DNA of 64,000 nt from Pseudomonas sp. HAR-UPW-AIA-41 (GTDB taxonomy: Bacteria > Pseudomonadota > Gammaproteobacteria > Pseudomonadales > Pseudomonadaceae). Both the position numbers and the translations under genes were made by a program. Each line of letters opens with the position of its first letter. Within the stretch, counting starts at the first letter, position 1. The stretch spans positions 62,001-126,000 of the forward strand of contig NZ_NSLB01000007.1 of NCBI RefSeq assembly GCF_002304225.1, read 5' to 3'. This document shows, piece after piece, positions 1 through 64,000 of this stretch. The notes below the pieces were generated by a model. The model worked only from the letters and a program-made list of their open reading frames with translations. It searched no databases and had not been told where the DNA came from.

Positions 1-1225
1 TCTGGAGGGTCTTATCGAATTCGATGGATTCAGTGCTGCTGGGTACCTGCAAGGCACTGGTTATTTTGCCTTGGAAAATGAAGTTCCCTTCTGCATCCGT
101 CACATCGGCCTTGTGGTTACGGAACACCATGTCGTGCAGGATTTCTGGCTTGATGTTGAGTGCCATGAGATCGGTGCGCCGCTCGGGGCGAAGCAGCTCC
201 AGTAGAGCGACAAACTTGTCTTGCATGCCTTGGTGAGGGGTCGCACTCAGCAACAGCATGTGCTTGGTTTGACTGCGTAGGTTTTTAGCCAGGTCATAGC
301 GTTCCGAGCTGTCGAGCTTCTGCCCGTACTGACGACGACTGAGTCGATGGCCTTCGTCAAATATCACCAGATCCCAGGGCTCTGCCTGGAGCAGACTCTC
401 CAGGTGACCTTCCTGCTTGAGTCGATCCATGGAGCCAATGACACAGTCGTGCATCTTCCATTGGCGAGGTTCGTTGATGAAAAAGTCCTCACCATAGATT
501 TCAAAGTCTTCGATCTTGAACTTGTGATAGAGCTCTTCTTGCCACTGCTTCGTCAGGCCAGCAGGGGTAACCAGCAAGATGCGTTTGACCAGGTCTCGTT
601 GCCTCAGTGCATGCAGGAGCATGCCGGTCTCAATGGTTTTCCCAAGACCCACATCGTCCGCGATCAACCAGTTGAAGTTGCCGGAGGCGAGGATGTGGTG
701 CACCAAGTGAATCTGATGAGGCAGCGGTTCAATCTCTAAGTGAGAAAGGGCTCCCGTGTTTTCATTCCACACCTTGATGGCTTGGGCGAGCATGCGCAGT
801 CGCATGCGTTCTGCATCGACTGCTTCGCCTTTACTGGCAGTGACAAACCGATGCTTAACGCCCTTCACCTGACGCAGGTATTGATAGGGCAGCCAATGAC
901 GCTCGCCACGCTCAGGAAAATCGACCAATACCTGCTCGCTGCCCGCCAAGGTGCGCTGCTGCATGATGACACCCTGCCCTAGTGATCGAACTCCAGTACC
1001 TGGCGTGTCATCGACCACGTCCATGCCATTTTGAAAGCCCGAGCGCACGGCAGATGCATCGACATAGGTCAGACTCTTCTCAGGAATGAACCAGTGAACC
1101 TGAATTTGATCTTCAGCTTCTTTAGCGACACTCATTTTGACAATGCCCCGGCGTTCGCCCTGACCGCTAGGCAGTGGTTGGCTGACCCAGCAACCAGGAA
1201 CATGGGTAAGTCTCAGGGACTTCAT
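1..1225 (-). CDS. SNF2-family helicase, RapA/HepA-like (3' part beyond window)
   Basis: The reading frame opens at an ATG at 1225 on the minus strand and runs off the left edge, leaving 408 residues. Visible helicase motifs are Walker A ADDVGLGKT (residues 189-197), the DEGH box (290-293) and SATPHQG (327-333), which are typical of SNF2 ATPases; the DDVGLGKTIE form resembles RapA/HepA. Residues 1-165 form an N-terminal region without a motif I recognise. An AGGA element 8 nt before the ATG supports the start. The gene begins 18 nt after the stop of the 732-residue TPR gene, so the two are probably cotranscribed. Such helicases translocate on double-stranded DNA and recur in phage-defence loci (DISARM DrmD is one example). 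That role is inferred from the transposon-cargo context, and the C-terminal half cannot be seen. Confidence 0.85.
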   Translation of the reverse strand, partial: MKSLRLTHVPGCWVSQPLPSGQGERRGIVKMSVAKEAEDQIQVHWFIPEKSLTYVDASAVRSGFQNGMDVVDDTPGTGVRSLGQGVIMQQRTLAGSEQVLVDFPERGERHWLPYQYLRQVKGVKHRFVTASKGEAVDAERMRLRMLAQAIKVWNENTGALSHLEIEPLPHQIHLVHHILASGNFNWLIADDVGLGKTIETGMLLHALRQRDLVKRILLVTPAGLTKQWQEELYHKFKIEDFEIYGEDFFINEPRQWKMHDCVIGSMDRLKQEGHLESLLQAEPWDLVIFDEGHRLSRRQYGQKLDSSERYDLAKNLRSQTKHMLLLSATPHQGMQDKFVALLELLRPERRTDLMALNIKPEILHDMVFRNHKADVTDAEGNFIFQGKITSALQVPSSTESIEFDKTLQ

Positions 1226-1243
1226 GAGTTAATCCTTTATCCG

Positions 1244-3442
1244 TTAAGGCTCAATACTGAGTGAAGGCTCTTCGGTGTTCAGCCTGTGCAAGGCGGAAGT
1301 GAGTGACGCAGCTGACCATTGAGGCACGGCCTGACCAATACCATCGTTGATACTGTCGTCGTCATCCTCAATTGCTATCAGAAGTTCCTTGTCCTCAGCG
1401 TCAGTCTTGCTGTGCTGTTTTTTGCTTGGTTCTATTTCTCTGATATAGGGCTGGTCACTCAGGTAGCAGCTGGGCTCTTGTGGGTGCTTGGTTTGGAAAA
1501 CACCATAAGCTCTGAGGAGCTTGGTCTTCTCGATTTCTAGCGTGTCGCAAAGCCCCAGATCACTGTATTCCTCTGCCGGTAGTTCACGGGGATCACAAAA
1601 GTCAAAGTGCTGGCTGGCGGGCAAGCAACCTTCCAGATTGGCGAACCTGAACCATAGATAGCGTGCAAAGGCCTTAAACGCGCGGCGCAATGTGCTGTTT
1701 TCGTACCAGGATGCAAATAGGTTTTCGAGGAACACCTCGATCTCTTCTACTTGGGGAAGAGAGTCAAAGGAGCGCACGATCAGCAGAGCTGTCGGCCAGG
1801 ACAGAACGTCATGGGACAGGCGGCTACTTCCTGTTTTATCGAAGGCGATCCAGTAGATGTCATTCTCAGCCCAGATCACCTTGATGTGCGCAGCCAGAAT
1901 CAACTCACCAGGAGTGAGGCCTTTTTTGATCTCTCTCTCCAACGCAAGGCGAGTTGCGCCCCAGCCGCTCATGACAAAAATCTGCTGAATCAAAGGCAAG
2001 GTGCTGAGAGGCCAGTTGGCGTTTGCAATCAACTCCGCTGCTTTCTGAAGTGCACGATCTTCGCGGGTAAGCTTGTCTGCCAGCCAGTCATTGGATTCGG
2101 CAGCTATCGGTTCTTGGTTGTCGAAGACCTCATCCGGGTCAAATGCATACGCGGCGTAGTCATCATCTAGATCACGGAAGTCATCCGGATTATTGCTGCT
2201 ATCTTCTTCGCGTTCTGTTCCCAGTTCGATGATGCTCAGATCATGCAGATCATGATCGAGGTCGAGCTCATCCTCGGGATCTTCAAGCCCCAAACCCATC
2301 TGAACCGGAGTAGTTAGTTCTAGCTCAAGGTCAGTGTCTAGAAGATCGTCGTCGTAATCGTCTTGCTCATCTAGGAGCTCGTCTTGAATCGGAAGAGTGA
2401 TTGGTAACTCTTCAGTTTGAGGAGCAGGTTCTTGGTGTACAGGGCAGTCATCAGGCTCTGATGGCGCTGGTGAGCTCAAGGGCGATGTATCGTTGATGCT
2501 CAGAGATCGCCCGGCTTTTTTGAATATCTTGACGCTGGCTTGAGCTTGGCCGGGTTCGCTTATCTTTCTTGGCAGGACAAGTTTGAGAATGCCCTTTTTA
2601 GGGACTGGCGCAGAGACTTCTAGTTCCTCTGGCGAGTCTTTAATCGCTGGTGATGTCGCTGCCTCATCGATTACTTGGTTTTCATCTGTGAGTGCCGGGG
2701 TTTCATTGGCAGCAGGGCCTGCTGAGTTTTCCCACCAATTGTCTTGGTTTAAAGGAGGAAGCTCAGCGGCAGCGTGCTGAATGAAATTGAGTGAGTCTTC
2801 CTCGGTTTTTGACGATGCCTGGCCTGCGGGCTCTGATGATGTTTCAAGTGTGGCCAGGGATTTGGCTGAGTTATTGAGGAAGGCTAGGTCACTAGCTGTA
2901 GGTAAATCGTCTTCTGGCTCTAGAGCGAGCTCGACAAAGGCTTCTTGTTGGCGTTTTAGCAGTAGCGCACGTTGCATCGCCTTGGCCCCGTCAATGGGGC
3001 GGCGTTGCAGCATGTATACGCGGCTGAGTAGGTTTAGGTAGTCAGGCTCTTCAGTTGTATCGATAGCTTCAAGTAGGAGTGATTCAGCCGCTTGTAACTT
3101 GCCTGCCGCGACGAGCTGATTGACGTCTTTGAGCAGCGTCTCTTTGTTGTGTTGCTTGCTCTTGAGCGAAAGGGATTGGGGGGCGCGGCTTTTTTTGAAA
3201 TGCAGAATGAGCTCAAGGCGGCGTCTGATTTCATCCGCAGCCTGGTGGTTTTCGAGGAACTCACTGAGAAGCGTTCGGGCTGTGGCGTGCTGCCCTTGTG
3301 AAATTAGAAGTGCTACGGCTTGCAGCAGGCCCTCTGAGGAATGACCTTTCAAGCATGCGCGGATTTTCGTATCCAGCTCATTTGGATCCGATGCGGCATA
3401 GCTCCACAGTTCGTCTAAAAGCGCTTCCCAATCCATTTCCAT
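1244..3442 (-). CDS. 732-residue acidic TPR-like protein paired with the SNF2 helicase
   Basis: I do not recognise a named family. Residues 1-190 contain helical repeats with TPR character (motifs such as LLISQGQHATARTLL and LAAGKLQAAESLLLEA read this way). The middle (about 330-460) is very acidic and low in complexity (runs such as DEQDDYDDDLLDTDLELEL). The C-terminal 250 residues look globular (DWLADKLTREDRALQKAAEL, IWAENDIYWIAFD). It is the first gene of a minus-strand pair with the helicase, with an 18-nt gap. A plausible job is adaptor or regulatory partner of the helicase, with the acidic stretch mimicking DNA or mediating contacts. That is inference only. The start at 3442 reads MEMDWEALL; the next in-frame ATG (third codon) would also do. 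Confidence 0.75.
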   Translation of the reverse strand: MEMDWEALLDELWSYAASDPNELDTKIRACLKGHSSEGLLQAVALLISQGQHATARTLLSEFLENHQAADEIRRRLELILHFKKSRAPQSLSLKSKQHNKETLLKDVNQLVAAGKLQAAESLLLEAIDTTEEPDYLNLLSRVYMLQRRPIDGAKAMQRALLLKRQQEAFVELALEPEDDLPTASDLAFLNNSAKSLATLETSSEPAGQASSKTEEDSLNFIQHAAAELPPLNQDNWWENSAGPAANETPALTDENQVIDEAATSPAIKDSPEELEVSAPVPKKGILKLVLPRKISEPGQAQASVKIFKKAGRSLSINDTSPLSSPAPSEPDDCPVHQEPAPQTEELPITLPIQDELLDEQDDYDDDLLDTDLELELTTPVQMGLGLEDPEDELDLDHDLHDLSIIELGTEREEDSSNNPDDFRDLDDDYAAYAFDPDEVFDNQEPIAAESNDWLADKLTREDRALQKAAELIANANWPLSTLPLIQQIFVMSGWGATRLALEREIKKGLTPGELILAAHIKVIWAENDIYWIAFDKTGSSRLSHDVLSWPTALLIVRSFDSLPQVEEIEVFLENLFASWYENSTLRRAFKAFARYLWFRFANLEGCLPASQHFDFCDPRELPAEEYSDLGLCDTLEIEKTKLLRAYGVFQTKHPQEPSCYLSDQPYIREIEPSKKQHSKTDAEDKELLIAIEDDDDSINDGIGQAVPQWSAASLTSALHRLNTEEPSLSIEP

Positions 3443-3612
3443 ACCGACTCCGTGACGACACCGCCCGCTCTGCGCAAATTTTGGAGCGTAGGGTTACCAC
3501 TACCTCTTCGGGGTGTGGCTTGTGTCGTCAGTCACATTATCCAGACCGACCTTGTGGGTAAAGGCAAACAGCAACCAAAACATTAATTTCTTGTCCGCAT
3601 GGCCAGCACTCG

Positions 3613-3867
3613 CTAGCTACTGGATTCGCTCACATCGATGCGTCGCGAAAGCTGTATCAACTGGGCCTCATGGGCTCTAAGCATGGCTTTCAGTTCTGCG
3701 TTTTCATGCTCTAGCCCAATGATCGTGCGGCGGCGTAACTCACTTATGTGGGCCTGACCTCTCAGTAGTTTTTGGATGACCAGATTTTTTTGCTGCATGA
3801 CCAGGAAAATCAATCCCTGGAACACGAGGGTAAGAACAGCTAGCTCTCCATGAACCCACGGTTCCAT
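3613..3867 (-). CDS. 84-residue membrane-anchored coiled-coil protein
   Basis: The minus-strand frame from the ATG at 3867 has a clear GGGAGG ribosome site upstream. A longer frame starting at 4035 would run through the divergent promoter and is less likely. Residues 8-25 (ELAVLTLVFQGLIFLVMQ) are hydrophobic and could span or tether to the membrane. Residues 30-80 are charged and heptad-like (ISELRRRTIIGLEHENAELKA), suggesting a coiled coil. It is divergent from the WYL regulator and shares the operator region with it, so it may be under that regulator's control. Function unknown. Confidence 0.5.
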   Translation of the reverse strand: MEPWVHGELAVLTLVFQGLIFLVMQQKNLVIQKLLRGQAHISELRRRTIIGLEHENAELKAMLRAHEAQLIQLSRRIDVSESSS

Positions 3868-3908
3868 GTGGCCTCCCGTGAAATTTCCGCAGATCGAATT
3901 GAACTGCC

Positions 3909-3967
3909 AGGTAAACCTTATGTAAGGTTTGGCGACATAGAAATATTGGTTACATGAACAGGTAAAC
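3909..3967. promoter_or_regulatory. Palindromic operator candidate between divergent genes
   Basis: AAACCTTA (3913-3920) and TAAGGTTT (3923-3930) form a perfect 8-bp inverted repeat with a 2-nt spacer. The word CAGGTAAAC, followed by CTT or TTT, occurs at about 3908 and again at about 3959, so half-sites appear repeated. The site lies just upstream of a WYL regulator of the BrxR/CapW type, a family known to bind inverted repeats in its own promoter and repress the downstream defence genes. Binding here is inferred. Confidence 0.55.
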
Positions 3968-3989
3968 TTTCTGAGCAGGATGCCCTCGC

Positions 3990-4862
3990 ATGAAGCGTAA
4001 GCAATCAATAACCAGCGTTCGTTGGGATCTGGCACTACGTTACCGATTGATTGAGACCATCGCGCTTTGGGAGGGGCGACTCACCACGGGGCATTTGATG
4101 CAGAGCTTCGGTATCAGCCGGCAACAAGCTTCGAAAGACATCAACAGCTATCTGGCTGACCACGCGCCCGGCAACTTGGACTACGACAAGCACATCAAAG
4201 GCTATGTACCCAGTCGCCGATTCAGCCCGCTGTTTATTGATGACAGTGCAAGTGCCTACTTGCATTTACTGAACCAAAACAGCGAGCGGGCACCACACAT
4301 CGAAGGCCTAGCGCTGGCTTACGCGCATACCGAAGTTCTGAATGTGCCGGATCGTTCGGTTAGGCCTGAAGTCTTGCGCCCGCTGTTGCGTGCCTGTCGT
4401 GAGGGACTTCGCCTGGAGTGCGACTATGTTTCTTTGGCCAACCCAGTGGCCGAAACACGCCTGATCGCACCTCACACCCTTGTCTATACCGGCATGCGCT
4501 GGCACGTGCGGGCTTACTGTGAAAAGAACCGCGACTACCGGGACTTTGTCTTGAGTCGCTTCAGGGGTGAGCTGGACGTGCTTGGTGAGTCCGACCAAGG
4601 CCGCGACGCGGATGATGGTTGGAATAGTGAGGTCGAAGTGGTGATAGAGCCTGATCCTCGGCTGAAACCCGACCAACGCAGCATCATCGAGTTGGATTTT
4701 GGGATGCAGGCTGGGCAGCTGAAAGTGGCGACTCGCGGGGCGCTGGTGCAATACGTGTTACAGCGCTATCAGATCGATCCGCACAAAGTGCAGACCAAGG
4801 CTAGCGCCCAACAGATTGTGGTGAGCAACCTCGATGAGCTGGGCGTTTGGCTGTACTCCTAG
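3990..4862 (+). CDS. WYL-domain transcriptional regulator, BrxR/CapW-like
   Basis: The 290-residue length and layout match the wHTH-WYL-WCX regulators that control BREX, CBASS and other defence loci. Residues 12-55 (RYRLIETIALWEGRLTTGHL, then FGISRQQASKDINSYL) form the winged helix. Residues 125-190 hold the WYL domain (LRPLLRACREGLRLECDYVS, APHTLVYTGMRWHVRAYC, FVLSRFRG). The C-terminal 80 residues are the WCX-type dimerisation region. The gene is divergent from the small coiled-coil gene, with a palindromic operator between them, and lies upstream of the retron on the same strand. By family analogy it would repress until a nucleotide or DNA-damage ligand is sensed. The regulated target here (retron, helicase pair or small membrane gene) is not determined. 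Confidence 0.85.
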   Translation: MKRKQSITSVRWDLALRYRLIETIALWEGRLTTGHLMQSFGISRQQASKDINSYLADHAPGNLDYDKHIKGYVPSRRFSPLFIDDSASAYLHLLNQNSERAPHIEGLALAYAHTEVLNVPDRSVRPEVLRPLLRACREGLRLECDYVSLANPVAETRLIAPHTLVYTGMRWHVRAYCEKNRDYRDFVLSRFRGELDVLGESDQGRDADDGWNSEVEVVIEPDPRLKPDQRSIIELDFGMQAGQLKVATRGALVQYVLQRYQIDPHKVQTKASAQQIVVSNLDELGVWLYS

Positions 4863-4872
4863 GGATGCGAGT

Positions 4873-5106
4873 TTATTCCGCCGGGCCGTAGGCAATTCGA
4901 GCGAGCAACCAAAGCACCCCGCCCAGGGTAGCAGCGAGCATTCCTGCATCAATTGAGCTGATCATCCACATCGGACACCTCCAGGTCGTGTTGATGATGA
5001 CACTACCGGCTTGTGTTGGAGTCATCGACCTGTCGACTTTTCGTACGTAAACGTTTGGGACAGGTATCGGTTGCGACGCAGTGATGTCCAATGCTGCCTG
5101 AATCAT
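4873..5106 (-). CDS. Possible 77-residue membrane protein
   Basis: A minus-strand frame with one hydrophobic stretch near the C-terminus (MLAATLGGVLWLLARIAYG), long enough to cross the membrane once. No strong ribosome site is visible and the frame is short, so it may be spurious. It is tail-to-tail with the WYL regulator. An internal start at MISSIDAGML would give a compact 31-residue single-span protein. Unrecognised. Confidence 0.25.
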   Translation of the reverse strand: MIQAALDITASQPIPVPNVYVRKVDRSMTPTQAGSVIINTTWRCPMWMISSIDAGMLAATLGGVLWLLARIAYGPAE

Positions 5107-5188
5107 CGGGTCAGATGAGGTTGAAATCTGCCCCTTGGCTCTGTGAAACTAGCCTGGCTGGGTGTTACCGCCCAGGTGCTCTTTAAAC

Positions 5189-5482
5189 ATGGTTATGAAT
5201 CGGGCTTGCAGTTGGTGGTTAGGAAACTGACCAGCTCTGGTGTTCTCCAGGGCTACCTTCGCCCCACAACCTGTCGTCACCCCGATGTGCTCAGCGCTGA
5301 GGGTCACGTGGCAAACGTCACGTGGTTATCAGCGAGGCTTCATCGGCTAAACGACAGTAAGGCGGCGGACGGCTTATCAATTCTTGATAAGCAGAACTGT
5401 GGTTTGTAGCGGCATCTTCAAAGTTCCATTCGGCCCGAAGTGCTTGGCGGCGGGGCAATTTCGCCCGTCTGGAGCAATAACC
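5189..5482 (+). ncRNA. Candidate retron msr-msd RNA region
   Basis: About 300 nt upstream of the 84-residue gene contain no convincing gene but several inverted repeats: CTCAGCGCTGAG at 5290-5301, two CACGTG copies at 5305-5310 and 5319-5324, a 9-bp stem with a 3-nt loop at 5372-5392 (GCTTATCAA / TTGATAAGC) nested inside ACAGT (5354-5358) / ACTGT (5396-5400), and GGGC/GCCC at 5453-5466. In many retrons the structured RNA precedes an effector gene and the RT, the order seen here. A 9-nt match between 5189-5197 (CATGGTTAT) and 5477-5485 (ATAACCATG) could be an a1/a2 stem, but a match of that size can arise by chance. The boundaries are guesses; folding and covariance are needed. Confidence 0.35.
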
Positions 5483-5737
5483 ATGAAACGTTTGAAGAAC
5501 GCTGTCGGTCGTACCGATCAGCACATGCACAACATTGAAGATGCCCGCCTCAAAGGTGGAACCGAGCCTCGCCAAGAGCCGGAACGTAAAGGAGTCAAAT
5601 GGCTGAAGAAGGTGGCAAAATTTGCTGCCAAAGTTGGCCTTCAGCGCCTTGCGGTATGGATCCTGGAAGACCCGGAATCCGCTTGGGATTACCTCCTCCT
5701 CAAGGTGGGGGAAATCCTTGGGGGAATCGCCTCATGA
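5483..5737 (+). CDS. 84-residue protein upstream of retron RT; possible membrane-active effector
   Basis: The ATG at 5483 is preceded by GGAG at 5471-5474. Residues 1-48 are polar and charged. Residues 49-72 (core KWLKKVAKFAAKVGLQ) form a strongly cationic amphipathic helix followed by hydrophobic residues (RLAVWILED), and the tail YLLLKVGEILGGIA is again amphipathic. This pattern resembles membrane-active peptides. The gene sits between a structured non-coding stretch and the retron-type RT, the position where several retrons carry their toxic effector. I know no family name for it. The effector role is inferred from position and composition only. Confidence 0.7.
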   Translation: MKRLKNAVGRTDQHMHNIEDARLKGGTEPRQEPERKGVKWLKKVAKFAAKVGLQRLAVWILEDPESAWDYLLLKVGEILGGIAS

Positions 5738-5765
5738 CGCAACAAACCACATCATTCGAATTCCA

Positions 5766-5794
5766 GTGAGGCCGATCCAGATGATCGGCCTCAC
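5766..5794 (+). promoter_or_regulatory. Perfect 12-bp hairpin between small gene and RT
   Basis: GTGAGGCCGATC (5766-5777) and GATCGGCCTCAC (5783-5794) pair perfectly around the loop CAGAT. It is followed by GTCATTTT, a poor U-tract, and lies 18 nt before the RT start codon. It may be a leaky terminator or attenuator that lowers RT expression, an mRNA processing site, or part of the retron RNA. Confidence 0.6.
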
Positions 5795-5812
5795 GTCATT
5801 TTGGGATAGGAC

Positions 5813-6862
5813 ATGGATGCTCCGCGTTACCCCTGCAAATCCATTCACAGCCTGAAGGCCCTCTCTTTGGCGCTTGGAGAGCCTGTCGAGCTGCTCCTGA
5901 GCCTCGCCAAACGCAGCTCAAATCTGTACCGCCATGTCCCACAAACCAAGAAAGATGGAAGCGTGCGACACACGTACGATGCTCACGAACCACTGAAGAA
6001 GGTTCAGCGCAAAATCGTCGATAAATTTCTGGCTCGGGTTCGCTACCCTGACTACCTCCACGGTGGGATCAAAGACCCCAATTCACGCCGGAGTATCTAT
6101 TCCAATGCCCGGATACATGGAAAGGCTAAAACAATCCTGCTTCAGGACATCAAGGACTTCTTTCCGTCCATCGGCGTGCAGCATGTGCAGCAGATTTTTT
6201 CCGGACTCTTCGGCTTTTCTGACGAGGTGGCTCAGGTACTGGCGTTGCTCACCACCCGCCACGGCGTCGTTCCCCAGGGCGCGAGCACCAGTGGTTATCT
6301 GGCCAACTTGGTGTTTTGGGATACTGAGCCTGCTCTAGTGGCTCGCCTGCACGCGCGAGGCCTTAAGTATTCCCGTTTTGCCGATGACATTACGATTTCT
6401 GCCATGACGACTCTGGAGCGTTCAGCACTGACGGGGTTGGTCGCGGCAGTGACCGACATGCTGGCGAAGAAAGGTTGTCAGCAGAAGCGCACCAAGCTGC
6501 ACATCCGCAAGCGCGGTCAATCGCTTTTGGCGAAGCCGAAAGTGGAGGCGGGCTATGAGCCGCTGACGGTCACTGGGCTTTCGGTCTTCAATGAGGCACC
6601 GGGTCTGCCGAAGGCAGAACGTAAAGCTATTCGTGCCGCGGTTAAGCAGGCGGAAGATCAAGCAAGCCAAGGCGCCAGTTGGGCACAGTTAGAACCGACG
6701 TTTCGCAGTGTGATGGGGCGTGTCGGACGTCTGATTGCTTGCGGTCATCCCGATGGGGAGCGCTACAAGCTGCGCCTCAAAGCTTTGAAGACGCGTTGTC
6801 AGGTGCCGCTTTTGGATCGCTATGCGGCAGCTGCGACTGGAGCGGATGTTCCAGTGGTTTAG
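5813..6862 (+). CDS. Retron-type reverse transcriptase
   Basis: A 349-residue RT that would copy part of its cognate structured RNA into multicopy single-stranded DNA. Motifs in order: NARIH (98-102), matching the retron NAxxH signature; DIKDFFPSI (112-120) of RT motif A; PQGASTSGYLANL (144-156) of motif B; the catalytic FADD box (189-192, F replacing the usual Y); and VTG (243-245), the retron signature after the catalytic core. No group II maturase, HNH or protease domain follows, so the size fits a stand-alone retron RT. The start at 5813 has AGG nearby but a close ribosome site; translation may be modest. It follows the 84-residue gene with a 75-nt gap containing a hairpin. The retron type and its RNA are not assigned. 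Confidence 0.88.
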   Translation: MDAPRYPCKSIHSLKALSLALGEPVELLLSLAKRSSNLYRHVPQTKKDGSVRHTYDAHEPLKKVQRKIVDKFLARVRYPDYLHGGIKDPNSRRSIYSNARIHGKAKTILLQDIKDFFPSIGVQHVQQIFSGLFGFSDEVAQVLALLTTRHGVVPQGASTSGYLANLVFWDTEPALVARLHARGLKYSRFADDITISAMTTLERSALTGLVAAVTDMLAKKGCQQKRTKLHIRKRGQSLLAKPKVEAGYEPLTVTGLSVFNEAPGLPKAERKAIRAAVKQAEDQASQGASWAQLEPTFRSVMGRVGRLIACGHPDGERYKLRLKALKTRCQVPLLDRYAAAATGADVPVV

Positions 6863-7171
6863 AGTTCCACTGTTAGCGCCTTGATCCCCACGCCTTCACA
6901 AAATCGCCCCACCGCCGTCAGCGAACGCCAGAGTCTCACCGGCTCGCGCCGCTCCGGTCTCGACCAGCGCCTGCAACGTCTCCTGCTCGATGGCTCTTTT
7001 CATGGCGCCCCCTGCTCTCGCGTCAAACCAGTCCCCAGGGTTCTGGTATAGCGCAGGGCCTCAGATCGGATACCGCCATCGGTCGAGTGGTCACCGGCAT
7101 GGGGTCAGGTGAGGGGGCGAATTAAACAAAACGTCCTATTACGTGCAGCCCTGCGGGTCATGCACGGGCTA
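6863..7171. other. 309-nt intergenic stretch after the RT
   Basis: Apart from the 35-codon minus-strand frame described separately, I see no gene, strong terminator or clear repeat between the RT stop and the end of the convergent ParB-like gene. Confidence 0.5.
6896..7003 (-). pseudogene. 35-codon frame, possible 5' remnant
   Basis: From the ATG at 7003, with AGGGGG just upstream, the frame reads MKRAIEQETLQALVETGAAR and stops after 35 codons at 6896. The opening looks like the N-terminus of short plasmid- or island-borne proteins but ends abruptly after AFADGGGAIL. It is either a tiny gene or the surviving 5' end of a gene truncated when the retron region was acquired. Confidence 0.35.
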
Positions 7172-8227
7172 CTACATGTCGAGATCGACTTCCAGGGCGC
7201 CGCGTCTCTCAACTGGGCTGGCGTTAGCCCCTTCGCCTACTGCCTTGATACGGGATTGGACGACTTCGCGGAACAGTCGGCTTTTGGTGGGATGCTTCGG
7301 CAGCTTTAACAGCGGACGTAATGCCACCAACTCGCCAGAGGGTTGCCCATCGGCTGCCTCTATCGAGCAGTACAACTCCGCCCGCTCAATCAGCCCTGCG
7401 CCAGTCCGAAGCTGTTTGATCAGTTGGGTGAAGTACTGTTCGAACAGCACCTCTAGCACGCCATGGTCGTCGAAATGCGCCAAGTACAGCCACTGCCCTT
7501 TGGGGTCATAAGGTGAACCGCCCCAATGCAGGCTCAGTTCGGCCAGGCGCTGGAGCACCACGTTAGCCCGCTCGAACACACACCAGATGTGCGGTGCCAC
7601 CGCGCGTTGCGACAGCGCGTGCTCATAGAGCTCCCGTGCTGCGGTGGCTGGATCGCGCCACGCACCCGGCTGAATGCATAGCACCACGCAGGTGAGCTTG
7701 CCTTTAGCGTTGTACACATAGTAACCACCCGGAGCGCCCAAGGTGCTGCGTCGACGTAGCGCGCGCCCTTGGTAGGCATCAAACGCGTACAGGTCTGAGG
7801 CGCTAAAAAAGTCTTCCATGCGCTGGTACAGCGCGTGTTTAGAGGCGGTCGCGCGGAGGGGGCGTGGAGCTTGGTTTTCCGCTGTGGTGGCAGCCTGATT
7901 GCGAACCAGTGCTTCGAGTTCATGCAATTTAAGCTGGTTGCTCAGTACCGCATGGAGTACTTCTTGCGCGACCTCGGGGGCAATCGATCCCAGCTTGGCC
8001 AGGCGCTCTAGGGGAGCATAACCGCAGTGCAGGCTGGCCCGGTCAAAGGCCGGTGTGAGTCCATCCAAAAAGCGCCCGGCGATTTTGATGCGAGACCAAG
8101 TTTTGGGTTTTAGGCCCAGTTGAGCGGCGACTTCCGGATCGCTGAAGCGCTGTTCGCGGGATTGCTGCTCCAAAGCGATGCCCTCTTGGTAGGTTTCATA
8201 CCAGCTGGTGTCGACGCGGCGGCCCAT
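7172..8227 (-). CDS. ParB/KorB-like HTH protein divergent from tnsA
   Basis: 351 residues. The N-terminal third (residues 25-105) reads like a ParB/KorB-type helix-turn-helix segment: SDPEVAAQLGLKPKTWSRIK, then GYAPLERLAKLGSIAPEVAQ and LKLHELEALVRNQ. The remaining 240 residues (GGYYVYNAKGKLTCVVLCIQ, LYLAHFDDHGVLEVLFEQYF) are not a family I recognise. It is transcribed away from tnsA across a 103-nt promoter region, a typical place for a regulator of transposition or an element-maintenance factor. That role is inferred. The start at 8227 (MGRRVDTSW) leaves a normal divergent spacer. Confidence 0.6.
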   Translation of the reverse strand: MGRRVDTSWYETYQEGIALEQQSREQRFSDPEVAAQLGLKPKTWSRIKIAGRFLDGLTPAFDRASLHCGYAPLERLAKLGSIAPEVAQEVLHAVLSNQLKLHELEALVRNQAATTAENQAPRPLRATASKHALYQRMEDFFSASDLYAFDAYQGRALRRRSTLGAPGGYYVYNAKGKLTCVVLCIQPGAWRDPATAARELYEHALSQRAVAPHIWCVFERANVVLQRLAELSLHWGGSPYDPKGQWLYLAHFDDHGVLEVLFEQYFTQLIKQLRTGAGLIERAELYCSIEAADGQPSGELVALRPLLKLPKHPTKSRLFREVVQSRIKAVGEGANASPVERRGALEVDLDM

Positions 8228-8268
8228 AGCGGTTTCTCTGCTTTAAGTTGGACGGTCATTTAAATTTG

Positions 8269-8297
8269 TTGACAACCCTAACAAGGTTTACTATGAA
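8269..8297 (+). promoter_or_regulatory. Sigma-70 promoter for the tns operon
   Basis: A consensus -35 TTGACA (8269-8274) is 17 nt from TATGAA (8292-8297), and a transcript starting near 8305 would include the AGGAG before tnsA. CATTTA (8257-8262) and TAAATG (8300-8305) flank the promoter as a possible operator for the divergent ParB-like protein. Confidence 0.65.
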
Positions 8298-8330
8298 TGT
8301 AAATGTCCTTTCTAGGAGATTCCACTAAAC

Positions 8331-9053
8331 ATGCCTTCCAGAGCCAAAAATCGTAAACCTGTCCGCGATGTAGCCAAGCGCGTTAAGCGTGGCCACAAGG
8401 CCTATGTCGTGCCAACACCGCGTAATGACGCGGGTTGGGTTGCGGGTCAAAGCTTTCTGGAGCGCAACCACCTGCTGCTGTTGAGCGTGCAAGTGGGAAT
8501 CAAGCGGCTGTGGGATCAGGCGGTGTGCATCGATCTGGACAACGAGACCCTGGTGGATCGCCTGGCGGACTTGCCCAAGCGTGGCGGCAAAGCTGTACGT
8601 CGCTACACCGCCGACAGTGCGTATGAGCGCGATGATGGTCAGCAGGGGGTGTGTGAGAGCAAGCCGAGTGCGTTTTTGGCGAAGCACGGCGAAAAACATG
8701 CACTGGCTAAGAAAATCCTCAACAAGTACGGCAAGTCGTTCACCACATTGACGGAAGAACAGTTCACCCCTGTTTTCATTTCCAACCTGGAAAACCTGCT
8801 GAAAGCCACGAGTGAGGGGCAACGACATCACGCCGAGTTGGCGATTGAAAAACTCCACAAGGCCCTGGTGCATCAGCAGCGTTGGTTGACCCAGGCCCTC
8901 AAGCAATCTGCCGGTCTATCGAACGCCGACATTTTCTTTGGGCTAGCCCATGGGGTGCTGTGTGCGGATCTGAGCCAGTCCCTTTTTGACAGCAACAGTT
9001 GGGTTGAAGCGGCGCATGGCAGCCTCGATCACCTAGTGTTCGTGGAGCTGTGA
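8331..9053 (+). CDS. tnsA: TnsA-like transposon endonuclease
   Basis: 240 residues. In Tn7, TnsA cuts the 5' ends of the element while TnsB cuts the 3' ends, giving cut-and-paste movement. The candidate catalytic residues are E44 (FLERNHLLLL), D95 (YTADSAYERD) and the ESK triplet at 109-111 (CESKPSAFL), aligning by eye with E, D and QVK of Tn7 TnsA. The last 100 residues are probably the TnsC/DNA-contacting part. It opens the operon, followed one nucleotide later by tnsB. Its assignment rests on this spacing and on the adjacent tnsB, tnsC and tniQ; overall similarity to Tn7 TnsA is low. Confidence 0.82.
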   Translation: MPSRAKNRKPVRDVAKRVKRGHKAYVVPTPRNDAGWVAGQSFLERNHLLLLSVQVGIKRLWDQAVCIDLDNETLVDRLADLPKRGGKAVRRYTADSAYERDDGQQGVCESKPSAFLAKHGEKHALAKKILNKYGKSFTTLTEEQFTPVFISNLENLLKATSEGQRHHAELAIEKLHKALVHQQRWLTQALKQSAGLSNADIFFGLAHGVLCADLSQSLFDSNSWVEAAHGSLDHLVFVEL

Positions 9054-9054
9054 T

Positions 9055-11010
9055 ATGGCTGTAGTCAATGACAGCTACCTCAGTCCACGACGCTACAAAG
9101 TCGGTGGCCTGGTTGCAGGCTGTGATGGCCGAAAGTATGTGATCGACACTATCCACACCAAAGCCCAGCAAGTGGTGCTGCTGGGCCCGGTGGGTGAAAC
9201 CTACGTTTATGAAAGCGAAGAGTTTCGCAATAAGGTCGCAGCGGGTGAGCTCCGACTGGTGGTGTGCAAGCAGAACTCAGATGGGATCGAAGAAATTTTC
9301 GAGCCCCGGAAACTTATGGCCAATGAACGTAAAGCGCTGGAGGAGCGTCAGCAGTACATTGAGATAATTCTGGAATACATCGATAACAGCACTTGGGAGT
9401 ATATCTACAAGAAAATCAAGGAAGAGTATGGCGGTAAACGCAGAATTCCAGGTCGGCGGAGTATTGAAAGATACTGGCAAATCTATAAGCAGGCTAAGTC
9501 GCCAAGTTGTCTGGCTCCTAAGTATTCGCTACGAGGCGTACACCGCTCGTTGTCGCTTGATCCACATGTTGAAGATATCATCATCAATGTGCTGGAAGAG
9601 AAATACTGCAATAGCTCAGGTTTCAGTGTAAAAGATATTGTCGAAACCATTAATATTCGCTGTGATAAAAAGTCTGCTGAGCTGAATATTGAGTTGGGCG
9701 GAGTTTCACGGCGCGCAGTTGGTCGATTTATTGTAGGTCTCAATATTAAGAAATTGAAAGGCCGGCTGAACGAAAAAACTTTTCGTTTGATCATGCGCGA
9801 TGCCTTGCACTTTTTCGATGTGCAAGAGCCTTATGCGCGCGTGGAGTTGGATTCAACCGTATTGGATATTTTGATTGTCGATGCGTTCGGTAACATCATC
9901 GGCAGTCCGACCTTGTACGCGATGATCGATACGGCAACACAGACGATTGTCGGCATCTTCCTCACCATTCTGCCGGCCAGTCAGGTCGGCGTGCTGCAAG
10001 CTCTCCAGTTTGCTTTTTCGCCTAAAGGCGAGGCGTTTCGTCAACAGCACGGTTGCATTCACTTGTGGCCTGCTCCAGCTGATATTCGTACCCTGGTAAT
10101 GGATAACGGCGCCGATTGCCATGGCCCGATGGTGGTCAAAGCCGCACGTTACTTGTCGATGACGCTCGAATACTGCATCGCCGGCGCCCCCTACCAAAAA
10201 CCCTTTATTGAACGGTTTTTTGGCACCTTGCATACGATGTTGATCAAAAAGCTGCCGGGAGCAAAATTCTCGCATGACAAGCGTGAAGACCATGCCTTGG
10301 AGAATGCTGAGAAAACGGCAAAACTCACGCTCGATGAGTTGTATTCTCTGATCATCCGCTGGATCACTGACACATATCATCTCAAGGTTAACGACCGCCT
10401 GACGAGCAAATTCAACTGTGCTTGTTCGCCGGTTCAGGCACTAGAGATATTGAGTCAGAAATATGTGCTATTTCCTGCTCCCTCAGCCGAAGAGTTGCTG
10501 GAAGCCTGCCGTCATCATCTAGAAGTAAAACTCAATGTGACGCGCGAAGGCCTCAACTATCAATGCCAGCAATATCAGAGTGAATATATTTCTGATCTCT
10601 ATAAGACCAATGGCAAGCAGAAAGTTGAAGCGTATGTGAATCCCCTCGATTGCAGCGCAATTCATGTTTTCGATAGCGACAGCAAAACCTGGCGTGTGGT
10701 GCCCAATAAAAATCCGCATATGCCGGCGATGAGCTTCGAACAGGCGAAATATTACCGTAGCCAGAGCTACAAAACGGATCTTGAGATTTCAAGAGCCGAG
10801 CATGTGCTGAATCAACATCAGATTATCGAAGACGCTCATTCAACGAAGAGCAGAACGAGTCGTATTAATCGTAATCGTAAGGCCGAACGCGAAATCGAGC
10901 GCGCCAAAGCAGCGATCACGACAGCCTCTCAGCAGCCGCTGGCCGACGCGCCGCTGGTATCGACGGATCCCATCGTGGCAGCAGTAAAACCCCACCGGAG
11001 GAAAAAGTAA
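9055..11010 (+). CDS. tnsB: TnsB-like DDE transposase
   Basis: 651 residues. This is the RNase H-fold recombinase that binds the terminal repeats and joins the 3' ends to target DNA. The DDE triad is visible: D266 (ARVELDSTVLD), D350 (LVMDNGADCHG) and E386 (PFIERFFGTLH). The N-terminal 230 residues contain helix-turn-helix segments (PGRRSIERYWQIYKQ, GGVSRRAVGRFIVGLNIKK) for binding the end repeats, and a Mu-type C-terminal beta-barrel region follows the core (VEAYVNPLDCSAIHVFD). A GGAG precedes the ATG. The last codon overlaps the tnsC start by one base, indicating coupled translation. The stretch from about 9,280 to 10,700 is richer in A+T than its neighbours, consistent with horizontal origin. 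Confidence 0.95.
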   Translation: MAVVNDSYLSPRRYKVGGLVAGCDGRKYVIDTIHTKAQQVVLLGPVGETYVYESEEFRNKVAAGELRLVVCKQNSDGIEEIFEPRKLMANERKALEERQQYIEIILEYIDNSTWEYIYKKIKEEYGGKRRIPGRRSIERYWQIYKQAKSPSCLAPKYSLRGVHRSLSLDPHVEDIIINVLEEKYCNSSGFSVKDIVETINIRCDKKSAELNIELGGVSRRAVGRFIVGLNIKKLKGRLNEKTFRLIMRDALHFFDVQEPYARVELDSTVLDILIVDAFGNIIGSPTLYAMIDTATQTIVGIFLTILPASQVGVLQALQFAFSPKGEAFRQQHGCIHLWPAPADIRTLVMDNGADCHGPMVVKAARYLSMTLEYCIAGAPYQKPFIERFFGTLHTMLIKKLPGAKFSHDKREDHALENAEKTAKLTLDELYSLIIRWITDTYHLKVNDRLTSKFNCACSPVQALEILSQKYVLFPAPSAEELLEACRHHLEVKLNVTREGLNYQCQQYQSEYISDLYKTNGKQKVEAYVNPLDCSAIHVFDSDSKTWRVVPNKNPHMPAMSFEQAKYYRSQSYKTDLEISRAEHVLNQHQIIEDAHSTKSRTSRINRNRKAEREIERAKAAITTASQQPLADAPLVSTDPIVAAVKPHRRKK

Positions 11011-11960
11011 TGACGAATCTGGCGAAAAAGGTGGTGCGTTCAGAGGGTATTTTCCATGCACATATGCTGCGAGCGTATGAGCGCGGCCTTGCAGTGATTG
11101 CGCAGGCTCAGGTGCCGGCAGATAAACGTGAGCCTCAGATTTTCCCGTTGCTGGGGCCTGCGGGAGTGGGAAAGTCGGAGACGATTGCAGCTTGGTGTGC
11201 AGATTACCCTCAGCAGCAGGATGCACAAGGCAAGATCGTTAAGCCCGTGATCCATGTGATCTGCCCAGTAGAGCCGAATCAGCGATCCATTGCCTTGAGC
11301 ATCATTCGAGCTCTGCAATGCCGAGTGTTGAGCAGAAGCAGTACCTCGGACGTCGTCGATCAGGCCATGGGGCAACTGAAAGTCGCCGAGGTCAATACGA
11401 TCATCTTCGATGAAGTCCAACATCTGGCTGAAAACCTCCGCGCCGAGAAAATGAAAATCGCGGTGAATTTTCTGCAATACATCCTCGAAACGTCTAAAGC
11501 CTCGTTGATCCTGGTGGGGTTGCCGACGGCTCAGCGCTTTATCAACTTCGAATCAGCGTTTCAGCGGCGCTGCCTGGCAACGGAGCTGCTTTATCCCTAT
11601 GCCTGGGCCAGCACTTCTCACCGTCAGGACTTTGCCGATGGGGTGGCGATGATTGCGGAGGCGTATCGCGAGCACGGCTGGAAGACCGTGCTAGATGACC
11701 CTGACTCGCTGAAACCTCTGTATGCCGCCTGTATGGGACGGTTTGGTGTGCTTATCGACTTTCTCAGCCACGCCGAGACCGATAACTCCCGCAAATTGAT
11801 CGACATGAAATGCCTGGCCAAGGCCTACGCACATGGCATTAACCATCAGCCGTTCTCAGGTAATCCGTTCTCGCCTAGCACTCAGATCTCGGAGCAGGAG
11901 CTGAATGCGGAATATGTGCGAGTGCTCCAGCAGGCGCACTTGCCGATTCCTAAGTTGTAA
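11010..11960 (+). CDS. tnsC: TnsC/TniB-like AAA+ ATPase
   Basis: 316 residues. It is the ATP-dependent matchmaker linking the target selector (TniQ) to the transposase and imposing target immunity. Walker A is GPAGVGKS (49-56) and Walker B is IIFDE (131-135); a sensor segment ILVGLPTAQRF and the arginine pair FQRRC follow. Length is close to TniB (about 300) and much shorter than Tn7 TnsC (about 555). A GGAGG ribosome site lies within the 3' end of tnsB. Confidence 0.94.
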   Translation: MTNLAKKVVRSEGIFHAHMLRAYERGLAVIAQAQVPADKREPQIFPLLGPAGVGKSETIAAWCADYPQQQDAQGKIVKPVIHVICPVEPNQRSIALSIIRALQCRVLSRSSTSDVVDQAMGQLKVAEVNTIIFDEVQHLAENLRAEKMKIAVNFLQYILETSKASLILVGLPTAQRFINFESAFQRRCLATELLYPYAWASTSHRQDFADGVAMIAEAYREHGWKTVLDDPDSLKPLYAACMGRFGVLIDFLSHAETDNSRKLIDMKCLAKAYAHGINHQPFSGNPFSPSTQISEQELNAEYVRVLQQAHLPIPKL

Positions 11961-11972
11961 GGAGGCGACGCC

Positions 11973-13850
11973 ATGTCATTTTTTCAGAGTGTCAGCCTCA
12001 AGCCTGGTGAAAGCTTGAACTCCTTGATCATGCGCAAAGCCGAGCTAAATGGTTACGGCACGGCGCATGCACTGCTGGCTGACGTTGGCATGACCATGAA
12101 GGTCTGTTACTCGGCGGAAGAGCTAGAACTGCTCCGAGAGTGCTTTGAGCTGGCTGAGCATGACCTGACGCCAGTGAGTGCAGGCCAGGCGCCCTACCTG
12201 GGACAAAAAGCGTTTTTGCGCAGCCAATGTTCGCCTGTCTGCCCTCAATGCCTGGCTGATGAGGGCGTGGCACAAGAGGCGTGGTCTCATGTGCTGGTAA
12301 TCGCCTGCCATAAGCATCAGACAGAATTGCTCAGCCAATGCCCGCAGTGTGCAGAGCCGATCTGTCTGACGCGACGGGCGTTGATGCACTGTGACTGCGG
12401 CTATGAGTATTGCCATGCCATCAGTGAGCCTGCGTCAGCGTTTTCTGCTGGGCTTTCAGCCCTGTTGGAGAATGTGGATGCACCAAACCGGCAGGCGCTA
12501 CCCCTGCCCCTTCACCAACTGAGCTTTGAGCCTTTGCTACCCGCTTTTTTGCTGATGCTGGCCAAAGCGCAGGGGCGCATGAGTGATCAGCTTCCCCCAA
12601 AATTTCGCTTTGCTGCCAGTTCCTCTTTTGAAGACTCCGTGGCGATGGTGGGGTATTTGGAGTCGCTGTTGGGTGAGTGGCCTCAGCGTTTCGATGACGT
12701 TTTGGAAGACCACCTCTTTCAGGGTGAAGGGGTCAGCTTGGCCGGGCGAATCGGTACTTGGTACAGGGAGCTTTTCAGTACCTATGCGGCGCCGAGCTTT
12801 GATTTTCTGCGTGATCGTTTAAAGGCACAGATCGCTGAACACTTCGATGGGAGGTTGGGTGTTAGCACTCGCGGCCTGATGTTCGGCGCTGACAACGCAG
12901 ATTCCATGCATTGGTTCGCTGCCGCCGAGGCTGCAAGGCTTCTGGGTGTGGCTCCCGATATCTTGGCGAACCTGGTGATTACACAGCAGATTGATGGGCG
13001 AGTGCATCAGGAGGGCAAGAGTCGTTTCGTTGCTGTTCATCGCTCAACGCTCGACCAGATTGCCGCTGATCGAGCGAGCTATCTCTCTGCGACGGAAGCC
13101 CGTCAGCGCCTGAACGTATCGAAAAATTTCTTTGAGCGGTTTATCCAGGCTGGTGGGTTGCGCCGCTACAAGCGCAACGAGCGCCCCGTACTCGTGGCCG
13201 GCGAATTCCGAGTCGCAGATGTCGATCAGGTGATTCAGCAACTAGTGGGAAGTGTCCGCAAAAAGCCCAGAGCAGCACAGTTGATCGGCATTCAAGACAT
13301 CTCCGCCAAGCATGGCATTTCTAACAGCAAGATCGTGGGCATTTTGCAGGACATCCTCCAAGGCATTGTGCAGCCCGTAGGTCATATCAGTTCACTCGTG
13401 GGGCTGGCCGGGTTGCAATTTGACAAGGTGCAGATCGCGAAGCGGGTTCGCGATAACGATCCTGACGTTGTGCTGAGCGTCAGCGAGCTGGCCAAGGTGT
13501 CTGGCTGGAAAGCCGGGGTGATCAAAAAGTGGATTCAGGGTGGATACCTCAAAAGCATCGTTCAGACGCATGGCAAATCAACACGCGATGTCATCCCCTT
13601 GTCGGCTCTGATGCAGTTTCTGCTGACGTACTGCCCCACCGCTGAGCTCTCCAAGCAGCTCAAGACCAAGACCCTGTACCTGACCAAGGCGTGGCGTCCC
13701 GCCAAGATTGAAGTCATCGCGCCCCCTCAGCAATCCGTGGGTGGCCTACGCGGTTTGCTGGTGCGAAATGCTGATCTTGCCCGCGCTGCGCAGCTGCGCA
13801 AACCCACTATCCGAGAGCTCGCTGACCAGTTGGAGGAGTCCCCATGCTGA
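11973..13850 (+). CDS. tniQ: TniQ/TnsD-like target-selection protein
   Basis: 625 residues. The N-terminal 150 residues are a TniQ domain with zinc ligands: C86, C90 and C93 (CSPVCPQC); C112, H113 and H115; C123 and C126 (CPQC); C140 and C142. A long C-terminal part follows with at least three MerR/HTH-like segments: FAAAEAARLLGVAP, YLSATEARQRLNVSKNFF and VLSVSELAKVSGWKAGVIKK. This long form resembles TnsD, which reads a fixed chromosomal attachment site, more than the short TniQ used by CRISPR-guided elements, and no Cas genes are present. An AAGGAGG site precedes the ATG. The protein probably directs the element to the gyrB-plsC junction (inference). Confidence 0.9.
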   Translation: MSFFQSVSLKPGESLNSLIMRKAELNGYGTAHALLADVGMTMKVCYSAEELELLRECFELAEHDLTPVSAGQAPYLGQKAFLRSQCSPVCPQCLADEGVAQEAWSHVLVIACHKHQTELLSQCPQCAEPICLTRRALMHCDCGYEYCHAISEPASAFSAGLSALLENVDAPNRQALPLPLHQLSFEPLLPAFLLMLAKAQGRMSDQLPPKFRFAASSSFEDSVAMVGYLESLLGEWPQRFDDVLEDHLFQGEGVSLAGRIGTWYRELFSTYAAPSFDFLRDRLKAQIAEHFDGRLGVSTRGLMFGADNADSMHWFAAAEAARLLGVAPDILANLVITQQIDGRVHQEGKSRFVAVHRSTLDQIAADRASYLSATEARQRLNVSKNFFERFIQAGGLRRYKRNERPVLVAGEFRVADVDQVIQQLVGSVRKKPRAAQLIGIQDISAKHGISNSKIVGILQDILQGIVQPVGHISSLVGLAGLQFDKVQIAKRVRDNDPDVVLSVSELAKVSGWKAGVIKKWIQGGYLKSIVQTHGKSTRDVIPLSALMQFLLTYCPTAELSKQLKTKTLYLTKAWRPAKIEVIAPPQQSVGGLRGLLVRNADLARAAQLRKPTIRELADQLEESPC

Positions 13851-14176
13851 CGCTACTCAAGAAAGCCAAGCTCGCCGATGCCCTGTTGGATGATTACCCC
13901 GAAGTGATCACAGGCTATGTCGTCGATGCGAAGGTCGTATCGGGGTGTTTGGTTGGGGTTGCCTACAAGACCTGGGGCTATGCCAGAGGTGAAAAACTGA
14001 TCTCCGGCAGCATCACGCAGGTCATCGAGTACGGCCAGCGTTGGCTGATCAAGACCGGCGAGCAAGATTGCCTGGTCGTCGTGAATTTTTCGCGTGGCGG
14101 TCGACAGTCGCTGCTGCATCTCATCGATCTTTTTGATTCCGCGAGCCTTGCTCATTCGCGTCGTTGTCTGCACTGA
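13844..14176 (+). CDS. 110-residue protein following tniQ
   Basis: The frame overlaps the end of tniQ by 7 nt (ATG at 13844), so it is translationally coupled to the transposition operon. It is mostly beta-type sequence with alternating hydrophobics (YVVDAKVVSGCLVGVAYKTW, QRWLIKTGEQDCLVVVNF). Unrecognised. Its conserved-looking coupling suggests it belongs to the transposon core rather than to cargo. Confidence 0.65.
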   Translation: MLTLLKKAKLADALLDDYPEVITGYVVDAKVVSGCLVGVAYKTWGYARGEKLISGSITQVIEYGQRWLIKTGEQDCLVVVNFSRGGRQSLLHLIDLFDSASLAHSRRCLH

Positions 14177-14188
14177 GGAGACACGGAA

Positions 14189-14638
14189 ATGAAGCCTTCC
14201 AAGAAACGCTTTAGTCGCAGTGACATCGAAGCCAGTCCGGAAAGCGCGTGGATTGTCGATGTTGCCATTCTCAGCACGACCAAGGGCCCGTTGCATTGCG
14301 GGCTCGTTCAAGATCTCAAGACCAGGCGGGTGCTGGGGTGGTCGACAGCGCTTAATGCTGATCCGACGCTGCTGATGCGGGCTATCGAACTGGCTTGTGA
14401 AAGGCATGCCAGGACGCGCCCGACCAACCTCTTTCTCTATCGGATCAGCGAGAGCATCGCCCCAGATGTAGTTGCATCGTTGGTATGCCGGGAGTTTCAG
14501 CTTCGTTACATCGATATCCCGAATCACAGACTGACTTTATCGATGGATCGCGTCTGGGGGGAACTTCAACGTCGTTTCAGTCAGTCGCTGTCAACGCCCG
14601 CCCAGTTTCAAGGCGACCAAGACGATCTGGATGACTGA
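14189..14638 (+). CDS. Integrase-core-like protein lacking catalytic residues
   Basis: 149 residues with the outline of an rve/IS3-type RNase H fold: WIVDVAIL (21-28; first Asp kept at D24), the beta-hairpin GPLHCGLVQDLKTRRVLGW (33-51), the helix LLMRAIELACERHARTRPTN (61-80), then LFLYRISESI where family members have an HSDRG-type second Asp, and MDRVWGELQRRF where they have the final Glu helix. The second Asp is absent and the third position is doubtful, so the protein is probably catalytically dead. GAGGAG before the ATG indicates active translation. A structural or targeting role in the transposition complex is possible. Alternatively it is a degraded insertion-sequence fragment, but the intact frame and operon position argue against that. 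Confidence 0.6.
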   Translation: MKPSKKRFSRSDIEASPESAWIVDVAILSTTKGPLHCGLVQDLKTRRVLGWSTALNADPTLLMRAIELACERHARTRPTNLFLYRISESIAPDVVASLVCREFQLRYIDIPNHRLTLSMDRVWGELQRRFSQSLSTPAQFQGDQDDLDD

Positions 14639-14648
14639 GGGCCGTGCC

Positions 14649-15050
14649 ATGGACGATCTCCAAACGATTACTGACCTGCTCTATCGCCCTGGCGAGCCCA
14701 TGCGTGGATCAACTATGACCGATGATCAGGCGCTGGCCTTTGCGCGCGAGCACTGTTGGTTCACGGAGTTTTGCCTGGTTCGTCAGTGGCTGTGGATCGA
14801 TCTCGATGTGAGCGAAGCCCAGCGTGTTGAGCTGGAAAAAACGCGGCGGCAGCCGGTGATCCTTTATGCCCATAGCGTTATCTACGATTCGGCTCGCAGG
14901 TGGGATGTGGGCGATGTCGTGCGCACTTCTCCGCTCTCGTTGTTCGAGGAGGGATTCCTATTCCGTACGTTGAACTCGACCTATGTGCTGCTGGGGGAGG
15001 GCCAGCGTAAGCGGGCGACCTTGGAAACCGTGGGCCGTATTCGTTTCTGA
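14649..15050 (+). CDS. 133-residue hypothetical protein of the tns operon
   Basis: I chose the ATG at 14649 because GAGGG lies 8 nt upstream; a second ATG at 14631 overlaps the previous stop. The sequence (AREHCWFTEFCLVRQWLWIDLD, VILYAHSVIYDSARRWDVGD, RTLNSTYVLLGEGQRKRATL) resembles a family of short Pseudomonas proteins that I believe is DUF6957, but I cannot confirm the name. Conserved aromatics and the compact size suggest a small globular domain. Function unknown. Confidence 0.65.
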   Translation: MDDLQTITDLLYRPGEPMRGSTMTDDQALAFAREHCWFTEFCLVRQWLWIDLDVSEAQRVELEKTRRQPVILYAHSVIYDSARRWDVGDVVRTSPLSLFEEGFLFRTLNSTYVLLGEGQRKRATLETVGRIRF

Positions 15051-15141
15051 GCCTGGGCCCCTTGGCTGGGGATTCGAACCGGGCTTCGCATAACACGTCA
15101 TGGGGTAAATGGTCGCCCGCTCAACGTCACGGAGGTGCGCG

Positions 15142-16281
15142 ATGTGGGAGCAATTTGATCGAGACAAACTGTTTGCCGAGGTGTGGGCCGAACCGGTGCA
15201 ATCGGTGGCCAAACGCTACGGGCTGTCGGATGTGGGCTTGAAGAAGCTGTGCAGTCGCTTGCAGATTCCGACCCCTCCCCGTGGGTATTGGGCCAAGCTG
15301 AAGGCAGGAAAAGCAGTCCCTGCTCCCCCAACGCTACCGGTCTTCAAAGGCAATCCTCGTCACCTTCACCGGTTTGTCGCGCAACCGGTCAAACCATCTG
15401 GTGAGGCCCCACCACCGGATGCGCGGTTGCTGTCGGTTCTGGCGTTTGAGCGTGATCCCGCTAATCACATCCGGGTACCGAGTCGGGGAACGCACTGGCA
15501 TCCCCTGGTGGCCGCTACCCGCGATGCGCTCAGCAGTGGCTACAAAGACAACCGAGGGATACCGATTCCGGGTGGTCGTGGATTCGATATCGCCGTCTCG
15601 GCTGGCCAGCGCAAGCGGGCATTTCGGGTGCTCAATACGCTGGTCAAAGCCTTGGAAAAGCGTGGTTATAGCCTGCGCCCTGGTGATCGGCACATGCAGG
15701 TCGAGATGTTCGGTAGCCGCTTCACGCTCGGTATCTATGAGCCCACCAAGCGCTCTAACTATGTCCCTACGGAGAAAGAGCTGACGGCCAAGAATCGTGG
15801 CGAATATAGCTATTGGCCGCGCTACCAGTACACCCCTGCGGGAACCCTCGAAATCCGTTGCGGCGATGGCTATGACGCGGTGGTCAAAGACAAGGTGCGG
15901 CAACCCATCGAGGAGCAGCTCAACCTCGCCGTGGAGGTGATGGTCGGGCGGGCGATTAGCAGGCTCCGCTACCAGGAAGAGCAAGAACGCCTGGCGGCGA
16001 TCCGCGAAGAACGGCGCCGGGCGGCGCTGGCGCAGCAAGCGATTCAGGACGCTGAAAAGCAGAAGCTGGCGCAGTTGATTGAGGATGCGCAGCGCTGGCA
16101 GCAGGCAGAAACTATCCGGGCGTTTTTACGCGCCCAAGAAGCCCATGGCCAGCAGATGGGTGGTTTGTCCGAACAGCAGCAGACGTTTCTGGCTTGGGCT
16201 CGGGCTAAAGCGAACTGGCTGGATCCCTTGGTAATGCAGCCAGACGCCATTCTGGATCAGCAGATAACGATTCCTTACTGA
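15142..16281 (+). CDS. 379-residue HTH protein, last gene of the tns operon
   Basis: The ATG at 15142 follows GGAGGTG at 15131-15137; an earlier start at 15109 lacks such a site. Residues 1-50 read as a helix-turn-helix (LFAEVWAEPVQSVAKRYGLS, DVGLKKLCSRLQIPTPPRGYW), a module often seen on mobile elements. The middle is a mixed alpha/beta region. Residues 270-345 are a long charged helix (YQEEQERLAAIREERRRAAL), likely a coiled coil. The stop overlaps the convergent neighbour by 7 nt. Its place at the end of the tns transcript suggests an element-encoded regulator or accessory factor. Confidence 0.7.
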   Translation: MWEQFDRDKLFAEVWAEPVQSVAKRYGLSDVGLKKLCSRLQIPTPPRGYWAKLKAGKAVPAPPTLPVFKGNPRHLHRFVAQPVKPSGEAPPPDARLLSVLAFERDPANHIRVPSRGTHWHPLVAATRDALSSGYKDNRGIPIPGGRGFDIAVSAGQRKRAFRVLNTLVKALEKRGYSLRPGDRHMQVEMFGSRFTLGIYEPTKRSNYVPTEKELTAKNRGEYSYWPRYQYTPAGTLEIRCGDGYDAVVKDKVRQPIEEQLNLAVEVMVGRAISRLRYQEEQERLAAIREERRRAALAQQAIQDAEKQKLAQLIEDAQRWQQAETIRAFLRAQEAHGQQMGGLSEQQQTFLAWARAKANWLDPLVMQPDAILDQQITIPY

Positions 16282-17228
16282 TCCCTCTCTTCGGGCATCG
16301 GGGGGCCAATGTACGCGCCACGCAGTGTCATCCGGTCAAAGCTATAGACATGGGCGTGTGGGCTTTCGACGCAGCGACCTACCAGGGGTAGTTGATGGTC
16401 TGGCTTGCCTGGTTGGAGCTCGATGGTGCTGCCGCAAACGGGGCAGTCAGCCGAAAAGCGCACCAGGCGCGTCCAGCGGTAATTGTCATGCCGGAACATT
16501 TCCAGCTCGCAGCTGGTTTCGCTGAACGCGGATACCCAGTCGGGGGCTTTGACGACGCAGTCGTCAACGACGCGGAACCAGGGGGTGTAAATCTCCCGCC
16601 AGATGAATACAAACCCGGCCAAGGTAAGTCCCAGAGTGATGAGGCCTCCCATGGTGAGGGGGCCATCACGTTGGCTCAGGGCGAACAACATGATCGCGAG
16701 GAGCAGTATCCAGAATGCGCTGCCCAGAAGGAGGGAGCTCAGAAAGCTGAGACCTCTGAAGCTCAGGTTGCGCATTTCGCCACCCTTTAGGAATAGGCGA
16801 GCGGCGAGTGATGTCTTGATCGCGCCCTTGGCGGAGCGGCGGTAGGCGACGGTCGAGGAAGGCGCAATTTCTGGTGTCTTCTCCCCGTCATTTTGGGGTT
16901 CCAGTTCCAGCCAATACAGGCTCACCACCCCCCTGCCGCCACCTGGCGTATAGCCAAGTTGCAGGCGCGGCCCATCAGATTCCGGCTGGGCCAGCTTCAG
17001 GGTGCGCCGCAGGATCGCGATTTTCGGAACCCAATCCTTAGGGTCTGAGTCTTTCTCCGTCGCATTACCGCAGCCGGCGAGCAGATTCCTAGCCTCGAAG
17101 GTCAGTTTCTCTTGGCTGTCAGGGCGGTCGAGGCAGCTATTGGTCATGAATAGCAGGATCTCGTACGCCCGTCCGCGCGAGGGATTCTCTGTGAGCTGAT
17201 GCTTTAGACGCTGAAGTGCTTCGAACAT
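16275..17228 (-). CDS. 317-residue membrane protein with zinc-ribbon-like tail
   Basis: Two adjacent hydrophobic segments (FLSSLLLGSAFWILLLAIML and TMGGLITLGLTLAGFVFIW) at about residues 156-210 predict two transmembrane helices with both termini in the cytoplasm. The C-terminal domain contains CPVCGSTIEL and a later RCVESPHAH, possible metal ligands. The N-terminal 90 residues are soluble and helical. It is convergent with the tns operon and divergent from the CoiA-like gene. Two-span membrane proteins are common effectors in defence loci, but no partner is obvious here. Confidence 0.65.
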   Translation of the reverse strand: MFEALQRLKHQLTENPSRGRAYEILLFMTNSCLDRPDSQEKLTFEARNLLAGCGNATEKDSDPKDWVPKIAILRRTLKLAQPESDGPRLQLGYTPGGGRGVVSLYWLELEPQNDGEKTPEIAPSSTVAYRRSAKGAIKTSLAARLFLKGGEMRNLSFRGLSFLSSLLLGSAFWILLLAIMLFALSQRDGPLTMGGLITLGLTLAGFVFIWREIYTPWFRVVDDCVVKAPDWVSAFSETSCELEMFRHDNYRWTRLVRFSADCPVCGSTIELQPGKPDHQLPLVGRCVESPHAHVYSFDRMTLRGAYIGPPMPEERDQ

Positions 17229-17356
17229 GCAATTCCCTATGCCCTTGATTTATATGGATTTAAAACCTGGATTTCCGGAATCCGGCCATATCTGGAGGTT
17301 TTTTCTGCCGCTTATTTTCAGTCTTGAGACCTTCTTAACTCCAGCGGGAAAGTCTC

Positions 17357-18520
17357 ATGACCATGACGATTGCAGTAGATGCCAGTGGCCGAGTTGTTTC
17401 GATTAACGAAGTAGTACGCGGTCTGGCTTGTGGCTGTCGGTGCCTTGAATGCAATGAGGTCGTTGTTGCGCGCCGAGGACTACAGCTGAGGCACCATTTC
17501 GCCCATGCTTCAAAAAAAGATCCCTGTGAGGTCACGCCAGAAAGCTTTCTGCACCGATACGCCAAGCAGGTGGTGAGAGAAAGCTTAGGCTTGCAGTTGC
17601 CTCCGCAGCCGGGACATCACCCAGATTCTGAAGACCAGAGCTCCTGGTGGGATTTTGAATCCGTTAAAGAAGAGCCCTGGATGGGTGATTTCAGGCCTGA
17701 TCTTGTCGCTGAGCTGACGGATGGCCCTCTGTTGATTGAGTTTGCCTGCACCTCGTTTGTTGATGAGGAGAAACTGGAGCGGATTAAGCAGTTGGGCATT
17801 CGCACTGTCGAGATCGACTTGAGCGGCTTGGTCGTAACGCCCTCGTCGGATGGTTTGCTGGAGATAAGAAGGGTCATCCTGCATGACGTGACCTTAAAGC
17901 AGTGGCTTTATCCTCTCCCGGAAGTTGTTGGCGGCGATCCATTGCTGTCTGTTGACAGCGACGTTCAGCAGGGGCCCAGCGTGCACTTGCCTGAGCGGCA
18001 GCGGTTCACGATTCAGGGCTTTTGGGTCGATCTGAGGGTGCTTGATTTTGGTTCTGTGGTGGTGCGTTCAGTGGCGTTCAGTCCAGCTATCGCTGAGCTG
18101 CTCAAGCGACTGTCGCGAAAATACGCAGGTCGCTATGTGGCCAAGTATAGGAACTGGATGTTTCCTGCTTGGGCAAAGGCTGCGCTTCAGGATGAGCTTG
18201 AGGCACTGGCCGATGGTGATAGCTCTGGTTTGAGTCGAGTGGGTGATCCGTGTTCACAGGAGCTAGTCGCATCGCTCACGACCGAGAGTCAGCCGGACGT
18301 TAATGGTTACCTCGATGCACGACTTATTCTCCGGCAATACCGAGAAGGCCTTGCTCCGGCATGTCTGCCTTACGGAGAGTTCAAGGCTCGGCACTATGGC
18401 ATTGGTTTGGACTGTGATGCGTTGGAAGATTTCTTCCGGGACAGTGGCGTTGAGCTTCTTTGTGTTGAGGTGGTTCGGATAGCTGGTAAGGCTGATTTCG
18501 TTTACGTATTGCGTCGATGA
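17357..18520 (+). CDS. CoiA-like nuclease-type protein
   Basis: 387 residues. Residues 20-52 hold a small zinc-binding motif (CGCRCLECNE) followed by RHHFAHAS, the arrangement at the N-terminus of competence protein CoiA relatives. A PD-(D/E)xK-like segment follows (DFRPDLVAELTDGPLLIEFA, then LERIKQLGIRTVEIDLSG), consistent with a restriction-endonuclease fold. The C-terminal 200 residues are unassigned. CoiA relatives occur on mobile elements and in competence loci and are thought to act on DNA. The gene stands alone downstream of a short promoter region, and a 9-bp hairpin (18530-18559) follows it. Confidence 0.7.
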   Translation: MTMTIAVDASGRVVSINEVVRGLACGCRCLECNEVVVARRGLQLRHHFAHASKKDPCEVTPESFLHRYAKQVVRESLGLQLPPQPGHHPDSEDQSSWWDFESVKEEPWMGDFRPDLVAELTDGPLLIEFACTSFVDEEKLERIKQLGIRTVEIDLSGLVVTPSSDGLLEIRRVILHDVTLKQWLYPLPEVVGGDPLLSVDSDVQQGPSVHLPERQRFTIQGFWVDLRVLDFGSVVVRSVAFSPAIAELLKRLSRKYAGRYVAKYRNWMFPAWAKAALQDELEALADGDSSGLSRVGDPCSQELVASLTTESQPDVNGYLDARLILRQYREGLAPACLPYGEFKARHYGIGLDCDALEDFFRDSGVELLCVEVVRIAGKADFVYVLRR

Positions 18521-18529
18521 TTGGGTCTT

Positions 18530-18559
18530 CCCTGCTTTCAGTGATACCTCAAAGCAGGG
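18530..18559. repeat. Inverted repeat after the CoiA-like gene
   Basis: CCCTGCTTT (18530-18538) pairs with AAAGCAGGG (18551-18559) around a 12-nt loop. No T-run follows, so it is a weak terminator or an mRNA-stabilising hairpin. Confidence 0.45.
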
Positions 18560-18654
18560 GCAATTGACTTCGGTTTTCGCAGCTTTGAAAAAATCCTTTT
18601 CTGCACTCCGTGCATTTTTACGATGGGGCCTCAACCACCCATAGGAGCTCCACC

Positions 18655-18798
18655 ATGAGTCAGCAGAACCATCATGCCAACCAGTCCAATCCAAACAACC
18701 CAGCCCACCAAGCTGCGCAGAACAATCGCGCTAATCAGCTGAATCCAAACAACCCGGCGTATTACAGCAGCCGCCAGGGAGGCACAAAGAGTAAGTAA
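18655..18798 (+). CDS. 47-residue NPNNPA-repeat protein
   Basis: The ATG at 18655 follows ATAGGAG. The protein is almost entirely polar and contains two copies of an asparagine-rich unit: ANQSNPNNPAH (residues 8-18) and ANQLNPNNPAY (25-35). I recall similar tiny repeat proteins in many Pseudomonas genomes, always unexplained. It is followed by a GC-rich hairpin and then by the 658-residue gene. Likely intrinsically disordered. Confidence 0.65.
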   Translation: MSQQNHHANQSNPNNPAHQAAQNNRANQLNPNNPAYYSSRQGGTKSK

Positions 18799-18812
18799 TC
18801 AGAGTGCCATGG

Positions 18813-18836
18813 CCGGGGATCTGATCCCCGGTCTTC
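18813..18836 (+). terminator. Hairpin after the repeat protein
   Basis: CCGGGGA (18813-18819) and TCCCCGG (18825-18831) pair around TCTGA and are followed by TCTTCT, a weak U-tract. It could end the short transcript or partly block read-through into the next gene. Confidence 0.45.
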
Positions 18837-18848
18837 TAGGAGAGAGTT

Positions 18849-20825
18849 ATGGCAAGAAAAGCCGAATCGAATGGCGTGAAAGAAACTTTAATACGCCTAT
18901 TTGGGCATGACGATGATCGCAGCCTGCTTGCCAAGCTCGCGGGCAGGGATCCTCTCAAGCAGCATCGACTCGACCCCGATAGTGGGTCGAATGTTTTCAA
19001 GCGCTCTACGGAGTGCGACAACCTGATCAAGAACCTTCTGGCATTGGATGCGGTGTTCAACAGCCAGGATATGGTTTGTGAGCTGGCCGAAAGCCAGGTT
19101 TCGTCAGCGAAGTTGCATCAGGAGATTGAGCGAGCTAGGGCGCGTCTTGAGCAGAAATTGCATGCCTATAGCTATTGGGTCGACCGGCTTAGCTCACTGG
19201 AAAAGGTACTCAGGGAGCAGTCGTCACTTGAAGACTTTGTCTTGGAAGACCGACTGTTGGCAGATAGTCAGGTGAGTACAGTCGGCAAGGGAACGCCCTA
19301 TGCGCTGCGGGCCGTTCAGTTGTTGGAGCGGGTTGAGGAGCAAGGGCGTAGTTCTCTACTCAGTCCAGATCAGCTCAATGAGAAAGCCTGGGCGCTCTAT
19401 CGATTAGGGTTGGCCGAGCAGGCGGTGGCGGTGGCTCGACAAGCCGTTGAAGTAGATGCGGAGCATTCGGAGGCTTGGATGCTTCTGGCGATTTGCTGCA
19501 TCAATGATAAGCGCGCTGCTGATCAGGAGGTGGCGCGCTACAAATTCCAGAGAGAAGAAGCTGAGCCATTGTCTGGCCACGAGCATTGGGCCGCGGAAAT
19601 GCGAGATATGGCAGAAGACCGTCGTGCCAAAGCACTGGCTGACCATCGCGCTGTCGTGTTTCCAGCATTGCTCTACTGGCCACGAGATCTCGAAAACCCC
19701 TACCGACGTTATCGGTATCGTGAGAATTACGAGCAGATCCGCAACTGGTGTATCGACTGGTTGTATTCCCTCTTACTGCCCGACAGCGGCTGTCTTCCGT
19801 CAGATGTGGATAGGCAGCTTGCCTATGAGGCTAATGGGCTGGCGCCGGAGTTCGTCTGGCAGGAGAAGCTGAGCCCGTACTCCGCTCGTTGGAGGGTGCG
19901 CGGAGAGCGTGCCCACGGGCTGAGGGAACTTGAAATTCAGGTGGCGGAACGGATCTGTCGGGAATGGGAGGAGCTGATCGGGAGGCATGAAGACTTCGCC
20001 TTTTTCCAGAGAAGCCTGTTGGAGCCGAGCAGGCGATTCCTCAAGCTTAAGCTTTTGCACATTCATTATGTGCTGGGTCTGTCCGGCTACGAGGTGCTGC
20101 GGCAGCGTTTTCACGAGGATCTCAGATACCTACGTTGGGGGGATTTATCGGCCATCCTGCATCAGCCATCACTGTTTCAGACGCTGACCACGCATTGTGC
20201 GGGAGCGGGCTTGGAGGAGTTGATTCGCCGGTTCGATAGCTTGGTAGAGCAGGTAGCCCAAGAGCAGAGGGGGGATTTTGTTTTTCTGAAGTCCAACCTG
20301 CTTTGCCGGGAGTACCACCACGGTTTCGTGCGAGGTGAATTTGCTGGCTGCCTGCGCGTGGCCCAGGAGGCCCAGGCCTTCTTGGCTTCATCGGTGGGTT
20401 TTGACTCCCATCAGTTGGGCTTTCGCGAAAATGGACAGAGCAACATTTTGCTCAGTTTGAAACACTGGAAATACATGGAGCTACGCGCCGCAATTGAGAT
20501 CGCCCGAGAGTCAGCGGAAGCGCAGCAAGCCCTGCTGTCTGTGGCCCAACCGGCGCAATATTTTGCCGATGAGGCTGACTACCTGATCCATGAGTTTGCG
20601 GATATCGAGGGGGTGGTCGACGAGTGGTACGAAGCCCCATATGGCGAATCGATCCTGACCAGTGGCGAGTGGATGCAGGCGGTTGAGGCACTGTTGAAAG
20701 CTGACATCTATTCCGACCAAGAGATGGCTTTGCGCGCGAGGGAGCTGCTGGCGCAGCTAGCTCCTCTCGTTGTCAAGAAACACGAGGTCTGGAGTCTGAA
20801 CGACTACTGGAGGACTGCGGACTGA
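18849..20825 (+). CDS. 658-residue helical protein with TPR-like segment
   Basis: TAGGAGAGAG precedes the ATG. Residues 1-150 are charged and partly coiled-coil (HQEIERARARLEQKLHAY). Residues 175-235 contain a TPR-like pair (EKAWALYRLGLAEQAVAVAR, EVDAEHSEAWMLLAICCIND). The rest is helical with many aromatic residues (FPALLYWPRDLENPYRRYRY, IRNWCIDWLYSLLLPDSGC). No catalytic motif is evident and I do not recognise a family. It may be a sensor or scaffold within the cargo; the following genes (Sel1-type and NYN) are about 460 nt away and may be separate. Confidence 0.7.
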   Translation: MARKAESNGVKETLIRLFGHDDDRSLLAKLAGRDPLKQHRLDPDSGSNVFKRSTECDNLIKNLLALDAVFNSQDMVCELAESQVSSAKLHQEIERARARLEQKLHAYSYWVDRLSSLEKVLREQSSLEDFVLEDRLLADSQVSTVGKGTPYALRAVQLLERVEEQGRSSLLSPDQLNEKAWALYRLGLAEQAVAVARQAVEVDAEHSEAWMLLAICCINDKRAADQEVARYKFQREEAEPLSGHEHWAAEMRDMAEDRRAKALADHRAVVFPALLYWPRDLENPYRRYRYRENYEQIRNWCIDWLYSLLLPDSGCLPSDVDRQLAYEANGLAPEFVWQEKLSPYSARWRVRGERAHGLRELEIQVAERICREWEELIGRHEDFAFFQRSLLEPSRRFLKLKLLHIHYVLGLSGYEVLRQRFHEDLRYLRWGDLSAILHQPSLFQTLTTHCAGAGLEELIRRFDSLVEQVAQEQRGDFVFLKSNLLCREYHHGFVRGEFAGCLRVAQEAQAFLASSVGFDSHQLGFRENGQSNILLSLKHWKYMELRAAIEIARESAEAQQALLSVAQPAQYFADEADYLIHEFADIEGVVDEWYEAPYGESILTSGEWMQAVEALLKADIYSDQEMALRARELLAQLAPLVVKKHEVWSLNDYWRTAD

Positions 20826-21283
20826 CTGCTGACCAAGCATCTTCCGTGGGTATATGAGTCGGGCGGTGCCGCTTTCTGGGCGGCTCCATCACACGCCGAG
20901 TCAGTCATGCACACCATTCAAGCAATTCTATCCAGTTGCGTAGCTGGTGATGAGTGTTTGCTCAACAGTGTGGCCAGAGGGCAAGAGTTCGTCTTTGACA
21001 CGCAGGGGCAGGATGCCCCTGTCCAGTGTTTTTCACTGCTGGAAGCCGGCTCCTCCAGCAGTGAAATAGTGTCTAGCGAGTCGGCTGACGCAGCGCTCGA
21101 CTTTGCGACAGATTGCTAGCTAGAATCTGATGCAGGCGCCCGCCCAACTTGCACACGAGTTAAAAAAGGCTTCGTATTCCCTCGATTCATATCTCTCTAG
21201 CTGAGAAACCCTTCCAAGCCTGGATGTCCGGGGCTTAAACGTGTGCCGTTCGCTCCGTACGTCAGGCGATGGGGATTGGTTTC
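20826..21283. other. 458-nt spacer before the Sel1-type gene
   Basis: It holds one doubtful 70-codon frame (listed separately) and otherwise no clear gene. TTTCACTGCTGG and CCAGCAGTGAAA (about 21028-21066) form an inverted repeat inside that frame. I see no convincing promoter consensus. Confidence 0.4.
20907..21119 (+). CDS. Doubtful 70-residue protein
   Basis: An ATG frame lacking a good ribosome site encodes MHTIQAILSSCVAGDECLLN and an acidic serine-rich end. No domain is recognisable. The frame contains a 12-bp inverted repeat near 21028-21066 and may be non-coding. Confidence 0.3.
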   Translation: MHTIQAILSSCVAGDECLLNSVARGQEFVFDTQGQDAPVQCFSLLEAGSSSSEIVSSESADAALDFATDC

Positions 21284-22510
21284 ATGGCTATCAAAGAACT
21301 CGTCTACGCCACCAAGCAACAGCTTGATTCTGTTACTCAGCAGTCATTTCGCCACTCGCATATCTATGAGCTATTTGCCGCGAGCTTTGGGTTCAATACC
21401 CGTGCCTCGTTGGATGCGACGCACCTCATGGCTGTAATGCAGCGCCCGCAAGAGCCTGTAGCTTCCTCTTTGGCAACACTTCACCGTCGATTAGTCGAGT
21501 TGGGTTATCAGTCGGTTGCTGACACGGCTGGAGAGGCCTTACTCAGCATGATTGCTGGTCAGCGCCTGGGGGTTATCTCTGTTGAGTCCGTCATAGATGC
21601 TCTGCAAGAGGATAGTTGGGCATATCCAGAAGAGTGGTTTGAGGTTGATGAGGACGAGGATGAGCATGAGGCCTCGGAGGCTGAGCCAGCAGGCAATTCG
21701 ACACCGTCACTCGACCACGAAAAACTCGCATTGTTGATTGACGGGCTGAGCGGTGCGGCTTCGAGAGGAAGCGCGGTGGCTCACTACGCTTTGGCACATA
21801 TATATAGAGGCGCCGGCCTCAGCGAAAAGGAGGGCTCCTCTTATTGGTACTCGCTGATGGAGCAGGGACGTGATCTTGATGGGGTGCAGCTCGAATGGGC
21901 GATGGCCTACAAGACTCAGCTGCTTAATGCCGAGCGGGAAGCACTTCATCTCAATGAGGCTGCACGTCTGGGATGGGCAGATGCCAGATTGGATCTTGCT
22001 TTTGATAAGGCGCAGCTTGCAGTACATCAGGGAGACCATGAGGAAGCTGAGCACTGGTTCAAGGAGGCCGCAGGTTTAGGCGATGTCGAGGCGATGCGCT
22101 CTTTAGCCTGGCTGGCTCAAGAGGCCGATGACCATGCCTCCGCAAGGCATTGGAAACATCAGGCCGCTCTGCATGGTGACGTCGATGCAATGCGTGGTTT
22201 GATCGATGAAGACGACCGGGACAACCTATTCCAGAGCTGGGTCTGGGTTTACCTTGCCGAGCATCTGGGTACCGATCTGCGCAAGAGTACGCTGCGGGCA
22301 TACCATGATGGTGGCATGTACGCAGACCAAGAGTACGACGATGATCAAGGTGGCCCGCTCTATGTCGCTGGCGATGAGGGCGTAAGGCTTGCTCCATTAA
22401 GTGCTGCTGAGGAGGAAAAGGCCAAGAAACAGGCGGCAGAATTGTTCAGCAATATTGGATCTGAGGGCGCGTTGGACTGGATGCCCACTGCTAGAGGGAG
22501 TTTCGTATGA
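21284..22510 (+). CDS. 408-residue Sel1/TPR-repeat protein coupled to the NYN gene
   Basis: I prefer the ATG at 21284 (MAIKELVYATKQQ), though 21269 is possible. Residues 1-115 are helical. An acidic linker (EVDEDEDEHEASEAEP) precedes Sel1-like repeats: GSAVAHYALAHIYRGAG, HLNEAARLGWADARLDLA, HWFKEAAGLGDVEAMRSLAW and HWKHQAALHGDVDAMRGL. Sel1 repeats form protein-binding solenoids. The stop overlaps the NYN start by 4 nt (ATGA arrangement), so the two proteins are made together and may form a complex. Confidence 0.75.
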   Translation: MAIKELVYATKQQLDSVTQQSFRHSHIYELFAASFGFNTRASLDATHLMAVMQRPQEPVASSLATLHRRLVELGYQSVADTAGEALLSMIAGQRLGVISVESVIDALQEDSWAYPEEWFEVDEDEDEHEASEAEPAGNSTPSLDHEKLALLIDGLSGAASRGSAVAHYALAHIYRGAGLSEKEGSSYWYSLMEQGRDLDGVQLEWAMAYKTQLLNAEREALHLNEAARLGWADARLDLAFDKAQLAVHQGDHEEAEHWFKEAAGLGDVEAMRSLAWLAQEADDHASARHWKHQAALHGDVDAMRGLIDEDDRDNLFQSWVWVYLAEHLGTDLRKSTLRAYHDGGMYADQEYDDDQGGPLYVAGDEGVRLAPLSAAEEEKAKKQAAELFSNIGSEGALDWMPTARGSFV

Positions 22511-23301
22511 GTGGCCAGCAACAGAGTTTGAATGTTGCCATGTTCATTGATGCTGACAATGCGCCAAGCCGCAAGATAGGTGACGTGCTCGCTGAACTCG
22601 CTTCCTATGGCTCGGTGTCTATTCGCCGGGCCTACGGCAACTGGAAGAACCCATGCCTGGATCCGTGGGGCAAAGTGCTGCACGAGCATGCAATACAGCC
22701 TATTCAGCAGTTCGATCTGGTTAAAGGTAAGAATGCGACGGACATGGCCATGGCTGTTGATGCCATGGATGTACTGTTCAATAAACCAGTCGATGTCTTC
22801 TGCTTGGTTTCGTCGGACTGTGACTTCACCCCACTGGTCATGCGGCTTCGGGCCGAAGGCAAGCAGGTTGTGGGCTTTGGTGAACGCAAAACGCCTGAGC
22901 CTTTCGTAAATGCGTGCTCGCGGTTTTTGTATGTTGATCAACCAGATATTGCTGATGAGCAGGTCGGTGCTCTGATCACGTATTTGGAAAAGAGCTTGGC
23001 TGCTGAAAGCTCGGAGCTCGTACCTGCTCCGGTGAGGAAAACAGGTAAGGAGCTCAAGGGGGATACCAGGCTAATGAATCTGCTGCGCAACGCGGTCGCA
23101 TATGCAGAGAGTGAGGATGGTTGGGCTTCTTTGGCAACCGTGGGTAGTCGGATCGGTAATCAGGCTTCGTTCGATGCCCGGAACTATGGTTATCCACGGC
23201 TGGTAGACCTTTTTGCGGCCATTGATCTTTTCGAGATGAAGCGAGTCAACAATCACCCTCAAATTAGGTACAAGAGGCGATCTGCTACTTCAGTGGCCTG
23301 A
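22507..23301 (+). CDS. NYN-domain ribonuclease-like protein with OST-HTH/LOTUS domain
   Basis: 264 residues. Residues 8-145 form a NYN (LabA/DUF88, PIN-like) domain with its acidic metal-binding residues: FIDADN (D15, D17), KGKNATDMAMAVDAMD (D79, D86) and SSDCDFTPL (D104, D106). Residues 186-256 fit the OST-HTH/LOTUS RNA-binding domain (LMNLLRNAVAYAESEDGWAS, IGNQASFDARNYGYPRLVDL). The combination predicts a metal-dependent RNA-cleaving enzyme with its own RNA-binding module, in the cytoplasm. It overlaps the Sel1-type gene by 4 nt. NYN-LOTUS proteins are widespread but their role is rarely known. Confidence 0.88.
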   Translation: MSGQQQSLNVAMFIDADNAPSRKIGDVLAELASYGSVSIRRAYGNWKNPCLDPWGKVLHEHAIQPIQQFDLVKGKNATDMAMAVDAMDVLFNKPVDVFCLVSSDCDFTPLVMRLRAEGKQVVGFGERKTPEPFVNACSRFLYVDQPDIADEQVGALITYLEKSLAAESSELVPAPVRKTGKELKGDTRLMNLLRNAVAYAESEDGWASLATVGSRIGNQASFDARNYGYPRLVDLFAAIDLFEMKRVNNHPQIRYKRRSATSVA

Positions 23302-23410
23302 CCTTTTCGCTGAGACAACATGTATCCGCTATAGCGAATGGCTTACATGGCTTGGCGCTATTAACCGCTTCTTGTATAGCCTAGTGGTCACTAAGCTAGG
23401 ATCACCCACT

Positions 23411-23512
23411 GAGCAACGGACTTGCTCGGCATCATGGATGATTGACCATTGCTAGGACGCATCGACAGGATGTTGAATGGTCAGGAAAGAACCCGCTTCG
23501 GCGGGTTTTTTG
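23411..23512 (+). ncRNA. Structured non-coding stretch ending in a terminator
   Basis: In a gene-free region three stems follow each other: GAGCAA/TTGCTC (23411-23427), TGACCATT/AATGGTCA (23443-23483) and a terminator AACCCGC-TTCG-GCGGGTT (23490-23507) with a T-run. It could be a small RNA or the 3' UTR of the NYN mRNA (stop at 23301). Confidence 0.4.
23490..23512 (+). terminator. Intrinsic terminator near transposon end
   Basis: AACCCGC pairs with GCGGGTT around the stable tetraloop TTCG, followed by TTTTT. It closes transcription before the transposon right end. Confidence 0.85.
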
Positions 23513-23745
23513 TTGCCTGAAAAAGGTGTGCGCACGTGGCACATTTCTCAGTCCGCTGCGTTGCTAGGCGTGATCAGGCCGTTGTGCGCCAGGCAGGGAG
23601 TTTGAGTCCGAAAACCCACGACGGATGGGGCTTCCATCAGCCGGCTTTCCTCTCTAATCTGAGCTTCATTGACAGGATGTCAATCCAAGCCGCCACGCTC
23701 AGGAGGCGGTTTTCCCCGTTTGTAGTGCCTTTTTGCGGGGGCTTA

Positions 23746-23897
23746 CGGAAAATGCCATTTATTGCGGTAATTTCGGCGGAAAATGCCAGTTTATATGGCT
23801 CAATCATGCCAATAATGGTGCCCATTATTTTTCGTAAGTCATTGATTTAATTGGGTTTGCCTGTAGTTCTGAATGCCAGTTTTGTTGCCCGTCGACA
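23746..23897. mobile_element. Right end of the Tn7-like element with TnsB-box-like repeats
   Basis: Three copies of a related word lie in the same orientation: CGGAAAATGCCATTTA (23746-23761), CGGAAAATGCCAGTTTA (23777-23793) and TCTGAATGCCAGTTTT (23868-23883); a weaker AATCATGCCAAT lies at about 23801. The outermost copy is 14 nt from GTCGACA ending at 23897. Read inward from that end the sequence starts TGTCGACGGGCAACAAAACTG, the TGT...ACA type of terminus used by Tn7/Tn5053-class elements. The flanking base onward (GATTG...) would be the target duplication copy, but the left end lies outside the window so this cannot be checked. Confidence 0.75.
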
Positions 23898-23917
23898 GAT
23901 TGGCGCTGCAAATAGAA

Positions 23918-23942
23918 ACCGGCCTTGAATGGCCGGTTTTTT
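23918..23942 (+). terminator. Intrinsic terminator at chromosome junction
   Basis: AACCGGCC-TTGAAT-GGCCGGTT followed by seven T residues, 20 nt outside the element end. It probably terminates the gene left of the insertion, expected to be gyrB by synteny. Confidence 0.8.
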
Positions 23943-24056
23943 TATTCCTGAAAAGACTTATGCACTTTCCAGCTGTTACAGACGCTTGATGGAAAAGCTT
24001 TTAACTTCAGTACCTTGTTTCAGGTAATAGCACTTTGCCGGTTTTTCCTGCACAGG

Positions 24057-24065
24057 TTATCCACA
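24057..24065 (+). other. Consensus DnaA box
   Basis: TTATCCACA matches the DnaA box consensus exactly. It lies just downstream of the acyltransferase stop codon. The region is close to oriC in Pseudomonas, but a lone 9-mer may be incidental. Confidence 0.4.
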
Positions 24066-24072
24066 AGCAGTT

Positions 24073-24855
24073 TCAGACGCTGCCGGCCAGTTCCTCTTCC
24101 CGTTCGGGTGACGTCTCTGGCTGATAGCCATCGATACGCTGCTGCTGCTCGGCAACCCAGTGCTGGGCTCGGTCGTTGAGCTCGGCTATGGCGCGTGGGC
24201 CTGTTCCGCTGGCGTGCATCAGCGGGCCGATGACCACCTGCACGGTTCCTGGTGTTTTACCCCAGCCATGCTTGGGCCAGCAGCGACCGGCATTGTGGGC
24301 AATCGGCAAAACGGGCAGACCAGCGTTCACCGCCAGTGCCGCGCCGCTGCGGGAGAACTTGCCCATCTGCCCCGAAGGCACGCGGGTCCCTTCGGGGAAA
24401 ATCAGCACCCAGGCGCCCTTTTGCAGACACTCATGGCCACGTTGTGCGACCTGCTTGAGGGCTGCCTTGGGATTGCTGCGGTCGATGGCAATGGGTTTGA
24501 GCATGGCCATGGCCCAGCCGAAGAACGGCACGTAGAGCAGCTCGCGCTTGACCACTTGCGAGAGTGGTTCGAACAGGGCGGACAGGTAGAAGGTTTCCCA
24601 GGTGCTCTGGTGCTTGGCCAGAATCACGCAGGGTTGCGCCGGGATGTTCTCCAGGCCACTGACTTCGTAGCGGATACCGACGATAACCTTGCTCAGCCAT
24701 ACGGCGCAGTGGCACCAGGCCTGGTTGACCAGGCGGTAGCGTGCGCGGAACGGCAGGAAGGGCGCGATGAAGACGCAGAGGGTGCACCAGATCAGCGAGC
24801 TGGATGACAGCAGCAGGTAGAAGAGAAAAACTCGTATCGCCTGCAATGCTGTCAT
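24073..24855 (-). CDS. plsC: 1-acyl-sn-glycerol-3-phosphate acyltransferase (PlsC-type)
   Basis: 260 residues. It transfers an acyl chain to lysophosphatidic acid to make phosphatidic acid at the inner membrane. Motif I is KHQSTWE, with glutamate instead of the usual aspartate in HX4D. Motif III FPEGTR and motif IV VLPIAHNAG are present. The N-terminus (FLFYLLLSSSSLIWCTLCVF) is a membrane anchor. It corresponds by order to the gene next to gyrB in P. aeruginosa and lies 9 nt after gmhB, forming a minus-strand group with glyS and glyQ. Confidence 0.92.
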   Translation of the reverse strand: MTALQAIRVFLFYLLLSSSSLIWCTLCVFIAPFLPFRARYRLVNQAWCHCAVWLSKVIVGIRYEVSGLENIPAQPCVILAKHQSTWETFYLSALFEPLSQVVKRELLYVPFFGWAMAMLKPIAIDRSNPKAALKQVAQRGHECLQKGAWVLIFPEGTRVPSGQMGKFSRSGAALAVNAGLPVLPIAHNAGRCWPKHGWGKTPGTVQVVIGPLMHASGTGPRAIAELNDRAQHWVAEQQQRIDGYQPETSPEREEELAGSV

Positions 24856-24864
24856 GGTGCGTCC

Positions 24865-25395
24865 TTAGTCGAGCAAGTGAGCGGCAACTGCCGCCAGATC
24901 ATCGAATATCAATGTGCGCTCCGGCAAGCCTTTGGCCAGGGTGCGCAGGCCTTTGCCGGTCTTTACCAGAACCGGCTGACAGTGGACGGCCAGGGCCGCG
25001 TCAAGGTCACCTCGGCTGTCACCGACAAACCACAGTCCGGTGAGGTCGGCGTCATAGTGAGCGGCGATCTGTTCCAGCATGCCGGGCAGCGGTTTGCGGC
25101 AGGTGCAGCCATCGTCCGGCCCGTGCGGGCAATGAACGATCAGACCGACTTCACCGCCCTGCTCCGCCACCAGCTGGCGCAGGCGACTGTGCATCGATTC
25201 AAGGGTGGCTTCGTTGTAATAGCCGCGCGCCAGCCCAGACTGGTTGGTGGCTACGGCCACGGTCCAGCCGGCCTTGCTCAGGCGGGCGATGGCGTCGATC
25301 GAGCCGGGGATGGGAGTCCACTCGTCGAGCGACTTGATGTAGGCGTCGGAGTCTTCATTGATGACGCCGTCGCGGTCGAGGATCAGCAGTTTCAT
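24865..25395 (-). CDS. gmhB: D-glycero-beta-D-manno-heptose 1,7-bisphosphate 7-phosphatase
   Basis: 176 residues, HAD superfamily. It removes the C7 phosphate from heptose bisphosphate in the ADP-heptose pathway for lipopolysaccharide core. HAD motif I is LDRDGVINED, motif II is VATNQSG, and the zinc-binding loop CPHGPDDGCTCRKP is the GmhB signature; motif IV is FVGDSRGDLDAA. It starts 47 nt after glyS ends, and together with plsC gives a small envelope-lipid group. Confidence 0.93.
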   Translation of the reverse strand: MKLLILDRDGVINEDSDAYIKSLDEWTPIPGSIDAIARLSKAGWTVAVATNQSGLARGYYNEATLESMHSRLRQLVAEQGGEVGLIVHCPHGPDDGCTCRKPLPGMLEQIAAHYDADLTGLWFVGDSRGDLDAALAVHCQPVLVKTGKGLRTLAKGLPERTLIFDDLAAVAAHLLD

Positions 25396-25442
25396 GCAGT
25401 TACCCGAACCACCGGGCGGCCTGCAGCCGCCCGGTGTGCCCG

Positions 25443-27497
25443 TCAGCCCAGCAGGGAGATATCGGCGACGCCGAGGAACAGGCCACGCAGCTGGTTCAGC
25501 AGCGCCAGGCGGTTGGCCCGCACGGCCGCATCATCGGCGTTGACCAGAACCGCTTCGAAGAAGGCGTCCACCGGCTCACGCAGGCTGGCCAGCTGGGCCA
25601 GTGCCTCGCGGTAGCAGCGCGCGGCGGCCATTGGCGCCACGGCCTGGGCCGCAGCGGCTACGGCCTGTGCCAGAGCCTGCTCCGCACCGGCTTCCAGCAG
25701 GTTGCTGTTCAGCGTGGCTGGCAGCTCACCCTCGGCCTTGGCCAGGATGTTCGACACGCGCTTGTTGGCGGCGGCCAGGGCAGCAGCCTCCGGTAGCTGG
25801 CGAAACGCCTGCACGGCCTGCACGCGCTGATCGAAGTCCAGCGGCGCGGCCGGGCTCAGTGCACGTACGGCCTGGTACACGGCCACGTCGACACCTTCGT
25901 CTTCGTAGCGGGCGCGCAGGCGGTCGAAGATGAAGTCCAGCACCTGCTGGGCCAGCCCTTCGGCCTTGACCTTGTCTCCATACAGGCCGATGGCGAAAGC
26001 CACGGCTTCCACCAGATCCAGATCAAGCTGCTTCTCGATCAGGATGCGCAGCACGCCCAGCGCGGCACGGCGCAGGGCGTAGGGGTCCTTGGAACCGGTC
26101 GGCAGCATACCGATGCCGAAGATACCGACCAGGGTGTCCAGCTTGTCGGCCACGGCCACGGCGGCGCCGGTCAGCGTGCTCGGCAGTTCGGCCCCTGCCC
26201 CGCGCGGCATGTACTGCTCGTTGAGGGCCTGCGCCACGTCGTCGGCTTCGCCATCGTGCTTGGCGTAGTAGTAACCGGCGATACCCTGCATTTCCGGGAA
26301 TTCACCGACCATCTCGCTGGCCAGGTCGCACTTGGACAGGATACCGGCACGAGCCGCGCGGGTGGCATCGCCACCGATGCGCTCGGCAATAAAGCCGGCC
26401 AACTTCGAGACTCTTTCGGCCTTATTGAACACGCTGCCCAGCTGAGCCTGGAACACCACATTGGCCAGGCGCTCGTTGCGCTTTTCCAGCGGCTGGCGCT
26501 TGTCCTGCTTGAAGAAGAACTCGGCGTCGGTGAGGCGCGGACGAACCACTTTCTCGTTGCCGGCGACGATCTGCGCCGGGTCTTTCGACTCGATGTTGGC
26601 CACGGTGATGAAGCGCGGCAGCAGCTTGCCGTTGCCGTCCAGCAGGCAGAAGTACTTCTGGTTGTCCTGCATGGTGGTGATCAGGGCTTCCTGCGGCACT
26701 TCGAGGAAACGTTCTTCGAACGAACAGACCAGCGGCACCGGCCATTCGACCAGTGCGGCCACTTCATCCAGCAGCGCCGGCGGCACGATGGCGGTGCCGT
26801 TCTCGGCCTTGGCCAGTTCCTCGACGCGGGCGGCGATCTGCTCGCGGCGCTTGGCAAAGTCGGCAACCACGAAGGCGCCACGTAGGTCATGGGAGTAGCT
26901 GGCGGCGCTTTCGATCACCACGTCGTAGTTGGCGTGGAAACGATGGCCACGGGACATACGGCCGGCCTTCTGCGCGAGAATTTCGCAATCGACCACATGG
27001 TGACCGAACAGCATTACCAGCCACTGGGTCGGGCGAACGAACTCTTCCTTGCGTGCAGCCCAGCGCATGCGCTTGGGGATAGGCAGATCATTCAGTGCGG
27101 CTTCAACGATGCCCGGCAGCAGACTGACGGTGCTCTGCCCGGCGATCGACTGGCTGAATTTCAGCTTGGGGCCACTCTGGTCGATCTGGCTCAGCTCGAC
27201 ACCGCACTTCTTGGCAAAGCCGAGGGCCGCCTGGGTCGGGTTGCCGTCCTTGTCGAAGGCGGCCTGCACGGGCGGTCCGTCGAGATTGACGGTGCGGTCC
27301 GGCTGCTGGCTGGCCAGCTCGTCGACATGCACGGCCAGGCGGCGAGGAGCAGCATAGTAGCGGGCGCTCTGATAGCTCAGGCCGGCGGCCTTGAGACCCA
27401 TTTCGACGCCAGCCAGAAAGGCTTCGCCGAGGCTCTTTAGAGCCTTGGGTGGCAGCTCTTCGGTGCCCAGTTCAACCAGGAAATCATGTGCACTCAT
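25443..27497 (-). CDS. glyS: Glycyl-tRNA synthetase beta subunit
   Basis: 684 residues, the usual size of the beta chain of the alpha2beta2 bacterial GlyRS, which charges tRNA-Gly. The N-terminus [19 protein letters not shown] is diagnostic, as are the HD-like region ([20 protein letters not shown]) and the C-terminal anticodon-binding helices ([20 protein letters not shown]). Its start overlaps the glyQ stop by 4 nt, so the two subunits are translated in a coupled way. Confidence 0.98.
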
Positions 27498-28441
27498 TCT
27501 GCAATCTCCAGCTTGGCCAGTACTTCGTCACGCAGTTCGGGGGTGGCCATGGGGAAGCCGAGTTTGGCGCGGGCCAGCAGGTAGCTCTGGGCGATGTTCC
27601 GCGCCAGGGTGCGCACGCGCAGGATGTACTGCTGACGCGCGGTGACAGAGATGGCGCGGCGGGCATCCAGCAGGTTGAAGCTGTGCGAGGCCTTGATCAC
27701 CATTTCATAGGCCGGCAGCGGCAGCTGCAGCTCCATCAGGCGGTTGGCCTCGGACTCGTAGAAGTCGAACAGGTCGAACAGCTTGTCGACGTTGGCGTGC
27801 TCGAAGTTGAAGGTGGACTGCTCCACTTCGTTCTGATGGAACACGTCGCCGTAGGTGACCTTGCCGAACGGGCCGTCGGAGTAGACCAGGTCATACACCG
27901 AGTCGACGCCCTGCAGGTACATGGCCAGACGCTCCAGACCGTAGGTGATCTCGCCGGTGACCGGGTAGCACTCGACGCCACCGACCTGCTGGAAGTAGGT
28001 GAACTGGGTGACTTCCATGCCGTTTAGCCAGACTTCCCAGCCCAGACCCCAGGCGCCGAGGGTCGGCGATTCCCAGTTGTCTTCGACGAAGCGGATGTCG
28101 TGCACCAGGGTGTCGACGCCGATGCGGCGCAGCGATTCGAGGTACAGGTCCTGGATGTTTTCCGGGTTCGGCTTCAGGACTACCTGGAATTGGTAGTAGT
28201 GCTGCAGGCGGTTAGGGTTCTCGCCGTAGCGGCCGTCGGCCGGGCGGCGTGAGGGCTGGACGTAGGCGGCGTTCCAGGTCTCAGGACCGATGGCGCGCAG
28301 GAAGGTGGCGGTATGGAAGGTGCCGGCACCCATTTCCATGTCGTAGGGCTGCAGGATCACGCAGCCCTGCTCGGCCCAGTAGCTTTGCAGGGCGAGGATC
28401 AATCCTTGGAAGGTGCTGACGTCAGGCGTAGTCTGGCTCAC
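27494..28441 (-). CDS. glyQ: Glycyl-tRNA synthetase alpha subunit
   Basis: 315 residues from the GTG at 28441, giving [19 protein letters not shown], which matches the family N-terminus; another GTG lies three codons upstream. It is a class II catalytic subunit with motifs [20 protein letters not shown] and [20 protein letters not shown]. Frame extensions upstream to 28600 overlap the divergent tag gene and lack family similarity. Confidence 0.97.
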
Positions 28442-28522
28442 GAATTTCACCGGTATCGAGACGATGTCGTAAAACGCGGCAGTATACCCGATCAATTCTG
28501 CGCAATCCGCATGGAACGCCTT

Positions 28523-29080
28523 ATGCCACGCTGCTTCTGGTGCACCGACGACCCGCTGTACATTGCCTACCACGATGAGGAGTGGGGAGTGCCGCTGCAC
28601 GATCCGCAGCGCCTGTTCGAACTGCTGTTGCTGGAAGGCTTTCAGGCCGGCCTGTCATGGATCACGGTGCTGAAAAAGCGCGCGCGTTACCGCGAGGTGC
28701 TGTGGGGCTTCGATGCCGAGCGGCTGGCGCGGATGAGCGACGCGGAGATCGAGGAGCGCCTGCAGGACGCTGGCATCATCCGCAACCGCCTCAAGCTGCA
28801 GGCCGCGCGCCAGAACGCACGGGCCTGGCTGAAGCTGGAGGACCCGGTGGCGCTGCTCTGGTCGTTTGTCGGAGGTGTGCCGAAGATCAACCATTTTGCC
28901 GGGCGCGGCGAGGTTCCTGCTGTCACGCCGGAGGCCGAGGCCATGAGCAAGGCATTGAAGAAACTCGGCTTCACCTTTGTCGGCCCGACCATCTGTTATG
29001 CCTACATGCAGGCCGCCGGCATGGTCATGGATCACACCACCGATTGCGACCGTTATGCCGAACTGCTGGTCGGGCGCTGA
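28523..29080 (+). CDS. tag: DNA-3-methyladenine glycosylase I
   Basis: 185 residues. It excises 3-methyladenine from alkylated DNA. The start [20 protein letters not shown] (ATG 28523) matches the family, with Cys4 and the zinc-binding residues at both ends (the C-terminal pair in [12 protein letters not shown]). [15 protein letters not shown] and PKINHF are typical. An ATG four codons upstream (28511) is possible; neither has a strong ribosome site. It is divergent from glyQ. Confidence 0.95.
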
Positions 29081-29136
29081 CAGCGCCTGGCAGATGGTTA
29101 CAATGGCCGCCTTTGCCGTTTTGCCTGGAGTCCGCT

Positions 29137-30024
29137 GTGGATGATCTGAAAGGCCGCCTGGTGGTTGGCTTCCTCCGTCTGTTTGCCCTGTTGCCCTGGC
29201 GTGCCGTGCAGGCCGTGGGCAGTGCGATTGGCTGGTTGATGTGGAAGCTGCCCAACGGTTCGCGTCAGGTGGTGCGGGTCAATCTGGGCAAATGCTTCCC
29301 GGATATGTCGGCACAGGAGCGCGAGGCGCTGGTCGGGCAGACGCTCAAGGACATTGGCAAGACCCTGACCGAAAGCGCCTGTGCCTGGATCTGGCCGGCG
29401 CAGAAGTCGCTGGGTCTGATTCGTCAGGTCGAGGGTATGGAGGTGCTGCAGCAGGCGCTGCAGTCGGGCAAGGGCGTGGTGCTGATCAGCAGCCACCTGG
29501 GCAACTGGGAAATGCTCCTGCAGTACGTCTGCTCCCTGTGCCAGCCGAGCATTCTCTATCGCCCGCCGAAGCTCAAGGCGGTGGACGAGCTGCTGGTGCG
29601 CCAGCGCACGCAACTGGGCAACGAGCTGGCTCCCTCCACCCGTGAGGGCATCCTCAGCCTGGTCAAGCGGGTGCGCAACGGCGGCATTGCAGGGATTGCC
29701 GCGGACCCTGAGCCGAGCCGCAGCAGTGGCGTGTTCGTCCCCTTCTTCGGCGTGTCGACGCTGACCAGCAAATTCGTGCCATCACTGGTTCACGGGCACA
29801 AGGCGGTGGCGGTGTTCATGCATGCGCTGCGTCTGGCCGACGGCAGCGGTTACCGCGTGATTATCGAGGCTGCGCCGGAAGCACTCTATGGTGATGATGT
29901 CGAGCTGGCCGTGGCGGCGCTCAATCAGGGTATCGAGAAGCAGGTGCGGCAGGCTCCCAGCCAGTACATGTGGAGCATGAAACGCTTCAAGAAACGCCCA
30001 GACGGCGAGAAGAAGTGGTACTAA
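29137..30024 (+). CDS. Lipid A biosynthesis acyltransferase, HtrB/LpxL-like
   Basis: 295 residues from a GTG at 29137, with GGAG 7 nt upstream. It is a late acyltransferase adding a secondary acyl chain to Kdo2-lipid A at the inner membrane. The catalytic HX4E box is SSHLGNWE, followed by the LpxL-family lines YRPPKLKAVDELL and GIAGIAADPEPSR. A hydrophobic N-terminus (VGFLRLFALLPWRAVQAVG) anchors it. In P. aeruginosa the equivalent position holds one of two htrB paralogues; which chain it adds cannot be said. Confidence 0.92.
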   Translation: MDDLKGRLVVGFLRLFALLPWRAVQAVGSAIGWLMWKLPNGSRQVVRVNLGKCFPDMSAQEREALVGQTLKDIGKTLTESACAWIWPAQKSLGLIRQVEGMEVLQQALQSGKGVVLISSHLGNWEMLLQYVCSLCQPSILYRPPKLKAVDELLVRQRTQLGNELAPSTREGILSLVKRVRNGGIAGIAADPEPSRSSGVFVPFFGVSTLTSKFVPSLVHGHKAVAVFMHALRLADGSGYRVIIEAAPEALYGDDVELAVAALNQGIEKQVRQAPSQYMWSMKRFKKRPDGEKKWY

Positions 30025-30077
30025 CAAAACCTGCTTTAATGGAATAACCAGCAGTTCTAGGCCATAGCCGGAGGCGC

Positions 30078-30347
30078 ATGACAAATCAACGAGGCAATCC
30101 GCGGACCCCGCTAAAGGTGAAGCTCAAGTTGGAGCATCCGCTGCATGGCGAGATGTTGGTCACCACTCGGGATATCTCCGATTGTGGGGTCTACATCTTG
30201 CTGGATCAGGCTCATTCTCTGCTCAAGGTGGGGGAGCAGGTCCGAGGGCAGGTGCAGGGACTGCCGATGGAGGCGCCCATTTTGCGCATGGCAGTCATTC
30301 GCGTCGAAACTCTTGGCGTAGGTTTGCGTTTTATTCAGGAAGCTTGA
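30078..30347 (+). CDS. Small PilZ-domain protein
   Basis: 89 residues, a single PilZ domain that would bind cyclic di-GMP. The binding motifs are RGNPR (residues 5-9, RxxxR) and DISDCG (DxSxxG). GGAGG precedes the ATG. It ends adjacent to a convergent TPR gene. Single-domain PilZ proteins act as adaptor receptors. Confidence 0.9.
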   Translation: MTNQRGNPRTPLKVKLKLEHPLHGEMLVTTRDISDCGVYILLDQAHSLLKVGEQVRGQVQGLPMEAPILRMAVIRVETLGVGLRFIQEA

Positions 30348-30665
30348 TCAGGCGGGGAGCTGCCTATCCAGTCGGCGCAGGAACACCAGCATTTCCTTTT
30401 CGGTCTGCTTATCGCCACGCTGGCGGGCGATTTCCAGGCCATTCTCCCAGGCCAGACGCGCTTCGGCTTCCAGGCCCTGCTTGAGGCAGGCCTGCCCCAG
30501 CAGTTTCCAGGCTGCCGAATAGGCCGGGTCGAAACTCAGGCACTTCTGCAGGTGCTGCATGGCCAGCTCGGCCTCGCCTTCGTCGAGACAGGCCTTGCCC
30601 AGGCCAAAGCGCAGCAGCGAGTTGTCCACGCCGCGCGCCAGCATCTTTTCCAGTCCTTCGCGCAT
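30348..30665 (-). CDS. TPR-repeat protein
   Basis: 105 residues from the ATG at 30665, preceded by CAGGAG; a longer frame upstream lacks support. It consists of about two and a half tetratricopeptide units (LGKACLDEGEAELAMQHLQK, SAAWKLLGQACLKQGLEAEA). A conserved Pseudomonas neighbour of trkA, probably a protein-interaction module. It starts 26 nt after the trkA stop, in the same operon direction. Confidence 0.85.
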   Translation of the reverse strand: MREGLEKMLARGVDNSLLRFGLGKACLDEGEAELAMQHLQKCLSFDPAYSAAWKLLGQACLKQGLEAEARLAWENGLEIARQRGDKQTEKEMLVFLRRLDRQLPA

Positions 30666-30690
30666 GCTTGCTCCTGAATAGCCGTGTTTG

Positions 30691-32064
30691 TCAGAAGAAC
30701 GCCAGGCCCACCTGGAACAGACGCTCGACATCACGAATGTACTTCTTGTCGACCAGGAACAGGATCACATGGTCGCCAGATTCGATGCGGGTGTCGTCGT
30801 GGGCGATCAGCACTTCTTCGTCACGGATGATCGCGCCGATGGTGGTGCCGGGCGGCAGAGCGATGTCTTCGATCATGCGACCGACAACCTTGCTCGACTT
30901 GGCATCGCCATGGGCAATGGCTTCGATGGCCTCGGCTGCACCGCGGCGCAGCGAGTGCACGCTGACAATGTCGCCGCGGCGCACGTGGGCCAGCAGGGTG
31001 CCGATGGTGGCCAGCTGCGGGCTGATGGCGATGTCGATCTCGCCGCCCTGCACCAGGTCGACGTAGGCCGGGTTGTTGATCAGGGTCATCACCTTGCGCG
31101 CGCCCAGACGCTTCGCTAGCAGGGACGACATGATGTTGGCTTCGTCGTCGTTGGTCAGCGAGAGGAAGATGTCCGCCTCGTTGATGTTCTCTTCCACCAG
31201 CAGGTCGCGGTCGGAGGCACTGCCCTGCAGGACGATGGTGCTTTCCAGGCTTTCCGAGAGGTAGCGGCAGCGCGTCGGGCTCATCTCGATGATCTTTACC
31301 TGATAACGGCTTTCGATCGCCTCGGCCAGGCGCTCACCGATGTTGCCGCCACCGGCGATGACAATGCGCTTGTAGCTATCTTCCATGCGCCGCAGTTCGC
31401 TCATCACCGCGCGGATATGGGCCTTGGCGGCGATGAAGAACACTTCGTCGTCGGCCTCGATCACCGTGTCGCCTTGCGGCAGGATGGCCCGGCCGCGGCG
31501 GTAGATGGCCGCCACGCGGGTATCGACATTGGGCATGTGCTGGCGCAGCTGACGCAGTTCGTGGCCAACCAGCGGGCCGCCGTAATAGGCGCGCACGCCC
31601 ACCAGCTGGGCCTTGCCCTCGGCGAAGTCGAGTACCTGCAGGGCACCGGGGTATTCGATCAGGCGCTTGATGTAGTTGGTCACCACCTGCTCCGGGCTGA
31701 TCAGTACGTCGACCGGAATGGCTTCGTTGTCGAACAGGCCGCTGCGGGTCAGGTAGGCCGCTTCGCGTACCCGGGCGATCTTGGTTGGCGTGCTGAACAG
31801 GGTGTAGGCGACCTGGCAGGCGATCATGTTGACTTCGTCGCTGTTGGTCACCGCCACCAGCATATCGGCGTCATCGGCGCCGGCCTGGCGCAGCACGGTG
31901 GGAAAGGAGCCACGGCCGGCAACGGTGCGGATGTCCAGGCGGTCGCTGAGATTGCGCAGGCGCTCGGTATCGGTATCGACCACCGTGATGTCGTTGGCTT
32001 CGCTGGCCAGGTGTTCGGCCAGGGTTCCGCCGACCTGGCCGGCGCCGAGAATGATGATCTTCAC
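30691..32064 (-). CDS. trkA: Trk potassium uptake regulatory protein TrkA
   Basis: 457 residues, peripheral NAD-binding subunit gating the TrkH/TrkG potassium transporter. It has two tandem RCK halves: GAGQVG with VVDTD at the N-terminus and GGGNIG with IIEMS from about residue 235, each followed by a TrkA-C domain. It follows rsmB by 12 nt on the same strand, as in many gammaproteobacteria. Confidence 0.97.
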
Positions 32065-32076
32065 GCAGTCACTCCG

Positions 32077-33390
32077 TCAGCCGCGTGGTGACGCGGCAAT
32101 CTTGATCAGCTTGGCATAGTAGAAACCGTCGTGACCGCCGTCCTGCGGCAGCAACTGGCGGCCATGCGCCTGTTTCAGGCCAAAGGGCCCGGTGATGTCC
32201 AGCTCGCGCGCCCCGGGGGTGCGGGCGAGAAAGGCACCGATGTTGTCCGAGTTCTCCTGCGGCAGCACCGAACAGGTGGCGTACAGCAGGATGCCGCCCA
32301 CTTCCAGGGTCGGCCACAGGGCGTCCAGCAGCTCGCCCTGCAGCTGAGTCAGGGCGGCGATGTCGCTCTCCTGGCGTGTCAGCTTGATGTCCGGGTGGCG
32401 GCGGATCACACCGGTGGCCGAACACGGCGCATCCAGCAGAATGCGTTGGAAGGGTTTGCCGTCCCACCAGACCTTGGTCTCACGACCGTCGGCGGCAATC
32501 AGCTCGGCATCCAGACCCAGACGGTCGAGATTGTCGCGCACCCGCGCCAGCCGGCTTTGTTCCAGGTCAATGGCGGTGACATGGCTGAGACCGGGTTCAG
32601 CTTCCAGCAGGTGGCAGGTCTTGCCGCCGGGCGCTGCGCAGGCATCCAGCACGCGCTGCCGTGGGGCCAGGTCGAGCAGGTCGGCAGCCAGTTGCGCGGC
32701 TTCATCCTGCACACTGACGCGCCCTTCCATGAAACCGGGCAAGGTTTTCACATCGCAGGCTTCGGGCAGGCGAATGCCATCGCGGCTGAAGGCACAGGGT
32801 TCGGCGGCAATGCCGGCGGCCTGAAGCTCGGCGAGGTACTGCTCGCGGCTGCCCTGACGGCGATTGACCCGCAGCAGCAACGGCGGGTGCTGATTGTTGG
32901 CCGCGCAGATGGCCTGCCACTGCTCAGGCCAGTCGGCCTTCAGGCGCTTTTGCAGCCAGCGTGGATGGGCTGTGTGCAGGACCGGATCGCGATCCAGTTC
33001 GGCGAGCAGGGCTTCATGCTCGCGCTGGGCCCGGCGCAGCACGGCGTTGAGCAGGCCTTTCAGCGAGCTTTTCTTCAGTTTGTCGACGCAGGCCACCGTC
33101 TCGCCGATGGCCGCGTGGGCGGGAATGCGGGTATGCAGCAGTTGATACAGACCCACCAGCAGCAGTGCCTCGACATCACGGTCGGCAGCCTTGAAGGGCT
33201 TCTGCAGCAGCTTGTCCATCAACAGGGCCAGACGCGGTTGCCAGCGGGCGGTGCCGAAGGCCAGATCCTGCGCCAGCGCGCGGTCACGCGGTTCAACCCT
33301 GTCCAGCAGTGGCGGCAGACTGCTGCCCAGTGAGGCCTTGCCGTTGAGGACGGCCGCCAGGGCGCGGGCGGCGGCCAGGCGGGGATTCAT
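32077..33390 (-). CDS. rsmB: 16S rRNA (cytosine-967-C5)-methyltransferase
   Basis: 437 residues. The N-terminal NusB-like domain ([20 protein letters not shown]) is followed by the SAM-binding motif [10 protein letters not shown], the motif [17 protein letters not shown] and the catalytic cysteine [10 protein letters not shown]. It modifies C967 of 16S rRNA. The start overlaps the end of fmt by 4 nt, indicating coupling in the def-fmt-rsmB-trkA set. Confidence 0.97.
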
Positions 33391-34319
33391 TGGCCGAGCA
33401 CCAGGCCGGGAGCGAACTGCTCGCGGCGGCTGTTGTACAGGTCGGCAAAGGCCAGCGGCTTGCCACCAGGCAGCTGCAGGCGGGTCAGACGCAGGGCGCC
33501 TTCTCCGCAGGCGACGGTCAGGCCGTCCTTGCTGGTGGTGAGAATCTGTCCGGGCTGCCCGCTGCCCTCGCCCAGAGAGGCGGCCAGCACTTTCAGCGGC
33601 TCGCCGTTCAGCGTGCTGTGGCAGACCGGCCAGGGGTTGAAGGCACGTACCAGACGCTCCAGCTCGACGGCCGGACGACTCCAGTCGAGGCGAGCTTCGT
33701 CCTTGTTCAGCTTGTGTGCGTAGTTGGCCAGGCTGTCGTCCTGCACCTCACCCGTGAGGGTGCCAGCCGCCAGTGCGTCGACGGCCTGAATCACGGCCTG
33801 CGAGCCAAGCACGGCAAGGCGGTCATGCAGGCTGCCGCCGGTGTCGGTGGCGGCAATGGGCGTAGTCACCTTGAGCAGCATCGGGCCGGTATCCAGTCCG
33901 GCTTCCATCTGCATCACGGTGACGCCGCTTTCACTGTCACCCGCCTGCACGGCGCGCTGGATCGGCGCCGCGCCCCGCCAGCGCGGCAGCAGCGAGGCAT
34001 GGCTGTTGATGCAGCCCAGACGCGGGGTGTCCAGCACCACCTGAGGCAGGATCAATCCATAGGCCACCACAACCATCAGGTCCGGTTGCAGCGCGGCCAG
34101 TTCGGCCTGTGCTTCCGGCGCCCGCAGGGTGGCGGGCTGGTACACCGCAATGCCGTGCTCGACGGCCAGTTGCTTGACCGGGCTGGGCATCAGCTTGTGG
34201 CCGCGGCCGGCCGGGCGATCCGGCTGGGTGTAGACGGCGATGACCTGATGCTGGGTGCCGAGCAGGGCCTTGAGGTGTTCGGCGGCGAACTCCGGGGTGC
34301 CAGCAAAGACGATACGCAT
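33387..34319 (-). CDS. fmt: Methionyl-tRNA formyltransferase
   Basis: 310 residues from ATG 34319 ([20 protein letters not shown]). It formylates initiator Met-tRNA using 10-formyl-THF. The active-site segment is [17 protein letters not shown] and the C-terminal OB-like domain follows. It is paired with def, as is usual since both act on the initiator methionine. Confidence 0.97.
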
Positions 34320-34343
34320 GAATGACTCGCTACAGGAAAAGAA

Positions 34344-34367
34344 AAAGGCTTGCCGGAGCAAGCCTTT
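34344..34367 (-). terminator. 10-bp hairpin between def and fmt
   Basis: AAAGGCTTGC and GCAAGCCTTT pair around CGGA. On the minus strand the stem is followed by a T-rich run, so it looks like an intrinsic terminator or attenuator after def although fmt follows closely. Confidence 0.7.
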
Positions 34368-34379
34368 GGGGTTCGTGGA

Positions 34380-34886
34380 TCAAGCTTGCAGACGGTGCTG
34401 TTTTTCCAGCTTCTTCTTGATCCGGTCACGCTTGAGGTTGGACAGGTAATCGACAAACAGCTTGCCGTTGAGGTGGTCGCACTCGTGCTGGATGCACACG
34501 GCCAGCAGGCCCTCGGCCACCAGCTCGAAAGGCTCGCCGTTGCGGTCCAGTGCCTTGATCCGCACCTTCTGCGGACGGTCGACATTCTCGTAGAAGCCAG
34601 GCACTGACAGACAGCCTTCCTGGTACTGGTCCATCTGTTCGGTCAGCGGTTCGAATTCCGGGTTGATGAACACCATGGGCTCGGATTTGTCCTCGGACAG
34701 GTCCATCACCACCAGACGCTTGTGCACATTGACCTGAGTCGCGGCCAGACCGATGCCGGGAGCGGCATACATGGTCTCGAACATGTCGTCGATCAGCTGG
34801 CGCAGGGCGTCGTCTACCACCTCGACCGGCTTGGCGATGGTCCGCAGGCGCGGGTCAGGAAACTCGAGGATGGTGAGGATGGCCAT
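34380..34886 (-). CDS. def: Peptide deformylase
   Basis: 168 residues, the usual size. The three metal and active-site motifs are present: [17 protein letters not shown] and HECDHLNG. It removes the N-formyl group from nascent proteins. Divergent from the LysM gene; the shared upstream region is 131 nt. Confidence 0.98.
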
Positions 34887-35017
34887 ATGCGTTTGTGATG
34901 CACTTGTGGAATAAAGTCAAAATCCGCTGCTAAGATGATGAACAGCATTGAAAATGGGCTTCAAGCCGCATTCTTCGCGGCTTTCGGGCGCACCAACATA
35001 ATAAAGGGATTCACCGC

Positions 35018-36043
35018 ATGAGGAAATCACTACTCGCCCTGCTGCTCCTCGCCGCTGGCGGCCTGGCTCAGGCTCAGGTGCAGCTCAAAGAAGGTCATCC
35101 GGAGCGTTATACCGTGGTTCGCGGTGACACCCTCTGGGACATTTCCGGCAAGTTCCTCAGTGAGCCATGGAAGTGGCCGGAAATCTGGCACGCCAACCCG
35201 CAGGTGGAGAATCCCCATCTGATCTACCCGGGCGACACGCTGAATCTGGTGTACGTCGACGGCCAGCCGCGTCTGATGCTCAACCGCGGCGCCTCCCGCG
35301 GCACCATCAAACTGTCGCCGCAGGTGCGCAGCACGCCGATGGCGGAAGCGATTCCGACCATTCCGCTGGAGAAGATCAACAGCTTCCTGTTGAACAACCG
35401 CATCATTGACACTGCCGAAGCGTTCCAGGCCGCTCCTTATGTCGTGGCCGGCAACGCCGAACGTGTGATCAGCGGGGTGGGTGACCGTGTGTATGCGCGT
35501 GGCCAGTTCCCTGCCGGACCGTCGGTCTATGGCATCTATCGCCAGGGCAAGAGTTATATCGACCCCGAAACTCAGGAGTTTCTGGGCATCAATGCTGATG
35601 ACATGGGCGCTGCCGAGCTGACGGCTACTGAGGGCGATATCGCCACCATGGTCATGCAGCGCTCCACTCAGGAAGTGCGCCTGGGGGATCGTCTCTTCCC
35701 AACCGAAGAGCGTGCGATCAATTCCACCTTCATGCCGAGTTCTCCCAGCCAGGACATCAAGGGCGTGATCGTCGATGTACCCCGTGGCGTCAGCCAGATT
35801 GGCACTTTCGACGTGGTTACCCTGAACAAGGGAAGCCGCGACGGCCTTGTCGAAGGCAATGTGCTGGCGGTGTACAAGACCGGTGAGACCGTGCGCGACC
35901 GCGTAACCGGTGAAATGGTCAAGGTGCCGGACGAGCGCGCCGGGCTGCTGATGGTGTTCCGCACTTACGAAAAGCTCAGCTATGGCCTTGTGCTCAAGGC
36001 TGTGCGGCAGCTTGAGGTCAACGACAAGGTGCGCAACCCCTGA
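35018..36043 (+). CDS. Exported LysM-domain protein
   Basis: 341 residues. A signal peptide (KSLLALLLLAAGGLAQAQ) is followed by one LysM domain at about 30-80 (YTVVRGDTLWDISGKFLSEP, NPHLIYPGDTLNL), which binds peptidoglycan. The rest (residues 90-341) is a periplasmic domain of unknown fold typical of this Pseudomonas family. Its position between def and dprA is conserved. A strong terminator follows. Confidence 0.92.
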   Translation: MRKSLLALLLLAAGGLAQAQVQLKEGHPERYTVVRGDTLWDISGKFLSEPWKWPEIWHANPQVENPHLIYPGDTLNLVYVDGQPRLMLNRGASRGTIKLSPQVRSTPMAEAIPTIPLEKINSFLLNNRIIDTAEAFQAAPYVVAGNAERVISGVGDRVYARGQFPAGPSVYGIYRQGKSYIDPETQEFLGINADDMGAAELTATEGDIATMVMQRSTQEVRLGDRLFPTEERAINSTFMPSSPSQDIKGVIVDVPRGVSQIGTFDVVTLNKGSRDGLVEGNVLAVYKTGETVRDRVTGEMVKVPDERAGLLMVFRTYEKLSYGLVLKAVRQLEVNDKVRNP

Positions 36044-36051
36044 TCGATCAA

Positions 36052-36076
36052 CCCCCGCCAAGTGCGGGGGTTTTTC
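36052..36076 (+). terminator. Intrinsic terminator after the LysM gene
   Basis: CCCCCGC (36052-36058) and GCGGGGG (36064-36070) form a stem around CAAGT, followed by TTTTTC. Confidence 0.9.
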
Positions 36077-36143
36077 TTTCTCCTGTAAATTTTCTCCCGC
36101 AACAATGCCTGCCCCGGCAGGTGGCCGATCAAGGATGATCGAT

Positions 36144-37229
36144 ATGGCTGCTCTCTCTCCGGCTGAGCTGGAAGCGCGTCTCCGTCTGCATGCCCTGCCG
36201 GCTATCGGCCCCCGGCGCATGTCCCGTCTGCTGGACGTATTTGGCAGTGCCAGTGCCGCGCTCAGTGCCCCTGCTTCCGCCTGGCGCTCATTGGGCTTGC
36301 CGGCCGAGGCGGCTGAACAGCGCCGCAGTTCCACTACCCGCGACAGTGCCGCCCACGCTCTGGCCTGGCTGGAACAGGCGGATCATCACCTGCTTTGTCT
36401 GCACGATCCTGATTACCCGGCGCTGCTGGCAGAGCTGACCGATGCCCCGCCGCTGCTGTTTGTGCAGGGCGATCCGGCTGTGCTGGAGCGCCCGCAGATC
36501 GCCATGGTCGGCAGTCGCCGGGCCTCCAGGCCGGGTCTGCAGAGTGCGGAGGCTTTTGCCCGCTGTCTGGCGCAGAGCGGTTTCGTCGTCACCAGTGGTC
36601 TGGCATTAGGCATCGATGGTGCGGCTCATCGAGGCGCTCTGACGGGTGGCCGGACGGTTGCGGTGCTCGGCACCGGCCTGCAGTGCCTGTATCCGCAGCG
36701 GCATGCCGGGCTGGCGGATGACATCGTGGGCGGAGGTGGTGCGCTGGTTTCCGAACTGCCGCTGGACTGTCCGCCGCAGGCGGCCAACTTTCCACGACGT
36801 AATCGTTTGATCAGCGGGCTGTCGCTCGGCGTGCTGGTGGTTGAGGCGTCGCCTTCCAGCGGTTCGCTGATCACGGCCCGCCTGGCCGCCGAGCAGGGGC
36901 GCGAGGTCTGGGCATTGCCCGGTTCGATTCATCATCCGGGCGCCCATGGTTGCCACCAGTTGATCCGTGAGGGGGCACAGCTGGTGGAGTCGGTGGCGCA
37001 TATTCTGGAGAGCCTGCAGGGTTGGCAGGTGCCACTGGCGAGCGCCGAGGTGGTTGCGCCTGTGGCCGATCACCCACTGCTGAAGCTGTTGCGCGCCTCC
37101 CCGGCCAGCAGCGAGAGCCTGGCGCTCAGCAGCGGGCAGTCGTTATCGGAGGTGCTGGTGCAGCTGACCGAGCTGGAACTGGATGGTCTGATCGCCCGGG
37201 AGGGTAATCTCTGGTTGCCCTGTCGCTAG
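36144..37229 (+). CDS. dprA: DNA processing protein DprA/Smf
   Basis: 361 residues from the ATG at 36144, chosen because AAGGA lies 8 nt upstream; an ATG at 36135 is possible. DprA protects incoming single-stranded DNA and loads RecA during natural transformation. The Rossmann-fold motifs are VGSRRASRPG, SGLALGIDGAAH, NFPRRNRLISGLS and SGSLITARLAAEQGREVWAL. The C-terminal winged-helix segment (SLSEVLVQLTELELDGLIAR) is present. The stop codon TAG is the second to fourth base of the adjoining MITE-like element. Confidence 0.96.
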   Translation: MAALSPAELEARLRLHALPAIGPRRMSRLLDVFGSASAALSAPASAWRSLGLPAEAAEQRRSSTTRDSAAHALAWLEQADHHLLCLHDPDYPALLAELTDAPPLLFVQGDPAVLERPQIAMVGSRRASRPGLQSAEAFARCLAQSGFVVTSGLALGIDGAAHRGALTGGRTVAVLGTGLQCLYPQRHAGLADDIVGGGGALVSELPLDCPPQAANFPRRNRLISGLSLGVLVVEASPSSGSLITARLAAEQGREVWALPGSIHHPGAHGCHQLIREGAQLVESVAHILESLQGWQVPLASAEVVAPVADHPLLKLLRASPASSESLALSSGQSLSEVLVQLTELELDGLIAREGNLWLPCR

Positions 37230-37430
37230 CAGGCTGTTGAAAAACTACCTGCGTTGCCATCGCAGCGTTAAAAACAGGCTCAGCAGGCCACTGGTGGCCA
37301 ACGCACTTTAGTGCGGCCCCGAAGGGGCGAGCGTAGCGAGTTATGCTCATTTACCGTTCGTAAACTGCGCTTCTTCGCCTGTTTTTGCCTTGCGCTGGCG
37401 GCCTCGCCAACGTTTTCAACAGCCTGCTAG
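37226..37430. repeat. MITE-like palindromic element
   Basis: The stretch begins CTAGCAGGCTGTTGAAAA and ends with its reverse complement TTTTCAACAGCCTGCTAG, giving 18-bp perfect terminal inverted repeats about 205 bp apart; AAAACAGGC recurs symmetrically inside. It carries no gene. I recall similar CAGGCTGTTGAAAA repeats dispersed in environmental Pseudomonas. It sits between dprA and tsaC and supplies the dprA stop codon. Confidence 0.8.
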
Positions 37431-37501
37431 TTTCTATCCGAGGATCGGCAAAAGCCGATGCTGGCTCAGGCTAGACTGGCGGCTCTTTCCGGGAGATATC
37501 C

Positions 37502-38056
37502 GTGAGTCATTGGAAAACCTTGCAGCTGGCACCTGTGCTGCGTGCCGGTGGTGTGATTGCCTACCCGACCGAAGCGGTTTGGGGACTGGGGTGCGATCCG
37601 TGGAGCGAGGCGGCGGTATTGCGCTTGCTCGAGCTTAAGGACCGGCCCATGGCCAAGGGTTTGATTCTTGTGGCGGCGGCTATCGAGCAGTTCGACTTTC
37701 TGCTCGATGACCTGCCGCAGCGCTGGCAGGACCGCCTGAGCAGTACCTGGCCGGGCCCGCAGACCTGGCTGGTGCCGCACCAGGGGCGTCTGCCGCCCTG
37801 GATCATCGGTGCGCATGAGAGCGTTGCCCTGCGCGTTTCCGCTCACCCGACGGTGCGCGAGCTGTGCCTGCACTATGGCCCTCTGGTCTCCACCTCGGCC
37901 AATCCCGCCGGCCGGGCGGCGGCGCGCACGCGCCTGCGCGTCGAGCAGTATTTCCATGGCCAGCTCGATGGCTTGTGCGGTGGTGCTTTGGGTGGGCGGC
38001 GCAACCCCAGTATCATTCGCGACCTGATTACCGGCGATATCGTCCGGCCGGGCTGA
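37502..38056 (+). CDS. tsaC: Threonylcarbamoyl-AMP synthase
   Basis: 184 residues from a GTG at 37502 with GGGAGA upstream. It makes threonylcarbamoyl-AMP for t6A37 modification of ANN-decoding tRNAs. Family signatures: [13 protein letters not shown], the Lys/Arg segment [14 protein letters not shown], the HPTVREL stretch and STSANPAGR. It is followed by hemF with a 34-nt gap. Confidence 0.95.
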
Positions 38057-38081
38057 TGCCCGCCGCCCTCCAGCCCATTGA

Positions 38082-39014
<933 letters not shown>

Positions 39015-39018
39015 GCCC

Positions 39019-39408
39019 ATGCGTGTCGAGCGCCTTGATCATCTGGTGCTGACCGTGGCGGATATCGACGCCAGCTGTGCCTTCTACCAGCGTGTGCTGG
39101 GGATGCAGGTGGTCACCTTCGGCCAGGGCCGCAAGGCGCTCGCCTTTGGCCAGCAGAAGATCAACCTGCACCGTCACGGCGCCGAGTTCGAGCCCAAGGC
39201 TCTGCGCCCCACGCCCGGTTCCGCCGACCTGTGTCTGCTCGTCAGCACGCCGCTGGCCGAGGTGATGACGCACCTGCAGCGCTGTGCTGTAGCCATCGAA
39301 GAAGGCCCGGTGCCGCGCACCGGCGCCACCGGGGCGCTGCTGTCCGTTTATATCCGCGACCCTGATCGCAACCTGATCGAACTCGCCAATCTGCAAGAGG
39401 AAGCCTGA
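39019..39408 (+). CDS. VOC-superfamily (glyoxalase-like) protein
   Basis: 129 residues from ATG 39019. The first line [20 protein letters not shown] and the last [14 protein letters not shown] are standard for vicinal-oxygen-chelate proteins, with likely metal ligands H8 and E121. The substrate cannot be named. It lies between hemF (4-nt gap) and aroE (1-nt overlap), so all three are probably one transcript. Confidence 0.9.
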
Positions 39409-40232
39409 TGGACCGCTACGGCGTATTCGGCAATCCCATCGGCCACAGCAAGTCGCCGCTGATCCACCGTCTGTTTGCCGAGCAGACCGGTCAGGCGCTC
39501 AGCTACGAGGCGCTGCTGGCGCCACTGGATGACTTTGCCGGCTTTGCCCGGGCCTTCTTTGCCGAAGGCCGCGGCGCCAATGTCACCGTGCCGTTCAAGG
39601 AAGAAGCCTTCCGTCTGGCCGACAGCCTGAGCGAGCGCGCCCGCCGTGCCGGGGCCGTGAACACCTTGAAGAAGCTGGACGATGGCTGCCTGCTGGGTGA
39701 CAACACCGATGGTGCTGGTCTGGTGCGTGATCTCACGGTCAATGCCGGGGTGAACCTGACGGGCCAGCGCATTCTTTTGCTGGGCGCCGGCGGAGCTGTG
39801 CGGGGCGTGCTGGAACCGCTGCTGGCACAGCACCCGGCGGCTCTGGTGATCGCCAACCGCACAGTGGCCAGGGCCGAGCAACTGGCCCGGGAGTTTGCCG
39901 ATCTGGGTCCGGTGCTGGCTGCCGGCTTCGACTGGCTGGACGAGCCGGTCGACCTGATCATCAACGGCACCTCGGCCAGTCTGGCCGGTGAGCTGCCGGC
40001 GATTGCTCCGAGCCTGATCCAGGCCGGGCATACCGTCTGCTACGACATGATGTACGGCAAGGAGCTCACCGCCTTCAACCGCTGGGCGACCGAGCAGGGC
40101 GCCGCGCGGGTGATCGACGGTCTGGGCATGCTGGTCGAGCAGGCCGCCGAAGCCTTCTTCCTGTGGCGCGGTGTGCGTCCCGACTCGGCCCCTGTACTGC
40201 GTCACCTGCGGTTGTTACTCAGCGAAACATGA
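39408..40232 (+). CDS. aroE: Shikimate dehydrogenase
   Basis: 274 residues. It reduces 3-dehydroshikimate with NADPH in the aromatic amino acid pathway. Motifs: [13 protein letters not shown] (shikimate binding), [11 protein letters not shown] with catalytic Lys, [11 protein letters not shown] with catalytic Asp, and [11 protein letters not shown] for NADPH. The ATG overlaps the stop of the VOC gene (TGATG). Confidence 0.98.
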
Positions 40233-40378
40233 TTCTGGTCTAGCCCAGCATTTGGTTGGCTGGGCTTAATCCTTAATACCGCGCTCTACTCGGCGCTCAA
40301 CCTGAAAAAGAACCGTCATGGTCTTGTCTTTCAGGTTGATCATCCTGCGCCACTCCAACAACAAAAGAGCGCCTCACC

Positions 40379-41365
40379 ATGAAAAAACTGTCGCTTTTGG
40401 CGGCTGGTCTAGGCCTGGCCTTCTCGGCCGGTCAGGCTGCTGCCTGGTCGCAACCCACGCACAAGAACATCGTCAAGGATGCCCTCGCCTTCATGAACTC
40501 GGCCAATGCCAGTGCCGAGATGCGCCGGGCCTATCAGTTCTATGTCGGCGCGGCCGGCTCCGAGGCTAAAGCCGGGGAGATTCTCGGTCAGGCCGCTTAC
40601 GATGTGGATGACTTCAAGGACACCCGCCTGGGTGGCTGGTGGGTTGGCTACGAATACGCTCCGGTCTGGAATGCCGCGGCGTCGCTGGTCAACTACACGT
40701 CCTACTGGCACTTCATCAACATGGGCCGTCAGGGCGACAGTCACGGCAACGACCATGGCGGTTACGACTACCGCTATCACAAGGTCGACGGCAGCATCAG
40801 TGATGTCGACTGGTACGCCATGGTCTATCTGTACAACCGTGGCCTGAAAACCTCCGACTACAACAGTACGGAAGCACACTACCGCCAGGGCAGTCGTTCG
40901 AACTGGGATGAGCATTACGACGACTTCCAGGTGGCGGCCTTCCAGCCCATCGACAACCTGGCCAAGTACTGGTTCGACCAGTTCAAGGCCGCGCCATCGC
41001 TGCAGACCATCGGCTTTGCCCTGCATGCCACCGGCGATGTGGCGCAGCCGCACCACACCTGGATCACCTCGGCCAATGGCCATTCCAGCTGGGAAGGCTG
41101 GGTCGATGATCACTATGCCAGCGAGCAGCTGAACAACCCGGTGGCGGTGGCCAACCTGGTCAGCCAGTACGATCCGCGCCAGCCGGTGCGCGATCTGCTG
41201 ACCCAGACCGCGCAGGTGGCCTATCAGCATCCGGAACCGCTGTATGACAGCAGCTACGACACCCGTCTGCGGGTGGCCAAGCAGCTGATTCCACAGTCGA
41301 TTGCCCTGACCGTCAGCGTGCTGACCAAGGGTGCCAACCACTTCTACGGCCAGGGTGGTCTATAA
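40379..41365 (+). CDS. plcB: Secreted zinc-dependent phospholipase C, PlcB-like
   Basis: 328 residues. A signal peptide (LLAAGLGLAFSAGQAAAW) gives a mature N-terminus starting with Trp, as in bacterial zinc phospholipases C, where this residue helps bind metal. Zinc ligands appear in WSQPTHKNIVKDAL, HATGDVAQPHHTWI and WEGWVDDHYA. It hydrolyses phospholipid head groups outside the cytoplasm. In P. aeruginosa plcB also follows aroE and has been linked to phospholipid sensing. Confidence 0.88.
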   Translation: MKKLSLLAAGLGLAFSAGQAAAWSQPTHKNIVKDALAFMNSANASAEMRRAYQFYVGAAGSEAKAGEILGQAAYDVDDFKDTRLGGWWVGYEYAPVWNAAASLVNYTSYWHFINMGRQGDSHGNDHGGYDYRYHKVDGSISDVDWYAMVYLYNRGLKTSDYNSTEAHYRQGSRSNWDEHYDDFQVAAFQPIDNLAKYWFDQFKAAPSLQTIGFALHATGDVAQPHHTWITSANGHSSWEGWVDDHYASEQLNNPVAVANLVSQYDPRQPVRDLLTQTAQVAYQHPEPLYDSSYDTRLRVAKQLIPQSIALTVSVLTKGANHFYGQGGL

Positions 41366-41366
41366 G

Positions 41367-42629
41367 GTGGCTGCTTCGCTGCGGTGCAGTTGGCGCAGCG
41401 CGTTGTGCGGGCTCTGGCTGGCAGGCTTTGGCCTGGCAGCCAGCGCTTCGCCGGAATTGCGCATCAATGGCGAGGTGTTGCCGGCCCGCAGCATTGCCTT
41501 GCTGCAGCAGGCGCTGACCCTCATCAAGTTCAATACCGACCCGGCCAGCCTGCGCAAGGGGCTGGTGGAAAACCACCTGCTGGCCCGCGAGGTCGAGGCG
41601 GAGCTGACCCCGGCCAACCGTCAGGACCTCGATGCCCTGGTGGAGAGCGAAGCGGCCAAGCTGATCGATCAGGTGTACGGCCGGCGCTTCGACCATGACA
41701 TCCGCCCCTATCTGCAGGAGCCCAAGGCGCTCAGTGCCCAGCGCCTGCAACAGGTGCTGGCGCCCAGGGCGCAGGGGCTGGTGCTTAACAGCCTGTGGCT
41801 GAGCGAGGCGCAGCAGGCCGAGGCGGCCACGGTCGAGCTGATCGGCTGGCAGTTTCCCGGGCAGCCGCGGCAACGGCTGAACCTGCTGCAGCTGTACCAG
41901 GCCGGCAGCGTGCAGGCGCAGGTCGAGCTGCAACAGGGCAATCTGCGTTTCATGGGCGAGCTGGTGCGCGAATACGCCCAGCGTGACTACCTGTGGTACC
42001 AGCTCGGCCGGATGGGCTACAGCCAGGCGGAGCAGGACGGTATCCGCCGTCTGGTGCGCGACAAGCTGGTGCGTCACAAGTACCTGCACCAGATCGGCCT
42101 GTACAACGACTTCCACCATGAGACCCCGAGCCTCAAGGCGCTGGCCGCGCGGGTCAGCGATGCCGATGCCGAGCGCTATTACCAGGCCAATCTGGCCCAG
42201 TACCGCAACGTCGCCAGCGTTCAGGCCGCTCATCTGCGTCTGGCCGATCAGGCCAGTGCCGACCGGGTCTACAACGAGATCCAGCAGGGGCTGACGTTTG
42301 CCGAGGCGGTACGCCGCTACTCGCTGGCCGAGGACAAGCAGCTGGCCGTACCCGGTGATCTCGGCCTGATCCGCCATAACGATCCGCAGCTGGACTTCCT
42401 GCGCAAGACGGCGCTGATCCAGAAGGCCGGCACTGTCTCGCAGCCGATGCTGATCGACGGCGCCTTCGAGATCATCGAGGTGCGCCAGCGTGAAGACCGC
42501 CAGCTGCCGCTGAATGATCCCAGCGTGCGCTTCGAGGTCAATCAAGCGGTGGCCCGTCAGCAGCTCTCCAGCCAGTTTCAGGCGCGCCTGGATGCGCTGC
42601 TGGCCAGCGCCAAGGTGCAGGGGCTGTGA
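41367..42629 (+). CDS. Periplasmic PPIC-type peptidyl-prolyl isomerase
   Basis: About 420 residues. The GTG at 41367, one base after the plcB stop, is my preferred start but is not certain. A hydrophobic N-terminus (LCGLWLAGFGLAASAS) is the export signal. Residues about 255-390 are a parvulin domain (RNVASVQAAHLRLADQASAD, GLTFAEAVRRYSL, GDLGLIRHNDP, FEIIEVRQRED). It presumably assists folding of exported proteins, perhaps the neighbouring phospholipase. Confidence 0.82.
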   Translation: MAASLRCSWRSALCGLWLAGFGLAASASPELRINGEVLPARSIALLQQALTLIKFNTDPASLRKGLVENHLLAREVEAELTPANRQDLDALVESEAAKLIDQVYGRRFDHDIRPYLQEPKALSAQRLQQVLAPRAQGLVLNSLWLSEAQQAEAATVELIGWQFPGQPRQRLNLLQLYQAGSVQAQVELQQGNLRFMGELVREYAQRDYLWYQLGRMGYSQAEQDGIRRLVRDKLVRHKYLHQIGLYNDFHHETPSLKALAARVSDADAERYYQANLAQYRNVASVQAAHLRLADQASADRVYNEIQQGLTFAEAVRRYSLAEDKQLAVPGDLGLIRHNDPQLDFLRKTALIQKAGTVSQPMLIDGAFEIIEVRQREDRQLPLNDPSVRFEVNQAVARQQLSSQFQARLDALLASAKVQGL

Positions 42630-43225
42630 GGCGCTGGCTGCTGGGAGGCAGTGTGCTGGCCGCCGCCGCAGTAGCGGCCAGCACGGTCTGGTTTGGCTCG
42701 TTGCCACCGGCGGCGGAGCCTGTGGCCGTCCCATCGGCAGCTGTTGCAGTGCCGGCACGACAGGTAGCGTCCTTGCAGGCAGAGCCGGCGGCATTCACGG
42801 TCGAGGCATTGCCGGCCGCCGCGGAGGCGCCGGCGGAGGTTGCGGCGCCAGCGCTTTCCCCAGTCGAGGCGCAGGTGCTGATGCAGCTGATGGCCGAGCA
42901 GGGTGATCCGCGCATGCCGGCCAAGGGCGGCCTCAAACCGCGGCAGCCTGCTTCGGCGGCGCAACTGGCCGATCCGCAGGCTTATGCGGCCTTCGAGGAT
43001 GAGCAGACGCGCAGCCAGGTGCAGGCCTGGACCCGTGGCGTCGAGCAGATTCCGGCGATTCGCGAGCGCATCGCCCAGGCCGAGCAGGCGGGGAATCGCA
43101 GCAACGCCGAGCTGGATGAAGCGCGTGCCGCGCTGGTCCAACTGGAACAACTGCAAAGCCAACTTCGGCAGCAGGCACCCCAGCTGTTGCCCAGCGGTCC
43201 GGCACCTCAGGCTCCGACCGACTAG
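42626..43225 (+). CDS. 199-residue exported or anchored protein
   Basis: A GTG start overlaps the previous stop (GTGA), so it is coupled to the isomerase gene. One N-terminal hydrophobic segment (LGGSVLAAAAVAASTVWFG) is followed by an Ala/Pro/Val-rich linker (residues 25-85) and a C-terminal helical region (RERIAQAEQAGNRSNAELDE, LVQLEQLQSQLRQQ), likely coiled coil. Family unknown; an equivalent sits here in P. aeruginosa. Confidence 0.75.
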   Translation: MRRWLLGGSVLAAAAVAASTVWFGSLPPAAEPVAVPSAAVAVPARQVASLQAEPAAFTVEALPAAAEAPAEVAAPALSPVEAQVLMQLMAEQGDPRMPAKGGLKPRQPASAAQLADPQAYAAFEDEQTRSQVQAWTRGVEQIPAIRERIAQAEQAGNRSNAELDEARAALVQLEQLQSQLRQQAPQLLPSGPAPQAPTD

Positions 43226-43364
43226 GCTTTCCGGAAAGTCCTGCTGGCGCTTGCCGGCAGGGCCGCGCGGCATTGATCTGCGTCTATATGCCACATGACC
43301 CCGGGCGTATAACTGGACGGATCACCCTGTGCGAATTCGCGTTTCTGCTCCCGGAAGGAACCCC

Positions 43365-44549
43365 ATGACTGATACTCCCAACACCACCAGTGCCCCTGCC
43401 CAGCCGTCTTCACCTGCCAAGAAAGCGCCGTCCCGTACCCCGCGGCCGCGCCGTGTCCAGGCCGGCGATACCGCGCCTTCGCTGCAACCCCGGCAGCTTG
43501 AGCGCCACGCAGTGCAGGAAAAGACCGCCGCCGCGCAGCAGGCCACCAGCGTGGCGATCAAGGACATCCTCGCGCAGATTCCGCCGGGCGATACCGATAC
43601 GCAGCTCAAGACGCTGGAAACCTTCATGACCGGCCTCTCGGCCGACGATGCGGTGGCGCTGCGCAATGCCCTGCTCAGTCAGGAGAACGCCCTGCCGTTC
43701 AACAAGCAGCCGGTGCACCCGGACGACGAGCTGGCCAAGGACTGGCGTCATGGCGGCTACCCGTACAAGAACCTGATGTCGCGGCGCAATTACGAGCGCG
43801 AGAAGTACCGTCTGCAGGTTGAGCTGCTCAAGCTGCAGGCCTGGGTCAAGGAGACCGGGCAGAAGGTGGTGATCCTCTTCGAGGGACGCGATGCTGCCGG
43901 CAAGGGGGGATCGATCAAGCGTTTCATGGAACACCTCAACCCGCGTGGCGCGCATATCGTCGCTCTGGAGAAACCCAGCGAGGCGGAGCGTGGCCAGTGG
44001 TATTTCCAGCGGTACGTGCAGCACCTGCCGACCGCCGGCGAAATCGTCATGTTCGACCGCAGCTGGTACAACCGCGCCGGGGTCGAGCGGGTCATGGGGT
44101 TCTGCTCGGACGAGGAGTATCTGGAGTTCATGCGTCAGGCGCCGGAGTTCGAGCGCATGCTGGCGCGCAACAACATCCACCTGATCAAGTTCTGGTTCTC
44201 GGTCAGTCGCGAAGAGCAGCGCCGGCGCTTCAAGGAGCGCGAAAAACACCCGCTCAAGCAGTGGAAGCTCAGCCCCATCGACCTGGCCTCGCTGGACAAG
44301 TGGGACGATTACACCAAGGCCAAGGAAGCGATGTTCTTCTACACCGACACGGCCGATGCGCCGTGGACGGTGATCAAGTCCAACTGCAAGAAGCGCGCGC
44401 GCCTCAATGCCATGCGTTACGTGCTGCACAAACTGCCCTATGCCGGTAAGGACCTGAAGTCCATCGGTGCCCTGGATCCACTGATCGTCGGCCGCGCCAA
44501 TGTGGTGTACGAGCGAGGCGAGCATGTGGCTGATGTGCCGCTGCTGTGA
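43365..44549 (+). CDS. ppk2: Polyphosphate kinase 2
   Basis: 394 residues from ATG 43365, with GGAAGGAA upstream. PPK2 transfers phosphate between polyphosphate and nucleoside diphosphates. Walker A is FEGRDAAGKGGSIKRF, Walker B is MFDRSWYNRAGVERVMG, and the lid arginines lie in REEQRRRFKERE. The first 90 residues are a basic, proline-rich extension. A terminator follows. Confidence 0.96.
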   Translation: MTDTPNTTSAPAQPSSPAKKAPSRTPRPRRVQAGDTAPSLQPRQLERHAVQEKTAAAQQATSVAIKDILAQIPPGDTDTQLKTLETFMTGLSADDAVALRNALLSQENALPFNKQPVHPDDELAKDWRHGGYPYKNLMSRRNYEREKYRLQVELLKLQAWVKETGQKVVILFEGRDAAGKGGSIKRFMEHLNPRGAHIVALEKPSEAERGQWYFQRYVQHLPTAGEIVMFDRSWYNRAGVERVMGFCSDEEYLEFMRQAPEFERMLARNNIHLIKFWFSVSREEQRRRFKEREKHPLKQWKLSPIDLASLDKWDDYTKAKEAMFFYTDTADAPWTVIKSNCKKRARLNAMRYVLHKLPYAGKDLKSIGALDPLIVGRANVVYERGEHVADVPLL

Positions 44550-44575
44550 GTGACACGGCTCAGAGCTAAGCCCTG

Positions 44576-44610
44576 AAGGACGGCGCGGTTATACTGCGTC
44601 GTCCTTTTTC
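44576..44610 (+). terminator. Intrinsic terminator after ppk2
   Basis: AAGGACGGCGC and GCGTCGTCCTT pair over 11 bp (one G-U) and are followed by TTT. Confidence 0.85.
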
Positions 44611-44625
44611 CATTTTCCGGTAGAG

Positions 44626-45528
44626 ATGTCCGTGAAGATTCGCCAAACCCTTATCGGTCTGCTGCTCGGCAGCGCCCTGCTCTCCCCGCTGGCCGTGGCG
44701 GCCAACAAGGCTCCTGCGGTACAGGAGCTGGCCTCCGGCAGCGCCCTGCTGGTCGACCTGAAGACCAATCAGGTGCTCTATTCCAGCAACCCCGACCTGC
44801 AGGCGCCGATTGCTTCGGTGACCAAGCTGATGACGGCCATGGTCACCCTCGATGCCAAGCTGCCGCTGGATCAGCAGCTGCCGGTGGTGATCAAGGATGT
44901 GCCGGAGATGCGCGGCATCTACTCGCGCGTGCGTCTGGGCAGTGAGCTGAGCCGCCGCGACATGCTGCAGCTGACCCTGATGAGCTCCGAGAACCGCGCC
45001 GCCGCCAGCCTGGCCCATCATTACCCGGGCGGCGTGCCGGCGTTTATTGCGGCGATGAACGCCAAGGCCAAGGCGCTGGGCATGAGCCACACGCGCTACC
45101 GTGACCCGACCGGGTTGTCGGAAGGCAATGTCTCCACCGCCACCGATCTGGTCAAACTGCTCAAGGCCAGCCAGCAGTACCCGCTGATCAGCCAGTTCAG
45201 CACCACCCGTGAGAAGACCCAGGCCTTCCGCAAGCCGAACTACACCCTGGGCTTTCGCAACACCAACAGCCTGGTGCACAAGCCCAACTGGAGCATTCAG
45301 CTGACCAAGACCGGTTTCACCAATGCCGCCGGTCACTGCCTGGTGATGCGCACGCAGATGGCAGGCAAGCCGGTGGCCTTCGTGGTGCTCGACTCCTTCG
45401 GCAAGCTGACCCACATGGCTGACGCCAACCGCCTGAAGAAGTGGATCGAAACCGGCAAGATCACCCCGGTGGCGCCGGCGGCGCTGGCTTACAAGCAGCA
45501 GAAGATGGCTCAGCGCGCCGCTCAGTAA
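44626..45528 (+). CDS. pbpG: D-alanyl-D-alanine endopeptidase PBP7
   Basis: 300 residues. It cleaves peptidoglycan cross-links in the periplasm. A signal peptide ([18 protein letters not shown]) precedes the S11 peptidase triad: SVTK, SEN (SSENRAAAS) and KTGFTNAAG. It is a low-molecular-weight penicillin-binding protein without the anchoring C-terminal domain. Confidence 0.95.
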
Positions 45529-45549
45529 GGCCGGTTTGCCAGCAACACA

Positions 45550-45586
45550 AAACCGCTGTGCTCAACCGAGCCCAGCGGTTTCTTTA
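45550..45586 (+). terminator. Intrinsic terminator after pbpG
   Basis: AAACCGCTG (45550-45558) pairs with CAGCGGTTT (45573-45581), followed by CTTTA. Confidence 0.75.
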
Positions 45587-45606
45587 TGCCTGTGTGCCGG
45601 GGTTGC

Positions 45607-45819
45607 TCAGATGGTCACGCCGCACTGCCAGCCAGAAGCGGGACGCCGGTCCAGCCCACTGCGTCGGTCTTCCTGGAAGCGAATCATCTCGCGACGATCG
45701 GGGGTCTGTCGGCGTTCGCTTTTGCTTCGGCCATCAACCTGAAAGACGCTGGTTGGTCGGCTTAGCTCGCGGGCTTCGAATACGGCTTTGGCATTGGCTG
45801 GTAGGTCGTCGTTGATCAT
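45607..45819 (-). CDS. 70-residue arginine-rich protein
   Basis: A short conserved-looking protein with repeated RR/DRR motifs (SERRQTPDRREMIRFQEDRR, GLDRRPASGW). Similar small proteins occur in Pseudomonas without a function. A nucleic-acid or acidic-partner binding role is possible from composition alone. The minus-strand start at 45819 reads MINDDLPAN. Confidence 0.6.
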   Translation of the reverse strand: MINDDLPANAKAVFEARELSRPTSVFQVDGRSKSERRQTPDRREMIRFQEDRRSGLDRRPASGWQCGVTI

Positions 45820-45962
45820 GACAGGTCTCTCGGTGTTCCGACTCAGCTTGCAGGTCGGCCTGTCTGATCACGCTAGTTCGCGCGGTGCTTAGCAGCCAGA
45901 CCGTTGGTCTGCGTGGATGGCTGCGCCGACCAGTGGCTGGAGGATCGGCAGGGGGACAATAA

Positions 45963-45990
45963 AAAAGGCCAATCACAGGATTGGCCTTTT
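45963..45990 (-). terminator. Terminator after trpA
   Basis: AAAAGGCCAATC and GATTGGCCTTTT form a 12-bp stem around ACAG, functional in either direction. It closes the trpBA transcript. Confidence 0.9.
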
Positions 45991-46012
45991 TGCACCAGCG
46001 CCCGCAGGCAGC

Positions 46013-46822
46013 TTACTGGCGGGCGTTGCGCACGCCGTTGGCCAGTTCGCGACACAGACTCAGTACGCCGTCGATGGCCTGGGCCGGCGATTCGGCCTTG
46101 GCGATCTGGTCGACCAGTGCCGAGCCCACCACCACGCCATCGGCGCGGCGCGCCACGTCGGCGGCGTGCTCGGGGGTGCGGATGCCGAAGCCGATGCACA
46201 GTGGCAGGTCGGTATGGCGGCGCAGGCGGGCGACGGCCTGCTCGACGTGGTCCATGGTGGCCGCGCCGGCGCCGGTTACGCCGGCCACCGAGACGTAGTA
46301 GACGAAGCCCGAGCTGCCGTTGAGTACGGTGGGCAGGCGCTGGTCGTCGGTGGTCGGGGTGGTCAGACGGATGAAGTCCAGACCGGCGGCCTGAGCCGGC
46401 TCGCACAGTTCGTCGTTATGCTCCGGCGGCAGGTCGACGATGATCAGGCCGTCGACTCCGGCTTCCTTGGCGTCGGCGATGAAGCGCTCGACACCGTAGG
46501 CGAAGATCGGGTTGTAGTAGCCCATCAGTACCAGCGGCGTGCTGCTGTCGGTGACGCGGAATTCGCGGACCATCTGCAGGGTCTTCGGCAGGTTCTGCTT
46601 CGCTGCCAGGGCGCGGATGTTGGCCAGCTGGATCGCCGGGCCATCGGCCATCGGGTCGGTGAAGGGCATGCCCAGCTCGATCACGTCGGCGCCGGCGGCC
46701 GGCAGGCCCTTGAGGATTTCCAGGCTGCTGGCGTAGTCCGGGTCACCGGCGGTGACGAAGGTCACCAGCGCGGCGCGGTTCTGTTGTTTCAGCTCGGCAA
46801 AGCGGCTCTGCAGGCGGCTCAT
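46013..46822 (-). CDS. trpA: Tryptophan synthase alpha chain
   Basis: 269 residues from ATG 46822. It splits indole-3-glycerol phosphate to indole. Catalytic residues lie in [17 protein letters not shown] (Glu and Asp) with the phosphate-binding loop [10 protein letters not shown]. The start overlaps the trpB stop by 4 nt, matching the 1:1 alpha2beta2 complex. Confidence 0.98.
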
Positions 46823-48030
46823 GCGTGCTTCTCCTGTTCGCTCATGTGATGCATCACGGTCTGCATGTCCTTGTCGCCGCGGCCGGACAGGTTGACTACC
46901 ATCAGGTGCTCCTTGGGCAGCTTGGCCGCGCGCTTGAAAGCTTCGGCCAGGGCGTGGGCCGACTCCAGCGCGGGGATGATGCCTTCCAGGCGGCAGCACT
47001 GGTGGAACGCCTGCAGCGCTTCGTCATCGGTGCAGGGCACGTATTCGACGCGCTTGATCTCGTGCAACCAGGCGTGTTCGGGGCCGACGCCCGGGTAGTC
47101 GAGGCCGGCGGAGATCGAGTGCGCATCGGTGATCTGGCCGTCCGCGTCCTGCAGCAGGAAGGTGCGGTTGCCGTGCAGCACGCCCGGCGCGCCGCCGGCC
47201 ATGCTGGCGGCATGCTTGCCGGTGTCGATGCCGTGACCGGCCGCTTCGACGCCGACGATCTGCACGCCTTCGTCATCGAGGAAGGGGTGGAACAGGCCGA
47301 TGGCGTTGGAGCCGCCGCCGATGCAGGCAACCAGCGAATCGGGCAGGCGCCCTTCCTTCTGCATGATCTGCTCACGCACTTCGTTGCCGATCACCGACTG
47401 GAAGTCGCGGACCATGGCCGGGTACGGGTGCGGACCGGCGGCGGTGCCGATCAGGTAGAAGGTGTTGTCGACGTTGGTCACCCAGTCGCGCAGGGCTTCG
47501 TTCATCGCATCCTTGAGGGTGCCGGTGCCGGCGGTGACTGGAATCACCTCGGCGCCGAGCAGCTTCATGCGGAACACGTTGGCCTGCTGGCGGTCGATGT
47601 CGGTGGTGCCCATGTAGACCACGCACTGCATGCCGAAGCGCGCGGCCACGGTGGCGGTGGCCACGCCGTGCATGCCGGCGCCGGTCTCGGCGATGATGCG
47701 CTTCTTGCCCATGCGCTTGGCCAGCAGGATCTGGCCGATGCAGTTGTTGATCTTGTGCGCGCCGGTGTGGTTCAGGTCTTCGCGCTTGAGGTAGATCTTC
47801 GCCCCGCCGAAGTGCTCGGTCAGGCGCTCGGCGAAGTACAGCGGGCTGGCCCGGCCGATGTAGTCGCGCTGGAAGTAGGCCAGCTCCTCGAGGAAGGCCG
47901 GGTCGGTCTTGGCCTTCTCATATTCGGCCGCCAGCTGGTTGATCAGCGGCATCAGGGTTTCGGCGACGAACTGGCCGCCGAAGCGGCCGAACAGGCCCTT
48001 GGCGTCGGGACCGCTGCGGAATGAAGTCAT
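46819..48030 (-). CDS. trpB: Tryptophan synthase beta chain
   Basis: 403 residues from ATG 48030 ([19 protein letters not shown]); frames extending further upstream cross the trpI promoter. It condenses indole with serine using PLP on the lysine in HTGAHKINN; the phosphate loop is GGGSNAIG. It is regulated by the divergent TrpI activator. Confidence 0.98.
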
Positions 48031-48142
48031 GTCAGGCTCCTGGCGGGAGTGGCTAATCGGGTGATGGCGCCATTCTACCCCTGGCTGCCGGTCTGAAAAG
48101 CGATTAGATTGCGCTGACCTGTCAGAAAAACTCACCAATTCC
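48031..48142. promoter_or_regulatory. trpBA/trpI divergent control region
   Basis: The 112-nt space between the divergent trpB and trpI starts should contain the TrpI operator sites known from Pseudomonas, where indoleglycerol phosphate is coinducer. The short AT-richer part (AAGCGATTAGATTGC, about 48100) is the likeliest promoter side. I cannot place the TrpI boxes. Confidence 0.5.
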
Positions 48143-49030
48143 ATGAGCCGAGACCTGCCCCCGCTGAATGCCCTGCGCGCCTTCGAGGCCGCTGCCCGCC
48201 TGCAGAGCGTCAGCCAGGCGGCGGAAGAGCTGAGTGTCACCCACGGGGCCGTGAGCCGGCAGATACGTGCGCTGGAGGAACAGCTTGGCCTGGTTCTGTT
48301 CGTCAAGGACGGCCGCGGCGTAAAACTCACCGATGCCGGCGTGCGCCTGCGCGATGCCGCCTTTGATGCCTTCGAGCGCCTGCGCAGCACCTGTGCCGAC
48401 CTGCGCCGGCAGGGAGAAGACGCGCCCTTCGTGCTGGCCTGCCCGGGCAGCCTGCTGGCGCGCTGGTTCATCCCGCGTCTGGATCGCCTCAACCGCGAAC
48501 TGCCCGAGCTGCGCCTGCAGCTGTCGGCCAGCGAGGGCGAGCTGGACCCGCGCCGCCCCGGGGTGGATGCCACCCTGTGCTTTGCCAGTCCGCCGTGGCC
48601 GGCGGACCTGCAGGTGTATGAGCTGGCCGCCGAACGCATCGGCCCGGTGTTCAGCCCGCGTCATGCGCGGGCCGCCGAGCTGGCCCGGGCTCCGGCCAGT
48701 GTTCTGCTGGGCGAGGCGTTGCTGCATACCGTGTCGCGCCCGCAGGCCTGGCCGCAGTGGGCCGCCAGTCAGGGCTTGGGCACCGCGCCGTTGCAGCTGG
48801 GGCAGGGTTTCGAGCATCTCTACTACCTGCTGGAAGCCGCCATGGCCGGGCTCGGTGTGGCCATTGCACCACAGCAACTGGTGGCCGATGACCTCGCGGC
48901 TGGTCGTCTGCTGGCGCCCTGGGGCTTCACCGCAACCGGCGGACGTCTGGCGCTGTGGGTGCCTGGCCGCCGCGGTGATCGCCGCGCCGAGCAACTGGCC
49001 GCCTGGCTGGCCCACGAGCTGCGTGACTGA
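48143..49030 (+). CDS. trpI: LysR-type activator of trpBA
   Basis: 295 residues. The N-terminal winged helix-turn-helix ([38 protein letters not shown]) is followed by a periplasmic-binding-protein-like effector domain. Divergent placement from trpB identifies it as TrpI, a relative of GcvA and AmpR. Confidence 0.95.
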
Positions 49031-49090
49031 CCGGCTGAGGTGATGCTTCTCGACTAGGCTTGCGGGTACACCCCGCAACGGAGAACGCCC

Positions 49091-49306
49091 ATGTCGGACC
49101 ATCGCACCTACAAGAAGATCGAAGTCGTCGGCTCTTCCACTATCAGCATCGAGGATGCCATCAGCAACGCCCTGGCCGAGTGTGCCAAGTCCGTGCGCAA
49201 CATGGACTGGTTCGAGGTTACCGAAACCCGCGGGCATATCGTCAACGGCAAGGTGGCGCACTATCAGGTCGGCCTGAAAATCGGTTTCCGCATCGCCGAC
49301 AGTTGA
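49091..49306 (+). CDS. Dodecin
   Basis: 71 residues, the standard dodecin size. These proteins form hollow dodecamers that bind flavins or CoA. HRTYKKIEVVGSSTISIEDA, RNMDWFEVTETRGHI and YQVGLKIGFRIAD match the family, with Trp in the flavin-stacking position. Confidence 0.93.
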   Translation: MSDHRTYKKIEVVGSSTISIEDAISNALAECAKSVRNMDWFEVTETRGHIVNGKVAHYQVGLKIGFRIADS

Positions 49307-49424
49307 GTCACCGGCCGAGTGGTCAGCATCTTTGGATGGCCGGCCATCAGCTGGTCATCTTGGACAGGCTAGACTGGCACTGCCGCCTGTCGCGGCAGCA
49401 TTCACGCAACGAAGGAGCGTACGC

Positions 49425-49649
49425 ATGAAACAGGCATTCTGGGCTGTAGGGCTGATGATGGTGGCCGGTCAGGCACTGGCTGCACCCAAGCCCTGCGAGG
49501 AACTCAAGGCGGAAATCGAAGCCAAGCTCAAGGACAAGGGCGTTGTCGCCTACAGCCTGGAGATCGTGGCCAAGGGCAGCGTCACCGACAAGACAGTGGT
49601 TGGAAGCTGCGAGGCTGGCAGCAAGGAAATCGTCTACCAACGCCAGTAA
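49425..49649 (+). CDS. Small exported DUF1161-type protein
   Basis: 74 residues. A signal peptide (QAFWAVGLMMVAGQALAA) precedes a mature part with two cysteines (PCEELKAEIEAKLKDKG, VVGSCEAGSKEIVYQR), probably disulfide-bonded in the periplasm. GAAGGAG precedes the ATG. Function unknown. Confidence 0.85.
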   Translation: MKQAFWAVGLMMVAGQALAAPKPCEELKAEIEAKLKDKGVVAYSLEIVAKGSVTDKTVVGSCEAGSKEIVYQRQ

Positions 49650-49663
49650 GGCGTAGGAGCGTG

Positions 49664-49696
49664 GACAAAGGCCGGACTTGTTCCGGCCTTTGTCAT
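49664..49696. terminator. Bidirectional terminator
   Basis: GACAAAGGCCGGA (49664-49676) and TCCGGCCTTTGTC (49682-49694) form a 13-bp stem between convergent genes. Confidence 0.85.
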
Positions 49697-49697
49697 T

Positions 49698-50117
49698 TCA
49701 GTAGCTGCCGCAACGCAGCACCTGAGCACGTGCCAGCACCTGATTCTGGGTATCGCGCAGCCAGGCCTGAGCGCGGTAGCCGCTGATGGGGCGGGCGTCG
49801 ATCCGGTAGCGCTGGCCGGCGGCAAAGTGCTCATAGGTTATGCGCAACTGGCAGGTGATCCACACCGGCCCGCCACCCGGGTCGCTCAGGCCACCGCCTC
49901 CCGGGCGCTCGAACTGATAGCGCAGGAGCAGTTCGTGGCTGCCTGGCGCCATTTGGAAATAGCGGCCGTCGCGCAGGTCGCGGCGGTCCAGCTCATCGGC
50001 CATCAGCACCTGGCCAGGCAAAGGTTGCAGGTCGACCCAGGCCTGCTGCGGGTCGGCAGCCGGCAGTGGTGCGGCACAGCCGGTCAGCAGCAGGAGAGAA
50101 ACAATCACAGCGCGCAT
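49698..50117 (-). CDS. 139-residue lipoprotein
   Basis: From ATG 50117 the protein opens with a lipoprotein signal (VIVSLLLLTGCAAP), the Cys being the lipidation site. The mature beta-rich domain (GRYFQMAPGSHELLLRYQFE, ITYEHFAAGQRYRIDARPIS) may bind a partner at the outer membrane. Function not known. Divergent from the HELAH protein. Confidence 0.8.
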   Translation of the reverse strand: MRAVIVSLLLLTGCAAPLPAADPQQAWVDLQPLPGQVLMADELDRRDLRDGRYFQMAPGSHELLLRYQFERPGGGGLSDPGGGPVWITCQLRITYEHFAAGQRYRIDARPISGYRAQAWLRDTQNQVLARAQVLRCGSY

Positions 50118-50181
50118 GGTGCTAGCCTCCACAAATGATCCATCTAGCCTAACGCCAAAGCGTCTTTCTGTAGTGCTGCCG

Positions 50182-51216
50182 ATGAAGACTGCCCTGCTCC
50201 TGTTCTCGCTGTTATTGCTTACGGCCTGTAGCCAGCTGCGCGATTTGCCGCATCTGGCTGCCGGGCAGTGGCAGCTGCTGTACGAACGGCAGGCTCTGTC
50301 TGACCTGCTAGCCGACCCGGCGCAGCCGGAGCAACTCAAGACGCGCCTGCGCGAGGCGGCCCTCGCCCGGGATTTCGCCAGCCAACGCCTGGCCCTGCCG
50401 GACAATGGCAGCTACCGCAGCTATGTCGAGCTGGGCCGGCCCTATGTGGTGTGGAATCTGTTCGCCAGCCCGGAGTTTTCCCTGCAGCCGCTGACGCACT
50501 GCTTTCCGCTGGCCGGTTGCGTGGCTTACCGCGGCTACTTTGCACCGGGCCGTGCGCGCGGTGCTGCCGCGCTGCTTATGCAGGAAGGCTGGGACACGGC
50601 GGTGGTGGGTATCGAGGCCTACTCCACCCTCGGCTGGTTCGACGACCCGCTGCTCAGCAGCATGCTCCGGCGCAGCGATGCCGAGCTGGCCGGGCTGATT
50701 TTTCACGAGCTGGCCCATCAGCAGTTCTACCTGCCCGGCGACACGGCCTTCAACGAATCCTTCGCCCGTTTCGTCGAGGAGGAAGGACTGCGTCAGTGGC
50801 GCCAGCAGCGCGGACTACCGGCTGCTGATGGTCGTCTGGAGCGTCAGCGTGAGCAGTTCACCGCGCTGCTGCTGGCCAGTCGCGGGCGTCTGGAAGCCCT
50901 GTATGCGCAGACGTTGCCGGCGTCCGCCATGCGCCAGGCCAAGCAGGCCGAGTTTGCCCGGCTGCGCCAAGACTATCGCCAGCTGCGTGACCGGCAGTGG
51001 CAGGGTGATCGGCGTTTCGATGCCTGGATCAACGCGCCACTGAACAATGCCCGTCTGCTGCCGGTGGGCCTTTACGAGCAGTGGCTGCCGGCCTTCGCCC
51101 GGCTGTTTGCGCAGAATGAGGGGAACTGGCCACGCTTTTATGCGGCGGTGGCGCAGCTGGCCAGACAGCCGGAGGCTGAGCGTCAAGCCCGTCTGCAGGC
51201 GCTGAGTCGACCTTAG
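50182..51216 (+). CDS. Lipoprotein zinc aminopeptidase-like protein
   Basis: 344 residues from ATG 50182. The lipobox LLTACS is followed by a metalloprotease domain with FHELAHQQFY (HExxH zinc motif, about residue 178) and a downstream glutamate in FNESFARFVEEEG. This layout fits the putative aminopeptidases of the COG4324 type. Anchored in the envelope by lipidation. Confidence 0.85.
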   Translation: MKTALLLFSLLLLTACSQLRDLPHLAAGQWQLLYERQALSDLLADPAQPEQLKTRLREAALARDFASQRLALPDNGSYRSYVELGRPYVVWNLFASPEFSLQPLTHCFPLAGCVAYRGYFAPGRARGAAALLMQEGWDTAVVGIEAYSTLGWFDDPLLSSMLRRSDAELAGLIFHELAHQQFYLPGDTAFNESFARFVEEEGLRQWRQQRGLPAADGRLERQREQFTALLLASRGRLEALYAQTLPASAMRQAKQAEFARLRQDYRQLRDRQWQGDRRFDAWINAPLNNARLLPVGLYEQWLPAFARLFAQNEGNWPRFYAAVAQLARQPEAERQARLQALSRP

Positions 51217-52358
51217 CGTTCCAGAGTCTGTGCCACGCTGCTGAGCAGGTGCTGGAACAGCTGGTCCTGCTCGGCGGCACTGCGGAACAGGGCATGGATG
51301 CGATCGCTGGAATCGGCCAGCAATGTCATCAGACGTTGCTCCTCGTTGCCGGTCAGGCAAAGTTGAGAAAATTCCAGATTAAGGGTGTCGAGCATGGCTT
51401 GCAGCTCTTCGGTGCTGCGTTTAGTCACTTCCAGCTTGGCCTGCTCCATTTCAGCAATCATCTGTTGCAGTACGCTGGCGGTTGTCTGGATGCGGATGGC
51501 GCGCTCCTGAGAGCGAAGCTCGTTGATCATGGCCAGCGTGCGGGCTTCCAGACCATTGGCGATGTAGCAGATATGGTCCTTAATGATGCCGTAGCGCATC
51601 GGGTCCTCCACCGGCATGTTGCGGATCAGGATCGCCACATGTGGGTAGTTAAGGATGGTCCGCATGCCAAAGTCGGAAATTCGCCCCAGGAGGCGGGAGT
51701 TTTCCAGAACCTCTTGCTCAATGGGACGGCGCAGGTTGTCGTCGAAGAAAAAGGCCATGCCCCGGTCGTGGAAGACACCCATGCTGGCGTGCAAACCGAA
51801 TTCGTTGAGCGTACGCAGTGTGAGCGCGGCCAGAGACGCGAAGTCTTCACAGGCAAATCCGTATTCCATGTATTGCAGAATGCGCCCCAGTTCGGCATTC
51901 ATGGTCATCGACTGAAAAGCGATCTGCGAAGACTGGCTCAGTTGCAGGCGCATCGCAGAATTGTCACGCAACTGATGTTCTGCGCGTTTAAGACGTACGG
52001 CCAACGCTTCCGGGCTGATAGGTAGGTGCACGTAATCATCCGCGCCGCAGGAGAACGCGCGCATGCAATCGGGTTCCGTACCATCGGTAACCAGGAAAAA
52101 GACGGGTGTCCGCTCAGGCTCGGGAAGACGCGGCAGACTCGCCAAGCGTTGTTCGAAGTTGGGGCAGCGTTCATCGACAAGAATCAGCTGACAGTGCGGA
52201 GCTGCTGCGTCAACCAGGCACACGCCGTGCTCTTCCAGCCCATTGCGCCAAAAGGCTTCGTGTTCAGTAGAGGCAATCAGGTGGATGTGTAACGGCGGCA
52301 CTTCAACTGTTGTGCTGTCTGCGCCGAGATCGTCATCCCACAAGTCGATACCTGACAT
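51213..52358 (-). CDS. Response-regulator-like protein with helical output domain
   Basis: 381 residues. Residues 22-130 resemble a receiver domain: LILVDERCPN carries the likely phosphoacceptor Asp, and FSCGADDYVHLPISPEAL matches the end of the fold, with the usual Lys replaced (HLPIS). The rest is an uncommon helical output region (TLRTLNEFGLHASMGVFHDR) ending in a coiled coil (IAEMEQAKLEVTKRSTEELQ). No DNA-binding domain is seen. The stop overlaps the convergent neighbour. Confidence 0.8.
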   Translation of the reverse strand: MSGIDLWDDDLGADSTTVEVPPLHIHLIASTEHEAFWRNGLEEHGVCLVDAAAPHCQLILVDERCPNFEQRLASLPRLPEPERTPVFFLVTDGTEPDCMRAFSCGADDYVHLPISPEALAVRLKRAEHQLRDNSAMRLQLSQSSQIAFQSMTMNAELGRILQYMEYGFACEDFASLAALTLRTLNEFGLHASMGVFHDRGMAFFFDDNLRRPIEQEVLENSRLLGRISDFGMRTILNYPHVAILIRNMPVEDPMRYGIIKDHICYIANGLEARTLAMINELRSQERAIRIQTTASVLQQMIAEMEQAKLEVTKRSTEELQAMLDTLNLEFSQLCLTGNEEQRLMTLLADSSDRIHALFRSAAEQDQLFQHLLSSVAQTLER

Positions 52359-52497
52359 AGCGTTCTTCCTTGCTCCGCGTTAAGGGTGCGAAGAGTGTCA
52401 AAGCGTCGTGCAGCAAAGGCTGCGCCACAGTCGCTGCGAATACTCAGCAAGCGTAGAACAAGAATCTTGTTTGCCTAGTCAACAAGATTGCCGCAGA

Positions 52498-53031
52498 TCA
52501 TCCTTGGTGGCGGTAGCTGTCCTTGAGGCGCACGTAGTTGGCGGCGCTGTAGGTGAAGAAGGCTTTTTCCTTCTCGCTCAGCGGGCGGGCCTGCTTCACC
52601 GGGCTGCCCACATACAGATAGCCGCTGTGCAGGGTCTTGCCGGGTGGCACCAGGCTGCCGGCGCCGAGCACCACGTCGTCTTCGATCACGGCACCGTCCA
52701 TGACGATGGCGCCCATGCCGATCAGCACCCGGTTGCCCACGCTGCAGCCGTGCAGCAGTGCCTTGTGGCCGATGGTCACATCATCGCCGATGGTCAGCGG
52801 CCAGCCGTCGGCATTGAAGGGGCCAGCGTGGGTGATGTGCAGCACGCTGCCATCCTGCACGCTGCTGCGCTGACCAATCCTGATCCGGTGCATATCGCCG
52901 CGGATCACCGCGAGCGGCCACACCGAGCTGTCGTCGCCAAGGCTGACATCGCCGATGACCACGGCCGAGTCGTCGATGAACACCCGCTCGCCGAGCCGGG
53001 GTGTCATGTCCTGAAAAGGTCTAATGGCCAC
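52498..53031 (-). CDS. Gamma-carbonic-anhydrase-like hexapeptide protein (YrdA type)
   Basis: 177 residues from a GTG at 53031 with GGAG upstream. Left-handed beta-helix hexapeptide repeats (VVIGDVSLGDDSSVWPLAVI, LTIGDDVTIGHKALLHGCSV) carry the histidine zinc ligands in HITH and GHKALLHG. Enzymatic activity is not assured in this branch. Divergent from prlC. Confidence 0.92.
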   Translation of the reverse strand: MAIRPFQDMTPRLGERVFIDDSAVVIGDVSLGDDSSVWPLAVIRGDMHRIRIGQRSSVQDGSVLHITHAGPFNADGWPLTIGDDVTIGHKALLHGCSVGNRVLIGMGAIVMDGAVIEDDVVLGAGSLVPPGKTLHSGYLYVGSPVKQARPLSEKEKAFFTYSAANYVRLKDSYRHQG

Positions 53032-53120
53032 GATAGCGATCTCCAAAGGAAGGTAGGCGGTCGATTGTAATAAGATGCGCGCATCCGGCGCTGCCGCGCC
53101 CATCCGTATAAGGTGCCACC

Positions 53121-55163
53121 GTGAGCAATCCGCTGCTGCAAGATTTCGACCTGCCACCCTATTCCCAGATCAAGGCCGAGCATGTCGAGCCGGCGATCGA
53201 CCAGATCCTCGCCGACAACCGTGCCGCCATCGCTGCGCTGCTGGAAACCCAGCAGAGCAACCCGAGCTGGAGTGGTCTGGTGCTGGCGCTGGATGAGCTG
53301 AATGCGCGCCTGGGTCGTGCCTGGAGCCCGGTCAGCCACCTCAATGCCGTGTGCAACAGCGCCGAGCTGCGCGCCGCGTACGAGGCCTGCCTGCCCAAGC
53401 TGTCCGAATTCTGGACCGAGATGGGTCAGAACAAACCGCTGTTCGAGGCTTATGAGGCGCTGGCCAAGAGTCCGGCCGCTACCGGCTTCGAGGTGGCGCA
53501 GAAGACCATTCTCGAGCACGCCCTGCGCGACTTCCGCCTGTCCGGTATCGACCTGCCACCGGCCGAGCAGCAACGCTACGGCGAGATCCAGATGAAGCTG
53601 TCGGAGCTGACCAGCCGTTTCTCCAACCAGTTGCTCGACGCCACTCAGGCCTGGACCAAGCACATCACCGATGAATCCCAGCTCGCTGGCCTGCCGGACT
53701 CGGCCAAGGCACAGATGGCGCAGGCCGCCAGGGCCAAGGAGCTGGACGGCTGGCTGATCAGTCTGGAGTTCCCCAGCTACTACGCGGTGATGACCTACGC
53801 CGACGACCGTGCCCTGCGCGAGGAGCTGTACGCCGCCTACTGCACCCGTGCCTCCGATCAGGGGCCGAACGCCGGCCAGTTCGACAATGGCCCGCTGATG
53901 GAGCAGATCCTCGACCTGCGTCAGGAACTGGCCCGCCTGCTTGGTTTTGCCCACTACGGCGAGCTGAGCCTGGCCAGCAAGATGGCCGAAAATACCGAGC
54001 AGGTGCTGCACTTCCTGCGCGATCTGGCCGTGCGCAGCAAGCCCTTTGCCCAGCGCGACCTGCAGGAGCTCAAAGCCTTTGCCGCGGAGCAGGGTTGCGC
54101 CGATCTGCAGAGCTGGGATGTCGGTTACTACAGCGAGAAGCTGCGCCAGCAGCGTTACAGCATCTCCCAGGAGCAGGTGCGCGCCTGGTTCCCCATCGAC
54201 AAGGTGCTGTCCGGCCTGTTTGCCATCGTGCAGAAGCTCTACGGCATCGAGATCACCGAGCTGCAGGGCTTCGACAGCTGGCACCCGGATGTGCGCCTGT
54301 TCGAGATCCGCGAGAACGGCCAGCATGTCGGCCGCTTCTTCTTCGACCTCTACGCCCGCGCCAACAAGCGCGGCGGTGCCTGGATGGACGGCGCCCGCGA
54401 CAAGCGCCGCTCGGCCTCTGGCGAGCTGATCAGTCCGGTGGCCAATCTGGTGTGCAACTTCACCCCAGCGGTGGAAGGCCAGCCGGCACTGCTCACCCAC
54501 GACGAGGTCACCACCCTGTTCCACGAGTTCGGCCACGGCCTGCACCATCTGCTGACCCGCATCGAGCATGCGGGCGTGTCCGGCATCAACGGCGTGGCCT
54601 GGGATGCGGTGGAGCTGCCCAGCCAGTTCATGGAGAACTGGTGCTGGGAGCCGGAAGGTCTGGCGCTGATCTCCGGCCATTTCGAGAGCGGCGAGCCGCT
54701 GCCCAAGGACCTGCTGGACAAGATGCTGGCGGCGAAGAACTTCCAGTCCGGCCTGATGATGGTGCGTCAGCTGGAGTTCTCGCTGTTCGACTTCGAGCTG
54801 CACGCCACCCATGGCGATGGTCGCAGCGTGCTGGAGGTGCTGGAAGGCATCCGCGATGAAGTGGCGGTGATCCGTCCGCCGGCCTTCAACCGCTTCGCCA
54901 ACAGCTTCGCGCACATCTTCGCCGGCGGTTACGCGGCCGGTTACTACAGCTACAAGTGGGCCGAGGTGCTTTCCGCCGATGCCTTCTCGCTGTTCGAGGA
55001 GCAGGGTGTGCTCAACCCCGAAACCGGCCGTGCCTTCCGCGAGGCCATTCTGGCCCGTGGCGGCTCGCAGGAAGCCATGCGCCTGTTCGTCGACTTCCGT
55101 GGCCGCGAGCCGTCCATTGATGCGCTGCTGCGCCACAGTGGTCTGAGTGAGGAGGCAGCATGA
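53121..55163 (+). CDS. prlC: Oligopeptidase A
   Basis: 680 residues from a GTG at 53121. An M3 metallopeptidase that degrades peptides such as cleaved signal peptides in the cytoplasm. The zinc motif is FHEFGHGLHH, with the third ligand in WDAVELPSQFMENW. It overlaps the YheV-like gene by 4 nt. Confidence 0.97.
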   Translation: MSNPLLQDFDLPPYSQIKAEHVEPAIDQILADNRAAIAALLETQQSNPSWSGLVLALDELNARLGRAWSPVSHLNAVCNSAELRAAYEACLPKLSEFWTEMGQNKPLFEAYEALAKSPAATGFEVAQKTILEHALRDFRLSGIDLPPAEQQRYGEIQMKLSELTSRFSNQLLDATQAWTKHITDESQLAGLPDSAKAQMAQAARAKELDGWLISLEFPSYYAVMTYADDRALREELYAAYCTRASDQGPNAGQFDNGPLMEQILDLRQELARLLGFAHYGELSLASKMAENTEQVLHFLRDLAVRSKPFAQRDLQELKAFAAEQGCADLQSWDVGYYSEKLRQQRYSISQEQVRAWFPIDKVLSGLFAIVQKLYGIEITELQGFDSWHPDVRLFEIRENGQHVGRFFFDLYARANKRGGAWMDGARDKRRSASGELISPVANLVCNFTPAVEGQPALLTHDEVTTLFHEFGHGLHHLLTRIEHAGVSGINGVAWDAVELPSQFMENWCWEPEGLALISGHFESGEPLPKDLLDKMLAAKNFQSGLMMVRQLEFSLFDFELHATHGDGRSVLEVLEGIRDEVAVIRPPAFNRFANSFAHIFAGGYAAGYYSYKWAEVLSADAFSLFEEQGVLNPETGRAFREAILARGGSQEAMRLFVDFRGREPSIDALLRHSGLSEEAA

Positions 55164-55417
55164 GCCAGCCGAAGAAGCGTTTCATCGCCGGCGCCGTGTG
55201 CCCGGCCTGCAGCGAGATGGACAAGATCCAGATGTGGGATGTGGATGGCGTGCCGCACCGTGAATGCGTGGCCTGCGGCTTCTCCGATACCCTGGATGCC
55301 CAAGGCAACTCGGTGCCGCGCGAGATCCCGACCCGGGTCAACAAGGCTGCTGCCAAGCCGGCGGCGCCCAAGGGACAGACGGTGCAGTTCTTCCCCAATC
55401 CCAAACTGAAAAAATAG
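55160..55417 (+). CDS. YheV-like zinc-ribbon protein
   Basis: 85 residues. CPAC and CVAC pairs about 26 residues apart form a zinc ribbon; the C-terminus is lysine-rich. It follows prlC with a 4-nt overlap, the same arrangement as in enteric bacteria. Function unknown. Confidence 0.9.
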   Translation: MSQPKKRFIAGAVCPACSEMDKIQMWDVDGVPHRECVACGFSDTLDAQGNSVPREIPTRVNKAAAKPAAPKGQTVQFFPNPKLKK

Positions 55418-55583
55418 CAGGGAGCTATTTTTAACGTCGCACAGCGACGGCCCAGTGGGTGGCTGCCGAGGATGGCAGGCCATAAAAAATGGCCGGTCGC
55501 TGTTTTTAACCTATCCCGCCGCCTGGCCCGTTGGGTCGGTGGTGGGGTGTTGCATGGATTGAACTGTCGCTCTCGATAAATAA

Positions 55584-55599
55584 CTGTATATTTAAACAG
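55584..55599 (+). promoter_or_regulatory. LexA (SOS) box
   Basis: CTGT-ATATTTAA-ACAG matches the LexA consensus CTGT-N8-ACAG, 21 nt before the radical SAM start codon. In P. aeruginosa the orthologous gene (PA0069) is, as I recall, a member of the LexA regulon. Confidence 0.9.
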
Positions 55600-55619
55600 T
55601 ATTTTGTCGAGGGCTGCCC

Positions 55620-56678
55620 ATGTCCGTTTCCCTGCCGCCGCGCGGTCGCGGCACCGCCAGCAATCCGCACAACCGCTTTGCCGCCCAGCACATCATCGCC
55701 AGCGACGACGGCTGGTATCAGGAAGTACCGCCCAGTCGCGCCACCGAGGTGCGGGTGGAGACGGCCAAGACCATCATCACCCGCAACCAGTCACCGGACC
55801 TGCCCTTCGACCGCTCGCTCAATCCCTACCGGGGTTGTGAGCACGGTTGTATCTACTGCTATGCGCGGCCTAGCCACGCTTACTGGGACCTGTCGCCGGG
55901 GCTGGATTTCGAGACCCGCCTGATTGCCAAGACCAATGCTCCGGCCCTGCTGGAACAGCAGCTGAGCAAGCCGGGCTATGTGCCGGCGCCGATCAACTTG
56001 GGTGCCAATACCGACCCCTACCAGCCCGTCGAGCGCCAGCAGCAACTGACCCGGCGCTGTCTGGAGGTGCTGCTTCGCTACCGCCATCCTGTCACCATCG
56101 TCACCAAGGGCGCGCTGATCCTGCGCGACCTCGACCTACTGAGCGAGCTGGCCGAGCATCATCTGCTGCGGGTCTATATCAGCCTGACCACCCTGGATGA
56201 CGAGTTGAAACGCATCCTCGAACCCCGCGCCGCTGCACCCACCGCGCGGCTGCGCAGCATCCGTGTGCTGCGTGGCGCCGGGGTGCCGGTGGGCGTGCTC
56301 TGTTCGCCGATGATCCCGCAGATCAACGACTGCGAGCTGGAGGCCCTGCTGGAGGCGGCGCGCAAGGCCGGAGCGCAGTCGGCGCGCTACATGCTGTTGC
56401 GTTTGCCGCGTGAGGTGGCTCCGCTGTTCGAGGAATGGCTGCAGGCGCATTACCCGCAGCGCGTGGCCCATGTGCTCAGTCTGATTCGCCAGAGCCGGGG
56501 TGGTGAGTTGTACGACAGCCGCTTTGGCGCGCGTTTTACCGGCGAAGGGGTCTTTGCTGAGCTGCTCCAGCAGCGTTTTGCCGTGGCCTGCAAGCGGCTG
56601 GGGCTGAACCGCCACCCGGAGCCGGAGCTGGACTGCAGCGCCTTCGCGCCGCCGGGTGGTCAGCTGTCGCTGCTTTAG
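55620..56678 (+). CDS. SOS-regulated radical SAM protein (PA0069 family)
   Basis: 352 residues. The radical SAM cluster motif is CEHGCIYC in NPYRGCEHGCIYCYARPSHA; the protein is related to spore photoproduct lyase-like enzymes. Later conserved runs include NLGANTDPYQPVERQ and VTIVTKGALILRDLDLLSEL. It probably acts in DNA repair or damage response, as the promoter bears a perfect LexA box. Its reaction is unknown. Confidence 0.92.
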   Translation: MSVSLPPRGRGTASNPHNRFAAQHIIASDDGWYQEVPPSRATEVRVETAKTIITRNQSPDLPFDRSLNPYRGCEHGCIYCYARPSHAYWDLSPGLDFETRLIAKTNAPALLEQQLSKPGYVPAPINLGANTDPYQPVERQQQLTRRCLEVLLRYRHPVTIVTKGALILRDLDLLSELAEHHLLRVYISLTTLDDELKRILEPRAAAPTARLRSIRVLRGAGVPVGVLCSPMIPQINDCELEALLEAARKAGAQSARYMLLRLPREVAPLFEEWLQAHYPQRVAHVLSLIRQSRGGELYDSRFGARFTGEGVFAELLQQRFAVACKRLGLNRHPEPELDCSAFAPPGGQLSLL

Positions 56679-56688
56679 GCCGCGAGTG

Positions 56689-57339
56689 TCAGGCGCGCTG
56701 GCGATTGAGCTGCAGTTCGACGCCCAGTTCGCGCGACAGGCAGGGCCAGCGCTTCCAGGCCGACACCGTGTGCGGGTTGGACAGGCGTTCCCGGTAGGCC
56801 TGCACCGAGGCCCGCTGGAAGATGGCCTCGTTGAGCAGGCCGTCGACGGCATGGTGCACCGCCTCGTCGAGCTGATTGGCAAAGGGCTCGCCGATCAGCT
56901 GATGGGCGATCAGGTTGGCCATGGTGGTATCCAGCGGAATCAGCACCTGGCCGAGGTGGTTGATGTAGCGGTCGTTGACCTCTTCGACCAGACGATGGGC
57001 CAGGTAGGCCTCGTCGAGCAGGGCATCCAGGCCCTGATGGCCGCTGAGCAGGGCCGGCGGCTGGAGGAAGAAGGTTTCTGCCACTTTCAGCACCGGCAGG
57101 ATCTGTTCGCGAATGCCGGCTTCCTCAGCCACGCTGGCGGCGGCATCGAGCATCTCCGGGACCTGATCGATATAGGCTGCGACGAAGCGCGCCATCACGG
57201 TCAGGGCATCCTCGTCCGGCAGTTGAATGGCCGGATGCAGACGCTCCAGCTGGGTTTCCAGCTGTTGCCGCAGCAGGCCGCTGACAGCTTCCTGCTGGTG
57301 AGCGTGCTGGATCAGGGAACGTAGAGCAGCGGTATTCAT
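56689..57339 (-). CDS. 216-residue helical protein
   Basis: All-helical cytoplasmic sequence (DALTVMARFVAAYIDQVPEM, LDALLDEAYLAHRLVEEVND) with no motif I can name. It is convergent with the radical SAM gene and divergent from the cox operon, a place occupied by a hypothetical gene in other Pseudomonas. Confidence 0.8.
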   Translation of the reverse strand: MNTAALRSLIQHAHQQEAVSGLLRQQLETQLERLHPAIQLPDEDALTVMARFVAAYIDQVPEMLDAAASVAEEAGIREQILPVLKVAETFFLQPPALLSGHQGLDALLDEAYLAHRLVEEVNDRYINHLGQVLIPLDTTMANLIAHQLIGEPFANQLDEAVHHAVDGLLNEAIFQRASVQAYRERLSNPHTVSAWKRWPCLSRELGVELQLNRQRA

Positions 57340-57712
57340 GACGGCTCCTGCACAAGGACATGACGGAAAGATGAAGAAAACAAGAAGACCTTAGTCGCTC
57401 TCCATTTAAGACTAAGAATTAATCCTCATAAGACAAAATTTTTTCCAAAGTTGAACGACCTCAAACGTGATGGAAATCTTTCTACGCCTAGTGCGGCGAG
57501 GGTTTCAGGATTTCTTACAGGCGTTTGAGGAAAAAATTGCTAGCTGCGGCGCCCTGTCGCAGGGTCTGTCTATACTCCCCTTCGATGGGCTTTACCTGGA
57601 ACCCCGATTGAGTGCTCCGTGAGAGTACGGCGATTCTGGTCAGTGGTAGTGGGCTGCCGTTCCCGCGCGCGACTCAAGTCGGCGACAAAACAAGAACAAT
57701 GGGGAACTCGCG
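57340..57712 (+). promoter_or_regulatory. cox operon upstream region
   Basis: The 373-nt gene-free region contains an AT-rich stretch at about 57390-57450 and a sigma-S-like -10, CTATACT, at 57570-57576 with no good -35. In P. aeruginosa the aa3 oxidase genes are RpoS-dependent, so this is the likely promoter (inference). Confidence 0.5.
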
Positions 57713-58837
57713 ATGATGCGACATCCACGTGTATGGATGGCTTCACTGCTATGCCTTGCGTTTTCACCTGCCCATGCCGAGTGGGCAGTCAACATGTCAC
57801 CCGGCGCCACCGAAGTCAGCCGCTCCGTCTTCGATCTGCACATGACCATTTTCTGGATCTGTGTGGTTATCGGTGTGGTGGTGTTCGGCATCATGTTCTG
57901 GTCGATGCTGATTCACCGCCGCGCCAGCGGCCAGCAACCGGCCCACTTCCATGAAAGCACCACGGTGGAGATCCTGTGGACCATCGTGCCGCTGGTGATT
58001 CTGGTGGTGATGGCGATACCGGCGACCAAGACCCTGATCGACATCTACGACACCAGCGAATCGGAACTGGATATCCAGATCACCGGTTATCAGTGGAAAT
58101 GGCACTACAAGTACCTGGGTCAGGAAGTGGAGTTTTTCAGCAACCTGGCCACGCCCAGCGCGCAGATCCACAACCAGTCGGCCAAGGATGAGCATTACCT
58201 GCTGGAAGTCGACCAGCCGCTGGTCATTCCGGTGGGCACCAAGGTGCGCTTTCTGGTTACTGCTGCCGACGTGATCCACTCCTGGTGGGTGCCGGCGCTG
58301 GCGGTGAAGAAGGATGCCATCCCCGGCTTCGTCAACGAATCCTGGACGCGTATCGACACGCCCGGCATCTACCGTGGCCAGTGCACCGAGCTGTGCGGCA
58401 AGGATCACGGCTTCATGCCGGTGGTGGTCGAGGTCAAGTCGAAGGAAGACTTCGCCAAGTGGTTGACCGAGCGCAAGCAGGTGGCTCTGGCCGAGAAGGA
58501 GCTGACCAGCAAGGTCTGGACCCTCGACGAGCTGATGGTGCGAGGTGAGAAGGCCTACCAGACCAACTGCGCTTCCTGCCACCAGCCCACCGGCGAAGGC
58601 CTGCCGCCAATGTTCCCGCCACTCAAGGGTTCGAAGATCGCCACCGGCCCCGCGGAAGGGCATATCGGCATCGTCGTCAACGGCAAGGCGGGTACCGCCA
58701 TGGCGGCGTTCGGCAAGCAGCTGTCGGAGGTCGACATTGCCGCGATCATCACCTACGAACGCAATGCCTGGGGCAACAAGGTGGGTGACATGGTCACGCC
58801 CAAGGACATCGTCGCGTTCAAAAAGGCGCAGGAGTAA
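57713..58837 (+). CDS. coxB: Cytochrome c oxidase subunit II with fused cytochrome c
   Basis: 374 residues. A signal peptide is followed by two transmembrane helices (TIFWICVVIGVVVFGIMFW, TIVPLVILVVMAIPATKTL) and a CuA domain with CTELCGKDHGFM. The C-terminal 90 residues carry a heme c motif (CASCH) and a Met-bearing segment (AGTAMAAFGKQL), so the enzyme is of the caa3 kind. It accepts electrons and passes them to subunit I in the inner membrane. Confidence 0.97.
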   Translation: MMRHPRVWMASLLCLAFSPAHAEWAVNMSPGATEVSRSVFDLHMTIFWICVVIGVVVFGIMFWSMLIHRRASGQQPAHFHESTTVEILWTIVPLVILVVMAIPATKTLIDIYDTSESELDIQITGYQWKWHYKYLGQEVEFFSNLATPSAQIHNQSAKDEHYLLEVDQPLVIPVGTKVRFLVTAADVIHSWWVPALAVKKDAIPGFVNESWTRIDTPGIYRGQCTELCGKDHGFMPVVVEVKSKEDFAKWLTERKQVALAEKELTSKVWTLDELMVRGEKAYQTNCASCHQPTGEGLPPMFPPLKGSKIATGPAEGHIGIVVNGKAGTAMAAFGKQLSEVDIAAIITYERNAWGNKVGDMVTPKDIVAFKKAQE

Positions 58838-58842
58838 CGGAC

Positions 58843-60426
58843 ATGAGTGCAGTGATCGATCACGGTCATACTGACCACCATCATGGCCCGGCCAAGGGCC
58901 TCATGCGCTGGGTGCTGACCACCAACCACAAGGACATCGGCACGATGTACCTGTGGTTCAGCTTTGCCATGTTCCTGCTCGGCGGGTCCATGGCCATGGT
59001 GATCCGCGCCGAGCTGTTCCAGCCCGGCCTGCAGATCGTGCAGCCGGAGTTCTTCAACCAGATGACCACCATGCACGGCCTGATCATGGTCTTCGGCGCG
59101 GTGATGCCAGCCTTCGTCGGCCTGGCCAACTGGATGATCCCGCTGATGATCGGCGCGCCGGACATGGCCCTGCCGCGGATGAACAACTTCAGCTTCTGGT
59201 TGTTGCCGGCCGCCTTCGGCATGCTGGTCAGCACCCTGTTCAGCGAAGGCGGCGGGCCCAACTTCGGCTGGACCTTCTACGCGCCGCTGTCGACCACCTA
59301 CGCGCCGGAATCGGTGACCTTCTTCATCTTCGCTGTGCACCTGATGGGCATCAGCTCGATCATGGGCGCGATCAACGTGGTCGCCACCATCCTCAACCTG
59401 CGTGCCCCCGGCATGACCCTGATGAAGATGCCGCTGTTCGTCTGGACCTGGCTGATCACCGCCTTCCTGCTGATCGCGGTGATGCCGGTGCTGGCCGGTT
59501 GCGTGACCATGATGCTGATGGACATCCACTTCGGTACCAGCTTCTTCAACGCCGCCGGTGGCGGTGACCCGGTGCTGTTCCAGCATGTGTTCTGGTTCTT
59601 CGGCCACCCCGAGGTATACATCATGATCCTGCCGGCCTTCGGTGCCGTCAGCTCGATCATCCCGGCCTTCGCGCGCAAGCCGCTGTTCGGCTACACCTCG
59701 ATGGTCTATGCGACCGCGAGCATTGCCTTCCTGTCGTTCATCGTCTGGGCGCACCACATGTTCACCGTGGGTATTCCTCTCACGGGCGAGCTGTTCTTCA
59801 TGTATGCCACCATGCTGATCGCCGTGCCGACCGGGGTGAAGGTGTTCAACTGGGTGTCGACCATGTGGCAGGGTTCGATGACCTTCGAGGCACCCATGCT
59901 GTTTGCCGTGGCCTTCGTCATCCTGTTCACCATCGGCGGTTTCTCCGGGCTGATGCTGGCCATCGCCCCGGCGGACTTCCAGTACCACGACACCTACTTC
60001 GTGGTGGCGCACTTCCACTACGTGCTGGTGCCGGGGGCGATCTTCGGCATCTTCGCCTCGGCCTACTACTGGCTGCCGAAGTGGACCGGGCACATGTACG
60101 ACGAGACTTTGGCCAAGCTGCATTTCTGGATGAGCTTCATCGGTATGAACCTGGCGTTCTTCCCGATGCACTTCGTCGGCCTGGCCGGCATGCCGCGCCG
60201 TATTCCCGACTACAACCTGCAGTTCGCCGACTTCAACATGGTGTCGTCGGTGGGCGCCTTCACCTTCGGGGCGACCCAGTTCCTCTTCCTGTTCATCGTC
60301 ATCAAGTGCATCCGTGGCGGCAAGCCAGCCCCGGCCAAGCCCTGGGATGGTGCCGAGGGGCTGGAGTGGACCGTGCCTTCACCGGCGCCTTACCACACCT
60401 TCAGCACACCGCCGGATGTGAAGTAG
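58843..60426 (+). CDS. coxA: Cytochrome c oxidase subunit I
   Basis: 527 residues with about 12 membrane helices. Heme a and CuB ligands lie in MTTMHGLIM, FFGHPEVYIMI and HDTYFVVAHFHYV; the Glu of GHPEVY and the Lys channel segment are typical of A-type oxidases. It reduces O2 and pumps protons. Confidence 0.98.
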   Translation: MSAVIDHGHTDHHHGPAKGLMRWVLTTNHKDIGTMYLWFSFAMFLLGGSMAMVIRAELFQPGLQIVQPEFFNQMTTMHGLIMVFGAVMPAFVGLANWMIPLMIGAPDMALPRMNNFSFWLLPAAFGMLVSTLFSEGGGPNFGWTFYAPLSTTYAPESVTFFIFAVHLMGISSIMGAINVVATILNLRAPGMTLMKMPLFVWTWLITAFLLIAVMPVLAGCVTMMLMDIHFGTSFFNAAGGGDPVLFQHVFWFFGHPEVYIMILPAFGAVSSIIPAFARKPLFGYTSMVYATASIAFLSFIVWAHHMFTVGIPLTGELFFMYATMLIAVPTGVKVFNWVSTMWQGSMTFEAPMLFAVAFVILFTIGGFSGLMLAIAPADFQYHDTYFVVAHFHYVLVPGAIFGIFASAYYWLPKWTGHMYDETLAKLHFWMSFIGMNLAFFPMHFVGLAGMPRRIPDYNLQFADFNMVSSVGAFTFGATQFLFLFIVIKCIRGGKPAPAKPWDGAEGLEWTVPSPAPYHTFSTPPDVK

Positions 60427-60438
60427 GGAGGCGCGGCC

Positions 60439-60987
60439 ATGGCCCAGGGCATGAGCACCCGCCAACTGATCCAGCGCCTGTTGCTGCTGGTGCTGGTGAT
60501 GTTCGGCTTCGGCTTTGCTCTGGTGCCGATCTACGAGGTCATGTGCCAGGCCTTCGGCATCAACGGCAAGACAGCCGGAGCCTATCAGGGTGAGCAGACG
60601 GTGGATGAGGCGCGCCAGGTGCGTGTGCAGTTCCTCGCTACCAATGCCGCCGGCATGGTCTGGGAGTTTCAGCCACTGGCCGATGAGGTCGCGGTGCATC
60701 CGGGGGCGGTGAGCGAGATGCGTTTTGTCGCCTTCAACCCCACGGACAAGCCGATGACCGCGCAGGCTATTCCCAGCGTGGCGCCGTCCAAGGCCGCGGC
60801 CTTCTTCCACAAGACCGAATGTTTCTGCTTTACCCAGCAGGTGCTGCAACCGGGTGAGCGCATCGAGATGCCGGTGCGTTTCATCGTCGACCGCGACCTG
60901 CCTGCGGATGTACGCCACCTGACGCTGGCCTACACCCTGTTCGATATCACTGCGCGGAAACCGCCTGTCCCCGTGGCAGGACGATAA
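60439..60987 (+). CDS. ctaG: Cytochrome c oxidase assembly protein Cox11/CtaG
   Basis: 182 residues. One N-terminal membrane helix (LLLLVLVMFGFGFALVPIYE) and a periplasmic Ig-like domain with the copper motif CFCF (KTECFCFTQQVL). It delivers copper to the CuB site of subunit I. Confidence 0.96.
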   Translation: MAQGMSTRQLIQRLLLLVLVMFGFGFALVPIYEVMCQAFGINGKTAGAYQGEQTVDEARQVRVQFLATNAAGMVWEFQPLADEVAVHPGAVSEMRFVAFNPTDKPMTAQAIPSVAPSKAAAFFHKTECFCFTQQVLQPGERIEMPVRFIVDRDLPADVRHLTLAYTLFDITARKPPVPVAGR

Positions 60988-61000
60988 GGAGAAGCATGCT

Positions 61001-61888
61001 ATGTCGACTCACGAGCAGTACTACGTTCCCGCCCAGAGCAAGTGGCCGATCATCGCCACCTTGGGCCTGCTGTTTTCCGTCTACGGTCTGGGCACCTGGT
61101 TCAACGACCTCAAGGCCGACCGCGCCGAATCCAACGGCCCGCTGATCTTTTTCATCGGCGGTCTGTTCCTCGCCTACATGCTGTTCGGCTGGTTCGGCAA
61201 CGTGATCCGCGAGAGCCGTGGCGGCCTGTACAGCGCGCAGATGGACCGCTCGTTCCGCTGGGGCATGAGCTGGTTCATCTTCTCTGAGGTGATGTTCTTC
61301 GCCGCCTTCTTCGGGGCCCTGTTCTATGTGCGCACCTTCGCCGGGCCGTGGCTGGGTGGTGAGGGCGCCAAGGGCATTGCCGAGATGCTCTGGCCGAACT
61401 TCGATTACACCTGGCCGCTGCTCAATACCCCCGATCCGAAGCTGTATCCGGCGCCCAAGGGCATCATTGATCCGTGGCACCTGCCGCTGATCAACACCAT
61501 CCTGCTGGTCACCTCCAGCTTCACCGTGACCTTCGCCCACCATGCGCTGAAGAAGAACAATCGCACGGCGCTCAAGGCCTGGCTGGCGCTGACCGTGCTG
61601 CTGGGCGTGGCCTTCCTGGTGCTGCAGGTCGAGGAGTATGTGCACGCCTACACCGAGCTGGGCCTGACCCTCGGTTCGGGCATCTACGGCGCCACCTTCT
61701 TCATGCTTACCGGTTTCCACGGTGCCCACGTGACGCTCGGCGCGATCATCCTCACGGTGATGCTGATCCGCGTGCTCAAGGGGCATTTCACGGCGGATCA
61801 GCACTTTGGTTTCGAGGCGGCCAGCTGGTACTGGCACTTCGTCGATGTGGTCTGGCTGGGGCTTTTCGTCTTTGTCTATGTGCTCTGA
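61001..61888 (+). CDS. coxC: Cytochrome c oxidase subunit III
   Basis: 295 residues with seven predicted membrane helices; MSWFIFSEVMFFAAFFGAL, EEYVHAYTELGLTLGSGIYG and SWYWHFVDVVWLGLFVFVY are family signatures. It stabilises the catalytic core. Ends beside the convergent DUF2909-like gene. Confidence 0.97.
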   Translation: MSTHEQYYVPAQSKWPIIATLGLLFSVYGLGTWFNDLKADRAESNGPLIFFIGGLFLAYMLFGWFGNVIRESRGGLYSAQMDRSFRWGMSWFIFSEVMFFAAFFGALFYVRTFAGPWLGGEGAKGIAEMLWPNFDYTWPLLNTPDPKLYPAPKGIIDPWHLPLINTILLVTSSFTVTFAHHALKKNNRTALKAWLALTVLLGVAFLVLQVEEYVHAYTELGLTLGSGIYGATFFMLTGFHGAHVTLGAIILTVMLIRVLKGHFTADQHFGFEAASWYWHFVDVVWLGLFVFVYVL

Positions 61889-61896
61889 GCGAGGGC

Positions 61897-62100
61897 TTAC
61901 CAGGTGGCGTGGCTGATCAGTTGGCCGCTGTAGAAGCCCCAGGTGATCAGCGCCAGGGTGATGGTGGTAAGGCACACGCGCACCGTCAGGGCATTGACCA
62001 GCCGGGAGCCCTGACCGGCATCGCGGACCAGAAACACCAGGCCACTGAACAGGCTGATCACGGTGGCCAGCAGCATCAGGACAATCGCCAGCTTGAGCAT
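61897..62100 (-). CDS. Twin-transmembrane DUF2909-like protein
   Basis: 67 residues, two hydrophobic helices (LAIVLMLLATVISLFSGLVF, CLTTITLALITWGFYSGQL). Small proteins of this kind are regularly found in the cox cluster of Pseudomonas, opposite to it, and probably take part in oxidase assembly. Confidence 0.85.
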   Translation of the reverse strand: MLKLAIVLMLLATVISLFSGLVFLVRDAGQGSRLVNALTVRVCLTTITLALITWGFYSGQLISHATW

Positions 62101-62176
62101 GGTGGTGACTCCGGGGGAAGGACATGCGGGTAAACGGCAGTATAGGCGGTGGCACGCAGCAGCCAGGGGTGCTGGC

Positions 62177-62905
62177 ATGAAAGGCTTTCGTCCCGGCCTG
62201 GCGCCGACCGTGCTGGTACTGCTGTTGCTGCCGCTGCTGGTCGGCCTTGGCGTCTGGCAGCTGCAACGCGCCGAGGAAAAGCGCCAGTTGCTCGCCGCCG
62301 AGGCGCTGCAGCGCGAGGCGTCGGCCCAGCCACTTAGCCAGCTGGAAGAGCTGGCCAACCCGGCGTTCCGCCAGGTGCGTCTGCATGGTCGTTTTGACGA
62401 CCGGCATGCGCTGCTGCTGGACAGTCGCATCCGCCACGGTCAGGTGGGTGTCGAGTTGCTGCAACCTTTCTATGATCAGGCCAGCGGCCTGTGGCTGCTG
62501 GTCAATCGCGGCTGGCTGCCGTGGCCTGATCGCCGCCAGACGGTGCAGTTCAGCACGCCCGATCAGGAGCTGGACCTGACCGCCTGGGTCTACCGCTCGC
62601 CGGGTGAGCCCCTGCAGCTGTCGGCCACGCCCTCGCGCGACTGGCCGCGGCTGATCAACCGCGTCGAGGCGCGTGCTCTGTGGAGTGAACTGGGGCGCGC
62701 CGGCTGGCCCTATGAACTGCGCCTGAATCCCGGTCCGGCTGCGTATGCAGTGGACTGGCCCATCGTTGCCATGGGCCCGGAAAAACACCTCGGCTATGCC
62801 TTGCAGTGGTTTGCCCTGGCTCTGGCTCTCACCCTTCTCTATGGCTATCTCGGCTGGCGCCGAGCGCAGGAGCTTGTCCATGTCGCACAGTCTGACCCTG
62901 TCTGA
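62177..62905 (+). CDS. SURF1 family oxidase assembly protein
   Basis: 242 residues from ATG 62177. N- and C-terminal membrane helices (LAPTVLVLLLLPLLVGLGVW, YALQWFALALALTLLYGYLG) enclose a periplasmic domain with LLVNRGWLPW. SURF1 supports heme a insertion. Its end overlaps the next gene by 26 nt. Confidence 0.94.
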   Translation: MKGFRPGLAPTVLVLLLLPLLVGLGVWQLQRAEEKRQLLAAEALQREASAQPLSQLEELANPAFRQVRLHGRFDDRHALLLDSRIRHGQVGVELLQPFYDQASGLWLLVNRGWLPWPDRRQTVQFSTPDQELDLTAWVYRSPGEPLQLSATPSRDWPRLINRVEARALWSELGRAGWPYELRLNPGPAAYAVDWPIVAMGPEKHLGYALQWFALALALTLLYGYLGWRRAQELVHVAQSDPV

Positions 62906-63455
62906 ATCCTCCACGCCGCGGGTGGGCCGCGGGCGTCTGCAGTTGCTGCTGATCCTGGCGGTGGTGATCGGTCCGATGCTGCTGGCCTCGGCCATGTACT
63001 ACTGGCGCTTCTGGGTGCCGGAAGGGCGCAGCTACCACGGCGAGCTGATCGGCGGCGCTCTGAGCCGGGCCGATCTGGGCCTGCCGGCGCTGGAGGAAAA
63101 ACGCTGGCAGCTGCTGGTCACGGCACCGGGTGAGTGCGCGGCCGATTGCCAGCGGCTGGTCTACCTGGCGCGGCAGATTCATATCGGTCTGGGGCGTGAG
63201 GCATCGCGCGGCGCTCATGCGCTGGCCAGCGGGCAGATTCCGGCGGATTTCGCCGTCCAGCTGGAACGGGAATACCCGCAGCTGCAGCGCTTCAGTCTGG
63301 AGCCCGGTCGCTACCCGGCCGAGCGGAGTCAGGCCGCCCAGCTGTGGATCGTCGATCCCCACGGCAACCTGGTGCTGCGCTATGACGCCGATGCCAACGG
63401 CAAGCAGGTGCTGACCGACCTGCGTTTGCTGCTCAAGCTCTCCAATATCGGCTGA
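62880..63455 (+). CDS. Membrane-anchored thioredoxin-like-type protein of the cox cluster
   Basis: 191 residues. One membrane helix (LLLILAVVIGPMLLASAMYY) and a periplasmic domain containing APGECAADCQRLVY, where the CX3C pair could bind copper or be redox-active as in Sco/thioredoxin folds. Conserved between SURF1 and COX15 in Pseudomonas. Function is inferred. Confidence 0.85.
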   Translation: MSHSLTLSESSTPRVGRGRLQLLLILAVVIGPMLLASAMYYWRFWVPEGRSYHGELIGGALSRADLGLPALEEKRWQLLVTAPGECAADCQRLVYLARQIHIGLGREASRGAHALASGQIPADFAVQLEREYPQLQRFSLEPGRYPAERSQAAQLWIVDPHGNLVLRYDADANGKQVLTDLRLLLKLSNIG

Positions 63456-63465
63456 GGAGTCTGCC

Positions 63466-64000
63466 ATGGCCAAACCGGGATTCCGACTGGCGCTCTTTGC
63501 CACGCTGCTGGCGGCTGTGGTGGTGCTGCTGGGCGCCTACACCCGCCTGACTCACGCCGGCCTCGGCTGTCCGGACTGGCCGGGCTGCTACGGTTTCATC
63601 GGCGTGCCGATGAGCGAGCACAAGCAGGCTCTGGCCGAGGCGCGTTTCCCCGAGGCGCCGGTGGAGGTTGAGAAAGGCTGGAACGAGATGGTCCACCGCT
63701 ATTTCGCCGGCAGTCTCGGCCTGGCCATCCTTGGTCTGGCGGTTCAGGCGCTGCGCCGGCGTGGCGAACCCGGTCAGCCGCTGAAGCTGCCGTTGCTGCT
63801 GCTAGGCGTGGTGGTGTTGCAGGCTGCCTTCGGCATGTGGACGGTGACCCTCAAGCTCTGGCCGCAGGTGGTTACCGCGCACCTGCTGGGCGGTTTCACC
63901 ACGTTGGCGCTGTTGTTTCTCCTCACCCTGCGTCTGTCCGGCGCCTGCCCGCTGCTGCCGGTCATTTCCACCCGTCTGCGGGCGCTGGCGGCGCTGGCGC
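63466..64000 (+). CDS. ctaA: Heme A synthase COX15/CtaA (continues past window)
   Basis: The first 178 residues are visible. It oxidises heme O to heme A. Membrane helices and HXXXX motifs include YTRLTHAGLGCPDWPGCYG and NEMVHRYFAGSLGLAIL, the latter with a heme-ligating His. GAGGAG lies upstream. Confidence 0.96.
   Translation, partial: MAKPGFRLALFATLLAAVVVLLGAYTRLTHAGLGCPDWPGCYGFIGVPMSEHKQALAEARFPEAPVEVEKGWNEMVHRYFAGSLGLAILGLAVQALRRRGEPGQPLKLPLLLLGVVVLQAAFGMWTVTLKLWPQVVTAHLLGGFTTLALLFLLTLRLSGACPLLPVISTRLRALAALA

Follow-up and report, generated by a model that had tools for sequence, protein, structure and literature searches.

The window analysed here, the whole stretch of 64,000 nucleotides, contains the gene block of a Tn7-like transposon (Table 1). 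A TnsA endonuclease, a TnsB DDE transposase and a TnsC AAA+ ATPase are encoded in one operon, together with a TniQ-domain selector carrying paired Cys/His residues, a gene content characteristic of Tn7-like elements. Pfam matches were above the cut-off for TnsC (TniB, 3.4e-20) and for the selector (TniQ, 1.5e-10), and below it for TnsA and TnsB. TnsB matched the solved TnsB of Tn6677 (9y7b) at 1.4e-26, and TnsA was identified by its conserved residues and genomic place. In the family alignments E44, D95 and K111 of TnsA (13 rows), D266, D350 and E386 of TnsB (41 rows) and the Walker A motif GPAGVGKS and DE134-135 of TnsC (43 rows) were invariant; these row numbers include some genes twice, as the fetched loci overlap. 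We take the invariant residues to be the catalytic ones, going by the motifs familiar for such proteins. With four open reading frames in place and these residues conserved, the block is complete and its motifs are intact, as the original prediction had it.

Table 1. Features of the element and its flanks (window positions; groups 1 and 2 are TniQ groups, see text)
Feature	Position	Strand	Basis or remark
In-window part of the 34,825-bp transposon	1..23897	.	ends on both sides and 5-bp duplication
84-aa ORF upstream of the reverse transcriptase	5483-5737		
Cargo: retron-type reverse transcriptase	5813..6862	+	best PADLOC model RT_VI
Divergent gene, ParB-like by eye only	7172..8227	-	relatives beside tnsA in 7/13 group 1-2 relatives
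tnsA, endonuclease, 240 aa (E44, D95, ESK109-111 motif)	8331..9053	+	ORF, conserved residues
tnsB, DDE transposase, 651 aa (D266, D350, E386)	9055..11010	+	ORF, structure match, conserved residues
tnsC, AAA+ regulator, 316 aa	11010..11960	+	ORF, Pfam, conserved residues
tniQ/tnsD-type target selector, 625 aa, TniQ core (paired Cys/His) and multi-HTH tail	11973..13850	+	
About five predicted tandem winged-HTH (MerR/excisionase-like) modules, TniQ residues 314-608	12912..13796	+	structure model, HTH_17, BldC match
orf110, overlaps tniQ stop	13844..14176	+	relatives near tniQ in 10/13 group 1-2 relatives
Degenerate integrase-core (IS3-like) ORF	14189..14638	+	in no other group 1-2 element
DUF6957 protein	14631..15050	+	near tniQ in 8/13 group 1-2 relatives
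390-aa protein	15109..16281	+	relatives in 7/13 group 1-2 relatives, also at non-gyrB loci L071 and L155
Cargo: NYN nuclease and OST-HTH/LOTUS protein	22507..23301	+	
rsmX small RNA	23403..23511	+	inside element near right end
Right (distal) end, TGTCGACGGGC terminus and four TGGCAT-type TnsB-like repeats	23752..23897	-	end sequence and repeats
Target-site duplication GATTG	23898..23902	.	second copy at contig 51068-51072, just past gyrB
Displaced native intrinsic terminator of gyrB	23917..23946	+	by eye; joined flanks compared with relatives' empty sites
plsC-type acyltransferase, first host gene past right end	24073..24855	-	

The TniQ core resembled the solved TniQ 6lnd (Z 16.2). For the tail, a structure model of medium confidence (mean pLDDT 73.9, pTM 0.43) predicts the tandem modules listed in Table 1, whose boundaries were read by eye from the secondary structure of the model. 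HTH_17 matched above the Pfam cut-off at residues 370-404, and the module at 499-553 could be superposed on DNA-bound BldC (Z 8.2, 51 residues, rmsd 1.6). C-terminal modules that could bind the attachment site, as in a direct binder of the TnsD type, are present as predicted structure. It had been proposed that the protein carries at least three HTH-like segments after the zinc domain, in an unusually long tail. The tail is real, with about five modules modelled, but the whole family, whose members are 18-62% identical to the TniQ of the window, shares it, and such tails are described for TnsD proteins in the available part of PMC10293859.

The transposon is 34,825 bp long (contig C56, 51073-85897), and the tns block occupies its middle, with about 19 kb between the left end and tnsA and 10 kb between tniQ and the right end. 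The left end lies outside the window, 10,927 bp before its left edge and 6 bp past the stop codon of gyrB, which is likewise outside the window and about 19 kb from tnsA. Both termini begin with TGTCGACGGGC, and the two ends carry 3 and 4 TnsB-type repeats. The TGT...ACA ends, the repeats, the 5-bp target duplication and the single site with fixed orientation behind a conserved gene are all Tn7-like features. The insertion is downstream of gyrB, neither of glmS, as in Tn7 proper, nor of parE. The prediction of a target other than glmS and of a synteny break at the gyrB-plsC junction was therefore supported, with gyrB on the left of the element and the plsC-type gene beyond its right end. Positions 8331-13850, from which the prediction started, do hold the tns block, but could not be kept as the whole element, since the ends and the duplication give 34.8 kb.

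Among 37 genomes of the genus with a TniQ relative, 33 were examined; the weak genus matches G086, G141, G192 and G271, 13 matches of the order and two of the class lie outside the examined sets. A Tn7-type end was located 4-12 bp past the gyrB stop in 31 of the 33 genomes, the spacing being 4-7 bp in 30 of the 31 and 12 bp in one. The remaining two had empty gyrB sites, and their TniQ matches were the two weakest of the 33. An identical 5-bp duplication was present at the far end in 21 of the 24 genomes tested, all of the genus; the right end was searched for and not found in G128 (one spurious match), G245 and G069. In 27 of the 33 genomes tniQ shared contig and strand with gyrB and lay downstream of it, with one orientation in all 27 linked cases. 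In other genera, too, relatives whose TniQ tail matches lie behind gyrB: all ten new matches of the family search (nine from other genera, one more from the genus) were gyrB-sited, and gyrB linkage extended to other families of the order (G624 and G709, the latter without a clear end and with a stop inside the tniQ match) and farther off in the class (G965). G674 had an end at gyrB and its tniQ on a different contig. With related elements at the same spot in so many genomes, the position behind gyrB appears to serve related transposons of Pseudomonas-type bacteria as a common safe landing site. The attachment site that had been predicted is supported, but within this genus it is not uncommon. 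In the literature searched, gyrB was not found as a Tn7-type landing site, while the kind of transposon, Tn7-like with TnsD-type homing, is already known.

Three end types tracked three TniQ groups (22 of the 31 genomes with a gyrB end were in the tree); support for group 1 as a clade was weak (87/76 and 72/57). This bears on a different reading of the locus, in which the tns block forms a transposon of its own within an older island and the ends at gyrB belong to something else. Such nesting would suit the central position of the tns genes, yet tniQ is well inside in all ten group 1-2 elements with both ends found, the end type follows the TniQ group, and no third copy of the 24-bp end (up to 5 mismatches) was present in 119 kb of the contig, so that we consider it barely conceivable.

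A scan for the end pattern was positive in 73 of 398 genomes, 22 of them in the TniQ set; the reversed-pattern control gave 3 genomes. Twenty of the 51 extra genomes were read by eye, and 14 had clear ends, 1 was doubtful (G018) and 5 had none; 73/398 is accordingly rejected as a prevalence. A complete tns set was absent from the 20 genomes within the span read (12 kb in 18, about 1 kb to the contig end in G212 and G270), and remnants were seen in two. G013, also among the 51, does not resemble gyrB. A single-protein scan of genome contigs gave no relative. Genomes with only an end and no tns genes found nearby would fit the idea that the gyrB position is an origin-near, harmless gap in which insertions survive, and not a sequence read by TniQ; the gap before the gyrB terminator is indeed a safe site in an always-present locus. 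However, mere survival does not agree with the nearly constant spacing, the single orientation in the linked cases, the use of the site by three end types, or the position of relatives sharing mainly the TniQ core behind parE, and we regard it as very improbable.

The transposon sits between gyrB and the native gyrB terminator, and joining the flanks across the element rebuilds a normal gyrB-terminator junction; in this comparison 7 of 30 loci were without a readable gyrB tail. An intrinsic terminator was detected inside the gyrB-proximal end in 29 of the 31 genomes, starting 56-100 bp from the end; of the distal ends 1 of 21 had one, and of the internal windows 10 of 300. One and the same hairpin sequence recurs in seven of the 29. 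Further gyrB-proximal ends contained a terminator in 6 of 13 cases (12 ends in other genera and that of G524 from this genus, which failed). We report this enrichment at the left end as a new observation. It looks as if the terminator of the proximal end replaced the displaced one, and it may protect gyrB expression, which would be a simple account of the harmlessness of an insertion behind an essential gene.

Taken together, the data make it very probable that a TniQ/TnsD-type protein directs this Tn7-like transposon to the 3' end of gyrB. The site, spacing, orientation, duplication and link with tail-sharing TniQs follow from the comparison of genomes; the steps of the reaction are proposed ones. 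The HTH tail of TniQ would bind conserved coding sequence close to the end of gyrB, directly, by analogy with TnsD at glmS; because third codon positions vary at the gyrB end (45 sites compared), the selector must tolerate variation. The TniQ core would then recruit TnsC, which would bring TnsA and TnsB, bound to the repeat arrays at both ends, and the element would be excised and joined, in one orientation, to a site a few bases beyond the gyrB stop, with duplication of 5 bp.

Another protein could be the reader, with TniQ merely bridging as in Tn6022, whose TnsF (PMC10293859, in its accessible part) sets a precedent. Candidates are the ParB-like gene, orf110 and DUF6957, which recur beside tns in 7, 10 and 8 of the 13 group 1-2 relatives, respectively. 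The ParB-like gene had no Pfam or PHROGs match and an NCBIfam match below the cut-off. Group 3 elements home to gyrB as well, yet the parts of them that were fetched gave no match to any of the three; none was seen across all of groups 1 and 2 (some elements fetched in part), and the tail of TniQ, long and multi-HTH, resembles that of a direct-binding TnsD; these observations make a separate reader quite unlikely.

Tn7 makes a 5-bp duplication and has repeat arrays of 3 and 4 sites, and the element of the window shares both values, as well as TnsA, TnsB, TnsC, a selector with a TniQ core and insertion in one orientation shortly after the stop codon of an essential gene. It differs from Tn7 in its target, in the MerR-type multi-HTH tail and in the central position of the tns genes in groups 1 and 2; the distance from the stop is mostly 4-7 bp, whereas Tn7 inserts about 20 bp past it according to the available part of PMC2918618. 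Type I-F3 CASTs (Tn6677, Tn7016) provide the closest solved structures for the TniQ core and TnsB but are RNA-guided, and their solved TniQ chains, of about 360-430 residues, are too short for a five-module tail. Tn7017/EasCAST, described in the accessible text of PMC11406308 as a type I-F3 CAST with a TniQ-targeted parE site, is also guided by TniQ to a position behind the gene of a type II topoisomerase B subunit; in contrast, the present element targets gyrB, and no Cas family (cas8/5, cas7, cas6) was found among its 23 ORFs scanned with Pfam. Tn6022 is likewise Tn7-like with a single chromosomal site, but the requirement for TnsF and the insertion into comM (available parts of PMC10293859 and PMC11406308) are its own features.

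Several relatives that have mainly the TniQ core in common with the gyrB family lie behind parE, the gyrB paralogue. Their tails are different, the profile matches ending at residue 347 or earlier. Neither of the findings that would have refuted the original prediction, homologous elements at unrelated loci or a left-hand gene other than gyrB or its neighbour, was obtained, but the prediction needs changing in that such core-sharing relatives can lie behind another gene. Separation of the gyrB homers as one clade from the parE homers was not obtained, as parE homers fall within the gyrB homers in the best tree; the single-clade alternative was not rejected by the tree test (p-AU 0.096), for which seven rows had been dropped (two short TniQs, G722, G842, G1081, G985 and G372). 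A larger TniQ tree gave long-branch warnings. One tentative reading, to which we give somewhat less than an even chance, is that the gyrB and parE TniQs form one family for topoisomerase B-subunit 3' ends, with at least one paralogue switch and with repeatedly evolved built-in terminators restoring termination. Its targets would be conserved 3' ends, namely those of type IIA topoisomerase B-subunit genes, and the terminator would make insertion behind an essential gene nearly invisible to the host.

The gyrB gene, which occurs in nearly all bacteria, would be a further landing site of the Tn7 type, one that could be used for single-copy insertion in Pseudomonas. The relatives offer a large natural series of selectors apparently reading one gene end, plus the parE-linked set, for comparing how multi-HTH TnsD-type proteins encode target choice.

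Among the accessory genes, PHROGs gave only transposase-like matches, on a 149-aa ORF. The integrase-core ORF was rejected as conserved machinery, its sole other match in the loci scanned being a longer ORF in G040. The rsmX RNA was dismissed as a target marker since it is part of the element, with 386 bp between it and the right end; none of its copies was near gyrB in the other four genomes searched, and an Rfam scan of 15 right-side loci and 3 relatives detected no rsmX. One RsmV was recorded by Rfam in L084, outside the element.

The window contains part of a genuine Tn7-like transposon that is inserted site-specifically at gyrB and belongs to a broad group of elements homing to this gene. 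tnsA, tnsB, tnsC and tniQ were all found where the original prediction had placed them; TnsC and TniQ were clearly named by Pfam, TnsA and TnsB below the cut-off only, and the window's TnsB matched the solved TnsB of Tn6677 at 1.4e-26. The predicted integrity of the catalytic motifs was borne out: the residues taken as catalytic were invariant in 13 rows of TnsA, 41 of TnsB and 43 of TnsC, numbers in which some genes are counted twice because of overlapping loci. On the parent contig (156,524 bp) the putative right end, used as query, had one partner, which delimits an element of 34,825 bp (see table). Both ends start with TGTCGACGGGC and GATTG flanks the element on either side. The left end carries three TWATTGKCAT-type sites as direct repeats within about 61 bp, and the right end four such sites spread over about 147 bp. 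As had been expected, the left neighbour is gyrB, whose stop codon is 6 bp from the left end; it is preceded by dnaA-, dnaN- and recF-like ORFs (names assigned by eye).

Location of the element's ends, of selected cargo and of the TniQ modules
Feature	Coordinates	Remarks
Left end	contig 51073	
Right end	contig 85897 (window 23897)	
Retron-like reverse transcriptase and 84-aa ORF upstream	window 5483-6862	best model RT_VI
rsmX	window 23403-23511	inside element, 386 bp from right end
Cargo left of the window	L002 7589-18964	NERD-kinase protein (PglW-like), type III-like restriction + methylase pair, SNF2 helicase (BrxHI/DrmD-like)
Predicted winged-HTH-like modules of TniQ	residues roughly 314-367, 370-425, 437-492, 499-553, 554-608	from model secondary structure, boundaries by eye

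Among the 398 genomes of the genus, 37 (the window's own included) had a TniQ relative at E <= 1e-3, and gyrB was located in 33 of them (the four omitted had the weakest matches). When the neighbours of the homologous elements were tabulated, the association with gyrB held: a Tn7-type end was present past the gyrB stop in 31 of the 33 genomes, at a distance of 4-7 bp in 30 and of 12 bp in one. The two genomes with empty gyrB sites, G279 and G372, had the weakest TniQ matches among the 33. In 27 genomes tniQ followed gyrB on one contig and in the same orientation; in G076, G376 and G006 it was on another contig and gyrB carried an end of the fitting type, and in G069 there was an end near gyrB, but the TniQ match was located elsewhere and in another clade. 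Of the 24 genomes searched for a right end, 21 had a matching one with an identical 5-bp duplication. The duplicated 5 bp vary between cases, thus the fixed feature is the position and not the sequence at the cut, as passages of PMC2918618 describe for Tn7. In many of the additional gyrB loci that were sampled (L165-L183), a transposon-like end was present and 12 kb of sequence held no full tns set; these are perhaps remnants of earlier insertions.

Beyond the genus, searches were made with a profile of 22 sequences. In the family sample 12 of 198 genomes matched at 1e-20. Two of these were the window's genome and one known before; the ten others were new (nine from other genera, plus G524 of the genus), and in all ten tniQ was 4.6 to 24.4 kb past gyrB in the same orientation, with an end read 5-14 bp past the gyrB stop. 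In the order sample 23 of 293 genomes, including the window's, matched at 1e-15, and nine of the other 22 were checked. TniQ was downstream of gyrB in G624 and G709 (in the latter the match starts only at residue 207 and contains a stop, and the element has no clear end), and G674 had an end 11 bp past the gyrB stop with tniQ on another contig. In four genomes (G606, G643, G746 and G842) TniQ was 15-28 kb downstream of parE, on the opposite strand in three, and these matches stop at profile position 347 or earlier; G804 had an end behind parE and tniQ on another contig, and in G722 TniQ was near neither gene. Seven of 274 genomes in the class sample matched, the window's included. Four of the other six were checked: in G965 TniQ was downstream of gyrB and an end was read 3 bp past the stop, and in the remaining three TniQ was not downstream of gyrB. 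Plain ends past the parE stop were seen in G643, G606, G804 and G746, not in G842. The parE reading is weaker than the gyrB reading, since it draws on gene-proximal ends and the 7-12 kb around the TniQs of G643, G606, G746 and G804 showed neither a TnsB nor a TnsC related to those of the window.

Several minor observations were made in these genomes. Tn7-type ends about 5-8 bp past the parE stop occur in four genomes of one family of the order (L148, L150, L153, L156), with hairpin terminators just inside the parE-proximal ends. G606 has a second TniQ closely similar to the parE-linked one and far from both genes (L152). In G624, G709 and G965 (L129, L131, L133) the gyrB-linked element has two neighbouring TniQ-domain ORFs, one long and the other shorter, which may represent a second targeting pathway.

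In Tn7 the site bound by TnsD is the final 36 bp of glmS, and insertion takes place about 25 bp downstream (passages of PMC2918618). With similar spacing, the stretch read by TniQ would lie about 20-55 bp ahead of the gyrB stop, where the conserved RRDFIESNAL-type peptide is encoded. Across 45 gyrB sites (44 with an end, and G709) codon positions 1 and 2 of this stretch were mostly fixed and position 3 was variable. By analogy, we infer that TniQ reads the end of gyrB. In the TniQ core the paired Cys/His residues were invariant across 22 sequences, and the core resembled V. cholerae TniQ in structure comparison (Z 16.2). In the AlphaFold2 model (9 sequences; mean pLDDT 73.9, pTM 0.43) the tail is predicted to form about five tandem winged-HTH-like modules. 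Module 499-553 matched DNA-bound BldC and MerR regulators with Z 6-8, values that are weak taken alone, in a comparison that barely covered the other modules; the sequence profile HTH_17 at 370-404 agrees with the HTH reading. Long C-terminal regions with several HTHs are already described for TnsD-like proteins (parts of PMC10293859), so the tail is of a known kind.

No report of gyrB as a Tn7-like attachment site was found in the literature searched, judging by titles, the beginnings of abstracts and term counts. The word gyrB is absent from the main texts of PMC10293859 and PMC8649781, and in the relevant portion of PMC12452197 it is a phylogenetic marker. The heavy-metal island of P. putida W619 starts at coordinate 7447 according to an excerpt of PMC3056050; this would be compatible with a location directly after gyrB.

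When the flanks of the window's element are joined, gyrB is followed by a brief spacer and then a terminator hairpin, the arrangement also seen in the empty sites of relatives (23 of 30 loci readable), thus the element separates gyrB from its own terminator. By a home-made terminator scoring, 29 of 31 genus elements (all but G099 and G069) have a hairpin with T-run that begins 56-100 bp in from the gyrB-proximal end, compared with 10 of 300 windows taken at random from the interior of the same DNA and one of 21 distal ends. The hairpins are not 29 independent events, because seven of them are identical; the remaining ones vary between and within groups. Among 13 further gyrB-proximal ends six passed, all from other genera (6/12), and G524 failed; all four parE-proximal ends passed, three being near-copies. 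A 1986 paper cited in PMC2918618 reportedly, from its title, places Tn7 in the glmS terminator, so that a precedent may exist in Tn7 itself.

The TniQ tree within the genus has three groups matching three end types: TGTCGAYGGGC in group 1, which includes the window, TGTAGGTGGG-like in group 2 and TGTAGGTTCAC-like in group 3. Groups 2 and 3 and the joined groups 1 and 2 are well supported clades; group 1 alone is weakly supported (87/76 and 72/57). The gyrB-proximal end is 4.4-4.8 kb from tniQ in group 3 and 13.6-39.8 kb in groups 1 and 2, where the tns block is well inside; the two ranges come from ten elements each, 17.9-64.1 kb in length, of which both ends were located. Among 13 group 1-2 relatives, some fetched in part only, relatives of the divergent gene adjoining tnsA were present in at least seven, of DUF6957 in at least eight, of orf110 in at least ten and of the 390-aa protein in at least seven.

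The cargo left of the window suggests an anti-phage set. Three gyrB elements, those of G087, G317 and G037, carry relatives of the retron-like reverse transcriptase (split in two in G037). The rsmX match is the genome's only one over the Rfam cut-off; rsmX is an RsmA/CsrA-titrating small RNA, which would be unusual cargo for a mobile element. In G325 an RsmV small RNA (L084 11644-11834) is located on the host side, about 3 kb past the element's right end. Distant TniQ similarity (25.6% identity across 74% of the query) occurs in a tnsA-tnsB-tnsC-HTH set (L220 4159-9626) on a conjugative Pseudomonas putida plasmid, and such a plasmid is a possible vehicle for these elements.
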